64,000 nucleotides of DNA from Letharia columbiana (Eukaryota; Ascomycota; Lecanoromycetes; Lecanorales; Parmeliaceae): the NCBI RefSeq assembly GCF_014066305.1, contig NW_023501040.1, forward strand, positions 1,282,501 through 1,346,500, given 5' to 3'. Position numbers and translations under genes: made by a program. The stretch's first letter is position 1, and every line of letters starts with the position of its first letter. Shown here piece after piece: positions 1-64,000 of this stretch. The notes under the pieces are model-generated. The model did not search any database. It was given only the letters and a program-made list of their open reading frames with translations, and was not told the origin of the DNA.

Positions 1-3000
1 AAGATCTATATCTCCTTTAAATTAATAGAGAAGTAGATTATTTAATAATAGCTTAAATTTTAATAGAGTTTATTTATAGACTATTAATCGAAATAAGAAG
101 ATCTAAAAATTTCGTCTTCTAAATATAAAATTCATATTTAAGAATATCTATCTATAATTCGATCTCTTATAGCTTTTAAAGAATCTTTCGAATATACGTA
201 ATATATTTCTTTCTCGATTAATTATAAATAAGAATATCGTCGAGATAGACTTAATAGAAGTCGTTTAGATACTCGAATAGAATATTATTTATATATTATT
301 AATAGATAACTAGACTATTAATTAGATCGAAGAGAAGTATTTAATACTTATATACGTCGAGAAAGATAACAAATATAATAAAATTCTTACTATCGGAAGT
401 ATATACGTAATTTATTAAATACGACTATAATATCTAATCGAGTAAGATATTTATAGCTCTAAATTCTCGCGAGAATCTCATCTATTAATGAAATTAAATA
501 TCGATTTCTCTTAATAATAATATTTAGTCTTCGATAGTTTATATAAAAGCGTAGACCTCTTATTTAATTTCTTTCAATAAATAGAATAGAGGATACAAAC
601 GAAGTATAACTAGATATTATAAAACCCTTTTTTAAATACTTATTTAAATACTTCTTAATCTATTTTAACTTATATTCTAATATAGAATAGACTTAACTCT
701 TCGATAGTTCGACGATATCGATCTCTATAAATTTTAGTTTATAATTATAAGAGCGGTATAATAATAGTTTATTCGTCTTTGTTCTATCGAAAATATTTAA
801 ATAGTCGTAATACTTTATAAGAAGTTTTCGTTTAATATCTTTAGAGCTAACGATTTTAATAGCGCTAATTTAAATAGAATAATTCGATTTATAGTATCTC
901 TTATACTTCTTTTCTAAGTTATAAGAATATAGCTTATTAATTAATACGCGAGAATTACATAATTTCTTCTAAAGAGATAACTCTTTTAATAGCGAGTTAT
1001 AGATCTCATTTATAATAAGAGTAAATAGACGATTTCTCTTATTACGCGCTAATTAATAGTATAATATAATATTAATTTCGACGATATTAATAAATTATAG
1101 ATTTATATCTTATTTTTATCTTACGTCTCAAAAAGTAGATATTAATCTCTTCTTATTAATTAATTCGCTAAGAGACGTTTAAGTCGATAGTAGAGTTTAA
1201 GTCGTCGTTATATATAAGTTAGAGAAGAAGATTCTTTCTTTAAGATAGTCTATAGAATAGAGGGTTTCGATTTCGAATTTAATAAGATAGCGAGATTCTC
1301 TACTATCGAGATCTTATTATCGTTATAATTATAGCGATCTAATATAAAAAGAATCTTATCTTTTATTATATCGAGAAGTACTCTTATACTTATTTATTTA
1401 TAATTTTCTTAGAATTATATTATATATAAGAGGGGCGATAAGTATAGAATACGTTCCCTCTCGATAATTATTTACTATTATTATCGAAAGTAAATAGTAG
1501 ATAATAGACTTCTTTACGATTCGATTATTCATAATTCTTTAGAGATTTAGATTTCGATAGTAAAATCGATTTTAATAGTAATTCTTTATAAACTCTATAA
1601 ATTAGAGACTTATTAATAACTATATATATCTTAATATACTTACTATCGATAAGAATACGTTCTAAAGTAAGTATTTTCTTCTCTATAACGATAGCGTTAC
1701 TTATATTCTAAAAGAACGGCGTATTAAAGAATTATTAAAAGTATTTAATAGATATATATTATAAGATTCCCTCTTATCGTAACTTTAATAGAGGCTATTT
1801 ATTTTCTAAATTCTTAGAGACTTCGTAAGCGTCGACTAGTAGATTTATCTTATATTCGTTATCGATAATAAGTTCATAAATTTCTATCTTTTATAAGGCC
1901 TTCTTATTAGCGTTAGTCTATCTCTATATTAGATAATCGCGTCTTATATAGCCTATCTTTCTATAATTAAAATATATTAAGTTTCTTAAATCTATATCGA
2001 TTATCGTCTTCGATATACTCTAAAAGATATCTGAGATATAAGTACTCGATTTAATAGCGAAAGATATATAATCCTCGATTATAGCGATAATTATCTTTCT
2101 TATTCGAGTTATAATAGCTTTAAAAGTCGTTTTATTAACAATCTAAGCTAGACGTAGTTTATAGTCTACGCGCTATAAGTTATTATTATTTATAAGATAT
2201 TTCTTAATATTTCTTAGAGATATAAACTTATAACTAGAAAGGGCTATAAAAATAAAGTAAAGTCGAATATATATTTATAGCTTAATATTTAAATTATTTC
2301 TTAGATAGATTTCGTTATAGTTAAGTATAAAATCGAGTCTAATAAGTTTTATATAGAATCTATTAAAGGGCTAGATTATCTATTAAAGAAAATTATATTT
2401 ATATCTTATCTTTTTATAACGATTTATCTCTTTATAGATCTTAGTTAGCTAATTTATAACCTCGCTAACTAATATATAGAAGATTTATAATATCTCTATA
2501 TCTTCTATTTAGAATATAAGAGATCGCTTTTTTATCTATATATAATAGAAGATAGATAATTTAAGACGTCTTAATAGAATAGTAATTCTTATTATCTAAT
2601 AACTTTTCCTTTATTTTAACTAACTAATTCTTCTATATATGAGATTCTTATTATTAATAAAGAAGAGAGAATTTGATAGTTTAATAAACTTCTCTTTTCT
2701 ATAGATAGAGTATAAAACTTAGACGAGCTTTATTAGAGATTAACGCTTATATCTTAGAGATAATTTATAAATCTCTTAAGTATATCTAATCATATTATTA
2801 TTAGCTATTATTGAAGCTTTCTATTCTATTCTTATAGCTTCTCAACCTTAATACTAACTTACTTTAAGCGTTATTAAATCTTATCTTATTAATTTACTAT
2901 CTTATTCTTCTTAGTCTTAAAATCGATATATTATTTAGCTATATCTCGAAACTAATCTTATTAATAGCGAAGATCGCGAAGTATAATAAGAAATTAATTA

Positions 3001-3199
3001 AACTTCTTATCGATTTAATTACGTAGTTAATTAACGTTAATAATCTATTATAAATTTATAATAATCGCGATATTCTTCGCTATATTATTAGATAGTAAGA
3101 ATTATTATTAATCAAATATCTAAGTAAGAAGATTACTAACTCGATTTATCTTACTTAATTATATATTAAAAATAATAATTTTAAAATAAAGATAAGAGA
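1..3199. other. AT-saturated RIP-like block, no gene
   Basis: The stretch is almost entirely A/T with scattered CpG-containing islets such as tcga and cgcg. All six frames are closed every few codons by TAA or TAG. This is what heavy C-to-T and G-to-A mutation of old repeats looks like. I could not recognise a protein family in it. Confidence 0.6.
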
Positions 3200-3810
3200 G
3201 TTACGTTATTTCTCTCGATTCTTTAATATTATAAATATTAAGCGAAGAAGAGAAAAGAAAAAACTTCTTATAATATCTTTTATAAGGCTTTACTATAAAT
3301 TCGAAAAATAATATTATATTTTACGAGGACTTTTTTCTCTAATTTATAGATTATTTAAGACTATCATAAAAACTATAGATAATCTAAATATCGTTCTTTT
3401 AAATACTTTTACTTCGCTTAGAGAGTTAGTTATATAATTATTAAGTTAAATAATAATTTCTTTAAATTTACTAGTTATATAAATAAACTAATTTAATAAT
3501 TACTTTATTTCTCTAACTAATTATAAGATTATTACGCTATCTTAATAGATACTCTTTATAACGTATTATCTATATAATAGATTTATCTAGAAATATAATA
3601 ACTTAACTTAATATCTTATTAAAGCCTCTATTAATAGATTTCTTAAATTTATCTATTAATTCGAATATAGTAAGTAAGATAATCTAGTTATAGTATTAGA
3701 ATTAATATAGATATAATATTAATATAGATATATTAAATAAGATAACTAGATATCGAATAGCTATATAGATAGAAGATATTAGATAATAGTAGATAACTCT
3801 ATTAAGATTA
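3200..3810 (+). pseudogene. Decayed coding frame running into repeat family R
   Basis: Read on the plus strand, one frame keeps a protein-like texture with isolated TAG/TAA codons that would be CAG/CAA before RIP. It continues without a visible boundary into the R repeat that begins near 3811. Clusters such as YEEYYEEIKRQQDYYRQEYG occur at the end. The other R copies lack this upstream part, so this may be the remains of a longer parent element. I do not recognise the family; a gag-like protein is one possibility, without firm support. Confidence 0.3.
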
Positions 3811-5128
3811 CGAAGAATATTACGAAGAAATTAAGCGGTAATAAGATTATTATCGTTAAGAATACGGCTTAGCTCTTTAAGATCTCACGTTATATACTCT
3901 CTATAATTTTATATTAAATTATTACTTAGTAAGCGAAGAATATTATTATAACTTAGCTATTTTATATTAAATTATTACTTAATAAACGAAGAATACTACT
4001 ATAATTTAATCTATTATCTCTACTATATTAAGAAGTAAGAGAAGAAACTATAATAGATAAATGGCGAAGAATACTACGGAGAAATTAAGCGGTAATAAGA
4101 TTATTATCGTTAAGAATACGACTTAGCTCTTTAAGATTCTATATTATATTAATTATCTACTCAATTAGTTACTCAGCTAGCTACTTAGTTTAATACTCTA
4201 TAAGAGATAGAGTAAAAGAAGGAACTATAATAAATAAATGCGGAGAATACTGCGGAGAAACTAAGCGGCAACAAGGCCACCATCGTCAAAAACACGGCTC
4301 AGCTCTCCAAGATCCCACGTCATATACTCTCCACGGTTCCACATCAAATCATCACTTAGCAAGCGGAGAACACCACTACAACTTAGCTATTCCACATCAA
4401 ATCATCACTCAGCAAGCGGAGAACACCACTGCAACTTGGCCTATCATCCCCACTACATTGAGAAGTAAGAGGAGGAACTACAACAGGCAAATGCGGAGAA
4501 CACTACGGAGAAACCAAGCGGCAACAAGGCCATTATCGTCAAGAACACGGCTCAGCTCTCCAAGATCCCACATCATATGCTCTCCACGGTTCCACATCAA
4601 ATCATCACTTAGCAAGCGGAGAACACTATTACAACTTGGCCTGTCATCTCTACTGTATTAATATGGTACATCACTGCAATAACGTTACAAGAGGAGGATC
4701 TACTATCACAGTCAATTGGGCCTCTACAGAAGGAACATCGGACGATACATATTTGGACGAATTGAAACCGTCCGATGTCTACAGCTATTTCATTATTCGA
4801 AAGATTTCACTGCGGCAGGAGATATTGTGGGATTCACACCACTAATTAGCACGTTGTCTTCATTTCTTTCCGATATTTCGATACTTCTTGCCATAAGGAC
4901 GTAGCCTTTCTCTGTTTTTTATAGGCAATTATTACGAATCAATTCTTTACACTTAATACACCTTCCTAATTAGGCCTTAGCGCGCCTCTCTCCGTACATA
5001 TTTATCTGTATATAGGTCAAAAACGCATAGTAAGCGATTAGAGTTCGATTTAACTTAGGGCTAGGGCTAAAATTCGATTTAACTTAGAAAAATCCAACTT
5101 CATAAATTTAATTTATAAGTCTTTACTT
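3811..5128 (-). repeat. Repeat family R, left inverted copy (truncated)
   Basis: This is the reverse complement of the copy at 5411-7519, including the shared end (AAGTAAAG read leftward from 5128), the tagccctagcccta segment and the ataattgcctacaaaaaacag segment. It carries several units of the roughly 200-bp internal tandem repeat of the family. Mutation is uneven. From about 4240 to 4900 the sequence is near-normal in composition, whereas 3811-4240 is strongly AT-converted although it is the same repeat unit. The copy lacks the far end seen at 7.0-7.5 kb. Confidence 0.75.
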
Positions 5129-5410
5129 GTATATTATAATAGATTAATACGAGTACTTATATAAATAATTATACTTCTTATAAAACGTAATAATAACGTA
5201 GAGTTCTTACTTATAAATAAAGTATTTCTTCTAAGTAGAACTAAAGATAAACGAATTATATAAGATAAATACTTTCTTATTCTTTTCTATTACGATAGAC
5301 TTTTAAGATTATAAAGCTTCTAATAGAGTAGCTTCTTACGATATAAGAATATAATACTATATAATAATATATTTAACTATAAAATCGAAAGTATTAATAT
5401 ATATATAAAC
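5129..5410. other. AT-rich spacer between head-to-head R copies
   Basis: This is 282 bp of AT-converted DNA separating the facing ends of the two inverted R copies. No similarity to either arm and no reading frame was seen. Confidence 0.5.
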
Positions 5411-7519
5411 AAGTAAAGGCCCATGAATTAAATTCATGGAGTTGGATTTTTCTAAGTCAAATGGAGTTGGATTTTTCCAAGTCAAATGGAATTTTAGCCC
5501 TAGCCCTAAGTCAAATCGAACTCTGATCGCTTGCTGTGCGTTTTTGACCTACATACAGGCACATATGTGCGGAGAGAGGCGCGCTAAGGCCTAATTAGGA
5601 AGGTATATCGAGTGTGGAGGATTGATCCGTAATAATTGCCTACAAAAAACAGAGAAAGGCCATGTCCTTATGGCAAGAAGTATCGAAATACCGGAAAGAA
5701 ATGGAGACAACATGCCAATTAGTGGTGTGAATCCCACATTATCTCCTGCCGCAGTGAAATCTTTCGAATAATGAAATAGCTGTCAGAGCAAGACATCGGA
5801 TGGTTTCAATTCGTCCAAATATGTATCGTCCGATGTTCCTTCTGCAGAGGCCTAATTGGCTGTGATCGTCGCAGTAGATCCTCCTCTTGTGACGTCATTG
5901 CAGTGATGTACCATATCAATGCAGAGGGGATGACAGGCCAAGTTGCAGTGGTGTTCTCCGCTTGCTGAGTGATGATTTGGTGTGGAACCGTGGAGAGCAT
6001 ATGACGTGGGATCTTGGAGAGCTGAGCCGTGTTCTTGACGATGGTGGCCTTGTTGCCGCTTGGTTTCTCCGCAGTGTTCTCCGTAGTGTTCTCCGCAGTG
6101 TTCTGTTCTCCGCATTTGCCTGTTGTAGTTCCTCCTCTTACTCCTTAATGCAGTGGGGATAACAGGCTAAGTTGCAGTGGTGTTCTCCGTGGGATTTCTT
6201 GGAGAGCTGAGCCGTGTTCTTGGTGCTGGGGTCGCGGTTGCCGCTTGGTTTCTCCGCAGTATTCTCCGCATTCGCCTGCTGTATTGACTTCTCTTGCACT
6301 GGCTGAGTGGATTGGTGTGAGACCGTGGAGAGTAGGCCTGTTGTGTCACTGCTGCTGATGACTATCTCAGCAATGTTCTCCGCAGTGTTCTCCGCATGCG
6401 CCTGTTGTAGATCCTCCTCTTCAACTGACTGCGAGGGTACCGAGGGTAAATGTGTTCATATTGGTGGAATTGGTAGAATTGGTAGAATGGTGGAAGAAGA
6501 ATGATTACACAAATAGGTGGAAGGATTATTAGCCGATCCCGGACGCGTTTGGTATGACTACAATATTTGAATGTTAGTTTAACCCACCTACCGCTGGCTT
6601 AGGAGAAGTATAGGGGAGGACGTATCCGTTCGGGCTCTTTTTGAGGGCTTTCCAACGCGTTTATGAGTAGTAGTAGATAGCTGTTGGGCTCGCTTGCGGC
6701 CTCGATTGCCAGCAGTAGCGGATTCGCCGAGGGGTGGCCTGGGGGCGTTAGTAGGGGGTTCAAAAGACGGGCGGAAGGGATACGTGCCTGAACCGGACGC
6801 GTTTGGTGTGGCTACAATATTTGAATGTCAGTTTAACCCACCTATCGCTGGCTTGGGAGGAGTATGTAGGGGAGGATGTATCCGTTCGGGCTCTTTTTGA
6901 GGGCCTTCTAACGCGTTTATGAGCAGTAGTAGGTAGCTGTTGGGCTCGCTTGCGGCCTCGATTGCCAGCAGTAGCGGATTCGCCGAGGGGTGGCCTGGGG
7001 GCGTCAGTAGGGGCTCTAAGAGGCGGGTAACAGGGGTGTACGTGCCTGAAACGTTGAGTAACCTTTGGGCGAGGGGTACCGAAGACGATTGTGTTCATAT
7101 TGATGGAATTGGTAGAATTGGTAGAATGGTGGAAGGAAGAAGAATGGTTACACAAACAGGTGGAAGGATTATTATCCGATCCCGGACGCGTCTGGTGTGG
7201 CTACCATAACTACCATATTTGAATGTTCATTTCATCCACCAATAGTAGGCCAAACTTCATTATTTTTACAGCGTTAGAAAGCGCACACTGAGCTCTATAA
7301 TTTACGAAATTATAAAGAAATAGCATCCGTAGGGAGCTGGTTATTTCAGAGGATAAGACTTCTGCACATAGATTTTTGTAGATTTTTGATGGTTGCGGAC
7401 GCTAATTTGTTTACCCGCGGTGTCTAACCAAAAAGCGTAGACCTGACGAATTGATGATTGGCTGCACATATAAATTCAAGGTTTTCTAGTTCAGCCCTAC
7501 CTTATTCTATTATATATAC
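5411..7519 (+). repeat. Repeat family R, full-length copy, little mutated
   Basis: This 2.1-kb unit starts AAGTAAAGG followed by a small hairpin (ccatgaattaaattcatgg) and ends TATTATATATAC. The same ends and order recur at 41729-43789. Inside are roughly 200-bp tandem units rich in the motif gttctccgcagt, then a 254-bp tandem duplication (units starting at 6541 and 6795, a third start at 7184) and a roughly 110-bp direct repeat (6435-6546 and 7075-7190). Minus-strand frames such as 7155-6760 (131 codons, basic and Pro-rich) are open, but no known domain is visible. It is probably a non-autonomous mobile element. No clear target duplication flanks this copy. Confidence 0.75.
6541..7048. repeat. 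254-bp tandem duplication inside repeat R
   Basis: Two adjacent units begin ggacgcgtttgg at 6541 and 6795 and stay highly similar to about 7048. They share blocks such as cctcgattgccagcagtagc. The copy at 43.1-43.4 kb has only one unit, so the duplication is private to this copy or was lost there. Confidence 0.8.
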
Positions 7520-10500
7520 TGATGATTCGACTTAAATTAATATTATATATATTTATTTTTATAATATATTTAATATATAAGATCTCGAAGAATAGCTATT
7601 TTATTTAAGTTTACCGCTATTTTACTTTTTCTATAAATCTAAAAAAGATCTCGCGATTTTCGCGAAGTTCTTTATTTACCAATATATGATATCGATAATT
7701 TCTAAAAAATCTTAAACTTTCGATTAATCTAAAGAAATAGACTATTTAACTATCTTAATAACTTATTCTTTAAAAATATAAATATATTCTTTAATAATAT
7801 AAGTTATATTAAAGGCCTTAATTAATAATATAAATAGCTATAGTTTTTTAAAGAATAAAAATAATTTAGCTTACTTAACTCTAGAAAAGAAGTAATATTA
7901 TAAAAAAGAAAATAAATTCTTAAAGTTATAAAAGCTATTAAAGAAGTTATTTATATAAAATATAAGAGATAATAAAATTTTAAGATTCGGCGAATATAGT
8001 AAAAAAGGTTTCGAAGAAATAGAATTAAATACTTTATAAGCTAGCTCTATTATAATAAAGCTTATAAATTATAATCTCTATTATATTCTCGTAGACTATA
8101 TCTAATCGATATCTAAAATAATAAAAATAAAATAATATTTATCGTTAGAATATAGAGATATTATAAGATATATATACTTTAAATTAATTAAGAATAAGTA
8201 TCTATAATATAGATTAGATAGATAATTATAAACTTTTAAGCTTAGCTCGAGATAAGCTTCTAGAAGAAACTCTATAACTTATAAATAATCGAAAGTTATT
8301 TAGAGCTCGTTAGTAGATTTTAAATTCTCGACTTTATCTATTATAATAGCCTATATATTTCATAGAAATAGACGTCTATTTATAGACTTAGTGAGTTTAT
8401 AAATATTATCTTCGAGATCGTCTTAAATAAGCTTTTTTTAGCCACTATTCTATATAAGAAAATTAGCGCTTCTAAGATTTCGAGAAAGTAGGCTTTATAT
8501 TAGATATAATGCGTATTTAATATATAATAAGATTTATATAAGATAAATCTCTTAGATTTTCTTTATTAAGATATTTATATTAATATAATAATCGTAATAT
8601 CTATAATCTCTACTCTACTATAGTAATAAGCGATCTAAAAATTAATCTTAATTTTAATTTATTAGTCTATTCTTTAAGTTCTAATAATAAAAAATGCTAT
8701 AAAAGACTTCGACGAATTATTCTTCTAGTAGAAAATACTTACTTAAGAGATATCTATAGAAATAATAATAATAATATTTTCGAAGTATTAAAGATTTCGA
8801 TAAACTAATTTAAAAAGCTTATAATAATTATTTACTTTAATAAGAAAAAAGAATTAAGAATTTTAAAGATAATAATAGAGATATTTAAGGAGCTTAAATT
8901 CTTAAGATAAACTTTTATAAGCTTTAGTAATTTAATATTCTACTTAAGATAGACTTAATTTACTAAAAATCCTAACGCTTAATCTCTTTAATATCTAATA
9001 AATTATTCTTAGAATTAGAAGAACTATTAGATTTTAAAGAATTAATTTTCTTAAAAAAAGTCTTTAGTTTATTCTATTTAATAACCTTCAAGATAATTAT
9101 AGCGAATTTAGAATATATTAATAAATTATAATCTTTATAGAAAACTATTTCCGAATTCACGATTCTTCGAACTTTCTCGCCTTTCGATTTATCTCCTAGA
9201 AAAATAATAGAAAAATAAATTAAAATAAAAACATCCACAGTTTAAAGCCACGAAATCTTAAAAATTAGATTAAGATATTTAGATCTTTCTAATTTCGTAA
9301 TAGATATAACTTTCAAAGCTATAAAGTATCGAATATTTCTCTAGATTTCTTTTATATTAATTATAAGCTATATTTAATATTCTAGCACGATATTATAATA
9401 ATTCGCTATATATATAAAAAGACCTTTAAATTTAATCTTTAAAAATAAATAAAAATATAGATCTAGAAGATATACTAGTCTAGAAGATATTATATTTATA
9501 TCGAAATCTTAATCTATCTAAATATAAGATTTCTCGAGATTAATATTAAATCTATCTTATTTTCTTATAATAATAAAAATATAAAACGCCTTATTTATAT
9601 TTATAAGAGAGCTTAGAAAGTATATATACTTCTTAGCTTCTATAGTAAAAATATTAATCTAAAATACGAATACTAATATAATAGAGTTTCTTAGAGATAT
9701 AAATACTTAAGATATAAATATAGAAGAAAATATCGATATAAGTTAATAGGCTTATAAATACCCTAGAGATAGTATAGATATCTATGAAATTTATTAAATA
9801 AAAATAGATTAAAAGCTAATTAAAGGTACTTATATAGTATTTATAATAGACTTCGAAGTTTATTTCTTAGAAATTCGAGTATAAAAGGCGCTTTAACTTC
9901 TTATATATAGTAAATAATTATATTATAAAATCTATTATATTTATATTAACTTTAATACTTTTAAATATATATCGAATTAATATAGAAGAATTATATTCTA
10001 ATCTATTAAATAAGCTTATTAAAGATTAAAGTTCTACTTTCTTATTAACTCGCTTCTTATTCTTATATTTAGAACGCTCTTCTTTCGAAATAGCCTAAAA
10101 TAAATATAGCTGATTTTAAAAAGAAGGTTCTTAATCTATAGCTATCGAAGGTTACTATAAATCTATTTAAATAGAAACTTATAGCGAATAAAAAAAAGTA
10201 TCGAGATTTAGATTAGTATTAAACTACTTTTACTAATATTAAGATATCTAAAATTATTATAATATAAATTACTATAATTAAATAAATACTAATTAAGATC
10301 TCTTAAATTACTTTTCTTATTGCTATTAAGATACTAATATCGATACTAATACTAATACTTCTTTTATATAAACTTATTTATTAGACTCTAATTCTTTATC
10401 GAGAAAAGCTTTAGCGGTTTTTATATTAGCGAAACGAGATTAATTTAATCTCGCTACTTCGAATTATACTAAATTAAAATAAGAAGAAATATAAGAATTT

Positions 10501-11373
10501 ATAAAATTTAAAAATATTATTTAACTCGATTTAGTAGAAGAAGAAGAAGAAGAAGAAGAAGCTATAGAAGGCTTCGGCGAAGAAGTAATCCCGTAGAGTC
10601 TAGAAGATTTATTAAACTCCTTAAATTTAACGAAAGTAAAATTTAATTATAGATTATCTTTAAAAATAAGTATTTTTAGATATAACTATTTTTAAATAGA
10701 TAGTAAAGTACTCTTATAATAAGAAGAGATATAATTTTTAATATCACACTTAATATATAGCTAATTATCTTTTCTATAAGATTAATAAATTATATTATTA
10801 ATATAAGAGTTTTTCGAAATACTATAATCGAGTATATCTTTTAGAATAAATTAATAATTACGAAAGCGACTATCAATTATAAAATTCGAGGATTCACTTT
10901 TACTAGCGTTTTCTTTATTAGAATTCTAAGCTAAGATTAAAGTCGAAGTCGAAGTAAAAGTCGAAACTTTATGTGAAGAATAATGATATTCTAAGGGTTA
11001 AGATTATATAAAATATTAAGATTTCGCGAAAGCCTCTAATAGCTACTTCGATAGATTTATATAAAAAAACTAAGACTAATAATATAAGGGCCTTAAAGCT
11101 TTAATAGCTTAATAAGAAGTAAGTAAAAAAGCTATCTACTACTTCGATAAGTTTTATTTTATAAGAGATTTATAGAATTATAGCTAATCGAATCTCGATT
11201 CTTTATTTAAAAGCTTTTAGATTTCGGCGTTAGTATATTATACTTCTTTCGCGAGATTATAAACTATATATAGAAATTTATTAGAAAATACTATATCTCT
11301 TATTACTTTCTTTTAAATCTCTTAATTATTTAATTCTCTAATAAAGATATAGAGAATAGTATCGAGTATAATA
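7520..11373. other. AT-saturated RIP-like block
   Basis: No intact gene is present. A GAA microsatellite (10535-10560) lies in a plus-strand frame that stays protein-like from about 10.4 to 11.3 kb. It has an acidic Glu run followed by a Ser/Leu-rich stretch, with TAG/TAA at probable Gln positions. The sequence is older than the LTR element inserted at 11379. I could not place it in a family. Confidence 0.5.
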
Positions 11374-11378
11374 GATTT

Positions 11379-11527
11379 TGTTAGAATTGTTGAAATTCTT
11401 GACCCCCAAGCTTCCCAGCCTTCCCAGCCACCTTATTGAATCAGTTATCTAAATTTATTCTATATATAAAATCTCGTCTTAGAGTGCTTCTAGAGTAATT
11501 AATTTATTCTTCTTAAATATTTTAATA
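11379..11527 (+). repeat. Left LTR of the gag-only element
   Basis: It matches 12681-12829 along its length, including the cttcccagccttcccag block and the conserved tctatatataaaatctcg block. The left copy carries more C-to-T changes than the right. Confidence 0.85.
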
Positions 11528-11619
11528 GGTTATAAGTCCGATTCCGACGCTTTTATAACGCTGCTATATATATTATCGTTATTATATATCTTTATAAACT
11601 CTAGTTCTAATTTCTATTA

Positions 11620-12470
11620 ATTTTAAGTATCTATTATATTAATATTAATTATAGTCTAACGAATTACCTTAAATCTATTCTTTAAGTTATCTATTCGTTA
11701 ACTTACTAAAATAAACTACTCGAAGTAACTTATTAACATATATATCTTATTATATAAATAAAAGTTATGAAAGTATATCTAAGAGACTTCTTTCGAGATA
11801 TTAATCGTTATAGCTCTAGTTAAATAGAAGAATTCTTTTAAAGAGACTATTAATGCGATAATATCTACTATTAATAACTCTATTAAGTAACGACTTATAG
11901 CTAATAAGTTTAATTATAACTTTAAAATAATATCTCATCTCGCGAATCTCTATCGTCTTATCGAGGATAACGAATTTATATATCTTATCGTATAATACTA
12001 TACTATTAAATATAATAAATTCGACTTTATAATCGATTATATTACTTATATTAAGTTACTTAAAGAGCGTATTATAGTTATTAACATTAAACTTATATTC
12101 GATAAATAAACGATTCTTTATCTATTAATATTTCTTCTCGATTATCTTTAATACTTAATTAAAATCTAGACTATTATCTTCGATATAACGACTTATAAAG
12201 CGATAAATATACTTCTAAAAAAGAAGAGAAAGAAGAAAAAGTCGAAATTTACGAAGGCGGAGAAGATAGCTAATATATTTATAAATGTGGAAATTATAAG
12301 TAAAAGTAATAATCGAAAGAATTATAAGATATATAGTAAGATATATAGACTAGTATATTATATCGAGTATTCGAAATTAGCTTTAGAGTAATATTACGAG
12401 ATAATAAGAGATACGAAGCGAAAGCGTATCGAGAACGAGACTACTGTAGCGATTACGTTTTCTTTTTAAA
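11620..12470 (+). pseudogene. Copia-type gag relic with zinc-knuckle remnant
   Basis: The plus-strand frame, with a few RIP stops, shows the layout of fungal Copia gag proteins. There is a helical capsid-like region around 11.9-12.2 kb (IIDYITYIKLLKERI), a Lys-rich linker (KKKKKKKKSKF), then a stretch whose spacing suits a CCHC knuckle followed by YYIKYSKLALEYY near 12.34 kb. The knuckle cysteines themselves are mutated. Assignment rests on family resemblance recalled from Copia elements; the reading frame is dead. Confidence 0.5.
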
Positions 12471-12680
12471 TACTAGACGATATGAAGTCTAAAGGCTTAT
12501 AAACACTAGATAATGTAAACATCAGAACGATATAGAGTCTAAAGGGCTTGCGAACACCAGACGGTGTAAATACTAGAACGGTGTGGGGTCTAGAGGACCT
12601 GTGACGCTGTAGAGGCGATGAGATATTTATATAGTTACATGTTTTTTGTTGATGGGCTAATACGCTTAACTATAGAGGCG

Positions 12681-12829
12681 TGTTGAAATTGTTGAAATTC
12701 TTAGCCCTCAAGCTTCCCAGCCTTCCCAGTTACCTTGTTGGACCAGCCATTTAAATTTATTCTATATATAAAATCTCGTTCTAGAGTGCTTCTGAAGTAA
12801 TTAATTCATCCTTCTTGAATATTTTAATA
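12681..12829 (+). repeat. Right LTR of the gag-only element
   Basis: It is a direct copy of 11379-11527, starts TGTTGAAATTG and is followed by the GATTT target duplication. Confidence 0.85.
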
Positions 12830-12834
12830 GATTT

Positions 12835-13790
12835 AAGAAGATTAAAGATAATATTAGAGATAGTAGCGGGCTTATTTTTAATCTTAACTCTTTATATTAA
12901 ATTAATAATACGCTTAAAGTAAAAAGTAAAAGATTCTTTAAGATATTAATATAGGTTTATAATCTCGATATTAAACGAGATCGCATTTACTTTTATAGCT
13001 TTCGAGGAAAACTTCTTATAGAATATAACTCGAAACTACTAGATTATTTATTAGAAATCGATATACTTTACTTTAATAAGAAGTTAAATAACTTCTAAAT
13101 AACTTTTTAATTACTTAAAGATATCGTCGATAAAAAGTATATTAAGATATTTTAGATATTTAACTAGAGAGAAATAACTTTCTTTATCTTAATAATCTTT
13201 TATATCGAAATTAAACTTTCGAAGTTACTTTAATACTAATATACTAGTAATTTCTAAAAAATTATTATATATAGTAAACGTAAAGCGAGGTATAATTACT
13301 TTTATAGTATTATTAAACTATATAAAAGCTTTAAACTAATTTAAAGAAGGCGTGCTTCGATAAGATTCTAACGATAAGACTATAAAATTCGTAAAACTAT
13401 TATCGAGAGGAATTCTTAAGAAGTTTAAGACGTTAAGATAATAGTAATAAATTAATTTCTTAAGAAGATTTCTAATACTCGCTAGAATAATAGTGCTATA
13501 ATTTACTTTTATAGTAGTAAGAGAGTTTTAATAAGTAACGATAATAATTTAGAAATCGAGTTAAGTGATAGTAACTTCTTAAGATACTTATTAAAGACTT
13601 CTTAAGTCTTAAGAAGTAGTTTAATAGATAAAAGAGACTTTCTAAATTAAATAACTTAAGAAAGTACTTTTATAGTAAGGTTTTTAGTAAGAGATTTAGT
13701 AGAAAAATAAATAATAATAAATAATAGCTAAATAGGTTAAATGAAGATTTTAAAGATATATAAGAATAATAATAAAGAAGATCTTACTTT
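12835..13790. other. AT-saturated RIP-like block
   Basis: Plus-strand frames keep some protein texture (for example KFVKLLSRGILKKFKTLR near 13.4 kb), but they are broken and I cannot assign a family. Confidence 0.45.
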
Positions 13791-14735
13791 AGAGTCACAA
13801 AAAGATCCGGGCTAGAACCTTTAAAGAATAAGAATAATTAGACTCGTGTGGGTAGAAGAGAATATAGATTCTATAAAAGCCTACGACAGTAGGATCTTTA
13901 TTTCATTAGATCAATCTATACTATATATGAACTAGCTGTAAAAGCCTATAAGGAAGCACCTTCCGACTCCCCTTTTGATACATGTACACCCCTTCAAATC
14001 CGATTAGCTTCCGCGCGGCCGCTAGTCGCAAAAGGTATAAACCCCCCACATAGCTTTCTGGGGAATATTGCCGAGACTCTTGGTGGTAGCAAGGCAAGCC
14101 TTCCCAGATCTCTCCTGATAAAGTCTAAAAGATCAGACGGTTTTAAATCGTCGAATGGTGAGGTCTTTGGATTGTCCTTCTATGGCGATAGCTGATTGGC
14201 TGGCTATCCTCTCTCGTTGCTACTAGAAATACGCTTATCGTACTCGAATATCCACTACCTATTGGTCACCTGGCCTTCCTGCAGCTGAAAAGATATGGTC
14301 TCGTTACCCTGCATGTAGGCTGGCGTACCACGTCCACCTCGCTGTCGACTACCTCGCTGTCCGCCTCGTGTAGTCCCACCTCTTGTAGCCTCGTCTTGCT
14401 GTCCGCCTCGTGTAGCCGGCTATGTGCGGGGTTTATATCTTATGCGGCTAGCGGCCGCGCGGAAGCTAATCGGATTTGGGGGGGTGTACATGTATCAAAA
14501 GGGGGTGTACATGTAATATGTGCTGGGGCGAGTTATAGGGCGTGGCTTCCTTGCAGGCATTTGCAGCTAGCTACATGTGCAATAGCGGCTTGGCCTGGTG
14601 GGATATATCCTGCAGCAGCCTTCCTGCTTCATAGAATAATCAACACCTCCTACCCACCAGAACTCCTCGTCTTCAAATCTGGGCGCGGGCTTCCCAGTAG
14701 TGAAAAGCTTGCCAAGTACTGATTTTTGACTATTT
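13791..14735. repeat. GC-rich island: two LTR-like ends in inverted orientation
   Basis: The arms 13971-14054 and 14419-14502 are near-perfect reverse complements of about 84 bp, containing gcttccgcgcggccgctag and tgtacatgtatcaaaagg. Weaker inverted similarity continues outward to about 13.79 and 14.73 kb. In the right arm a purine run (aaaaggggg) is followed by TGTACATGTAATATG, as at a polypurine tract/LTR junction. The 360-bp centre, read on the minus strand, encodes an RGG-rich tail (TRGGQRGSRQRGGRGTP) before a stop, like the end of a gag protein. The island has almost no RIP-type mutation, unlike its surroundings. It could also be a fold-back element. Confidence 0.6.
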
Positions 14736-15309
14736 TTGATTCTCAGGGAGATCCCCTAAAACCCCTCGGACCCTTCGAGGGCTCTTTAGAACCCGTTTGA
14801 CTACCATCTAACAGCTACATTTTCAAAATAATTTTCTTTAGTCAATTATCAGCCCTACGTCTTCAATACGTATATGAAAATATTATATAATCTTAACGCC
14901 AAGATCAAATTCTAATAGCTGAAATTTTAACTCTAAGGGTAAAAAATATGAAAATATATACTAATTTCTAAAACTTGCTCTAAGATAAGTTTTAAGCCAA
15001 AATGTATACTAAAGAAAAGCGATATTCGAGATTAGATTTCTATAAATTTCTATACTTATATTTAAAAGCGATTTAAATTTTACGCTTTTTTATAATTATA
15101 ATAATTAGACTTAGTTCTCTTAATCGTATATTCTTAAATATTCTAAATATATATAATTATAAATTCTTATTTCGAGAGTTTAACGTTAAAGCGATTACGA
15201 AGTATAATTTATAATTCTCTTAATACGTTATAATACCTCTATTTAAAAAGAAAAGTTGAAAATCTAATCTAATTATATCGAAAATATAACTATTAGATAA
15301 TAGCTAAAC

Positions 15310-15454
15310 GGGCTCTTAAGGGCTCTTCGAGAGCTTCTATCGAGAGACTATTAAAGTAAGCTCGAAATTTAATTATTTTAATAATATTTAATTAATTTTA
15401 AGCTTACTTTAATAGCTTCTCGATAGAAGCTCTCGAAGAGCCCTTAAAGAGCTC
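15310..15454. repeat. Palindrome with ~53-bp arms
   Basis: Arm 15310-15362 (gggctcttcgagagcttc and onward) is the reverse complement of 15401-15454, with about 38 nt between. The arms retain GC pairs such as ctcttcgagag on both sides despite the AT-rich setting. No transposase or tRNA-like feature was seen. Confidence 0.8.
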
Positions 15455-15488
15455 TAAAGAGTTTAAGGAATTTTAAAGAATCTAACTC

Positions 15489-15575
15489 TAAGAATCGAGA
15501 GAGGTATTATATTTTACTAAGAATCGAGAGAAACGTTATATTTCATTAAGAATCGAGAGAGACGTTGTAATTTAT
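15489..15575. repeat. 29-bp tandem repeat, three copies
   Basis: Units starting taagaatcgagagag occur at 15489, 15518 and 15547 with a constant 29-bp step. Confidence 0.75.
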
Positions 15576-15658
15576 TTAATATGCTTAGAGGAAGACCCTC
15601 TAAAACCTCTCTAACCCTCCGAGAGCTCTTTAAGGGCTCTTCTCGCAAGCTCGATACT

Positions 15659-15810
15659 TGTTAGGGATTGCTAAGAAAGGCCTTTCTTCTAGACTATTCT
15701 AGTAAGAGCTTTCGCTAAGTAAGGCTTGATAAGGAATTACTTACTTAGAAAGTAGTTTCTTTATTAATATAATTAAGTCATTTATATTAATTAGATTATT
15801 GCTTCTAGCA
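15659..15810 (+). repeat. 5' LTR of the gypsy element
   Basis: It is a 152-bp TG...CA sequence starting TGTTAGGGATTGC and ending GCTTCTAGCA. It matches 45077-45219 almost throughout, apart from a 9-10-bp gap near actattctag. Confidence 0.8.
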
Positions 15811-16099
15811 AATAATAGTAATATCGAAATCGTCTTATTAGTATTATTTCTTTACTTAATAAGTACTAAGAGATTTAGTAACTAAGTCTATTATTTTCTA
15901 ATAAGTATTAGCTAGAAAGTATTATAATTCTTTAATAAAGTCTTTCGCTACGCTATAAGAATAGTTTTATTATATATACTTTCGAAGTAGCTACTTTCTT
16001 TTCTTATAATCTTTCTTTTCTAAAAATTTCTTTAATCGCTTATTTAATGATATCGTTAGTCTACTTTATACTAAAGTCGTCGAGCTTTCGCTATCTATT

Positions 16100-17329
16100 A
16101 AGAAGTTTCTTTTAGATCGACGATCTCGCTATATCTTTCTTTTTGAGAAAGAAACTTCTTCTAAGAAAGAAGCTTTCTCCTAAGAAATTTAAATCTTAAC
16201 TTATTTAATTCTTACTTCTTTATCTACTTTTATAGTTATTAATATTATTAATTAATCTTTATAGTAATTTTTTTAAAATTCTTAATCTCTATAGTAAATT
16301 CTATTTTTAGAAATATAGTAATTCTTACATTTTAGCTTTCGAAATTTCTCGAAAGTAATTACTCTTTTATAAGTCTTTTTAATAAGAATACTCGTTATTT
16401 AATTACTCGAATTATTAGAAATAACTTTAAATCTCTTTAAATTAGTCGAGATATCTTCGCGAAAAATAAATATATTAGAGTATAATTATAGTTTATAGAA
16501 GTATTAAGCTAATTATATAACTAAGTTATCGATAAGTCTACTCTTTAAAATATTCTTAGTATCTTCGAAAGAAATACTCTAGCATTTTATTAACTTAAGA
16601 ATTCTTTATTTACTAATATCACTCTATATACTTCCTCTATAATTATTTCTTTTAAATTAAACTTCGAAAGTATTAGATTTATTATTAGAGCTACGTCTAC
16701 GAAGAAGACTATTTATACTTATCTTATCGAATTTAAAATATCTTTTTAAAAAGATTAATCTTAGAGAGAGTCTGAATTTTCTTAGTAATAATGAACTATA
16801 CTATAAGAATTACTTCGAAATATTACTTTTTAGCTCGAGCTATCGAGTTCGCTAGACGATTTTAGTTCTTTAGAAAATAATATTATAGAAAACGAAGGTA
16901 GCTCGTTATATCTAAAGGCTAACGATATTAATTTCTTTAATTCTATCTTTAAAAAAGAAGAACTTATTATTAATATAAGTCGATATACTTTTTATAAAAA
17001 ATTTTATACCTTCGTAAATCGACTTAAAGATATTATTATTATTAAAAACTATAAAAAGGTTTAAGAAATTCTATTAACGTATTTCCGCGATAAAATCTTT
17101 ATCTAATATTCTATCGAGCTTATAAAGCTTAAAAAGATATTATTAAAAATAGTCTTATTAAAAGCTTAATTCGAATTCTTAATAAAGAGATTTAAGAAAA
17201 GAGTTTTTATAGTAGTTTAATATCTTTAAATTAAATATTATATTATAAGTAATATTAGAAATAATAAATTAACGCGTTCTTATATTTAGAGTATCTTAAG
17301 ATATATGAAAATTATTAAGTTTATCTTTA
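16100..17329 (+). pseudogene. Gypsy gag relic, 5' part
   Basis: Degenerate coding sequence lies between the 5' LTR and the hAT insertion. Its position fits gag, which would resume at 37275. No diagnostic motif is intact, so the call rests mainly on order within the element. Confidence 0.4.
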
Positions 17330-17337
17330 TTTATAAT
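17330..17337. repeat. 8-bp target duplication, left (TTTATAAT)
   Basis: It is identical to 37267-37274 across the 19.9-kb element. T at position 2 and A at position 7 fit the nTnnnnAn preference known for hAT insertions. The match can be stretched to 12 bp (TATTTATAATTA) if the terminal TA is counted as target. Confidence 0.8.
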
Positions 17338-17562
17338 TACTAGCCGAAAAGGTATAATATAGTATAAGATATTAATCTGCCATATTATACTCTGATATAA
17401 TATAAGTTATTAAGATTTACATGATCCCATACCTAATATAATATGAGATCTTAGCGGGATATCCCACGGTATGGTATATCTATAGTATTATATCATGAAA
17501 TAGTATATATATAGAATATCTCGGTTAGGATTTCTATATTTAGAAGTAGATATTCTAATTAT
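17338..17562 (+). repeat. Left terminal inverted repeat of the hAT element
   Basis: It matches the reverse complement of 37036-37266. Shared blocks include ctagccgaaaaggtataata, gcgggatatcccacggtatg and gatttctatattta. The left copy is more mutated than the right. Confidence 0.85.
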
Positions 17563-17924
17563 TATTCTAGTTAACAACTATACTAAATCAATAAGATATA
17601 GAATTAAATACGATTATATTTTATTACTTTATATATATAAAAGAAAGCGAGCTATATCTGCTAGTAATAAGAAAAGCTTATCTTCCTCTAGTATCAGCCG
17701 CGCGAAATCCGCCGGCACTTCGTAATCAAAGCCGTCGACGATAATTTTATACGTCTATTACGTATTTTCGATATCGCTATCTAATATAAAATTATATATA
17801 TTATAGTTATAGCCTTTTCATTAAATCGTCAATTTAGAAAAGTTAATATATTTCTTAATATCCTCTCAAAAGTATCATAGCTTAATATAATAAGCTATAT
17901 TTCTTTAAGCTACCTTCTCGCGAT

Positions 17925-18610
17925 ATATAAAAAAAGGTTAGATATAGAAAGTATATAAAAGTATATTTAATGATTCTAGAACGAATTAACGATATTTATA
18001 ATAATAATTAGAATTAAGAATTAGATATACTCAAATAAGAGATAGCTTTATACTACTCATATAATAGCGATAGTAGTAGCTAAGATTAAAATATCGACTT
18101 AAATAGCGTAGCTTTCGTAGTAAGCTTTTTATTACTATACGCCAAATTGATTATATATAAATAAAGATCTATAATTTTATCTTCTAGGCGTAATCGCGTT
18201 TAATATTTTAAGATTTCTATAATAGCTCGATATTTATTAGCTAGCGCGTTAATATTATTATATCTAAACTACGATAGCGCTTATTATTAAATTCTATATC
18301 ACACTCTTAAATAGCTTAAAAGATAAGATTTACTTAATTATTAGCGCGTATAATAGAATTATTTTTAACACTTATATCTTATTTAGCTTCGATATCATCT
18401 ATTTCCTCTTAATTTAAGCTTTTATCTTTATCTGCGTATATAATAATTCGCGCGATAAATGGAATTTCAGACTTCTTTATAATCACGCTCGCGTGCTTTT
18501 TTTATATAATACTATTAAAATATAAGTCTACTAAAACGATAACTAGAACTAGAAATTATTTATCGCTTATTTATTATATCTTATCTAATCTACTTAAGAG
18601 CTTATTTCTA
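17925..18610 (-). repeat. Direct repeat A, copy 1 (inside hAT element)
   Basis: About 680 bp is repeated in the same orientation at 20460-21135. Shared blocks include aaagtatataaaagtatatt and gaattaagaattagatatac. On the minus strand a frame with protein texture is visible (RLRLEDKIIDLYLYIINLAY), with RIP-type stops. No family is recognised. It could be a tandem gene duplication or two copies of a small element. Confidence 0.65.
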
Positions 18611-20459
18611 TTATAATAACAATATATTAATATACTTAACTTTACGCTTTTTAATAATTATAGCGTAGTTAATAGCTAAAATATTAGCTTTCTTTACTTT
18701 CTTAACTAGTTTCTCCTTAGACGTAAATATATTTATTCGCTATCGCGATCTCTTAGTATTTTTATTTTAACTAAACTTATTCTTCGCTTTTTATTTTAAT
18801 TAAGAGCCTAGTCGTTATCTAATTAATCTATATCAAAACTCTTTAACATCGCTATCGTTATTAATATTTAATATTTATTATAATAAATTATTAGACTTAA
18901 TCTCTTCTACTTTAATTATTATAAAAAGATAAATTAGTAGATATATATAAAAGAATTAAAGGGCTTATACAAATATTTATAAATACTAAGCTATTCTTAA
19001 TTTTAATCGAAGCTCGTTTTACTAAAAAGTACATTAATTCTAACAAGTATTAATATTAGAAATAAAGAGAATATATATCGCGCGCTATTATAAGTATATT
19101 ATTATAGAGTTTAACTTAAAGAATAATTATTTCTATAAAGATAGTAAGACTTAAAGATAAGAAAGTAAAAATGAAATATATGAAAATTTTAATAAGTTAT
19201 AGTAGTTTAGCGCTAGCTAAATTAGATAAAAATAGTCGCTTACTAGCTCGCTCTCTTAGATCTTTTATCTTTTAATCTATACAAGTTATAATAATAACTA
19301 TAATTATTATAAAAATAGCTAAGATTATATTAAATAATAACACTTAATAAGCGTAATTCGCTTAAGCTTAAATCTTTAAAATTAAAGAGAAAGCACTTTA
19401 CTAATATCTAATTTAAGCTAGATAATATAAAGTAATCTAAAAATTTAGTACACGCGATAGATATCTAAGCTTTTCTTCCCCTCTTCTTTTCCTCTAAGAC
19501 TTTCTTTTTATATTAACTCTTCTTATTATTAGACTATCTTCTTTATACGTTAGACTTCTATTTAAGTAACTTAATATTATTATAGTAATATTAAAAATAT
19601 AACGTAGTCATTAAATTATATATTTATTCTTTATTTTTTAATAACTTTAAGCTAATATATAAATAGATCGCGCGAAGAGCTTAACTTATATACGCTTAAT
19701 CTATTATTAATAAATCTTCGAAAAAGCTAATACTATTCTAGAGTACTAGATATAACATTAAAGTAAAGTCTTTATTAAATACTATCATCACTTTAATCGC
19801 TATTACCACCGCTTTAATAGATATCACTCTTACTTTAATAGTATTAAAGCGTCAATGAAAACTAGATAATATATTCTTCTAATTATTATTATATTTATTA
19901 TATATAACTAACGCGAGCTATAACTTAAGCTTTACGCGAGATTTATCGCTATTAAAAGTTAATTAATCTTATAATCTCGAAGCTTCTCTTTTAACGTCTA
20001 GTTCGTTAGATTATACTTAATTAAAATCTATTAAAGCGCTATTATATTTAAAGATTTACTCTTAAAGTATTATATAAGATAATAGAAGTCTTTCTAATTC
20101 GTTAATTTAAGAGTAAATCTTTTATTACTACGCTTCATAATTAGTTCTAATAATCTCTATTTAAATAGATATTTACCTTTATACGATATATGAAAAACAA
20201 GTTATATTATAGAAAAAGAATCTAAATCTCGCGATTATCTTAACTAAGCCGTTTAGAGTAAAAAAGAGAATATATTTATCTTTAGCTATTAAATTAATTA
20301 ACTATTATAAATATAACTATAAGATATAATTATATATTATTAATTACTCTAATAATTATAAAAAGTGTAAGAGAAATAAAATTATGCAATTAAGTACTTA
20401 TAAACTTTTCTCTTCTAAGTATTTATTTTAATTTAGAGTTTAATCACTATCTAATTAAA

Positions 20460-21135
20460 AAAAGAGTGAGATATAAAAAGTATATAAAAGTATATTTAAT
20501 AATTCTAGAATAAATTAACGATATCTATAATGATAATTAGAATTAAGAATTAGATATACTCGAATAAGAGATAGCTTCGCGTTACTCGTATAATAGTAAG
20601 AGTAATAATTAAGGTTAAAATATTAATCTAGATAGCGTAGCTTTCGTAGTAGATTTTTCATTACTATATATTAAATTAATTACATATTAATAAAGATTTA
20701 TAATTTTATCTTCTAAATATAATCGCATTTAATATTTTAAGATTTCTATAATAGCTCGATACTAATTAGTTAATATATTAATATTATTATATCTAAGCTA
20801 TAATAGAGCTTATTATTAAATTTTATATCGCGCTTTTAAATAACTTAAAAGATAAAGTTTATTTAATTACTAGTGCGTATAATAGAATTATTTTTAATAC
20901 TTATATCTTATTTAGCTTCGATATTATTTATACTCTTATAATCTAAATTCTTATCTTTATCTATATATATAATAATTCACGCGAAAAGTAAAACTCTAAA
21001 CTTTCTCTAAATTACGCTCGCGTACTTTTTTTATATAATACTATTAAAATATAAATCTATTTATTAGAATAATAACTAGACTTAGAAGCTACTTATCGCT
21101 TATCTATTATATTTTATCTAATCTACTTAAAAGCT
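20460..21135 (-). repeat. Direct repeat A, copy 2 (inside hAT element)
   Basis: This is the second copy of the segment at 17925-18610, 2.53 kb downstream in the same orientation. The copies differ mainly by C/T and G/A changes, as independent RIP of duplicated DNA would give. Confidence 0.65.
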
Positions 21136-22969
21136 TATTTCTATTTTTCTATTAAGTCTATTAATTAGATTAAAGTTTATATCTTATTTTTATATAAATA
21201 TCTAATCGCGTATTAAATAATATCTTATTATTTAAGACTTTTAAATATAATCTAGCTAAGAAAAGAATCTATTATATAAAAAATTATAAATCGCGATATA
21301 TATTTTTATAGCGATAGAGAATTCTAATTATTTTTCTAATTATCGTTATTTAAAGATAATTATAATAGCGAAAAATACTTATATTCTTATCTCTAATCTA
21401 GAATTAGAATTATGTAATTAGCTTATTAAGATTTTAGATCTAGATAATCTATACCCTTATAGAGGCGCTTAGATCGCTTAAGTATATTAGCGATATTCTT
21501 ATATATTAATTTAATACTAATAAGCTTAAAAGCCTCTTATATCTCTTCGCTCACCTTATTAAATATAAATTTATATCTCATTATATTATAATTCTTAAGC
21601 CACTATCTAGCCGATTCTAGTAGCGATATCTATCCTTTTTTATCCTTAAGCGCCTATATTACATAGTTTCTAAGAACTATATATTTTATTCTAGTAAAAA
21701 ATATATGCGAAGAAAGAAGATAATAAATTTTTTTAGACTTTATAATCGAAGATAATTAATAAGTAAGTTTGATATAAGTAAGATTAGTATATAAATAACG
21801 AGTCTATTTAAATATAAATTAGAATATTAAAATTAAAATTAATATAGAAAAAAACTTACATTAGTAAATATTGTTTTAACGATTCTTTTTTAAGAAAATT
21901 TTTATAAATTATACAAGACTCCCACGTAATAAAAATAAATATTCTTTTAAGAGTTTATTACATCTTCGAAAATTTCTAAATATTTAATCTTCTTTCTAAT
22001 AGATTTGATTATAGTTTATTATACTCATTACTATAGTAAGAAAATATCGATAAATGCTTCGACCTTTTATACTTATATCTTTTCTGTTAATATTATTATA
22101 AAATCTATATTCTCTAAAAAAAGTTAAGGGTTTTCAAATCGCTTAATTTTTTGATTAATAATATTTAACTATATATCGATAATCATATCTTCATCTTCTT
22201 CCTTTATATCGAGCCACTTATCGCGCTTTATATTAATATCCTTAGTGAAATTTAGAATCAAAACTATATCTAGCGAATCTAATCGTTTATGAAATTTATT
22301 ACCTTCGATATAATATATAAAATATTACGCGTAAATATTAGCTATAATATTAGAAAGATATTAGAATAATTATAATAATAATTAGAATTTATAATAAGTA
22401 TATTGATTATATATAATACGTTCGATAATTCTCTCTTTTATTTTCTTCTTTTTCTTAGAAGTAGCTATTTGATATTTAAAGAAAGCTAGAAGTTTTTTCT
22501 TAGCTATAGATTTCGCTATCGTATCCGCATTATTTTATTTTCTTAAGATTACTCTTAATAGTTCGTATATATTTAAACTTACTAAATACTGGCGCGACTT
22601 TACTATATTCTTATTTTTAAAATATTTATCTACTATTTTTCGCATCTTACTATTATTTAAACCCTTGAAATATTTTCGTTTCTTTAGAGATAATATAATA
22701 GGGCGAATTAAAGCTATTACCTTTATTAATAATATTAGCTTTTATAATATTAAGAAATAATAAAAAGTACATAAATTTACTTATTTAATTAAACTCTTAC
22801 TTAAGATAGTTATAACGATGATTTTCGTATAAAAAGCTTACTATAAGATATTAAAGAATATATTATAAAGAGTATATTAGTATTATAATAGAAACGATAA
22901 GAAAATTTGAGTAGAATTATATTATTATAAAAGATGATATAATTAGAAAAAGTATTAGAAAAGACTGGA

Positions 22970-23260
22970 ATATGAGGAAATTTAAGAACGCGCTAATAAA
23001 AAAACAGGCTAGTTTACTAACGCGTTTTCGCGTTTTTTCGAAATCTCATTTACAAAAATATCCGGTGCTGATTTTCAATATTATAAAGCCGGATTTTAAT
23101 CGAATTTTTTTAAATTTAATAATCTAACTAGAATAGTTAAGGATTATTATTAATAATAGACTTTTCCCAGCTTTTATATAATAATAAACGTTTATTTCAA
23201 GCTTCTAATAATCTAGATCTAAAAATCCCATGAGGTAAGTTTATCTTTTTTGAGATTTTA
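22970..23260 (+). promoter_or_regulatory. Less-mutated stretch before the histone-like relic
   Basis: This segment keeps GC-containing words (gcgttttcgcg, atatccggtgctg, ttttcccagc) while both sides are AT-converted. It ends at ATGAGGTAAGT (from 23230), which reads as a start codon followed by a perfect 5' splice donor. It may be the promoter, start and first intron of the relic that follows. This is inference from position and the donor motif only. Confidence 0.3.
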
Positions 23261-23379
23261 TTTTACGCTTTCGATTTATTATACGCGTTTTCTCTTTTAA
23301 AGAATTATTAGAAAGATGATTAGAATATTAATTAAATCGCTTACTTTTAGAATACTACTTATTTTATATTTACATTTAA

Positions 23380-24740
23380 AAAAATATAATAATAAATATA
23401 GATGTTTTTAATTAAGAATCTTTACTAATAAACTCTTAACTAGCTATCTAATTCTTTAATTCTAAAATAATATCGAGTTAACTAGAAGATTCTAAAAGCG
23501 ATAAATTAGAAAGTTCTCGAAATAATTAATTAGAAAGTTCTAGAGATATTTAATTAAAAAGTTTTAAAAGTGATTAACTAGAAAGTTCTAAAGATAATTA
23601 GCCAGAAAGTTCTAGAAGTAATTAACTACGAGGTTTTAAAAGTAATTAGTTAATAGATTTAGATAGTAATCTATTAATAAATTTAATTATATTAGAAGAA
23701 GAAGAGGTAGATTTTATTACGAAAGAAGCTTAAGATTAGAAACTTCTAGTATATAATAAGAATAATAATATTACGATCTAGCGATAAGTTTTATAGCGAA
23801 TCTATATAAGTTTATTAATTTTAATATATAAGTAATTAATACGGCTAGAAGAAGAAGAAATAACTCTTATAATTCTAATTATTATAATAAGAAAGGGTTT
23901 AGATATAATCTTCTCTTTTCTAATTATTATTCTAATTATCTAACTTTCTAGATTAGATAAGCTTAAAAATACGTTAATAAGAATAAAGAGTTAACGTATA
24001 TATTCGATAACGATATACTTAGCGATAATAACGACACTCTATTTTAAGATTAAACTATCTCTTAACCTCGAGATATTATCTATAAGAATAGAAATTTTAA
24101 TAATATATATAGTGAAAATATTAAAATTATAGTAGTTGAAGGACGTCTACCTATGCGCAAATTATTAAAAAAGAATAAATATAATAAAGAAACTTAGGAA
24201 GAGAAGATCTAGTATGCTTTTAGCGGCGGTCGCGATAGATGAAATAGTATCTCGAATATCGTTAGTAGTAAAAGTAGTTAGAAAGTCGAGTAATAAGATT
24301 TTTAGAAAATCTACTATAAGCGAAAAGAGTATAGATAAAGGAAAAAGCGCCGTTAATTATATACTTAAAGTGAGGAAATTATATAGATTTTATTTAAATA
24401 GTAAGTTTAGCCTTATATATACTTCTAATTATCTTTCTAATTATAGCCTATTAGCTATCGCCCTTCACAAAATTAAATACTATTAGAAGTTAACTACGCT
24501 ATTAATTCCAAAAGCTCTATTTTAAAAACTCATTCGAGAAATTTCGTTAAATATAATAGATGAAATCGAGAATAATATTAAGTATCATTAATAAAGTTCT
24601 ATTATCGAGGCGATATAGAAGGCGGTAGAATCTTTTCTATCTAATAATTTTTTAAGTAAGACTTTTTATTATTCTTATATGAAATTCGCTAATAATAGAA
24701 TATAGATACTTAATTACTAACAATTCATAGTAAACGCATA
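23380..24740 (+). pseudogene. Decayed histone H3/CenH3-like gene inside the hAT element
   Basis: One plus-strand frame runs about 450 codons. It has a Ser/Glu-rich repeat region, an acidic and Pro/Thr-like tail, a basic stretch (RKSSNKIFRKSTISEKS) and a C-terminal histone fold from about 24450. Short matches to H3, in order: ALHKIKYY (H3 ALREIRRY), LLIPKALF (LLIRKLPF), KLIREIS (RLVREIA), KAVESFL (EASEAYL). In-frame stops fall where H3 has glutamine: TAG at 24484 (Q55), TAA at 24523 (Q68), TAA at 24589/24592 (Q85) and TAG at 24616 (Q93). The Q55-Q68 and Q85-Q93 spacings are identical to H3. Loop 1 is about five residues longer than in canonical H3, in the direction of fungal CenH3. The last helix is less clear. 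The gene is dead as it stands. Confidence 0.7.
23490..23678 (+). repeat. 24-bp coding minisatellite (8-residue repeat)
   Basis: About eight units of 24 bp, such as aattagccagaaagttctag plus agt, lie in frame with the histone-like relic. Each encodes an 8-residue unit like (S/N)(D/N)QLESS(R/K) once TAG/TAA are read as mutated Gln codons. The multiple-of-three length and kept frame argue it was translated. Confidence 0.65.
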
Positions 24741-25773
24741 ATATTATAAATTAAGAATATACTACTTTTATATAGGCTTTTAAAATTATATAATATTAAG
24801 CTATACGTAAATATAAAGATAGATTAAAAGCTTATAGTTTAGTTTAGATAGATTATTAAATTACTATAAATAATAGAATAAAAAACTTTATAATTAAATT
24901 ATCGACTTTCTTAACTTATAATATAACTCTTAATTATAATATTACTTATAAGATTATATTCTACTTCGAATTCTAATTATCTTTAAAATTAATATTATAT
25001 AATATATTTAATTTATAATTTAAAAGATTTATATTATACTAAAGAATTAATAATTTTTATTATTATAAAATTATTTATATTATAATTATAGTTTTAATAT
25101 AAATATATATTATATTTTCTTATCTAATTATTAATAATTATATATTTTTATAGATTCTTATTATTATATTAAAAAATAAAAGATTTTATTAAAGTCTATA
25201 TATATTTAATTATTATATTAATCCTTAATTTAGAATTCTAATCATCTTTATAATTAATATTATATAAGATTATTAAATTATAATTCTAAAAAATTATATT
25301 ATATTAAAAAATTAAAATAAGTTATTATTATAAAACTATCTATATTATAATAATAGTTTTAATATAGAAGTATATTTATTATACTTACTCATTTAATTAA
25401 TAAATACTATATTTATATAATAAATTCTTATTATTATCTTAGAAAATAAAAGATTTTAATTAAAATCTATTAGATATTTATTCATTATATTAATCTTAGA
25501 TTCGTATTCGACTTAGAATTCTAATTATCTTTATAATCAATACTATATAAAGTATTTAATTTATACTTTTAGAAAATTACATTATATTAAAAATTATATT
25601 CTATTAAATTATAAAAAAATCTATTATTATGAAATTATAAGTATTATAAGTATAGTTTAAATATCTTATTTTCTTATTTAATTAATAAGTATTATATTTA
25701 ATAATAGATTTCTATTATTATCTTGAAAAATAAAAGATTCTATTAAAATCTATAAGATATTATATTTTTTACG

Positions 25774-26236
25774 AGTAAAGGCCTACGAATTAAATTTATA
25801 ATCATTTTTTTAATTAGAACTATCGAGTAAATAGATAAGCGATCTTTAGTAAGCGAACTTTGATAAGCGGGCTGTCCGGCTGTCGAGCGAACTTTGATAA
25901 GCGATATTTGAATTCCTTGCGCTTTAATAATTATCAAACTAAATTTAAAAATTCTTTTTTTATCTGAAAGTTCTTATTTCGTTCTATAATTTTAGAAAGA
26001 AATCTTAAAATCTTAATAGAAAATAAAAAAGTTATTCTAAAATTAAATAATGTATATCTATTTTTTAATTAGGGCTATTCGATTACATTTTTTTTATAAT
26101 TGCGAATATTAATTTATTTATCCGCGATAACTTAGTCGATTTAATCAAAGAGCGTAGTAACTCTAAATTTATAATTGATTATATATATAAATTTAAGATT
26201 TTTAAGCTTAGTCCTATCTTATTCTATTATATATAT
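25774..26236 (+). repeat. Repeat family R, internally deleted copy
   Basis: It begins AGTAAAGGCCTACGAATTAA as the R elements do. It ends with the R terminal block (tataaatttaagatttttaa through tcctatcttattctattata). The roughly 1.6-kb middle with the tandem units is missing. It lies inside the hAT element, so R was active after or during the life of that element. Confidence 0.65.
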
Positions 26237-26748
26237 TAGTAGAATTAATTACTAATTGCTAACTAACTCATTAGCGTATAATTAAGCTCGCGAACTTTTC
26301 TTTAGATTTAAACTTCAATTCTTCTTCAAGTTTTTTATTATATCTATTTTATTCTTCTTTATCTAAAAATCTTATAATTTTATAATATTAATTATTATCT
26401 TAAGTTTTACGCGAGCGTTACGAATTGAGATAAAAACGATAAGCTTTTTATATACTACTTCTTCTTTTTTTTTTTTTTTTTTTATTTATTATAATATTAT
26501 AATAATTAGAAAGATAATTAGAAAGATACTTAGAAGTTATATTTCATTTTCTTCTCGTAGAGTATCTTTTAAATACTATCGTTTATAGGTCTAGTAAATA
26601 TATATACTATGAAATTAACGTAATAGTAATTTCATATAGCGAGAAGATAAATGATAATAGAATTATAAATAATCTATTATTAAAAGTAGAAGATAAGGTT
26701 CTCTATTATTATAAAGTGAAATTAAATTTATAATTTTAATTATATATA

Positions 26749-28150
26749 TAGAAGTAGACGATATAGACGATCTTCAGCGAATACTTCGCGATAATAATCT
26801 TTTAGCTAAATCCTTCTTATTTCTATCGCTATTAAGGTTCCGTAGTTATTTAATTAATATTAAAAATTATAAGCGTAAAGCGATAGAAGAGCTCTCTTAG
26901 AATTCTTATACTATTAAATCTCGTCGATATACGATAGCTCTCGAAGCATATAATTCACTTAGAGCTCGCTTACGAAAAGTATATAATGTCGATCTTAGTG
27001 CGATATTAATCGCGAGAGGTAAAGTTAAAAATATAGATAGATTTAAAAGCGTAAGTTTAGAGGAGTAGAAAAAGATATTATAAGAGGTTAAAGATATATA
27101 TTTCTATAAATAATAAGATCGACTATATTATAGTATTATCAGATATTAATATATATGATTTTTTTATTTAATATTCTAAAGGGAAAGTATATATCTATAT
27201 TAGCTATATAATTAAGTCTAAATAATTAAGAATAGAAAAGCGTTATTAATAACGATGAGAGTATAATCTCGTAATAGAAAGATTTAATAGAGGAGAAAAT
27301 GTTAAATAATCTTATCTATCTCGCAATTCTAAGATAAATAGAAAAAGAGGAAGAATAAGAGATAAGTATATTATTAGATAATAACTTAAAGCTATTAATT
27401 AGATTATCTAATATAATTAAGTAATCTCGTAAGTAGAGATTACTTCTTATCTTTATAATAATTTAAAAGTTTTAATAGAGGGCTTATTAGTCTCTACGAG
27501 CGAAAATAACGTATATTAACTCTTATAACTACGAATCTTATTATGCGATTAAGATATATAAGCATAGAGGTTTTACGATATAGAATTATTCTTCTAAGAT
27601 CGATTATAAGGTACGCTATTATTATTCCTCGCGCATATAAAATTATCAACTTATGATTTTTAGATTGGAAAAATATATAATTGTGTGTGAACGGATCCTA
27701 TAGTAAATGCCCTTTTTATTTATTACTCTCTCTTTAATAAAAGTATACTAAAAATTACCTAGACTAATTAATTAAAATTCGACTCTATTACCTTTATACA
27801 TTTATTTTAATAAGATCGAGCGCGTAGTATAGAGGAATTTGATAGTATAGTAGTTTAATATGAATAATAATAATTTTCTAGATTTACTAGGCTCGACTAA
27901 ATAATAGTTAAAGAATTACGATTATACGCTAAATGAATAAGAGCTAGATAAAGACGACGATAGAATAGAAGAGGCCTTTCGAATAATAGCTAATAACTAT
28001 AATGATAAGGTTTTAAATCGCTTTTTATTCTTATTATCGAGATATAAATACTTAGATATAAGAGCTTAAAAGAAGAGATTATAATAGATTTCGCTATCTA
28101 TTAATTAGAAAGATACTTAGAATTCTATAATATAAATTCTTTTCTCTTAT
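26749..28150 (+). pseudogene. Unassigned decayed coding region in hAT element
   Basis: The plus-strand frames keep protein texture over more than 1 kb, with stops mainly TAG/TAA. Examples are EVDDIDDLQRILRDNN near 26.75 kb, then ALEAYNSLRARLRKVYNVD and ILIARGKVKNIDRFKSVSLE near 26.9-27.1 kb. I do not recognise a family. It may be cargo of the transposon. Confidence 0.35.
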
Positions 28151-28645
28151 ATCGAACGCTAATTCTTAGAGTCTATAAATCTTTTTTAAGATAATTAAGA
28201 GGTAGTAGACTTATTAATATATTACTTAATAGCTCTTTACCGCCGATCTCTTAATTCTTTATAAAAGTTACTTTTTATACTTAATAATAGCGAAGCGATA
28301 ACTTTATATTATTAAGTTTTTAGCCGTTTACGCCATCTATCTTATAAGTTTTTTTAATATTTCTATTAAGAGTTATAATCGATTTTAAGATATAATTCTT
28401 TTCGACTATAATATCTTTTTTACGCGGCGAGTACTTTCTACTTATAAGTGTATCTAGAAATAGATAGTGCTTCTCGATTGAGGTTTGTATCTCAGATATC
28501 CATATTCGTTAGGCGTGCGTTTTTCTTCGAACCTTCCTTCTTATTAGCTTTAATATTTCTATTAAATTTACCCTTATCTTTCTTTCTTAACTTTTCAACT
28601 TTTTCTTCTTCGATCTTACGAATAATACCTTAAATTCTTACTATT

Positions 28646-28745
28646 ATATTGAATTCTTACTTCTAATTTAATTTATACTAAGTTCGTTTACGACTATTAT
28701 TTAGCTTGCGATACTATAGAATTCGAGAATTCGAGATTTTATTTT
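28646..28745. repeat. 100-bp direct repeat, copy 1
   Basis: It shares ttcttacttctaatttaatt and gcgatactatagaattc-like blocks with 29300-29400 in the same orientation, about 655 bp apart. The function is unknown. Confidence 0.5.
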
Positions 28746-29299
28746 ATACTCCCGATATATATATATAATTAATATTGTCGCTTAAGATTCTTCGTTAAAG
28801 TAATTACCGTTACGCCCTAAGCGTCCCTTTACTCACTTATATTCGATACTCTTTTTTCTCTTATACGCGTGATAGACATAGTCGATTCTATAATCTAGAT
28901 CTTAAATCTTAAACTTCGCGTAGAGCTAGAATAATACTTCGTAGTAATTAAGTATAAATTTCTAATTCCCGACATTTAGTTGAGTTTAAAGCGTACTTTT
29001 ATAGATTAAAAAGAAATATTTATTAATTAGTCTTTAATCTCGATATCTTTATTTTATTAAATACCTTTATAGATAAAGCTATTAACGATATAAGAATATA
29101 GAGATAATAGGAATTTTATACTCTCGTAGATTATCTTAATAAGCTTTCGTGGGAAAAATCTATATTTATAAGTTATTCGAATTCTTATTCGATTTATAGG
29201 CGCGTTTTATAGTTCGACTATATCTTATTTATATAGGTCGATACTAAGTGCTATCTCTTTCTTAGCGACCTTCTTATTAATAATATAGATCATATTTAG

Positions 29300-29400
29300 A
29301 TTCTTACTTCTAATCTAGTTTATACTAAGATCGTTTATAGCTATTATTTGACTTACGATACTTTAAAATCTAAGAATCCGAGATCTTATATTTCGTATTA
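29300..29400. repeat. 100-bp direct repeat, copy 2
   Basis: This is the second copy of 28646-28745. The differences are mostly C/T and G/A. Confidence 0.5.
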
Positions 29401-30039
29401 GAATTATTAGCTACGTATTTATTCGGATAAGAAATTCTCGCTAATAAAGGGGATATAAAGAGATTATCGTTAGAAGAATAAATTTATACGTTTTTCGGTG
29501 ATTAGAAAGATAACTAGAATTCTATTCTATATCAAGTATCTTAACCCTCTTCTATCTGAGTAAAGCACTTTTAACTATCTTATTCTTATTATTTACGCAC
29601 TTTCTCTTATTATATATCGATGTATTATTTATATAAGCTCTATATCCTTAATTATTAATATAACTCTTTTACTATAAATAGCGTAGAGGTTACTAATTAT
29701 ATAATTTATTAATAGAATAACGATTTGATAGAAAGCTAATATACGATGGAATTTCGATATTAGAGCCGCTTCGATAGTTTCTTATAACGTATTTAATATA
29801 GAAGCCTAAATTCGTATAGTACGATAAGGTGGTAATATCATATTAATAATCTCCCATATTACACGAGCGAAAGGTCTTTTTAAAAGAAGTAAATTAGTTG
29901 ATTTCTGATATCTTTTAATCTCCCATAAAGCAATAGCTAAAATATTATTAATTATATATATATATTACTTATTAATATATTATATTACTATACTTACTTT
30001 CTTACTTTTAATATTAATTTTTAGTCTTTATAAGTAAAG

Positions 30040-30430
30040 ACCTCGATATACTCTTTCTTGCGGTCTTTGCACCGGAAGCGCAAATAACTAAAGGCTTACC
30101 TCGTTCGGTTTTTTTCGCGATTATCTTTTTGCGGTTAGAAGACTTTAAGATTTTCTTTTAACTTGAAGCCCTAATGTAAAAATTAAATGGGCGATTATTC
30201 GGCTGATTATTTATATCGTTAAGAAGATTATTAAGATTCATATTATCTTTCGAATAGGCCGACTCAGTACGTAGATCGATATCGCTATCTCTATGTGACG
30301 GTGGTGTAATAAGATCGCTATCGGGATTAATAATTATTAGCGATATATTATTATTAAGTCAGATTAAGGCGGACGAGATAAAATGATTACGGTATAAAAT
30401 GTCGATAAGAGAAAATATTTAAGATGCTAA
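30040..30430 (-). pseudogene. Unassigned coding relic with basic tail, weakly mutated
   Basis: The minus strand reads as a protein-like frame with a single TAA at a probable Gln codon. It has an acidic/Ser stretch (SNPDSDLITPPSHRDSDIDL), an Asn-rich middle and a Lys/Arg-rich end (KKILKSSNRKKIIAKKTERG) that would suit nuclear localisation. Base composition is less AT-biased than on either side. No known domain is recognised. It is a further candidate cargo gene of the hAT element. Confidence 0.4.
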
Positions 30431-30789
30431 GAAAGAAAGAAAGAGAGAATTTCTACTTATAGCTTTAATATTTTAAAACCTATCTAGCGTTATACTAGCG
30501 AAGCCTATCGAATTTAATTTATTAAATAACGCTATATAATATAATAATTATACTTCTAATTATTATTATAATTATACTAGTTAATTTTAAAGAAACTAAT
30601 CTTTTAGCTAGAAGATTTATATCTAGATATTTAATAACTATATATTAGAATATACTTACTTCAAATTCTAGATATAAATATCTTTACTTTTAGACGAGAT
30701 AAAGAAGCTATAGATTTAAGACCGGATATTACTAAGGGTTACCTGCTATTTTCTATTATATTTCAGCTATTTACGATTATTAACATACT

Positions 30790-31433
30790 CGCTAATAAGA
30801 AAGACGTGCTATTGCTATGCGAATTTAATCGCGATATTAGTAATAACTATGAGAATTAAAGCTATCGAATATAGGAATACCCGCTAATAAGAAAGGCGTA
30901 CTATTGCTATATGAATTTAATCGCGATATTAGTAGTGACTATAGAAACTAAAGCTATTAAACGTAGGAATATCCGCTAATAAGAAAGGCGTACTATTGCT
31001 ATGCGAATTTAATCGCGATATTAATAATAACTATAGGAATTAAAGCTATCGGACGTAGGAATACCTGTTAATAAGAAAAGCGTATTGTTACTATGCGAAT
31101 TTGGTCGCGATATTAGTAGTAACTATGGAAATTAAAGCTATTAGATATAGGAATATCCGCTAATAAGAAAGGCGTACTATTACTATACGAATTTAATCGC
31201 GATACTAATAGTAACTATAGGAATTAAAGTTATCGGATATAGGGATATTCGCTAATAAGAAAGATATACTATTGCTATGCGAATTTAGTCGCGATATCAG
31301 TAGTAATTATAGGAATTAAAGCTGTCGAATATAGAAATACTCGCTAATAAGAAAGGCGTGCTATTACTATACGAATTTGATCGCGATACTAATAATAACT
31401 ATAGAAACTAAAGCTATCGGGCGTAGAAATACA
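30790..31433. repeat. 92-bp tandem array, seven copies
   Basis: The marker cgctaataagaaaggcgta recurs at 30790, 30882, 30974, 31066, 31158, 31250 and 31342, each exactly 92 bp apart. The array ends at 31433. Units differ mainly by C/T and G/A, so RIP acted after amplification. As 92 is not a multiple of three, the array is unlikely to be coding. Confidence 0.9.
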
Positions 31434-33879
31434 ATCTTCGATTTAGTATAGATTCTAGAATAAGAAGTCTCTTTTACTAGAGTAATAGCATTTTTGCGAG
31501 TATATATTTATATTTAAATCGATTTAAAGAGTTTTATTCTATAAATATAAAATATATAAAGTTATTAGATTAAGTATAATAGCTAAATATTATTAATTAA
31601 GCGTAATAAATAGAATAATAATTAGAATATCTTATCCTCAACTTAAAATAGTTTTCCTTTTATTTATTATATATTTTCTTTTTATAAAAACTACGTCTAG
31701 ACTTTAATAATACTATATTATTGCTTATAAGCTTATATTTTATTATAATTATCTAAGAAGCTATATATCTTTCGATTGTAAAGTAATTCTTTTTATATAA
31801 AATGTATATAATTAAGCCGCTAGATATTAGTTAATAATTTTCTTTATTTATAATTATTGAAGAGTAAGTTATATTATTAAAATCGCTCGCTAATTTTATC
31901 TCTATAGCTTCTTAAAGTATCTATAGTATAGAGGTTTAAATTCGAAGCGAATTAATCGATTTTGAAGCTATATAAGTTAAGATCTCCTTTACTATCTAAG
32001 CGAATACGATTCAAAAAATAATTAAGTTCGTTAATCTCTACTATTCGCGAATTTCCTTTAATGTATAGACTTTTAAGTCTAATTAGTAATAATATAATTA
32101 ACGCGTATAATTAACTTACTATCTAGTTTAGATATATATAATCGATATAACTACGCACTTTTCTTATTTATAGCTATACTTTTCAAACTTCGCGTATAAC
32201 CTCCTAATCTTCGTCTTCGCGAAGTCTTATTTTTACTTCGCTTCGATAATTTAGATAAGTCTAAATTAGTAGTTAATAAATTATTAGTAATTTCCTAAGC
32301 TTTCGCGATTATCGAGTTAATGGCTTTAATAGATAATAATACTATATATTAACGAATTATAATTAATATTATAATTAATTATTATATTAAAAGGTATAGC
32401 GCTATTAGGCGTATATTTATTTTATAAAAATAATACTATTAATCTAATTTAATTGTAGAGTATAGGGAAAATAATTTTATTTTCTTTAGATATAGATAGT
32501 ATCGTAATAAATGAGTATATTATAATATAAATATTATAATAATAAAAAGAATTTTTAAGAAAGAAGAGGGTGGATTAGAAAAGAATAATATTAAGTATTT
32601 ATTATTAAGCTAACTAATATTATATAACTAAAATCTTATTAAAATAAAATATTATTTAAAGATAGATTAAGTTTAAATATTAATTAGAAAGCTAACTAGA
32701 AAAAGAGGTTAACTTCTTTTTTACTAATACGCATCGTAGAGCTATATATAAGCGCTTCTTCTTATATTTTAAATATACTTTAGATATTCACAGCTGTATA
32801 TATACGCCCCCTTCCGTATTCCGTATATATTTCGTATATTTCGGTATTCTTTATATACGCGGTATATCTACTAAAGATGATCTTATTAATTTAATTAATT
32901 TCTATTTAATCTTATATTTATTAGTTATAAGAAGAGCTTTTTATTTTAATATTATAACTTTATTAATTCGTTATTCTTAGACGTCGGGCCGCGTATAGCT
33001 TATAATTAATTTACTTACTTTTTTCTCTCCTTCTATTATAAAGATAGGAGAAGATATTATTTCTTTTTCGCCTTCGCCTATAATAAACTAATTATCGTTT
33101 TTATAAGATTAAAGATATTGGCTTAAAGATAATATTACTTAATTAAAAGCGAAGAATACGATATTTTAATATTTTAATATTCGAGTAAAAGATATTATAA
33201 TATTACTTAAATGAAAGAGAGCTATATTAATAAAAAAGATATTAATATTTAAGAATAGTCTTAGCGCGATAAAAGGTTTAATCTCTATATATAGGAGATT
33301 TAGATAATAATTAGTTTAGCTAATTAAATTATTAAAACGTCTAAATTAGATTTTAATTCTATATTAACGCTTAATAAAATAAGTTTAATAATTCTAAGAT
33401 ATTAATATATATCTTTATTAATATAGCTAGCGACTAGAATATTAATTAAATAGATATAGTTTCTAATTTTAATAATTGAAATAATATAACGATAAATAAG
33501 TATTAGTGTTAAAGCGAATAGAGTATATATTATATTAAGTAGAAAAGCGTTAATAGCTAGACTAATTAGAGTTTTAAATTAATAAAGTTAAATATTAATT
33601 CTATATTAGTATTATTATATACTCTTAAATATATAACTATTAATTATAACGCTAATTAGAAAGAATTAATCTTTAATTTAAAATATTAAGAATAATATAG
33701 CGATATATTATTAAAGCGGTATAAGTTATTAAAGCGATATAAGTTTTTATTATAATAAGAAGATAGGATTTATATATTAAATATTAATCCCGTTTTATTT
33801 CTAATATTTTATTTATTTACGTATCTCTTTTAATTTCTCTTTAAATGTCTTAATCTTAAGATGTTAATTAGACCTCTAT

Positions 33880-36830
33880 TTAGCGTAGGTTTAACTTTCT
33901 TAATCGACGATACTTAGTATAAGATATCGACGAGTATATTTTAGCATAAAGATAGTAATAAATCTTACTTTCTTTTTGATATTAATAATAAGAAATAATG
34001 AATATAATAGTAAATGAAGATAGTATAGACTATATAGAATTAGTTTAAATCTAGTAATAACCGTTAACCTATTTATTAAGGCTTAGAAATTAGAAAATTT
34101 TAGAAGTAGATATAATTTAATAAATATACGCTCGTCGATTCTAAGAAGCTATATATTATTTATCGTTACTGCGATAAGATTCTAATTTATTTATTTATAG
34201 ATTATAAAATAAGCGGTATAATAGTATATATTAAGTCTAAGGAATATATTAAGAAATCTAATTTAAGTAGTTTATAATAAACGAATCTAGTCGATAGTTA
34301 TAAAAATTAGATATATTTCTAAATTAGACGATATGGATTATTAATAAATAGAATGATAAATAGAATATCTAGCTTACTATTTACTCTAGAAAAGATAATA
34401 TTAAGATTCTCTTATAACACTAGAAGGCCGAAAGCTTATACGCGAAGACTTCTCGAAATAATTTCGTCGCTGAATTATAAATACCAATATTCCATTTACA
34501 ATCGCTGATAATTCTAAGATATTACGACTCTTACGCTATCTCGACTCTAATATATAATTAAAGTTAATATTTACTATAAAGAATTAGCTAATAAAAAAAG
34601 CTATAGAGTTAGAGGTGAGATTATTAAAGAATTTACTAGTCGATAATATTAAAGTCTCTCTAACTCTAAATTATTAATTATCTTATAACCGCTAATTATT
34701 TATAATAATTCTAGCTTTTTTTATTAATATTAATTGATAATAATATAAGATTCTTATAGACTTTAAGTATATCGAAGGTAAATATACTAACTAGAAACTT
34801 GCAAGTATTATTAATTTAATTCTCGTAGAATATAAGATTTAATTTCGTATATTTAGACTTATAATTAATAACGCCAGTAATAATAATATACTCTTCGATG
34901 ATTTAATTGCTTATCTTTCTATTTTCGTAATAAATAACTCGCTTAATATTAAAGAATTTGAGTTCTCGGATTATTTATAATATATTTTTTATATAGCGTA
35001 TATTATTTAATTAGCCTTAAAAGAACTTCTAGATAATATTAGAATTACTTTAATAAATAAAGAATTTTAAAGAAGCTAAGGTAATAAAGAAGACGAGAAT
35101 TAAGTTCGAATAAGTATAATTAATCTATCGATGACCCTAATAAAGATACGATATTTCTTATTATTATTCTAGTTATTATATTATTAATTATATTAAGATT
35201 CGAAAAATTATTATATATATTAATGCTAGCGGTTAGCGTAAAGAGATCTTTTTTATATTATAAGCTAAATGGCTTTAAAATAAGAATATTTTAGTATTAG
35301 ATAAATATTAATTTTCTAAAAAAAAGTAATACTATTAGAGACGCCCTCTTAAGCTTTTTTAGAATATTAAGACTCGCTAAGATTTAACTTATTAGATATT
35401 AATCCGCGCTCTACTTCTTTATATTAATATTATATACTTCTTAAAGAATAGATTAACTATTTACTTAAGATTAAGTAATAAGAAATAATTATAAGTAAAA
35501 ACTATAGTCTAGATATCTAAATAATTTTTAATTAATTTCTAATAGATTTAATATTTGATTTAGCTTACTAGGTCTTTTTATAAATTTATAAAATTAATAA
35601 ATAGAGAAAAGGAGGCTATAATTTACTACGTCTTTAATGTTTATAATTATCTATTTAATTATATAAATAAAGAGCTCGGAAAATTAAGAAGAAAGAGGAT
35701 TTCTTGAAAAAAAGAATTTCTTAAAGCTTTTAAGGCGGCTCGCGAGAAATTAGCTATCTACTATAGTCGAACTTAATTACATTTAAGCTATCTATACGAA
35801 TAAGTTACGCTTTTATATTTAAATTATAATAATATAAAATTAAAGAAATTAAATTAAAAGGTTAATATTAAAAAAAAGCTATAGACGGAGGTCTACTAAA
35901 AAGCGCTTAAAAAGATATTTTAAAATTATTAAAATATTAATATAAGTAGTTAATTATAAAGAGCTAAGCGAATAAGTTAATCGAATAAGAATACGCTCGA
36001 TTAAGCGATAGAATTTGAGATTAAGAATTTAGACGATAAGGATAGATATAATTAGCTTTAGTGATATAGAAGAAATAGTAAGTCTTCTAATTATTATTCT
36101 AGTTATAATCTTACTTCTAATCTTTATAAAGCTTCTTTTAATAATCTAGCGAACCTCCTAATTCTAAAGTAATAAAAGAAATTAGAGTTTAAATACGCTA
36201 TAGTCGCTCGAATAACTTATAATATTCTTTATTCTCCCGCGAGGGCTATTACGTATAAGCGATACTTCTTAATAACTAAAAGATATTATAATACTTAGAA
36301 GCATTATTTACTAGCGATATTCTATACTCTAATAATAATTCTTTATATAAAGTATTAAGAAAACGAGCTTAAATGGGCTAGACTTAATCTTAAAGGAGAT
36401 CTTAGTATATCGAATTAGATTAAAAGAGCTAATAATACTTTATATAAAAACTTAGTTAACGTTTATAATAATTATATTAGCGAAGATAACGAGCTTACGA
36501 AAAGTACTTCGATAAGTTTAATATTTATAAGTTTATTAAGATATATTACTAATACTCTATAATATATAGAGAAATAATTGATAAATTTATAGTTAGAGAG
36601 GGTTAGTAATAATAGATTTAATCTCGAAGAAGAGGTTTAAGATAACTCGAGAAGCGAATTTATCTATAAATAGTTAATAAGTTTAATTAGATAGAGGTAG
36701 ACTTAAGATATTTAATAGAATTAAGATAGAGTAGAATAGAAGAGTAAGTTAAGATTTGAGAGAAGGACGAATATAAAGTTTATTAAGCTTATCTAACGCG
36801 TTAAGACGAATATATAAATAGAGATAATTA
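33880..36830 (+). pseudogene. hAT transposase, RIP-inactivated
   Basis: Plus-strand frames show the hAT layout in order. A BED-type finger remnant lies at about 34.14-34.26 kb (YRYCDK followed by IIVYIKSKEYI, spacing C-x2-C then H-like positions). The catalytic RNase H-like core is at 34.64-35.05 kb, with a stretch like SLTLNxQLSYN, then DFKYIEGKYTNQKLASI and NNASNN, matching hAT 'TLDxWTS', 'DFxxLxGxHxGxxIA' and 'TDNAxNN'. A helical region follows at 35.4-35.9 kb (NVYNYLFNYINKELGKLRRK). The C-terminal dimerisation block is at 36.2-36.4 kb (AIVARITYNILYSPA), matching the hAT 'LAxMAxDxLxIPA' motif. Many TAG/TAA codons and D-to-N changes make it non-functional. It lies close to the right terminal repeat. 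Confidence 0.75.
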
Positions 36831-37035
36831 TAGAATTTTATCCTTATAATATTTAAAGATTTAAAATTTAGAATATTCTTTTATATTATAATTTTAAGAA
36901 GAAGAATAGAGACGTTTATAGTTCTAATTATTATTCTAATTATTAATATTAATAAAAAGATAAATAGCTATATTAAATTACTCTTTATATTCCCTCTCTC
37001 TTAATAAAGAAGAATAAATATATTCTATATATCTC

Positions 37036-37266
37036 AGTCGGATTATTCTATAAATATAGAAATCTCAGTAGGGATATCTCATATATATACTATTCCATGG
37101 TATAATTCCATAGATATACCATACCGTGGGATATCCCGCCAAGATCCCGAACCCATATTAGAAAAATGGTATGGTATCCGACCCTACCCATATCATACCC
37201 GGGTACGATATAGTATCACTTGATATGGAATATCCCATGGGATATATTATACCTTTTCGGCTAGTA
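37036..37266 (-). repeat. Right terminal inverted repeat of the hAT element
   Basis: This is the inverted partner of 17338-17562. It is less RIP-damaged, keeping atatcccatgggatat, gatatcccgccaagatcccg and related GC-containing blocks. Confidence 0.85.
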
Positions 37267-37274
37267 TTTATAAT
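37267..37274. repeat. 8-bp target duplication, right (TTTATAAT)
   Basis: It is identical to 17330-17337 and directly follows the right terminal repeat. Confidence 0.8.
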
Positions 37275-38800
37275 TAGCTAATTATAGTCTAAAATAACTT
37301 TTTATTAGAATTTCGATAAGATATTTCTAAGTCGACGTCGTTGATAATTCTAGATTAATTTCTAAATTAGATCGATATTAAGTCGAGTATTTAATTTAAA
37401 ATAATATAATAAAATTATAATCTTTTATAGTATATTAATAAGAAAGTATTAACGCTATTTAAGTAATCTAGTTAGTATATAAATAATAACTTTTATTAAA
37501 GTAAATTTTTAAAGCTATTTTTTTCTTCTTTCTTATACTCTTAGTAGTAATTCTATTAAGAATTCTTATTAAGATATAATAATTATAAGAATAACTTTAT
37601 TAATTAGCTTAATTAGTTCTATTAGTAACGATAATTAAATTCTATCTTATTAATTTCTCGATAATCTCTATAAATTATAGAAGAAAATATTAATTTATCT
37701 AGTTCTTAGATATCGTTAAGCTAATAGAATTCTCGCTATAAAGATAATAGATTCGAAAGATAAGTAAATAGATTAAACGCTAAATTCTTTAATCGTAATT
37801 AAAATAGATTATTACGATTATAGAGAATAATATATTAAGTTAATAAGAAAGAATTATTACTATCTTCTTATAAGAATATTAAATCTAAATCTATATCTTA
37901 GAATAAGAATATTTATTAGAATCTAAGCGAGTCTAATAACTACTATATTAATAAGAATTTAAATTATTATTAATCTCGCTAAAAAGATAAAATAGATAAA
38001 TACTTCGTAGAAGTTATAAAGTATTTTACTAACATAGCTAAAATTACTCTTATTTTAGCGTTTTACTATTAATATCACTATTATTATAAGATTTTCTTCT
38101 CTAATAATAAACTTTATCGCTATCTTAATAATTTAGATCGAGATTATTATTCTAAGTCTTTTTTATATCTAGATTTTTCATTTAAAAAACGCTCGAAAAT
38201 TTCTTTCGTAATCGAGGTATATTCTTTTATCGAGGAATTATCTAGAAATCCTTATTCTTTTATTAAGAAATCTTTTATTAGAGAATCTCGCGAGTCTAAT
38301 TTCGAAGAATAAGATTTTATTAGAAAAGTTATTAAGTCGTTAGCTAACTTTACTTCTAAGATTAATATTAATTATACTTTTCGTAATTATTATTATATAA
38401 GAGCTACTATTAAGCTACTACTTAATAAAAAAATTAAAAAGAATTATTTAAATATAAGCTACTTTATTATTTTAATAAATTAAATTTATTTAAGTAAGAT
38501 ATTTCTAAATCTATTAGTTAAGAATATAGCTAGTCTTATTATAATAAGAGACTTAGAATTTAATAGATATAAAACTTCGAAATATATAACTATATCTCTT
38601 TACTTCTCTAGTAAAAACGTTATAGCTATAACGTCGTCGAGAAAAATTTATATTATTAATAAGCTTAAAGTAAATATTCTAGTTAATATAGATATTATAA
38701 TATCTAAAGAAATTAATATTTTTATATTTTAATCGAGAGTGTTAATTAATAGCTATTAGATATTCGTATTAATAGAAATTCGCATTAAAGAAGATCGTAT
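37275..38800 (+). pseudogene. Gypsy gag relic, 3' part, with CCHH-like motif
   Basis: This is degenerate coding sequence downstream of the hAT insertion. Near 38.06-38.13 kb the frame reads like a zinc-binding motif of fungal gypsy elements (FFSNNKLYRYL, with the expected cysteines mutated). Further upstream no motif is firm. The order before the reverse transcriptase supports gag or the gag-pol linker. Confidence 0.45.
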
Positions 38801-39649
38801 TATTATATATCTTATATATATTAAGAAATCTACTATTATTCCCCTATATTCTTAGATATAAATATTAATATATTATACTTCTTTATTAGAACGTAATTTT
38901 TTCTTCGAATTAAATTATATAGATTTAACGCTTTATATTTATCTTATCGACTTCTTTATAATTACGATATTAATTAAAAATAATTTAAATTAATTAATTA
39001 AGATATCTAGAAATCTTCGCTTAGATATTATATAGAAAGTCGAATTTAATAACTACTACTATATTATATTCGAGAAAAAAGATATTATTAAACTTATTAA
39101 TTATCGATTTAAAAATAAATATTAGAAGAGCTAGATTAAATATATTTTTAATAAAATTATTATAATATCTATCGTTGCTATATTAGTAATTATCGTATAT
39201 TTTATAACGCCGCTATCTTCTAACTTAGCATCTATTCTCGAATCCCTTATAAAATTTCTTAGTATTTCTAAAGATTCTAGCCTTTCGGGAAACTCTAAAA
39301 TTTCTAAGATTCTAGAAATTTCTACTTCTATAACTTTCTTTTATTCGATTTCGAAAGTAATAATTATTATTATAATTATGAATATAATCTTACTAAATAA
39401 GATTACGATTTATAATAATAGTTTTTTTATTAAGAAAGTAATTAAGAAATTTCCAACGTTTTAATAAGAAAACGACTTCGCCGATTTATCGAAGTAAGAA
39501 TAAATATATATTTTATTAAAATCTAATTAGAAAAAGAATATTAGTAAGATAGCGAGGGTTTACTCTCTTAGTATCGAATTTAAAAATATCGTTAATAAAA
39601 CGTTCGATAAATTTTATAAATAAGAAAAACTAAACTAAATTATCGAAGT

Positions 39650-40900
39650 AACGTCTTTTAACTTTTTAATTTTCGTTATCTATAGAATTATACTCGACGA
39701 TTTAAGAAAAAAATAAGCTATTATTAATATTCGAAGATTAAATACTATTATCTAAATAGATATCTACTCTTTATCTTTATAATTAGACTTAATATTATTA
39801 ATAAAAAATTATTAATATCTTAGCGTTATTAACTACGTAAGCTTCTTTTATTAATAATATATATATTTTATTAATCGCTATAAACTTATAATCGTAAATT
39901 ATTATAATTAAAAAACTTTTAACGTAGTAGTTATAGATTATAAAAATTTATTAATCTATATATAGAGATAGATAGATAGATTATTTTATAAGTTTAGATA
40001 ATTTACTAGAATATATATTAATAACGTTATTATCTATTCGAGAACCTTAAAAAAATATCTCGATTATCTTTATTAAATCTTCGATTTTTTTATAAAATTA
40101 GAGATATCCGTAAATTCGAAGAAAGTATTTCTTAGCTATTTATTAATATACTTACTTAAATAAAAAATCGATTCTCTTAGACTTTAAATCGTCGAGAATA
40201 AATTATAAGTAATTACTAAGCTCTTATTTCCGAAAATTCTTTTTAAGTTAAAAACTTATTTAAAAATAATAGATTAATTATATAATTATATCGTCAACTA
40301 TACTATTATAGTAAAGTCTCTTTAAAATCGAAAAATTATAATACTTACTATATCTTCTAAAGTCGAATAAAAAAGAAAAAACTTTACTTCTCGCTTTATT
40401 CTTAGCCTATTAATTAATATCGAGAAAAATACTTTTTAAGCGCTATAGTAAGCACTATTAATCTTATTATTTCTAATTTATTTTAATAATAAGATTATAC
40501 TTTATATAGATCTTAATATTAGTAAATTCGAATTTAGCGCTATAATTTATTATATTAAAGAAGAGCTTATCGATAATTACTCTAAACGCTCTTAAGTTTA
40601 ATTAATCTTATTCTTAAGCTATCTTCTTAAGAATATTAAAATAAGATATTAGTCTATAAAACTCGAAATCGCTAAGATTATATAAATACTTCGAAAAATA
40701 AAATATATAATTAAGTCGACGTCGAAGATAGTAATCTATATAAATTACGACTTCGCTCTTAATATATCTAAATAAATATTTCTATCTACGTCTTTAACGA
40801 CTAAATTAAATCTTTATCTTATTTAAATATCGAAATTTATCTAGCGTTTCTAAAATCTCGAGTTTCGTTATAAATCGAGAAGGGAATATATTATATTAAA
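39650..40900 (+). pseudogene. Gypsy reverse transcriptase and RNase H, RIP-inactivated
   Basis: The frame keeps Ty3/gypsy RT blocks in order: a degenerate 'VDYRxLNxIT' (INIRRLNTII, near 39.73 kb), YLSVINYVSFFY near 39.82 kb (family: YISVIDxxSFFYQ), TFNVVVIDYKNLLIYIQRQID-like sequence near 39.92 kb, and the catalytic YVDD box as YINN (near 40.01 kb). Both Asp to Asn changes fit G-to-A mutation. RNase H follows with ILYIDLNISKFEFSAIIYYI (near 40.5 kb), then LEIAKII and the end block LEFRYKS near 40.86 kb. Stops replace Gln and Trp throughout. Confidence 0.85.
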
Positions 40901-41099
40901 CGTCTTATTAAGACTTTCGAATTTCGCTACTATTAAAATAGTAGCTTTTAATTAAGATATTATTAAGAAGCTTAATACTTTATATAGTTATATATATATC
41001 GCTATTACTCTTATAAAAGTAAGCTTAAAGCTATATTAATAAATTCTCGATAATTATTAAAAGAACTTAGAATAATATAAGATTTTAAAAATACTTAAT

Positions 41100-41728
41100 T
41101 TTAATAACTAAGTCGGCGAGAATATCGCTTCTCTTTCTTTTTCCTAGAGTAGCGACGATCTTATATAGAAAGTTAATATATTAATTAACGACTATACTTT
41201 TATATCGAGTTAACTCTATATATTACTCATTTATATATAAATCTTCTTCGAAATTATCTACTTTAATTAGTCTTATTATATCGAATTCGCTAAATACTAT
41301 AAAGATATATCTCGCTAATAATATATACGTAGTCTTATACGTTAGCTATAAAAGTATATTCGATATTATTCTTAATACTAGCTCTATTAAATACCTCGAT
41401 ATCTATTATATAAATCTCTATAGCTTATTCTTATTCTATCTATACTATTTTATATCTTAATAATTAATTTTATTCTCGCTCTACTAACTTCTACTAAAGA
41501 CTACGATATAATTATATTTATTATTAATAAATTTTCTAGAAGAATTACATTAATTTCTAATAAGTCGATTTTTATTATTAAGAATTAAGTATATTATCTA
41601 CTCTAATAACTTCGAAAGATTAATTAAAGATTATTAAAGTAAATTATTTTAAATTATAATTATAAATTTTTTAGTAAATTATAAAAAGCTCTTTTTACTA
41701 AGCTAGATATTAAGTTATTATATTTAAT
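41100..41728 (+). pseudogene. Gypsy integrase, N-terminal part (interrupted)
   Basis: The zinc-binding and core start of a gypsy integrase are readable: EFAKYYKDISR, YIRSLIR, then LYxIPRYLLYKSL and IINFILALLTSTKDYDIIIF (family: TLDFILALP...). The core continues to KALFTKLDIKLLY, where the R element interrupts it at 41729. It resumes at 43790. Confidence 0.8.
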
Positions 41729-43789
41729 AAGTAAAGACTTATGAATTAAATTTATGAAGTTGAATTTTTTTAAGTTAAATCGAATTTTAGCCCTAGCCCT
41801 AAGTTAAATCGAACTCTAATCGCTTACTATACGTTTTTGACCTATATATAAATATATATATACGGAGAGAGGCGTACTAAGGTCTAATTAGGAAGGTGTA
41901 TTAAGTGTAAAGGATTAATCCGTAATAATTGCCTACAAAAAACAGAGAAAGAGTATCGAAATACCGGAAAGAAATGAAGACAACATGCTAATTAGTGGTG
42001 TGAATCCCACATTATCTCCTGCCGTAGTGAAATCTTTCGAATAATGAAATAGCTGTCAGAGCAAGACATCGGACGGTTTCAATTCGTCCAAATATGTATC
42101 GTCCGATGTTCCTCCTGCAGAGGCCCAATTGGCTGTGATCGTCGCAGTAGATCCTCCTCTTGTGACGTCATTGCAGTGATGTACTATATCAATGCAGTGG
42201 GGATGACAGGGCAAGTTGCAGTGGTGTTCTCCGCTTGCTGAGTGATGATTTGATATGGAACCGTGGAGAGTATATGACGTGGGATCTTGGAGAGCTGAGC
42301 CGTGTTCCTGACGATGGTGGCCTTGTTGCCGCTTGGTTTCTCCGCAGTGTTCTCCGCATTTGCCTGTTGTAATTCCTCCTCTTACTTCTTAATGTAGTGG
42401 AGATGACAGGCTAAGTTGTAGTGGTGTTCTCCGCTTGCTAAGTGATGATTTGATGTGGAACCGTGGAGAGCATATAACGTGGGATCTTGGAGAGCTGAGC
42501 CGTGTTCCTGACGATGGTGGCCTTATTGCCGCTTGGTTTCTCCGCAGTATTCTCCACATTTACCTGTTATAGTTCCTCCTCTTACTCCTCTTTTTGTAGA
42601 GTATTAGACTGAGTGGCTAGCTGAGTGACTGACTGAGTGGATAACTGATATAATATGAGATCTTGGAGAGCTGAGCCGTGTTCTTGACGATGATGGCCTT
42701 ATTGTCGCTTAATTTCTCCGTAGTATTCTCCGCATTTACCTATTATAGTTTCTTCTCTTACTCCTTAATATAGTAGGGATAATAGGCTAAGTTATAGTGA
42801 TATTCTCCGCTTACTAAGTGATAATTTGATATAAAACAATTAAGTTATAGTAGTATTCTTCGCTTACTAAGTAATAATTTAATATAGAATTATAAAGAGT
42901 ATATAACGTGGGATCTTGAAGAGTTAAGCCGTGTTCTTGACGATAATAATCTTATTATCGCTTGATTTCTCCGTAGTATTCTCCGCATTTATCTATTATA
43001 GTTTCTTCTCTTACTTCTTAATATAGTAAAGATAATAGATTAAGTTATAGTAATATTCTTCGCTTACTAAATAATAATTTAATATAAAATTATAGAGAGT
43101 ATATAACGTTCGGACGCGTTTAATATAATTATAATATTTAAATATTAGTTTAACTTATCTATTGCTAGCTTAAGAGAAGTATATAGAAGAGAATATATCC
43201 GTTTAGAGCTCTTTTTAAGAGTCTTTTCAACGCGTTTATAAGCAGTAGTAGATAGCTATTAAACTTACTTACGGCCTCGATTACCAGTAATAGCGAATTT
43301 ACTAAGAGATAGTCTAGAAGCGTTAGTAAGAGGCTTTAATTAGGACGAGGGGTATCGAAGACGATTATATTTATATTAGTGGAATTAGTAGAATTAATAG
43401 AATTAGTAGAATAATAAAAGAATAATAAATAGATAGAAGAATTATTATTCGATCTCGGACGCGTCTAATATAACTATTAATGATTATTATATTTGAATAT
43501 TTATTTAATTTACTAATAGTAGATTAAACTTTATAATTTTTATAGCGTTAGAAAGCGTAAAGCGAGCTTTATAATTTAAGGAATTATGAAGTAACTATAT
43601 ATATCGTAAGCTAAGTACTTTAAAGTGTAAAACTTCTATATATAAATTTTTAATAAGAAAGCTCGAGAGGGCTAGCGAGCTAACTTAGTTAGTCTAGTTA
43701 AAAGACGTAATAACCTCGAATTAATAATTGACTGTATATATAAATTCAAGATTTTCTAGTTTAGCTCTATCTTATTCTTTTATATATAC
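41729..43789 (+). repeat. Repeat family R, copy inserted in gypsy integrase
   Basis: It has the same ends and order as 5411-7519: AAGTAAAG start, tagccctagcccta block, roughly 200-bp tandem units (starts near 42191 and 42391), a single 254-bp-type unit, and a TATATATAC end. TAAT occurs at 41725-41728 and 43790-43793. Removing the element plus one TAAT joins the gypsy integrase into YSTAYHPQTD once RIP changes are allowed for, so the ends and a 3-4-bp target duplication are well supported. The first about 0.9 kb is lightly mutated and the remainder is heavily AT-converted. Confidence 0.85.
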
Positions 43790-44430
43790 TAATTATCTAT
43801 TATTCGTAAATCGATAGATTTAATAAGCGTATTAATTAGATTATTAAGATTGCTATTCGCTTTTAGATATCTATACTTAACGACGTTATAATCTAGCTAA
43901 TTATTATTTTAGCTATCTAAGCAAGCTATAATAACGCTATTTCTACTTTATTAAATAAATCTTTAAATAAAATTTTCTATAGTTTCTTATTAAATTAGTT
44001 ATTAGATCTCGACGTCTATAAGAAGTAACTAATATTAAAGAATATCGCTTATTTAAAAATATTAAATACTATTATCTTTATTTAGATAAATTTAAAATTT
44101 TATTATAATTAATAATATTAGCCTTAATTCTTTTATATAGATAATTATATACTTTTATAATTATATTATAACTATAATATTTTAGCTATTTAGCTTATCG
44201 AAAGAAAATATAATTTATAATTCGTTAATTTCTTTAAAGTTCTCGAACGAGTTAGACGTCTTATCTATCGATTAGATATTCTTAATAACTAAAAAGTATA
44301 TTTAATTTTTACTATAATATAATTAAAATTATATTCGAATCTTTAAGTTAATTTATATATTTAGCCTTAGCCTCGCTCTAATAAGTTATCTTCTATCTTC
44401 GTCGAAGATAATATTAAGACTTTTAGATCT
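43790..44430 (+). pseudogene. Gypsy integrase, C-terminal part
   Basis: The frame resumes after the R element with INQIIKIAIRF (family: TNQTVEIALR), LNKSLNKIFYSFLLN (family: GKSPNEVVYGF), then the tail block LERVRRLIYRLDI (near 44.25 kb), as in fungal gypsy elements. Stops are at Gln/Trp positions. Confidence 0.8.
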
Positions 44431-44439
44431 TAAGAACTC

Positions 44440-44663
44440 GATCGACTTCTAAATAAGCGCGTTATCGCTAAAGAAAGAGATTTTACTACGGAATATCTTA
44501 TTAAATAAAAAGAATATAAACCGCAGTATAATAAGTGGATAAATGTGAAGAACCTCGGCATGTTTAGGAATTGGTCCGGGACTATAAGAATAAGTATGCC
44601 AGCGTCCGTAGGATCGAGGAAGCACCTCCCAGAAGTATCGAGGAAGTATCGCATCCCACGTCG
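44440..44663 (+). pseudogene. Chromodomain at the end of the gypsy polyprotein
   Basis: The frame reads VIAKERDFTTEYLIK, then a TAA where Trp or Gln would stand, then KEYKPQYNKWINVKNL. This matches the aromatic cage region of chromodomains (YLVKWxGY...W). A +1 shift follows, after which ELVRDYKNKYASVRRIEEAP leads to a stop at about 44661. Sequence after 44.5 kb is only lightly mutated. Confidence 0.75.
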
Positions 44664-45076
44664 TAAGAAACGACGACTCGACTCCTAGAAGAAGCTTTAG
44701 GACCTTCTAGAAGTATCGAGAAAGTATTATATTTTACGTCGTAAACGATAACTCGACTTCTGAAAGAAACTTCGGGATCTCGTTTAGGAACGTCGGATCT
44801 TCGCGACGGGAAAGTTATTTCTTTAAGTTCTCGCCTATTATTGAAAGAAGCTTCGGGATCTCGTTTAGAAACGAAATAGACGTTGGTAAGAGTGGAAGTT
44901 TCGATGAGAAAGCTAGAGTTAACGTCGGTTTCGAGAGAAATAGTATTATATAGAAGTAGGCGGATTGCGAATACTTAAGCGTAGGGGTTTTCTTAAGAAA
45001 TCCGATTTCCCGATTTCTTACTTGCTATCTTGCTTATTAATAAGAACGTTGCTTTTATTTTTAATTGCCGGTATCT
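44664..45076. other. Gypsy 3' untranslated region
   Basis: This lies between the pol stop and the 3' LTR. It contains an imperfect tandem repeat of about 85 bp around agaagtatcgag(g/a)aagtat and cgtcgtaa(g/a)...actcgact, and further copies of gaagcttcgggatctcgttt. Confidence 0.5.
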
Positions 45077-45219
45077 TATTAGAAATTATTAAGAAAGGCC
45101 TTTCTTCTAGTAAGGGCTTTCGTCAAGTAAGGCTTGATAAGGAATTACTTACTTAGAAAGTAGTTTCTTTATTAATATAATTAAGTTATTTTACATTAAT
45201 TAGATTATTGCTTCTAGTA
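45077..45219 (+). repeat. 3' LTR of the gypsy element
   Basis: It matches 15659-15810. The start is mutated to TATTAGAAATTATT, and it ends GCTTCTAGTA. Confidence 0.8.
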
Positions 45220-45975
45220 ATAATTTAAATAAAAATCTTAGATTTTAGTATATCTTTACGAATATCTTATTAAATTTCGTCTATATTATACTATTTAAAA
45301 GCGTATAATTAACTCTATAACTTTATAAACTTACTTTATTATCATATTTTTAATAAAAGAAAAGAAATTTAAAAAGATAGATTTGAGGATTTTGAAGTTC
45401 TTTTCCAATTTCCTCTTTTAAACGTACTCGCGTATACCCGTATTTAGATCGAAAATAAAGAATTAAGATATATTTTAAACTATTTATATTATTTAGAAGT
45501 AAGCTATCTCGCTTAATAGCGCCGAAAGAGTTAATTAATTAAACTACGATTTCCGCGATAAGCTAAGTAGTTTAATTAATTAACTCTCTTAACGTTATTA
45601 AGCGAGATAGCTTACTTCTAAATAATACGAGTAGAAATAATAAAATTCGATAATCTAATTAATTACTAGCCTCTTAGCGTAGCATTTATTCTTATTTTTA
45701 AGTCTTAAGTATTAGAGAGATTTCGTAACTCTTTTAAAATACTTTCTTCTTTCTTATTCGATATAATATTATCTAAAATAGATCTAGTCTTAGTTATAAA
45801 GTAAGTAATAGACTAGTTATAAAGTATACTTATCGAGGTATTCTATAGTTCGTAGAATTATCTTATAAGCATTTAGTGCGTTTAATGCGTTCATAAGAAG
45901 TATAGACCGTAGTCGCTAGAAAAACCAACACTATTAGTATACGCCTCAAATGTATAATCAAACGCCTTTCTTCCC
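45220..45975. other. AT-rich interval after the gypsy element
   Basis: No gene is visible. It holds the 60-bp-arm palindrome at 45488-45626. Composition starts to recover after about 45.84 kb. Confidence 0.5.
45488..45626. repeat. Palindrome with 60-bp arms
   Basis: Arm 45488-45547 (attatttagaagtaagctat and onward) is the reverse complement of 45567-45626 with only a few mismatches. A 19-nt loop (gatttccgcgataagctaa) separates them. It would form a very stable hairpin. Confidence 0.85.
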
Positions 45976-46080
45976 CCTGGTTTCCCCTTAAAAAAATTTT
46001 AAAAAAACCCCTTCCCCAAATTCGGGTAAAAAAAAAAAAAATTTTTTTAAAAAAACCAAAAAACCAAAAAGGCCAAGGTT
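45976..46080. other. Low-complexity junction between AT block and gene-rich DNA
   Basis: Runs of A, T and C (ttccccctggtttcccctt, then long A and T homopolymers, then aaaccaaaaaggccaaggtt) resemble no other part of the window. It may be a genuine simple-sequence boundary or an unreliable assembly join. Confidence 0.5.
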
Positions 46081-46585
46081 TTGACCCTGACCCTCGTAAT
46101 CCTGCGCAACTAAAATTGTAATTTAAGTTGCGAAACCTCTCTATTGAGAAAGCAAGCTTTCCAATAAAAAGGGGGTGTATTTTTACTTCTTTTTTTTTTT
46201 TTCAATAAAAGGTGTTCGGGGTTCAACATTGGCAGGGCTCGAAACCTCAACTAGGCTTAGCGCTTGAACCGCTCAGCCCGGCCCGAGATCCCAGAGGGCC
46301 ATTGTGGATCTCTACATCATCCGACTACATGGAAGGTCTTATTGGCAGGGTAATATTTTCAGTGAAGAGTGACAGGGAGGGGAATCAAACTTAGTGTCTA
46401 GGTGAGTAAGGAAGCAGCGGTGCAGTGGCAATTGATTTACTGAACCTTGCTTCAGTGATAGACAACGCCCACTGCGAGTTTCTCTAAATTTGCCCCAGGC
46501 CCTGTAGCATCTGAAGCACTTCTTAGGGCAATGACTATTGTGCACAAGCTCCCCTTTCTGTCAGATTTTCACGCTCCCGGTCACG
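46081..46585. other. Intergenic, possible tRNA-derived SINE on minus strand
   Basis: No protein-coding gene was recognised. Read on the minus strand, ggctgagcggttcaagcg resembles a Leu/Ser tRNA A box and ggtttcgagccc a B box. About 40 nt further lies tttt, followed by a run of A (46187-46202), as in a short pol III retroposon. The spacing is too short for a full tRNA. Confidence 0.25.
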
Positions 46586-47052
46586 CTATAGCCGTCTTCC
46601 AATTTCCTCCCCCCTTCTGCCAACAGTCTCCCTGAAGTGTGTCTTCCTTTGGTGACTCTTTGCCGTTTCACCGCCAGCACCTAACGACACATCTGCATTC
46701 CTCTTGGTGGAGCGTCCGAAAAACGAGACTGGTTCCGAGAGCGGAGCAGGCGAGGGAGATGTAAGCGGTCGTGGGATGCGGACTGCTATCTCGGCCTACG
46801 GTGTGTTAGAATGGGAACCAGATCGATGAAATGAAAGGCGATCGAGTCCGCTTGGCGGGGCGAAGATAGCTTGCAGAAGGAATAAAGGCATGGTGAAAAG
46901 TTGAGCGCGTGCGAGAGTCTGCTCACCTCTGAGACACCTCTCACCCGCAGAGCGTTGACCTCTTCGAGCTTGTCATCGGGCCAGGCAATGGGCGAGGCTG
47001 AGGCAAGAGCAATGAGATAGATGACGAGGGTGGTCACGCGAGGCAGGTGCAT
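46586..47052 (-). CDS. Candidate small secreted protein (111 aa)
   Basis: The model has two exons, 47052-46927 and 46795-46586. The 131-nt intron has a GTGAGC donor, a CTAAC branch-like site and a TAG acceptor, phase 0. The start gives a clear signal peptide (MHLPRVTTLVIYLIALASAS, cleavage likely after ASA or SAS-P). The mature part is short, has no cysteine, is rich in Pro, Arg and Ser, and has a KR pair at residues 73-74 that Kex2 could cut. No known domain is seen. The gene lies about 0.5 kb from the edge of the repeat block, a common setting for fungal effector candidates. The exon join is inferred from splice motifs, so the second exon is the less certain part. Confidence 0.45.
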
Positions 47053-47412
47053 GCCGAAGAGATCAGTGAGGCAGGCTAACAATGAAATGTGATCCCAAGG
47101 AAAGCTGAGTGATGGTGGTTGAAAAAGACAGAAGGAATGGATGCCAAAAGATCTTATATGAGCCAAAGGCCTTCATCGAAGGAGACCTCGAAATGACCTG
47201 TCCGTGCAGTATGCGCATGAAAGTGACGAAGGGGCAATGCCAAGCCCTTGCGTGTATGGAATGTATCAACTTGCATAATGTCTTACCTCGCATGATTATG
47301 AGCAAGGACTGGAGAGGCTTTGTTTTAAGGAAAGCTAGGGATCAAGATGTTCTACTCGGTGCGAAAGCCAAATGTCATTGGATTTGCTGCAAGTCGAAAC
47401 TACGGTCGCAGG
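47053..47412. other. Intergenic
   Basis: Normal composition. No coding sequence or structured element was seen. It lies upstream of the small secreted protein gene and downstream of the Cys-rich gene. Confidence 0.4.
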
Positions 47413-48206
47413 CTAGATCTTTGTGATGCATGTCCAGGCCGGAGAGGAGTCGGGACATGAGCATAGGTAACTGCCAACTGTTACGCCCTCCTGGGCCGGG
47501 GCGCAAAGTCCACCATAGCATTCGGCTTCGCAGCTAGTTTGGTCGGATTTTATGCCCGGGCTGCATGTGCCAGCGGGCCCGCAGGATACGGTTGGAGGCG
47601 GGGTGACACAAGGTACAGCTAGGCCTGGTACGGTCCGGCAAATGGCCTGCACTCTAGAATCAGCGCTTGTTCTTTTATTCGTTACGCGGCTCGTGGCGTA
47701 TTTGCTCCAATGGCCATCAGCTGGAGTAGACATGGACTTACTGCTGTGAGATTCGCGGTAACAGTGGGCAAAGGAGCAGTCCCAGCTGTCACCGGTTCAG
47801 AGAGTATTAGTGTCGTTGTTACGGCTGAAAAAGTGCTTGGGGCAGCGCCAGTGGTCTGGACGAATAGATCGTTGTCACCCTGTAGGAACGGCGGTCCCCA
47901 ATATGGCGAGCCAGGACCAAAGATAACTAGGGTGTATCCTACAGTGGTGGGGAGCACAGCTCCAGGGGTCGCCTGCGTGAGATGTCTCGTGGCGACCTGA
48001 TTTGGGCAGATGGTGAATGTTTCTGGGCCCCCCGTTGTTACACTAGCAGTTGAAAGAGGAGGCTTGATCGCAGGCTCCTCTGGCTCGTGTATCAAGCTCG
48101 TTGGTACTTCTTAAGTTGAGACTGTTGTCTAGCGTTTTCTGCCGTAGCAATAATCATAGGGTATACGCTTTTGAGCAATGCAAAGCAGGCCAATAGCAAC
48201 AATCAT
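47413..48206 (-). CDS. Candidate secreted Cys-rich protein
   Basis: The best model has three exons, 48206-48167, 48109-47742 and 47646-47413 (213 aa). The second intron is well supported: GTAAGT donor, gctgat branch region, CAG acceptor, phase 0. The N-terminus MIVAIGLLCIAQ would be a short signal peptide; its intron needs an AAG acceptor and is doubtful. The middle is Pro/Thr/Ser-rich (TTGGPETFTICPNQVATRHL). The last 78 residues hold about ten cysteines in a pattern C-x7-9-C with CxxxC and CSC, ending in ITKI. This looks like an extracellular or wall-associated protein. No family is recognised. A 74-bp tandem duplication overlaps the putative first exon. Confidence 0.45.
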
Positions 48207-48287
48207 CCTGCCAGAAACTCCCACTCCTTCTTTGGTATACGCTTTTAAGCAATGCAAAGCAAGCCAATAGCAACATCCATCCTGCCA
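48160..48287. repeat. 74-bp tandem duplication
   Basis: ggtatacgctttt(g/a)agcaatgc and about 54 bp in all recur at 48160 and 48234. On the minus strand each copy encodes a hydrophobic start (MIVAIGLLCIA; MLLLACFALL in another frame). Confidence 0.8.
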
Positions 48288-48294
48288 TGACCTC

Positions 48295-48600
48295 TCACTT
48301 CTTCTTCTTCTTTCCGCAATCCAGCATCCTCTCCACAGCATCAGCTTTGCGACGCTCCATGTCCACAAGGCCTGTGACGTCCTCCTTCACGATCCCCAGA
48401 TCGTTTTTGACGACATCCATCCGTGATCTCAGCTCGACCTCCACCTTTTCCGACTGGCTTCCGAGAAGATATCTGTTGCCAGCAACACCCAGACCAGCCA
48501 GACCCGCGGGATAGACCGAATGGACGAGAACTGACAAGTCTAGTCATAGTGATCATTGCTGTGCTCAAAACTTACAGTTCTGGACGGACGGACGACTCAT
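48295..48600 (-). CDS. Small predicted membrane protein with Lys-rich tail
   Basis: Exon 1 is 48600-48576 (MSRPSVQN plus one base) and exon 2 is 48530-48295. The 45-nt intron starts GTAAGT and can end at CAG (48531) or at a TAG 12 nt earlier; both keep the frame. The product is about 86 aa. It has one hydrophobic segment near the N-terminus (VYPAGLAGLGVAGNRYLLG), a charged heptad-like stretch (VELRSRMDVVKNDLGIVKED) and a KKKKK end. The layout suggests a tail-facing membrane protein with a short coiled coil, possibly mitochondrial. No family name is assigned. Confidence 0.6.
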
Positions 48601-48920
48601 CCTGAGCTCAAAAGGTTGGATTTGTGGGAGACGTTCTGTACTTATTAGTACATGGTGTGAACCACTAGAAGAGGATCTGACTTCCAAATGTGATTACAAT
48701 GCTTGGCAATTCTCGCTGTCACCCTGTCATTTATGCATTCTAGAAAGACGCTAACCCGAGGGGGCTTACGAGCTTGGCAGGTTTAGGATGATTTCAGTCA
48801 AAGCCAAAGGTTACTCTCCAATCTCACAAAAGCTTCCTGCTGCTTCGACCTCAACATACCATGCAGGCTATTATGCAAGAAGACTATCACACATGATGGC
48901 TTGCTGTCACGACGCCCTCA
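48601..48920. promoter_or_regulatory. Divergent promoter region (small membrane protein / MTG1)
   Basis: This 320 bp lies between the starts of two genes transcribed away from each other. No specific operator was recognised. Confidence 0.45.
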
Positions 48921-50011
48921 ATGGCCTCCTTCGTGCCGCGAAGGGTCTTCCCCACCCTCGACTCCCTCCCTCGCTCTTACTTTCTAGGCCATCACCGCGC
49001 AGGTCTAAATAAGATGAAGACGATGCTCACGTACATAGACCTGGTCATTGAATGCCGAGACTATCGAGTACCGCTCACATCTCGCAACCCGCTCTTCGAG
49101 GAAAATCTAGCTGGAAGGGAAAGATTGATTGTCTACACAAAGAAGGATCTGGGCAGTGAAGGCAGGCAGCAGGACAAAAGTGTATGTATGTTGCAAGACC
49201 TTCGCATCATCATGCTGAGGGTGGAGACTGACCTCGTACAGAGAGAACGGCTGATTCAAGAATGGCAACAGCCCAGCTCAGTACTTTTCTCTGACCACAA
49301 GGATAAAAGCTCTATCCGAAAAGTTCTCAACTTCGCTCGCGACCACGCTGCAGCCAAAGATTCCCTGATGGGCTCCAGGATGATGGTTGTCGGAATGCCC
49401 AATGTGGGCAAGTCATCTCTTCTGAATGCTCTACGGCAGGTCGGTGTCCACAAGGGGAAGGCGGCACACACTGGCGCTCAACCTGGAGTGACTCGAAAGA
49501 TTGGAACGACGGTAAAGATTATCGAGGGCGATGAGAACAATGAGGGCGTCTACTTGATGGATACGCCCGGTGTCTTTGTCCCGTACGTGCCGAATGCAGA
49601 AGTCCATGCTCAAACTTGCCCTGTGTGGAAGCGTCAAGGACACCATCATTCCTCCGACGACTTTAGCAGACTACCTACTCTATCAGATGAACATCTATGA
49701 TCCACAGATCTATGCAGACTATTCGTCGCCTACAAATGATATCATAGACTTTTTGAGCGCTGTGGCACAAAAGACTGGAAGGCTACAAAAAAGGAGGCAC
49801 GCCGGATGTTGATGCTTCAGCACTATGGATGATTCAAAGATGGAGAAAGGGCCTGCTTGGAAGGTTCATGCTGGACCATGTCACAGAAAGCAATCTCGAA
49901 AAAGAACGTAGAGACTCTGAAGGTCTGGGCAACAGCTTGAACCATGCTCGCAGAGCGGACAAAGACATGAGAAGACAGAGGTCAAACCAAAAGTATCTGA
50001 ACGCTAGCTAA
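48921..50011 (+). CDS. MTG1: Mitochondrial ribosome GTPase MTG1, with two frameshifts
   Basis: This is a YlqF/RbgA-type GTPase needed for assembly of the mitochondrial large ribosomal subunit, working at the inner membrane. Circularly permuted GTPase motifs appear in the family order: G4 as YTKKDL, G1 as GMPNVGKSSLLN, G2 in PGVTR, G3 as DTPG. Exon 1 is 48921-49181; a 60-nt intron (GTATGT...CAG, 49182-49241) follows. After VPYVPNAE one extra base at 49600-49602 shifts the frame; SMLKLALCGSVKDTIIPP continues in the next frame. A second extra base in the A6 run at 49787-49792 shifts it again before GGTPDVDASALWMIQRWRKG. Allowing for both, the protein is about 342 aa, near the family length. These may be sequencing indels or true gene loss. 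Confidence 0.85.
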
Positions 50012-50257
50012 CAAGGACTATTGAGTGGCACTACATACACGGTCATCCCAGCCGGACTCTCTTCCAATGCTGTACAGATTCTCGGTTGTCTAGGGCAACC
50101 GTGCTCTCCTCTTTCGTACACACTTCTCAAAAGAGACCCATAACGCACGCCGCGTTGCAGAAGGGTACTTCGTTACTCTCGAGAAATTTCAAGTCATTAA
50201 TGGTCATCCCGCCTTGATCACTCCATTCCCGTGATCGTTTCGAAACAGTGCAAACAC
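50012..50257. other. Convergent intergenic region
   Basis: Short space between the 3' ends of MTG1 and the minus-strand membrane protein gene. No feature was seen. Confidence 0.4.
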
Positions 50258-51403
50258 TCATCGCGTGCTCCTCCTGCCAAATTGACGGATTCCTTCTGCT
50301 TGCCTTTTCCTTCTTGCAGTGTCTGCCTGCTCTGGCCTCATCGTCATTTCATCTTGGACTGCTCTTGACTTAGCAGCAAAACTTAGATGGTTTATGAGAA
50401 TACGCCCATTCGGATCATACTTCGTTTCCCAAGGCGGGGCTTCGCTTTCATCCACGAGTCCGAGGATGACAAGAATGCCGCATGGATTGGTGTCACGGGT
50501 GGCCAAGCCGGTGAGTTGATGGTCGAGATGATGATGGTATAGGGGGAGTGACCTGGAGAGCCCAAGCGCAAGAACCAAAGATGGGGTCCAATTCGAAGCT
50601 GGACCGGAGCGGACGTGGTCTAGCGAAGGAGATGATGCTAGAGGGTTGTTCTTGTGCTCCCAAACCGCATGGGCGATTGAGACCGAGGAGTCGACATGAC
50701 CAAGACGAAAACGAGTTGATGTGGGCCTGGGACGGGGAGGCTGCTTCTCCAAGGCATCATGATGTGTCTCGTTGGGATCTACAGATAAGTGGAGTCGCCT
50801 CCAGCCCGGCGAAAGGTGGCTAGGGTCCCTTTGATCCCAAGCTGAATTCCAATGCAACGTCAAGCTCAGCACTCCGTCTGAATAGTTGGACACTGATACC
50901 TTCGAAACATTATCCAGCGTATCCGGACTCAACAACAGACTCGTCCCAGTCGGCGTCCACAATCCAGAAACCCTCAACATATGCAGACCTTTAATGTCCG
51001 GCACAGCGCCTCTATCGAGCAGAAGTGCCATCAATCCTTCGAAATCGATTCCTGCTATGCGGAATTTGTAGCTCATCACTATACTGCATTTATAGAGTCT
51101 GGACCCCGTAATTAGGAAATTCTAGTTGAAGATGGTCCATGTTGCACCCTTTAGCGTGGAAGGTCTACGATTCAGTTTCCAGTATTCGGCATCCTCTTCG
51201 CGGTCTAGGGGCGTGATGCTGAGTATTGGCAGGGTGACTTCCATAATGCCGGACATGAGACCGCTGCGAGTGGTGGCTTCGAAGAGTCCATTGTGTCTGA
51301 GGGATTGTTTGACCTTATGGATGGTGACCAGGGAATTTATGGTCGTGTGGAGGATTGGTAGAACACCCAGTACGGCGAGCGGGATACCGATGTATGTTAT
51401 CAT
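50258..51403 (-). pseudogene. Conserved-type fungal membrane protein, disrupted
   Basis: The start is placed at MITYIGIPLAVLGVLPI (51403), a membrane segment, because the frame upstream has no ATG. The frame runs through DREEDAEYWKLNRRPSTLKG and GATWTIFN, then meets TAG (51124-51122). It continues in the same frame to 50258 with LLDRGAVPD and LRVSGLWTPTGTSLLLSPD. The TAG is probably a mutated Trp codon (TGG); on the plus strand this is a CpA-to-TpA change, the RIP signature. Just after it, the neighbouring frame reads QYSDELQIP, which fits better than the in-frame reading, suggesting compensating indels near 51085 and 51060. The function is unknown. The resemblance to conserved fungal proteins is from memory and unverified. 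Confidence 0.55.
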
Positions 51404-51707
51404 GTCTGGAGCATTCGTCAACTTCTGGGTTGATGAGGAAGGAAAGGCAGAAGTGGGAGAAGAGGAAGAAAAGGTATTCTACGAGGTTTAAAGTACAAGA
51501 GTCGGGCTACGATTCGCGACCACACCACCGCCAGTAAGGTAAGGTAATGTACTAGTACCTTAGAGTGTGTGTACCTTAAGGTAGCCCCTGCATGTTAGCG
51601 TATGTGCTAGCAACCCGCTCCCGCTGGGTCATTGTGTCCCTCGGTCAAGGAATCTAAATTTGGTCATCGATTTTGAAGGACCTTTTGTCAATAAATAGCC
51701 CGAGTAA
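51404..51707. promoter_or_regulatory. Divergent promoter region (membrane protein / MEF2)
   Basis: This interval holds overlapping palindromes at 51538-51585 built from taaggta, tactagta and taccttaagg. They could be binding sites or a small hairpin. No known factor is assigned. Confidence 0.4.
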
Positions 51708-54571
51708 ATGCAACTTGGGCGGGCTTCGAGCCGCCGGTTGTATAAGCCAAGTAGTCGATACCTATTCATTCACAGCGCGAGACGTGCTTTCAGTGTTGCA
51801 TTACAGAGAAAAGCTCAAGATGTCTCAACAGAGGTATCCAGAACGAGGAATATTGGCATCATTGCCCATATCGATGCGGTATGTCATGAACCGAATATAG
51901 CTTCTGGCCGCAATGCTTACGAAATACAAGGGCAAGACGACGACCACGGAGCGCATGCTCTACTATAGTGGGCATACAAGACGAATAGGAAGTATGGTGT
52001 TTTCTTTCTTTTCTATCTCAATCTCCAGTATCCATTGCACATCCGTATTTCTTTTCAGAAGGCAGCTCATTCGCAAAAACCTCGTTCGCAAACCAGAGGC
52101 TTGAGTTTTCCCGTCTTCATGTTCTTATGGATATTATAGATGTAGACGAAGGCTCCACTGTCACCGACTTCTTGCCCGCAGAGAGAGCGCGAGGCGTAAC
52201 AATACAGTCCGCCGCCATCTCATTCCACTGGCCGCCTCTGTCCGTCGGCGACCTTCAAAACACTTCCGCAAATACAAGCAACCTCGTGCCTCACAACATC
52301 AATCTAATAGACACGCCCGGCCACGCAGACTTCACCTTCGAAGTCCTTAGATCATTGCGCATTCTAGATGGCGCGGTCTGTATTCTCGATGGCGTAGCAG
52401 GCGTCGAGGCACAGACAGAAAAGGTGTGGTACCAGGCCGCGAAGTACCGCATTCCGAAGATCATCTATGTGAATAAACTTGATCGGGATGGTGCGGCTTT
52501 TGGTGAGACCGTTAAGCAGATTGCTGCGCGTCTTCACGCGTGGCCGGCAGTCTGCCAGGTGCCTTGGTGGGAAGGGGGAAGGGGCAAATTTGTTGGACTA
52601 GGAGATGCGATTGGACTTCGGTCTTTCAAATGGACTGAGGGAGGGGATGGCAAGGACTTTCAAGTCATCTCTATTGACGATCTTCCGTCATCTGAAGCAG
52701 AGTTCGCTCTAGAAATCAAGAAGGCTAGGAGAGCGCTTGTTGAGCTTTTGAGTGAGCATGACGAACGTATGGTTGAGAAATACCTGGAGGTCGATGAAGA
52801 TCATCTCGCCATTGCAAGCGAAGACATCATGATATCCTTGAGGCGATGCGTTCTGAATCAGTCATCCAATATCGTCCCCGTATTTGCTGGCGCAAGCTTC
52901 CAGAACATGGGCGTTCAGCCTCTGCTCGATGCTGTTATCCAACTACTACCAAGCCCCATTGAGGCTCTAGATCCCGAGATCAACCTCGGCGGCGTGGAAG
53001 GAACCCTCTCAAGCTTGCTAAGTGGAAAACTGGTGTCCGCTGGAATTGGGCCAAAGTCAAAAGCTTCAACTGCCAAGTTCAAAAAACAAAGCACAGCCCT
53101 AATCCAGAACCTGGAATCATGCGCTCTAGCCTTCAAAGTCGTCCATGATTCTCGCCGTGGCACACTGGTCTACGTCCGGGTCTACTCAGGTAGTATAAAA
53201 CGCCAGTCTATGCTATTCAATACAAATCTCCAAGTCTCCGAACGAGCGCCACAGCTGCTCAAGATGTATGCTTCCGACTCAGTCCAGATCGATACCATTC
53301 CAGCAGGCCAGATTGGGGTCATTCCTGGCTTGAAGTATGCGAGGACAGGTGACACACTGATCTCGTACACTGGCGCGAATCCTAAATCAGGGCCGCCCTC
53401 TCCTCTAAACACGCTGCAGCTCCGACCCATCGAGGTCCCTCCTGCAGTGTTCTTCTCAAGCGTCGAGCCGCACAGCATGAGCGAGGAGAAGACTGTCAAG
53501 AGTGCTTTAGACATACTAATCCGGGAAGACCCAAGTCTGCAAGTCTCCGAGGACGAAGAATCGGGCCAAACGTTGTTAAGCGGCATGGGCGATTTCCACC
53601 TCGAGATTGCCCGAGACCGCCTTGTCAACGACATGAAAGCTAAAGCTGCTATGGGTAAAATCGAGATCGCGTACCGAGAATCCATCCTTGAAGCTTCTTC
53701 GCCAGATATTTACGTCTTCGACAAAGAGCAAGGTGGAAAACAGGGCCGTGCCTCCTGCATAGCCCACGTCGAGCCTCTCTCCGAAACCACTCAAATCCCC
53801 CTGGACGACGAATACGCATACTCAGCCTACGAAGACGGTAATAGAGTCACAATATCTCTTAAACCAACTACAGACGACGCCTCAGAAGCCGAGCCCTGGG
53901 ACGGCGACCTCCCACCCCACCTCTCCATCCCCTCCCTCCACTCGGCCCTCAAAAACGGCGCTCTCGCCGCCTTGAGCCGCGGCATCAATTACGCCTTTCA
54001 GCTGCACAATACCCACGTTCTGCTAACCCTCGACCCCAGAAAACACATCTTCGGCACCGACACCACCCCCGCTGCTCTCTCCTCCGCCGCACGCCTTGCC
54101 ACAAAGGCAGCGCTCAAAGCAACCGCTCTGGAGAACGGATCGGTCCTTATGGAGCCGGTGATGAACGTCACCGTCAGCGTCGACGAAGCCAGCTTAGGCG
54201 CCGTGGTCAACGACATCTCCTCCTCCCGCGGCGGGCACATCATGTCCCTCGACGACGCCGGCGTCACATCCGGCCCCGCCGTCAACTCCACCCCCGACCC
54301 CCTGCCTCGGATCGACGTCGCCAGAGTCTACGCGCCCCCGGACCCCTTCGGCCCGTCCGCTTCCCAGACCCGGGGGCAAGGCATCGCGGTCGACGGCCGC
54401 AGGCAGCGGAACATCACGGCGCGGGTGCCGTTGAAGGAGATGGTGGGCTATCTGAAGCATTTGAGAAGTTTGACGGGCGGCAGGGGCACGTTCGTCATGG
54501 GTGCTGATCGCTTCGAGAGGGTGGTGGGGCAGAGGGAGAAGGTGCTTTTGAAGGAGTTGAGGGGGTTTTGA
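51708..54571 (+). CDS. MEF2: Mitochondrial elongation factor G2 (ribosome recycling GTPase)
   Basis: The EF-G2 family (RRF2mt/GFM2) splits mitochondrial ribosomes with the recycling factor after termination. Exons are 51708-51878, 51931-51991 and 52140-54571 (887 aa). The first residues ([20 protein letters not shown]) are basic with hydroxylated residues, a mitochondrial presequence. G1 [13 protein letters not shown] is formed across intron 1. G2 [10 protein letters not shown]3 DTPGHADF (about residue 135) and G4 NKLD (about 189) follow, then domains II-V ending [16 protein letters not shown]. Intron 1 needs an AAG acceptor at 51928-51930, fixed by the conserved GKT. No frame defects occur. 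An insert of Ser/Asn-rich residues (about 112-130) lies before DTPG. Confidence 0.92.
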
Positions 54572-54735
54572 AGGGCGTGAGATGGATGGATGGGTGGATG
54601 GTGGGTGGATGGGAGGGTTGACGCTCTTATTGTAGCATAGAGGTATAATGATACATTTCGGTCCATCGTCTAACATTTCTACCAAATACTCAACCCCGGC
54701 AACCCAAACCCCCCTTTTTCTGCAAAACATCCCCT

Positions 54736-55973
54736 CTACCAATCACCCCATCCCTCCTCCTTCCCCCCACTCCCACCACCACCTTTCCTCATCGCCGCCG
54801 TGCCGATCGCCCCGCTTGAACTCTTCTTCTCCGCCCCCGCATCCCCAAACGAATCCCAGAAGTCCCTCCGTTCCGGCTCGACCGCCCCTCTCGACCCAGC
54901 CGTAGCACCCAAAGGCCCGGCGCCCGTGTCCTCCACAAAGCTGTTGAAGCGATCGGCGGCGCCTTTGGTGCCCGTTTGGATGGTCTTGGCCGCTTGGGCG
55001 GCGGTGAGGCGGGCGGTGGTCGCGAGGTCCGCTTCTGCTATCTGGACACCCCCACACTATCAGTCCGATCGCTCAAGGTTCGAGGTAGGTAGGTAGGTGT
55101 GTAAGCTGTGGGAAGGGAAGCGTACCTTTTGGGCGGTAGGTTGTATCCAGCCGTCATTGACCGTCTTCGCCCCCTTCCCCACCGTACTCGTGAACCATCC
55201 AAACCCCTTGCTCAATGCCGCCACGGGATCTTTCTGGAAATCGTCCACCCCCGGTAAAGCCCCTCCGCTCCCTTGTCTCGCAGTCGGCACGGCTGGCTCG
55301 CTGCCGAATCCTCCATACTTCCCGCCTTGACTCGGCGCCAATCCATCAGACCTCGTGGCATTCTCATTCCCTTTCCTCGCGAAGAAATCCTCATTCTGCG
55401 ATTTCTGTGACCGTGCTCCCGCACCGGCGAGCGGGGACGATGTGCGCGCGGTCGATGTTTCCACGCCGCGGGATTCCATCTTCTTGCGCTCTTTGATCGG
55501 CATCCCGGAGAACTCCCGTCCTTCGACTTTGCACCCCAATCGCTCTTTATACTCCTCGCCCTCATCGCCTCCGTATCTATCCCCCACCAACCGCATCGCC
55601 TCCCCGTCCCCTCCTTGCCCCGGCTTTCCCCACTTCTGTCCGCTTTTGCTCTCCCAGAATCCCTTCCAGTTGTTGTTGCCGCCCAATTCCATACGGCTTA
55701 TTTCGGCAGGCTTGAAAGAGTCCATCTGTATTGAACGTACGAAGGAGATGTGGACGCCTAGGCCGCGGTGCAGGCCGGCGCATGTCAGGCAGATGAAAGT
55801 GCCGAATTTGGGAGAGGCCCATTGCGGGGATGGGGCGGAACAGTCGATGCAGGTTGTGTTTCCGGGGCGTTTTTGCAGGGCTGCGAGCTGCAAGGATATC
55901 GGTCAGAAGGGATTGACTTGGTAGGAGGAGAAAGGGGCACCTTGGTCTTGGTTTCAGGGTCGACTTCCCACAT
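54736..55973 (-). CDS. GCS1: ArfGAP of the Gcs1/ArfGAP1 type
   Basis: GTPase-activating protein for Arf1, acting on Golgi-ER coats. Exons are 55973-55941 (MWEVDPETKTK), 55887-55126 and 55041-54736, 366 aa. The zinc finger is complete: C24, C27, C44 and C47 (CxxC-x16-CxxC), with the catalytic arginine at R52 in GLHRGLG. The middle is Ser/Gly-rich and disordered. A block near residues 228-268 (SKGFGWFTSTVGKGAKTVND, WIQPTAQK)I matches the lipid-packing/amphipathic tail region of Gcs1-type proteins. Introns are 53 and 84 nt with GT/AG ends. It is convergent with MEF2, 164 bp apart. Confidence 0.88.
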
Positions 55974-56545
55974 CTTATTGGACTTTGTATGTGCAAATAG
56001 GTGGGCAGATTGTTTGTTACCTAAGTTTCATTGATAGTCGGGGCAATTGAGGGTTCAATGCTCGCTGTTGGCTCACAAATTGGTTGTCGTTGGAATGGAG
56101 TGCAGACGAGTGGGACGCATCTGTTATCGATAAGCGCGCTAGCTCCAGAGACCCCTTTTTTCTTAAGACGGAGCTCGACAGGTATATTGGGTTGCCACAT
56201 GCTTTACCATACGGTTGAGGAAGCTCAAATTTGCATCAAGTTGTATATCAAACTTTTCGAACTTGGATCACCTCATCGACTATCTAATTCTAGAATACAG
56301 TGGTGGCGGGCGATAAGCATTTCGTAATGGTAGTACAAGGAACAGTATCTTCGTTAATGCGGCCATATCGAGCTTCTAAACCACCTCGCAGAGAAGGAAA
56401 TCAGTCGCTCTAAATGCATGCATGAGTTTTGATACTGAGAGAGCCGCCAAGATTCCCACTCCATTTTTCTGCGAGCATTCGATGTGAACAAAGACGGTGA
56501 GATCGATGTAAACAGTGAAGCAACGCATCTCTGTGCCGGGGCAGA
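55974..56545. other. Intergenic
   Basis: This lies between the ArfGAP start and the 3' end of the RRM protein gene, both on the minus strand. Normal composition, several short open frames, none with recognisable content. Confidence 0.4.
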
Positions 56546-57782
56546 TTAGGCAGCTTCAGTCGCAGGAGGGTCATTGGCTTGGACAACTCCATTCTCGGTG
56601 AGAGGAGCCGTGCCAGCGGCCTCGGGGTCGACGTCCTCCTTGCCAGGGCTGTCGATAGCGACCTTTACAGCAATCTCGCGGCCTTCCACCTCCTTGCCGT
56701 TCATTTCACTGACAGCTTTTTGCTGCAGCTCCTCCGATCCTAGAGAGACGAAACCAAATCCACGACCCTTACGGGGCTCGTTACGGGCCTGCAGCTTCTT
56801 GACCATGTAGCGGGCGATAGGTCGAAGAGCGATCTTGGCAGCGGTAGGGTTATAGGCAGAGAAGAGTTCTTTGAGCTATGATCACTGTGTTAGATGAATC
56901 CTGTAGATGTTAGGGACCCACTAAAGCTTACCTTCTCCTCGCTAAGGTCGTAAGGGAGGTTGGCCACCATGACCTTGTTCTTCGAGGGGATTCCATCCTC
57001 AGGCGGTCCACGTTGACGGGGTTGGCGAGGAGCACGGGCCTTATCTTCTGCTCCGTTGGTTGCGGGTGCACCCTCGTTGGTGGTCTCTGTTAAGGGCAAG
57101 GCCTGGCCTGGGATATTGGTATCTTCACCAGCGTTGGCTTGACGCTAGTAACATCCTTGTGTTAGCGTGAAGGTGTTGGAAAATTTGATCGAGACAGGGC
57201 TTACGCTTCGACCACCCCGACCAGTACGTCCACCACGAGCACGGCCACGTCCACGACCGCGGCCAGAGTTCCTACGACGGCCCTCCCCACCACTAAGGCC
57301 CTCTCCACCACTAGCAGCCGCGGCCTGCTTCTCGGCGGCGGTCTCAGGCTTGCGAGCCAGCTGTACGGAGACTTTACGGTCGAGGATGAACTTGCCAGCG
57401 AGCTCGGCGATGGCTTTCTGTGCTTCTTCTGCAGTAGAGAGGTCGACAAAGGCGTAACCAACTGGTCGGGTGGTACGAGGATTGGTGGGAATGGACGTGG
57501 TCTCGCTTGATGTATGTGTTAGCATTTTGAGGCACAGACAAAGTCTGAGTAAAGAGCATACACTGAGAAGCCGGTGAAGAAGGACTTGAGTTCCCCCTCA
57601 GTGGTCGCGTAGGCGAGGTTTCCGATGTAAAGACGACGGCCCTCAGCAGCTGCGGCAATGACTGCCTCGTTCTCGGCAGCGTTGATGGGCTCGCCACCGG
57701 AGATGTTGTTTGCTCCTTCTGGTGCAATCGGAGCAATAGAGGTGGCGGCCATGTTCTCGGTGATGCTATCAACGGCAGACAT
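56546..57782 (-). CDS. RRM-RGG-RRM RNA-binding protein, Sbp1-like
   Basis: Exons are 57782-57562, 57505-57205, 57144-56932 and 56875-56546 (354 aa). RRM1 has RNP2 as LYIGNLAY (residues 51-58) and RNP1 as RPVGYAFVDL. An Arg/Gly tract (GRGRGRGRARGGRTGRGGRS) follows. RRM2 has VMVANLPYDL and GRGFGFVSL. The C-terminus is acidic. This order matches yeast Sbp1, a translation repressor and mRNA-decay factor, but the orthology is inferred. Introns 2-4 show perfect CTAAC-type branch sites. The first intron has branch TGCTAACA followed only by AAG (57508-57506) or GAG, so its acceptor is non-canonical. Confidence 0.85.
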
Positions 57783-58537
57783 ATTTGTGTTGAGAAGTTG
57801 TAGTGAGCTTGAAGCTGCTGATAGGCTTTTTGGATTGAGGAAAGGCGAGGTTGAGAATGCCTTTGAGGAAATGACTTGACAAGGAGGATGAGGGTAGCTC
57901 AAGCGTGCCCGAATCAAGGTGTGAGAAGGTAAGAGGAAGTTTTTGTTGTCAGTAAACAAAGTACCGTTCTTGAAGTAGGAAAGAAGGAGGTTTTACAAAC
58001 AGAACAGCAGAAGAGAAGAAAATGTAGGGAAGCCGCGCTAGTCCTCAGCACCAAGCCGGATTAAGTAAAACGCCCGTGCGGACCCTTCATGCAGCTTCAC
58101 TGCCAAGCCTCAACTCATCTCACTGCAACCAGATTCACCAGATTATCTAATGTACTTAGATACTGCTTCACTTCTATATTTAGAGTCACTAATACAATTC
58201 TCCTATACGAAGTGAAGAAACGTCCCTAGATAATATCACGAGCCTTATACATCACTGCGAGTCTGAGCATGTGAATTGTCACGACTACACAACTGTGGCA
58301 AAGGACACAAGATCAATCTTGAAAGCAATCTAAGGGGCTCAACGACGAGTTATTCCTAGGACCGCCTTGTCCAGTGGATGAATCCCACCTCTTTAGATGT
58401 AACAGGCTTGGATCACGATTGGTTGCCCGGGAAGATCACTTGCAAGACGGTCATTCCGTTTTCATAAGGTGGCAAATACTAGTGTTTGCTTCCCCTTCTT
58501 CTCTATTGGGCTACGTTGAACGCAAATCGCGTGTCCA
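57783..58537. promoter_or_regulatory. Divergent promoter region (RRM protein / TAH18)
   Basis: This 755 bp lies between two outward-facing genes. On the RRM side it is CT/GA-rich (aggaaagaaggagg), typical of highly expressed fungal genes. No defined operator was recognised. Confidence 0.5.
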
Positions 58538-60647
58538 ATGCAGAACAGATCAGCTCTGGTCGCTTATGGTTCAGAGACTGGTAATGCATATGACTATGCA
58601 GAAGAGCTCGGACGTATGCTTGAGCGTATCCATTTCTGGACCTATGTATCTAAACTGGACACAATTGACACGGCAAGCTGAGAAACGGCGGAAAACACAC
58701 ACACACAAAAGCTGATACAAGCTAGTCATCCCTAAGGACTTACTCTGTCGTGATCGTAGTCATCTCGACTACAGGCCAAGGCGATCTACCCCTTAATGCG
58801 AGGCTATTCTGGAAAAGCTTGCTCCGGAGGAAGTTGCCATATTCGTATCTTGAAGGCGTCCAGTTGACAACATTTGGCTTAGGAGACAGCTCATATCCTA
58901 AGTACTCGTGGTCATTCACGGAGGAATTCACATGGCAGGGGCTGACCCGTTGACTAGATTCAACTGGGCGGCTCGAAAACTTCACAAGAGACTTCTTCAA
59001 TTAGGAGCAAAGGAGGTATATCCTCGAGGTGAAGCAGATGAACAGCATGATGAAGGGTCAATGCTTCGGTTGTTTGAATGGCAAAGAGTATTGGCTGATT
59101 TTCAGTGAAGGCTTGATGCAAGCTTCGTTCCTTGGTCTTATGACTTTCGCCATCACCTTCTGACCAAGTTTCCATTAGCGGAAGGTACAATTCCAATCTC
59201 GGAGCACGTTTTGTTGGATCCAAAGTGGACTCTCGCGCTGTGTCAGAACGCACTCAATGGTTCGTCAAAGCAGCTGGCCAATGGCGGCGATGAGCGAACG
59301 TCCTTTATCGATGGCTCGGCGGAAGCAAAATACGAGACCGAAGCAGCGAAACCCACTAGGACGAAATCTGCTGCCATCTCCGCCACCCAACATCTGAATG
59401 TGACGCTGGAGAAGAATCGACGCCTCACTCCTAGCACACATTGGCAAGATGTACGTCATTTGGAATTCAGCAGTAACCATCCGATCGCCTATGGACCGGG
59501 GGATGTCCTCACCATATTCCCCAAAAACTTCCCAGAAGATGTTGATCGCCTACTGCAACGCTTGGACTGGACTGACATCGCAGATAAGCCGATCCAGTTT
59601 ACTCCCACCAAAGCTGACATAGAAGAAGTATTTTATCCATCGCCTCCAATCTCTCTACCAGGACCATGTACAACGATTCGAACACTTCTGACTGAGCACC
59701 TCGACCTCACAGCCATACCACGTCGCTCTTTTTTTTCTCTCATAGCCCATTTCACAGGCAACCAATTTCACAAAGACCGACTCCTCGAATTCACAAAGCC
59801 AGAGTACATAGACGAATTATACGACTATACCACGAGGCCAAGGCGTAGCATATTGGAAGTACTTCAAGAGTTCGAGTCCGTCAAGGTCCCTTGGCAATGG
59901 GCTGCGAATGTTCTACCAGAGCTGCGCGGTCGGCAATTCAGTATTGCGAGTGGTGGCCAACTGAGAAAGACCCCGGATGGCTCAGCAAGATTTGAGCTTC
60001 TGGTGGCTATAGTCAAGTATAAGACTGTGATTAGGAAGATCAGAGAGGGTGTGTGCACTCGGTATCTTGCTTACTTGCCTGTAGGGGCGAAACTTCGTGT
60101 CGGACTGCAGCAAGGCGGCTTAGCTATCACAAAAGCCGAATCGGAGCGGCCAATTATCATGATTGGTCCCGGGACCGGTGTTGCGCCTATGCGATCTTTG
60201 GTCTGGGAGAGGTTGCAATGGGCAAAGGAAAGAGGTACCGAAGTTGAAGAAAACACCAATCATCATGCAAACGGTGTAGCGGGGACTGGACACAGTCTCT
60301 TATTCTTCGGCTGTCGCAGTGAAACCGCCGACTACTTCTACCAAGATGAATGGCAGGATCTGCAAAGGCGAATGCCATTGACCGTCCACCCAGCCTTCTC
60401 GCGTGATCAAGGTCACAAGGTCTATGTACAGAATCTCATACGCCAGCAATCAGACTCTGTCTACCGCCTCCTTCATGATAGTGGGGGAATAGTCTACGTA
60501 TGTGGGTCTTCGGGCAAGATGCCGCAAGCAGTCCGCGCTGCGCTTGCCGATGTCTTCAGAGATGTCGGCCGTATGGATCAGAAAGACGCCGAGAGCTATA
60601 TGGAGACAATGGAGAAGGAAGGAAGGTATAAGCAGGAGACTTGGTAG
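58538..60647 (+). CDS. TAH18: NADPH-dependent diflavin oxidoreductase TAH18 (NDOR1)
   Basis: Passes electrons from NADPH through FAD and FMN to Dre2 in cytosolic Fe-S cluster assembly. Exons are 58538-58672, 58726-58901, 58958-59056 and 59111-60647 (648 aa). The flavodoxin part has YGSETGNA (phosphate loop, residues 10-17), STTGQGDLP and GLGDSSYPKFNWAARKL. The FAD region has RQFSIAS and the NADPH region has IGPGTGVAP. The C-terminus YMETMEKEGRYKQETW is typical of the family. Intron 1 uses a GC donor (GCAAGC, 58673) and intron 3 an AAG acceptor (59108-59110); both are fixed by conserved protein sequence on each side. No frameshift was seen. Confidence 0.92.
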
Positions 60648-61229
60648 CTTGAACAAATCTGGTGTCGCTGAAGCCATCAGACCCAAGCGTGAACTGAGAT
60701 TTCCCACGCGAAGCTTCACAGCTGCAGTATAAACGATTGAGCTCTGCTCCAAAGCTGTACATGATGTAAAGAACAAGCAGTTTCTTACCACTAGGCCTTG
60801 CGAGCTCTTCACCGTCCCTCAATCATTAGCCGTTGTTTGAGACCGTTCTTGAAAAACCCTCATTGATCGCTCTCCGGTCCATGCCCTTCAGGTTCAACCT
60901 TCAGTCCGTTCTCAAGCTTTAGCAGCCTTTATCCAAACAATTCCAGAACAAGAGTCCTGCGAAGCTGCATCATGAGTGTAAGATGACACGAATTCTAAGT
61001 TGAGTGCAGGTGCAGAAGTTGCTATTGAGCTTTCAAACATGAAAGACTTATTTCCAGTCTGGAAACGAGTAGAGATACCACAAACGCCAGCCAGCCACCC
61101 TGAAGCCCACGTTCACTCTCATCTGCTTCATCGTCCATCCACTTTTCTCACGCAAGGGCCAGCCTGAAGTCACAAAAGCCTACCCGAGTCAGGACGGGTC
61201 TGAGCATCGCACAACAGGTCCTTCCACTT
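60648..61229. other. Convergent intergenic region
   Basis: This lies between the 3' ends of TAH18 and the ATG33-like gene. Nothing beyond probable 3' untranslated sequence was seen. Confidence 0.4.
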
Positions 61230-61876
61230 TTAGACTCCATCTCCCCAAAGTCCAACCACTGTAACCAGCCACCCAACACCCCACACGACTGTCCGCCCCA
61301 CCATCTTCCCCCTCCACTTCTCCATTCCTTCCCTGACAGCCTCTCCGTTCAGGCTACCAGTGCTAGCACCCTCGACCTCCCATTCCTCATCGCTACTATC
61401 CGGCGTCCTTGATCTAGCCCTGCTCTCATCGCCCTTGCCCTTCACCTTTCCAACCACACCCGCATAGATCTCTTTCGTGTAGCCCAATCCGATGGCCAGG
61501 GTTGCCCACAAGAGATACGGATGTCGGCTGCGGGGTGGGGAGAGGGCGTAGGCGAGGAGTAGAGAGGTGGAGGAGAGGGTGGAGAGGAGGAGTTGGTGCC
61601 GGTGGGCTAGAGCGCGCAGGTGTTGGAATGTGGTGGAGGCCGGTTGGGCGCTGGGAAGGGATTGGATGGGTGGGAGGGTGGTGGTTGTTGTGGTGTAGGA
61701 TACGCCCTGAGAAGATGTCAGCTGTGGGTAGAAAGGCGAGGGCTGTTGAGCCGGGGGGTGAGGAGAAGGTGGGAGTAGGAAGGAGCGGGCGGCAATGGAG
61801 GGGAGGGGCGTACAGTCAGGAGACCGAGCGAGATGGTGCCGATGAACTTGCAGATGGTTGCTGTGTTGCGTGACAT
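61230..61876 (-). CDS. ATG33: ATG33-like mitophagy protein
   Basis: Exon 1 is 61876-61814 and exon 2 is 61706-61230; the 107-nt intron has GTACGC and CAG. The product is 179 aa. It has the Atg33-type start (ICKFIGTISLGLLTGVSYT) and about four hydrophobic segments: near residues 9-25, LLLSTLSSTSLLLAYAL, LLWATLAIGLGY and VVWGVGWLVTVVGLWG. A Ser/Asp/Glu-rich loop (RTPDSSDEEWEVEG) lies before the last. Yeast Atg33 (197 aa) is an outer mitochondrial membrane protein needed for mitophagy. Assignment rests on the start motif and layout, so moderate confidence. Confidence 0.65.
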
Positions 61877-62336
61877 CTTGTCCGATGCTGTACTTAGAAT
61901 GGATGTTGCAGAGCGGAGGCGGAAGGGATTTGGATGGAGGGTGGAGATGGGAAACCTGAAGCTCCGTCTTTCTAGCGGCAGTACTCTACGGATCGGCAGC
62001 AGGGATCTGCAAGCGGCGACCTGGGGACCCCTCGTTTGCCTCGGCCCAGCGACAACACAATGTTAGGTATGATCTCCAAGAAAGCGTCGACCATCGGTAA
62101 GAGTTCTCTAGATTAATAACGGCTGAAGTATTTATTTAAGAATCAAGCTTGTAATCAACCTCGGCTTGGAGTGCGAGTTGGAATTGAGCCGATCTTTTAT
62201 TCAAGGCTCGCCCCTATAATTCGTCCTCAAGCCCTCCCTCCTCTTGGAGACCGTTCTCATGTATTGCCGTTGACACCTAAGCTTTGCAATTGAGAAAGCC
62301 TCCAATCTTGATTCACGTCGCCATCGATACGTCGAG
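61877..62336. promoter_or_regulatory. Divergent promoter region (ATG33-like / SPS19)
   Basis: This 460-bp interval is shared by two outward-facing genes, one for mitophagy and one for peroxisomal fatty-acid oxidation. An oleate-response-type element was looked for, but none convincing was found by eye. Confidence 0.45.
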
Positions 62337-63440
62337 ATGCCTCTCCCCAAGCATGAGTACGTGAGCGATATCTGGAAAGATGGCATTTTTGGTAGCAAAT
62401 AACTCTTTCCTAATTCATGTCTTGCTTGAGCTTACGTTCTCACTCCAGAAAACAAAGTCGTGTTTTGCACAGGTGGCGCTGGCACCATATGTAGCGCCCA
62501 GGTCAGAGCTATGGTCCATCTCGGCGCTAATGCGTGCATTATTGGACGAAATGTCGAGAAAACGGAGAAGATGGCTACAGATATCGCTACTGCGAGGCAA
62601 GGCGCAAAAGTTCTGGGCTTTGGGTCTGTTGATGTCAGGAGTATTGAAAGTATGCAAACAGCTGTGGAGAAGTGTGTTAAAGAGCTTGGGGGAATCGATT
62701 TTGTGATGTAAGTCTATGGATTAAGCAAGCCATGTCTGCATGCACTAAGTTCCTCCAGCGCCGGAGCTGCAGGCAACTTCCTCGCCTCCATCAACCAGCT
62801 CAGCACAAACGCCTTCAAATCCGTCATGGACATCGACGTTCTGGGCTCTTACAACACTGTCAAGGCGACGCTGCCCCATCTCGTCACTTCAGCAGGCAAG
62901 CACAAGTCCGACGGCAGAACAGCCTCTCCAACAGGAACAGGCGGCCGCATCATCTTCATCTCCGCCACCTTTCATTACACTGCAATGCCACTCCAGACTC
63001 ATGTCAGCGTCGCCAAAGCTGGCGTTGACGCACTTTCCAACAACCTCGCTCTCGAGTTTGGTCCGCGAGGCGTGACGTCTAACGTTATCGCACCCGGCCC
63101 TATCGCCGGCACAGAAGGCATGGAAAGATTGGCAAAGACGGACGACGTGGCTAACTCTTTCAAAAACATCCCTCTGGGAAGGTGGGGCACTGTGAAGGAG
63201 ATTTCAGACGCCACGATCTTTCTATTCTCGGATGCTGGGAATTACGTGAATGGCCAGGCACTTGTTGGTATGTACGATTTCTCCAAATATGTAGAAATGA
63301 GCTGATATGTTTGGTCCTCAGTCGATGGAGCAGCGTGGCGAGCACAGACGCCCAACATGGGCGGATTCAAGTATCCTGATTTTCTTTTGGGTGATGAAGT
63401 GGTGACTGGAGTCAAAGGTGGTAAGAAATCAAAGCTATGA
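62337..63440 (+). CDS. SPS19: Peroxisomal 2,4-dienoyl-CoA reductase
   Basis: Reduces 2,4-dienoyl-CoA with NADPH during beta-oxidation of polyunsaturated fatty acids. Exons are 62337-62391, 62449-62707, 62759-63267 and 63322-63440 (313 aa); all introns have GT/AG ends. This is a short-chain dehydrogenase fold: cofactor loop CTGGAGTIC, AGAAGN in place of NNAG, and ISATFHYTAMPLQTHVSVAKAG holding the active-site lysine without the usual YxxxK tyrosine, as known for this subfamily. PGPIAGTEG follows. The protein ends GGKKSKL, a perfect PTS1 peroxisome signal. No defects were seen. Confidence 0.93.
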
Positions 63441-64000
63441 TGTATAGGAGAGGTATTTAGCCGAAGGACATTATGCAGAGTGCCATGCTCTTTTTGGTTA
63501 TTCGCACCGCGATCCTTCAAGCTATGGATATTCCGGAACCCGCAGGCTTGACAAACAAAACCCTCTTACCTCTTCGCTTGATTGAGCACTGTCACAGACT
63601 GTCTGACAAGTGAACAGCAGTGCGGGAACGTGCAAGTGCATGTTCGGCCCTAGCATAGGCGCAACATGTTCTTGGTGCCGATTTCTTCGGCATGAAGGGG
63701 AATACAATTCAACACTGTTCTTTCTTGCGGTAAGTTCGAACATCAGCCAAGGCCCGCGCTTCAACGCCACGTTGAGTTCTTTTGCAAAAGTCTGTGCGAA
63801 TAGTCGATTCAGGCAAGCGACCCTGCTCGTGTCGCTAACAGCAGCAATTAGGCAGGAGTGGGTAAGGGTTTTAAGAGCACGAGAGGGTGGGTTGGGTGTC
63901 CCATTGGAGCGCTTGCTCTTCGCACGGCACGGCCCAGCCAACCCAAACGGGCAATCCTTGGCCTGACGATCTATGTCTTCCGGCATCCACGACGACCTTG
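63441..64000. other. Intergenic to window end
   Basis: Overlapping open frames exist on both strands (63522-63986 minus, 63610-63966 plus), but neither shows a domain, signal peptide or splice context. No gene is called. Confidence 0.35.

What the first reader, a model, noticed from the sequence alone, without database searches (positions are those of the whole stretch)
23380..24740. Histone H3/CenH3-like gene carried by a giant DNA transposon
A decayed frame in the 19.9-kb hAT element ends in a histone H3-type fold. In-frame TAG/TAA codons fall exactly where H3 has Gln (positions 55, 68, 85, 93), and two of the intervals are gapless against H3. Loop 1 is longer than in canonical H3, in the direction of fungal CenH3, and the N-terminal tail is very long with an 8-residue repeat. 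I know of no described hAT element with histone cargo. A mobile H3 variant could influence chromatin or centromere identity.
Basis: partly seen in the sequence, partly recalled or inferred. Interest (0 to 1): 0.92.

Follow-up and report, generated by a model that had tools for sequence, protein, structure and literature searches.

The report
Fungal transposon with four histone genes
A 20-kb fungal jumping gene, now wrecked by the fungus's mutation defence, carried not one but four different histone H3-like genes; histone-carrying transposons of this kind were already published, but a set of four that looks as if it was kept working before it was destroyed is a new twist.

Summary
A RIP-mutated H3-type histone fold lies at 24451-24776 (+), inside a 19,929-bp element (17338-37266) with identical 20-bp termini and a perfect 8-bp target duplication. 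Each has its alpha-3 segment behind an intron or insertion at one shared site. H4, H2A and H2B queries found nothing. H3-A-type and H3-B-type matches stand at 68 genomic places each. Five full copies compared were near-identical before RIP. A RIP-immune purine/pyrimidine test shows that the paralogues diverged under protein constraint (codon positions 1/2/3: 102/38/147 differences of 408). New here are the doubled size, four diverged H3 genes, a shared non-host intron site and evidence of past selection. CenH3 identity is unresolved (loop 1 is long, other features are H3-like). hAT identity rests on TSD, TIR and the published parallel; no transposase was found.

The parts
17330..17337 (.). 8-bp target site duplication, left (TTTATAAT)
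   Evidence: identical to 37267-37274
17338..17357 (+). left terminal inverted repeat, TACTAGCCGAAAAGGTATAA (differs by transitions from TACTGGCCGGAAAGGTATGG, seen at less mutated copies)
17929..20757 (+). direct repeat of 2,529-bp period (17929 and 20458; the second unit is cut short here); 12-kb relatives carry two fuller units and so H3-C twice
19929..20239 (+). H3-C: exon 1 19929-20112 (aligned fold to 20108), intron about 20113-20168 (56 nt), exon 2 about 20169-20239
   Evidence: Pfam PF00125 17.8 bits, below cut-off, in copy L050
23478..23652 (+). 24-nt x 7.3 repeat (8-residue repeat) in the frame upstream of H3-A
24451..24776 (+). H3-A (the reported gene): exon 1 24451-24655 (aligned fold to 24651), intron 24656-24705 (GTAAG...TAG, 50 nt), exon 2 24706-24776
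29623..29940 (-). H3-B: exon 1 29940-29745, 48-nt in-frame insertion or intron about 29744-29697, exon 2 about 29696-29623
   Evidence: (PF00125 31.1 bits, over cut-off)
30785..31420 (.). 92-bp x 6.9 minisatellite inside the element
31746..32064 (-). H3-D: exon 1 32064-31875 (aligned fold to 31879), intron about 31874-31820 (55 nt; no GT donor in the nine copies printed), exon 2 31819-31746
   Evidence: the H3-B protein query finds two other H3-D copies, C20:309523 and C1:385607
37247..37266 (-). right terminal inverted repeat
37267..37274 (.). 8-bp target site duplication, right (TTTATAAT)

Best explanation
This is a dead copy of a cut-and-paste TIR transposon of the H3-carrying hAT kind known from Mycosphaerellaceae, in an enlarged 20-kb form that carries a private family of four H3 variants. 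Shown: TIRs, an 8-bp TSD, an empty site for a sister, four H3 folds, a shared break site before alpha-3, dozens of copies, near-identity of five compared copies before RIP, near-saturation of CpA by RIP, and codon-level constraint on the H3 proteins before RIP. Inferred: while the lineage was alive the element expressed these H3 variants. They paired with host H4 (no element-borne H4 was found) and entered host nucleosomes, most plausibly at or near the element. Their altered tails then made that chromatin a poorer substrate for H3K9-methylation silencing, or otherwise helped expression or mobility. RIP later broke every copy that I read. The functional step is my best guess, at about 0.3.
For: Boundaries and TSD; empty site for a 12-kb sister with an 8-bp overlap of its two flanks. 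Four H3 folds and no H4/H2A/H2B; mutual homology of the four folds, hhalign 91-98%. An alpha-3 segment for each, with the break at one site where host H3 and host CenH3 are uninterrupted (break ends read by eye). 68 H3-A-type and 68 H3-B-type places; 44 of 68 H3-A have an H3-B downstream on the opposite strand at 4.4-6.6 kb, 57 of 68 within 16 kb. Five full copies differ pairwise by 10-12%, of which 94-99% are transitions (26 to 105 transversions per 18-20 kb). RIP-immune R/Y test: 102, 38 and 147 of 408 differences at codon positions 1, 2, 3; 0 of 20,000 permutations reach it. K115 and K122 are kept in all rows read; H113, R116 and D123 (recalled H3-H3' contact residues) are kept or changed by transitions. 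Published parallels.
Against: No transposase was found in any frame scanned and none of the genome's PF05699 or PF04937 hits lies in the window, so 'hAT' is by TSD, TIR and analogy only. 7 of 12 elements checked show no clear 8-bp TSD. Every copy read is broken, so there is no evidence of expression or function. The R/Y test shows constraint on the proteins but not where it acted: separate captures of already diverged H3 genes would also give it, although the shared break site argues against that. The two trees disagree about how the paralogues group.
Confidence: 0.6

Rival explanations
1. Neutral passengers: host H3 transcripts were captured by the transposon and simply amplified, as proposed for P. 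fijiensis (PMC6710886); the H3 genes have no role for the element.
For: Published model with RIP-killed copies and no host introns in the captures. The host H3 intron after AKR (read by eye) is absent in all four genes here, whose second exon runs through that point.
Against: Four paralogues 31-44% identical to each other keep the fold, the break site and strong second-codon-position conservation (38 versus 147 differences), which free-drifting passengers would lose. The 10 elements whose gene content I counted all carry at least two H3 folds, H3-D among them.
Confidence: 0.25
2. The genes are transposon-borne CenH3 (CENP-A) variants that could affect centromere identity.
For: Loop 1 is longer than in H3 in all four (about 14, 11, 10, 12 residues for A, B, C, D versus 8; host CenH3 12, my count). 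H3-A matches S. pombe Cnp1 best in the PDB. B, A and D score higher with host CenH3 than with H3 by phmmer, B and D also by hhalign. R/Y differences at codon position 3 are fewer to CenH3 than to H3 for B (18/26) and D (22/30), and the R/Y tree puts B+D next to host CenH3 at 66%.
Against: H3-C scores higher with H3. None of the 60 PDB rows shown for the H3-B profile is a CENP-A; 59 are named H3. R/Y differences at positions 1+2 to H3 versus CenH3: A 21/28, B 25/24, C 18/19, D 24/29. H3-D alpha-3 reads like fungal H3. The amino-acid tree leaves all four outside the cellular H3+CenH3 clade (99%).
Confidence: 0.1
3. The element belongs to another superfamily with 8-bp TSDs (for instance KDZ/Zisupton or P; recalled), or the forms seen are non-autonomous and were moved by an unrelated transposase.
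For: No transposase domain in six frames of the window copy or of the first 10 kb of a 12-kb copy; the genome's PF05699 and PF04937 hits (5 and 1) are not in the window. 0.75-1 kb elements with these TIRs exist. The one intact hAT transposase read (C79) has no such TIR within the 9 kb fetched.
Against: RIP is near saturation, so absence of a detectable domain is weak evidence. The published sister elements with the same TSD length, similar size (9.5-9.9 kb; the C9 form here is 9,396 bp) and two H3 copies, one with a 16-residue insertion as in H3-B, have a hAT DUF659 domain.
Confidence: 0.2

Closest known systems
H3-carrying hAT family of Pseudocercospora fijiensis and relatives (Dhillon et al. 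2019, Mobile DNA, PMC6710886)
   Same: RIP-killed TIR elements in AT-rich blocks, 8-bp TSD, 20-bp TIR, H3-like sequences in many copies, one of two copies with a 16-residue insertion (as H3-B here), host H3 intact. The 9,396-bp C9 form here with two H3 genes is about the published 9.5-9.9 kb.
   Different: The window element is 19.9 kb with four diverged H3-like genes; alpha-3 lies behind a break at a non-host site; no DUF659 found; evidence of past protein constraint. TIR sequences could not be compared (in figures and supplements, not held as text here).
H3L element of Pyrenophora tritici-repentis (Manning et al. 2013, G3, PMC3538342)
   Same: hAT-type TIR element carrying an H3-like gene in many copies, in long and short forms.
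   Different: 5.6 and 2.3 kb, one H3L gene, little RIP, hAT dimerisation domain present, 26 very similar H3L genes; the 2019 paper finds no similarity between its hAT and the Mycosphaerellaceae ones.
Pack-type gene-capturing transposons of plants (named in PMC8616336, passages seen)
   Same: Class II elements that capture and amplify host genes; captured genes can be under purifying selection.
   Different: Those shuffle fragments of various genes; here one histone family is multiplied inside one element.

Membership tests
Histone H3 fold (PF00125, H3 type) | Match to the histone profile above cut-off | tested here: met
   H3-B 31.1 bits, cut-off 26.4. H3-A 21.4 (14.7 in the whole frame) and H3-C 17.8 are below it; H3-D was not reported by Pfam.
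Histone H3 fold (PF00125, H3 type) | alpha-N, alpha-1, alpha-2 and alpha-3 segments, H3 rather than H4/H2A/H2B | tested here: met
CenH3 (CENP-A) | Longer loop 1 than H3 | tested here: met
   all four, 2 to 6 residues longer (my count)
CenH3 (CENP-A) | Groups with CenH3 rather than H3 | tested here: inconclusive
CenH3 (CENP-A) | Centromere localisation | not testable with these tools
   needs an experiment, and all copies read are broken
hAT superfamily | 8-bp target site duplication | tested here: met
   exact in 4 and 7 of 8 in 1 of 12 elements checked; 7 of 12 without a clear TSD; empty site with 8-bp overlap
hAT superfamily | Short terminal inverted repeats | tested here: met
   20 bp identical at both ends of the window copy
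hAT superfamily | hAT transposase (DUF659, hAT dimerisation) | tested here: inconclusive
   none found, but RIP is near saturation
Published H3-carrying hAT family of Mycosphaerellaceae | Same TIR sequence / nucleotide similarity | not testable with these tools
Published H3-carrying hAT family of Mycosphaerellaceae | Host in Mycosphaerellaceae | not tested

The most novel reading that the evidence does not exclude
A transposon lineage that kept and diversified its own set of four H3 variants under selection for a long time, as working parts of the element (for example to remodel or un-silence chromatin at its insertions), rather than as a captured passenger.
Probability: 0.4. Interest if true: 0.8.

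Novelty: new variant of a known kind. Interest (0 to 1): 0.5.

Why it matters
The published account treats the Mycosphaerellaceae cases as capture of a housekeeping transcript followed by death through RIP. Four diverged H3 genes with codon-level constraint suggest instead that some transposons maintained private H3 variants. That would make the question of whether mobile elements edit host nucleosomes to escape silencing directly testable in relatives with little RIP, such as the H3L element of Pyrenophora. It also suggests that the 16-residue 'insertion' reported in P. fijiensis may be a break-site feature shared across the family.

Tried and rejected
Chance match: rejected. H4, H2A or H2B partners in the element: none. 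Coding frames from hard-stop maps, stop density and period-3: uninformative because CpA sites are nearly saturated. The compact C9 copy as a source of real divergence: only 21 purine/pyrimidine differences in 8,505 aligned bases. Transposase by Pfam on six frames of the window copy and of the first 10 kb of a 12-kb copy, by PF05699 and PF04937 in the genome, by phmmer and hhalign with the C79 hAT protein: nothing in the element (best phmmer row 3.1 bits, E 1.9, in a copy's stretch upstream of H3-A; best hhalign 0.6%). The last 1.95 kb of that 12-kb copy (L051) was not scanned with Pfam. Homologues in the 5.8-billion protein set with the H3-B alignment: 739 candidates, none at E <= 0.001. A common N-terminal domain upstream of the four H3 folds: best hhalign 6.4%, not credible. 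AlphaFold of H3-B read through (pTM 0.35, mean pLDDT 72) was too weak to use and was not searched. An early idea that H3-A has no intron was wrong and was replaced. An early lean towards CenH3 origin was dropped.

Full report
Setting. The left 46 kb is mostly 14-30% G+C with GC-richer patches near 4-7, 14 and 42 kb, and CpA is almost gone outside the patches, the mark of repeat-induced point mutation (RIP); the right part is about 50% G+C and bears genes.

The element. Identical 20-bp termini lie at 17338-17357 and 37247-37266, and TTTATAAT flanks both sides. The element is 19,929 bp. The 15-base terminus with up to 1 mismatch occurs 85 times in the genome, against 6 for the reversed control. 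A less mutated form, TACTGGCCGGAAAGGTATRR, is found without mismatch at 41 places; several are paired at 0.75-1 kb, and two such short elements that I read are not RIP-mutated. Of 12 elements whose flanks I compared, 4 have an exact 8-bp duplication, 1 has 7 of 8 with one transition, and 7 have no clear one. A 12-kb sister (C143) has an empty-site counterpart at C79, where its two flanks (95% and 85% identical) abut with an 8-bp overlap.

The reported histone. With X at each stop a 175-residue piece matches PF00125 at 21.4 bits, E 3.1e-4 (14.7 bits, E 0.038 within the whole frame), and PDB H3/CENP-A chains, best S. pombe Cnp1 at E 5.4e-5.

Three more. A Pfam scan of six frames gave a second H3 on the minus strand at 29.6-29.9 kb with 31.1 bits, above Pfam's cut-off (first seen). 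Reading the copies revealed a third on the plus strand at 19.9-20.2 kb (PF00125 17.8 bits, E 0.0041, in copy L050), and a phmmer scan with host CenH3 a fourth on the minus strand at 31.7-32.1 kb. Host CenH3 and human H3 queries hit these places, while H4, H2A and H2B had a best E of 6.9, 32 and 2.6. Of 198 six-frame profiles made from the copies, the top 10 against H3 are on these four genes, including the separate exon 2 of H3-D. H3-A exon 2 ranks only 12th there (1.3%), and an unexplained profile at 28.1-29.3 kb minus ranks 11th (2.3%). The four folds match each other by hhalign at 91-98% (31-44% identity).

Shared break site. In H3-A, H3-C and H3-D the break lies after alpha-2, in phase 1 of the residue matching H3 Asp106 (lengths about 50, 56 and 55 nt; no GT donor is left for D in the nine copies printed). 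H3-B has an in-frame 48-nt insertion at the same place; a GT donor is there, but an AG acceptor would have to be lost (ends read by eye). Host H3 and host CenH3 are uninterrupted here. The published P. fijiensis element has a 16-residue insertion in one of its two H3 copies, the same size as in H3-B.

Copy number and forms. H3-A protein search: 81 rows, from which I dropped 13 (split pieces of one copy, other H3-like types, host H3), leaving 68 places. H3-B: 81 rows, 13 dropped likewise, leaving 68. The tool calls such counts lower bounds. 44 of 68 H3-A places have an H3-B on the opposite strand 4.4-6.6 kb downstream and 57 of 68 within 16 kb. Three forms: about 19.3-20.8 kb with C, A, B, D (window and four others); about 12 kb (one 15.2 kb) without A and B but with D and the H3-C unit twice; and one compact 9,396-bp form with B and D. 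So copies lacking the reported gene exist, but the 10 elements counted all carry H3 genes.

Age and state. Five full copies differ pairwise by 10-12%, and 94-99% of differences are transitions (26 to 105 transversions per 18-20 kb). CpA is nearly absent from all five, CpT sites vary. So these copies were nearly uniform when RIP struck.

Selection before RIP. RIP makes only transitions, so purine/pyrimidine states are immune to it. Over 68 gapless codons of window H3-A, B, C and D, differences summed over six pairs are 102, 38 and 147 of 408 at codon positions 1, 2 and 3; 0 of 20,000 within-codon permutations reach the observed excess of position 3 over position 2. The H3 proteins therefore diverged under constraint. 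Pairs are not independent, and the test does not say whether constraint acted inside the element; the shared non-host break site suggests divergence after one origin.

H3 or CenH3. Pointing to CenH3: long loop 1, the best PDB match of H3-A, higher phmmer scores of B, A and D with host CenH3, and fewer R/Y differences at codon position 3 for B and D. Pointing to H3 or neutral: alpha-3 of H3-D, H3-C's scores, the PDB rows of the H3-B profile (59 of the 60 shown named H3, one only 'Histone domain-containing protein', none CENP-A), and R/Y differences at positions 1+2. The amino-acid tree puts cellular H3 and CenH3 together (99%) away from all four; the R/Y tree pairs B with D (87%) near CenH3 (66%) and A with C (61%). 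I leave the origin open.

Class. Pfam scans of all six frames of the window copy and of the first 10 kb of a 12-kb copy found no domain but the histone. None of the genome's 5 PF05699 and 1 PF04937 hits lies in the window, and the intact hAT transposase at C79 has no such TIR within the 9 kb fetched. hAT is inferred from the 8-bp TSD and the published relatives.

Literature. Six searches found the two key papers. Manning 2013 (passages) describes a 5.6-kb hAT with an H3L gene in Pyrenophora tritici-repentis. Dhillon 2019 (abstract, Results, first of two parts of Discussion, Methods) describes 471 RIP-killed hAT elements with 784 H3-like copies in P. fijiensis and the same kind of event in five relatives. 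A 2026 Pseudocercospora paper cites it (passages). The listings of these six searches showed no paper on an element with four H3 genes.

Function. No copy read is intact, so function is inferred: element-borne H3 variants pairing with host H4 and altering chromatin at the element. Contact positions recalled for the H3-H3' interface are kept or changed by transitions (its 25 H3-A rows include 4 repeats of the same copies, its 7 H3-B and 11 H3-D rows 1 each).

Noticed in passing
window 3781-7400 and 41700-43650: A second, GC-richer repeat family, in part little RIP-mutated, in direct and inverted copies, with frames of GEHCGETKRQQG-type repeats; a similar frame lies near a hAT dimerisation hit at C8:308340 (L046).
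   Followed up: partly
window 13893-14719: GC-rich block (46% in 14001-15000) with 100- and 176-codon open stretches inside the AT-rich region.
   Followed up: no
G000 C7:67839-68800, C52:13600-14370, C92:88902-89933 and others: TIR pairs 0.75-1 kb apart, that is miniature elements of the same family; the two read (L054, L055) are not RIP-mutated, perhaps because they are short.
   Followed up: partly
L050/L051 (C1:1616924-1628976), L052/L053 (C143): In these two 12-kb copies the outermost 1-kb windows are less RIP-mutated than the interior.
   Followed up: no
window 30785-31420: 92-bp x 6.9 minisatellite between H3-B and H3-D; the unit number appears to vary among copies.
   Followed up: no
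G000 C79:54627-56876 (L073 3128-5377): An intact 750-codon frame with hAT DUF659 and dimerisation hits, not linked to this TIR family.
   Followed up: partly
C9:382511-391906 (L041): Compact 9,396-bp form carrying H3-B and H3-D, about the size of the published P. fijiensis element; no matching TSD.
   Followed up: partly
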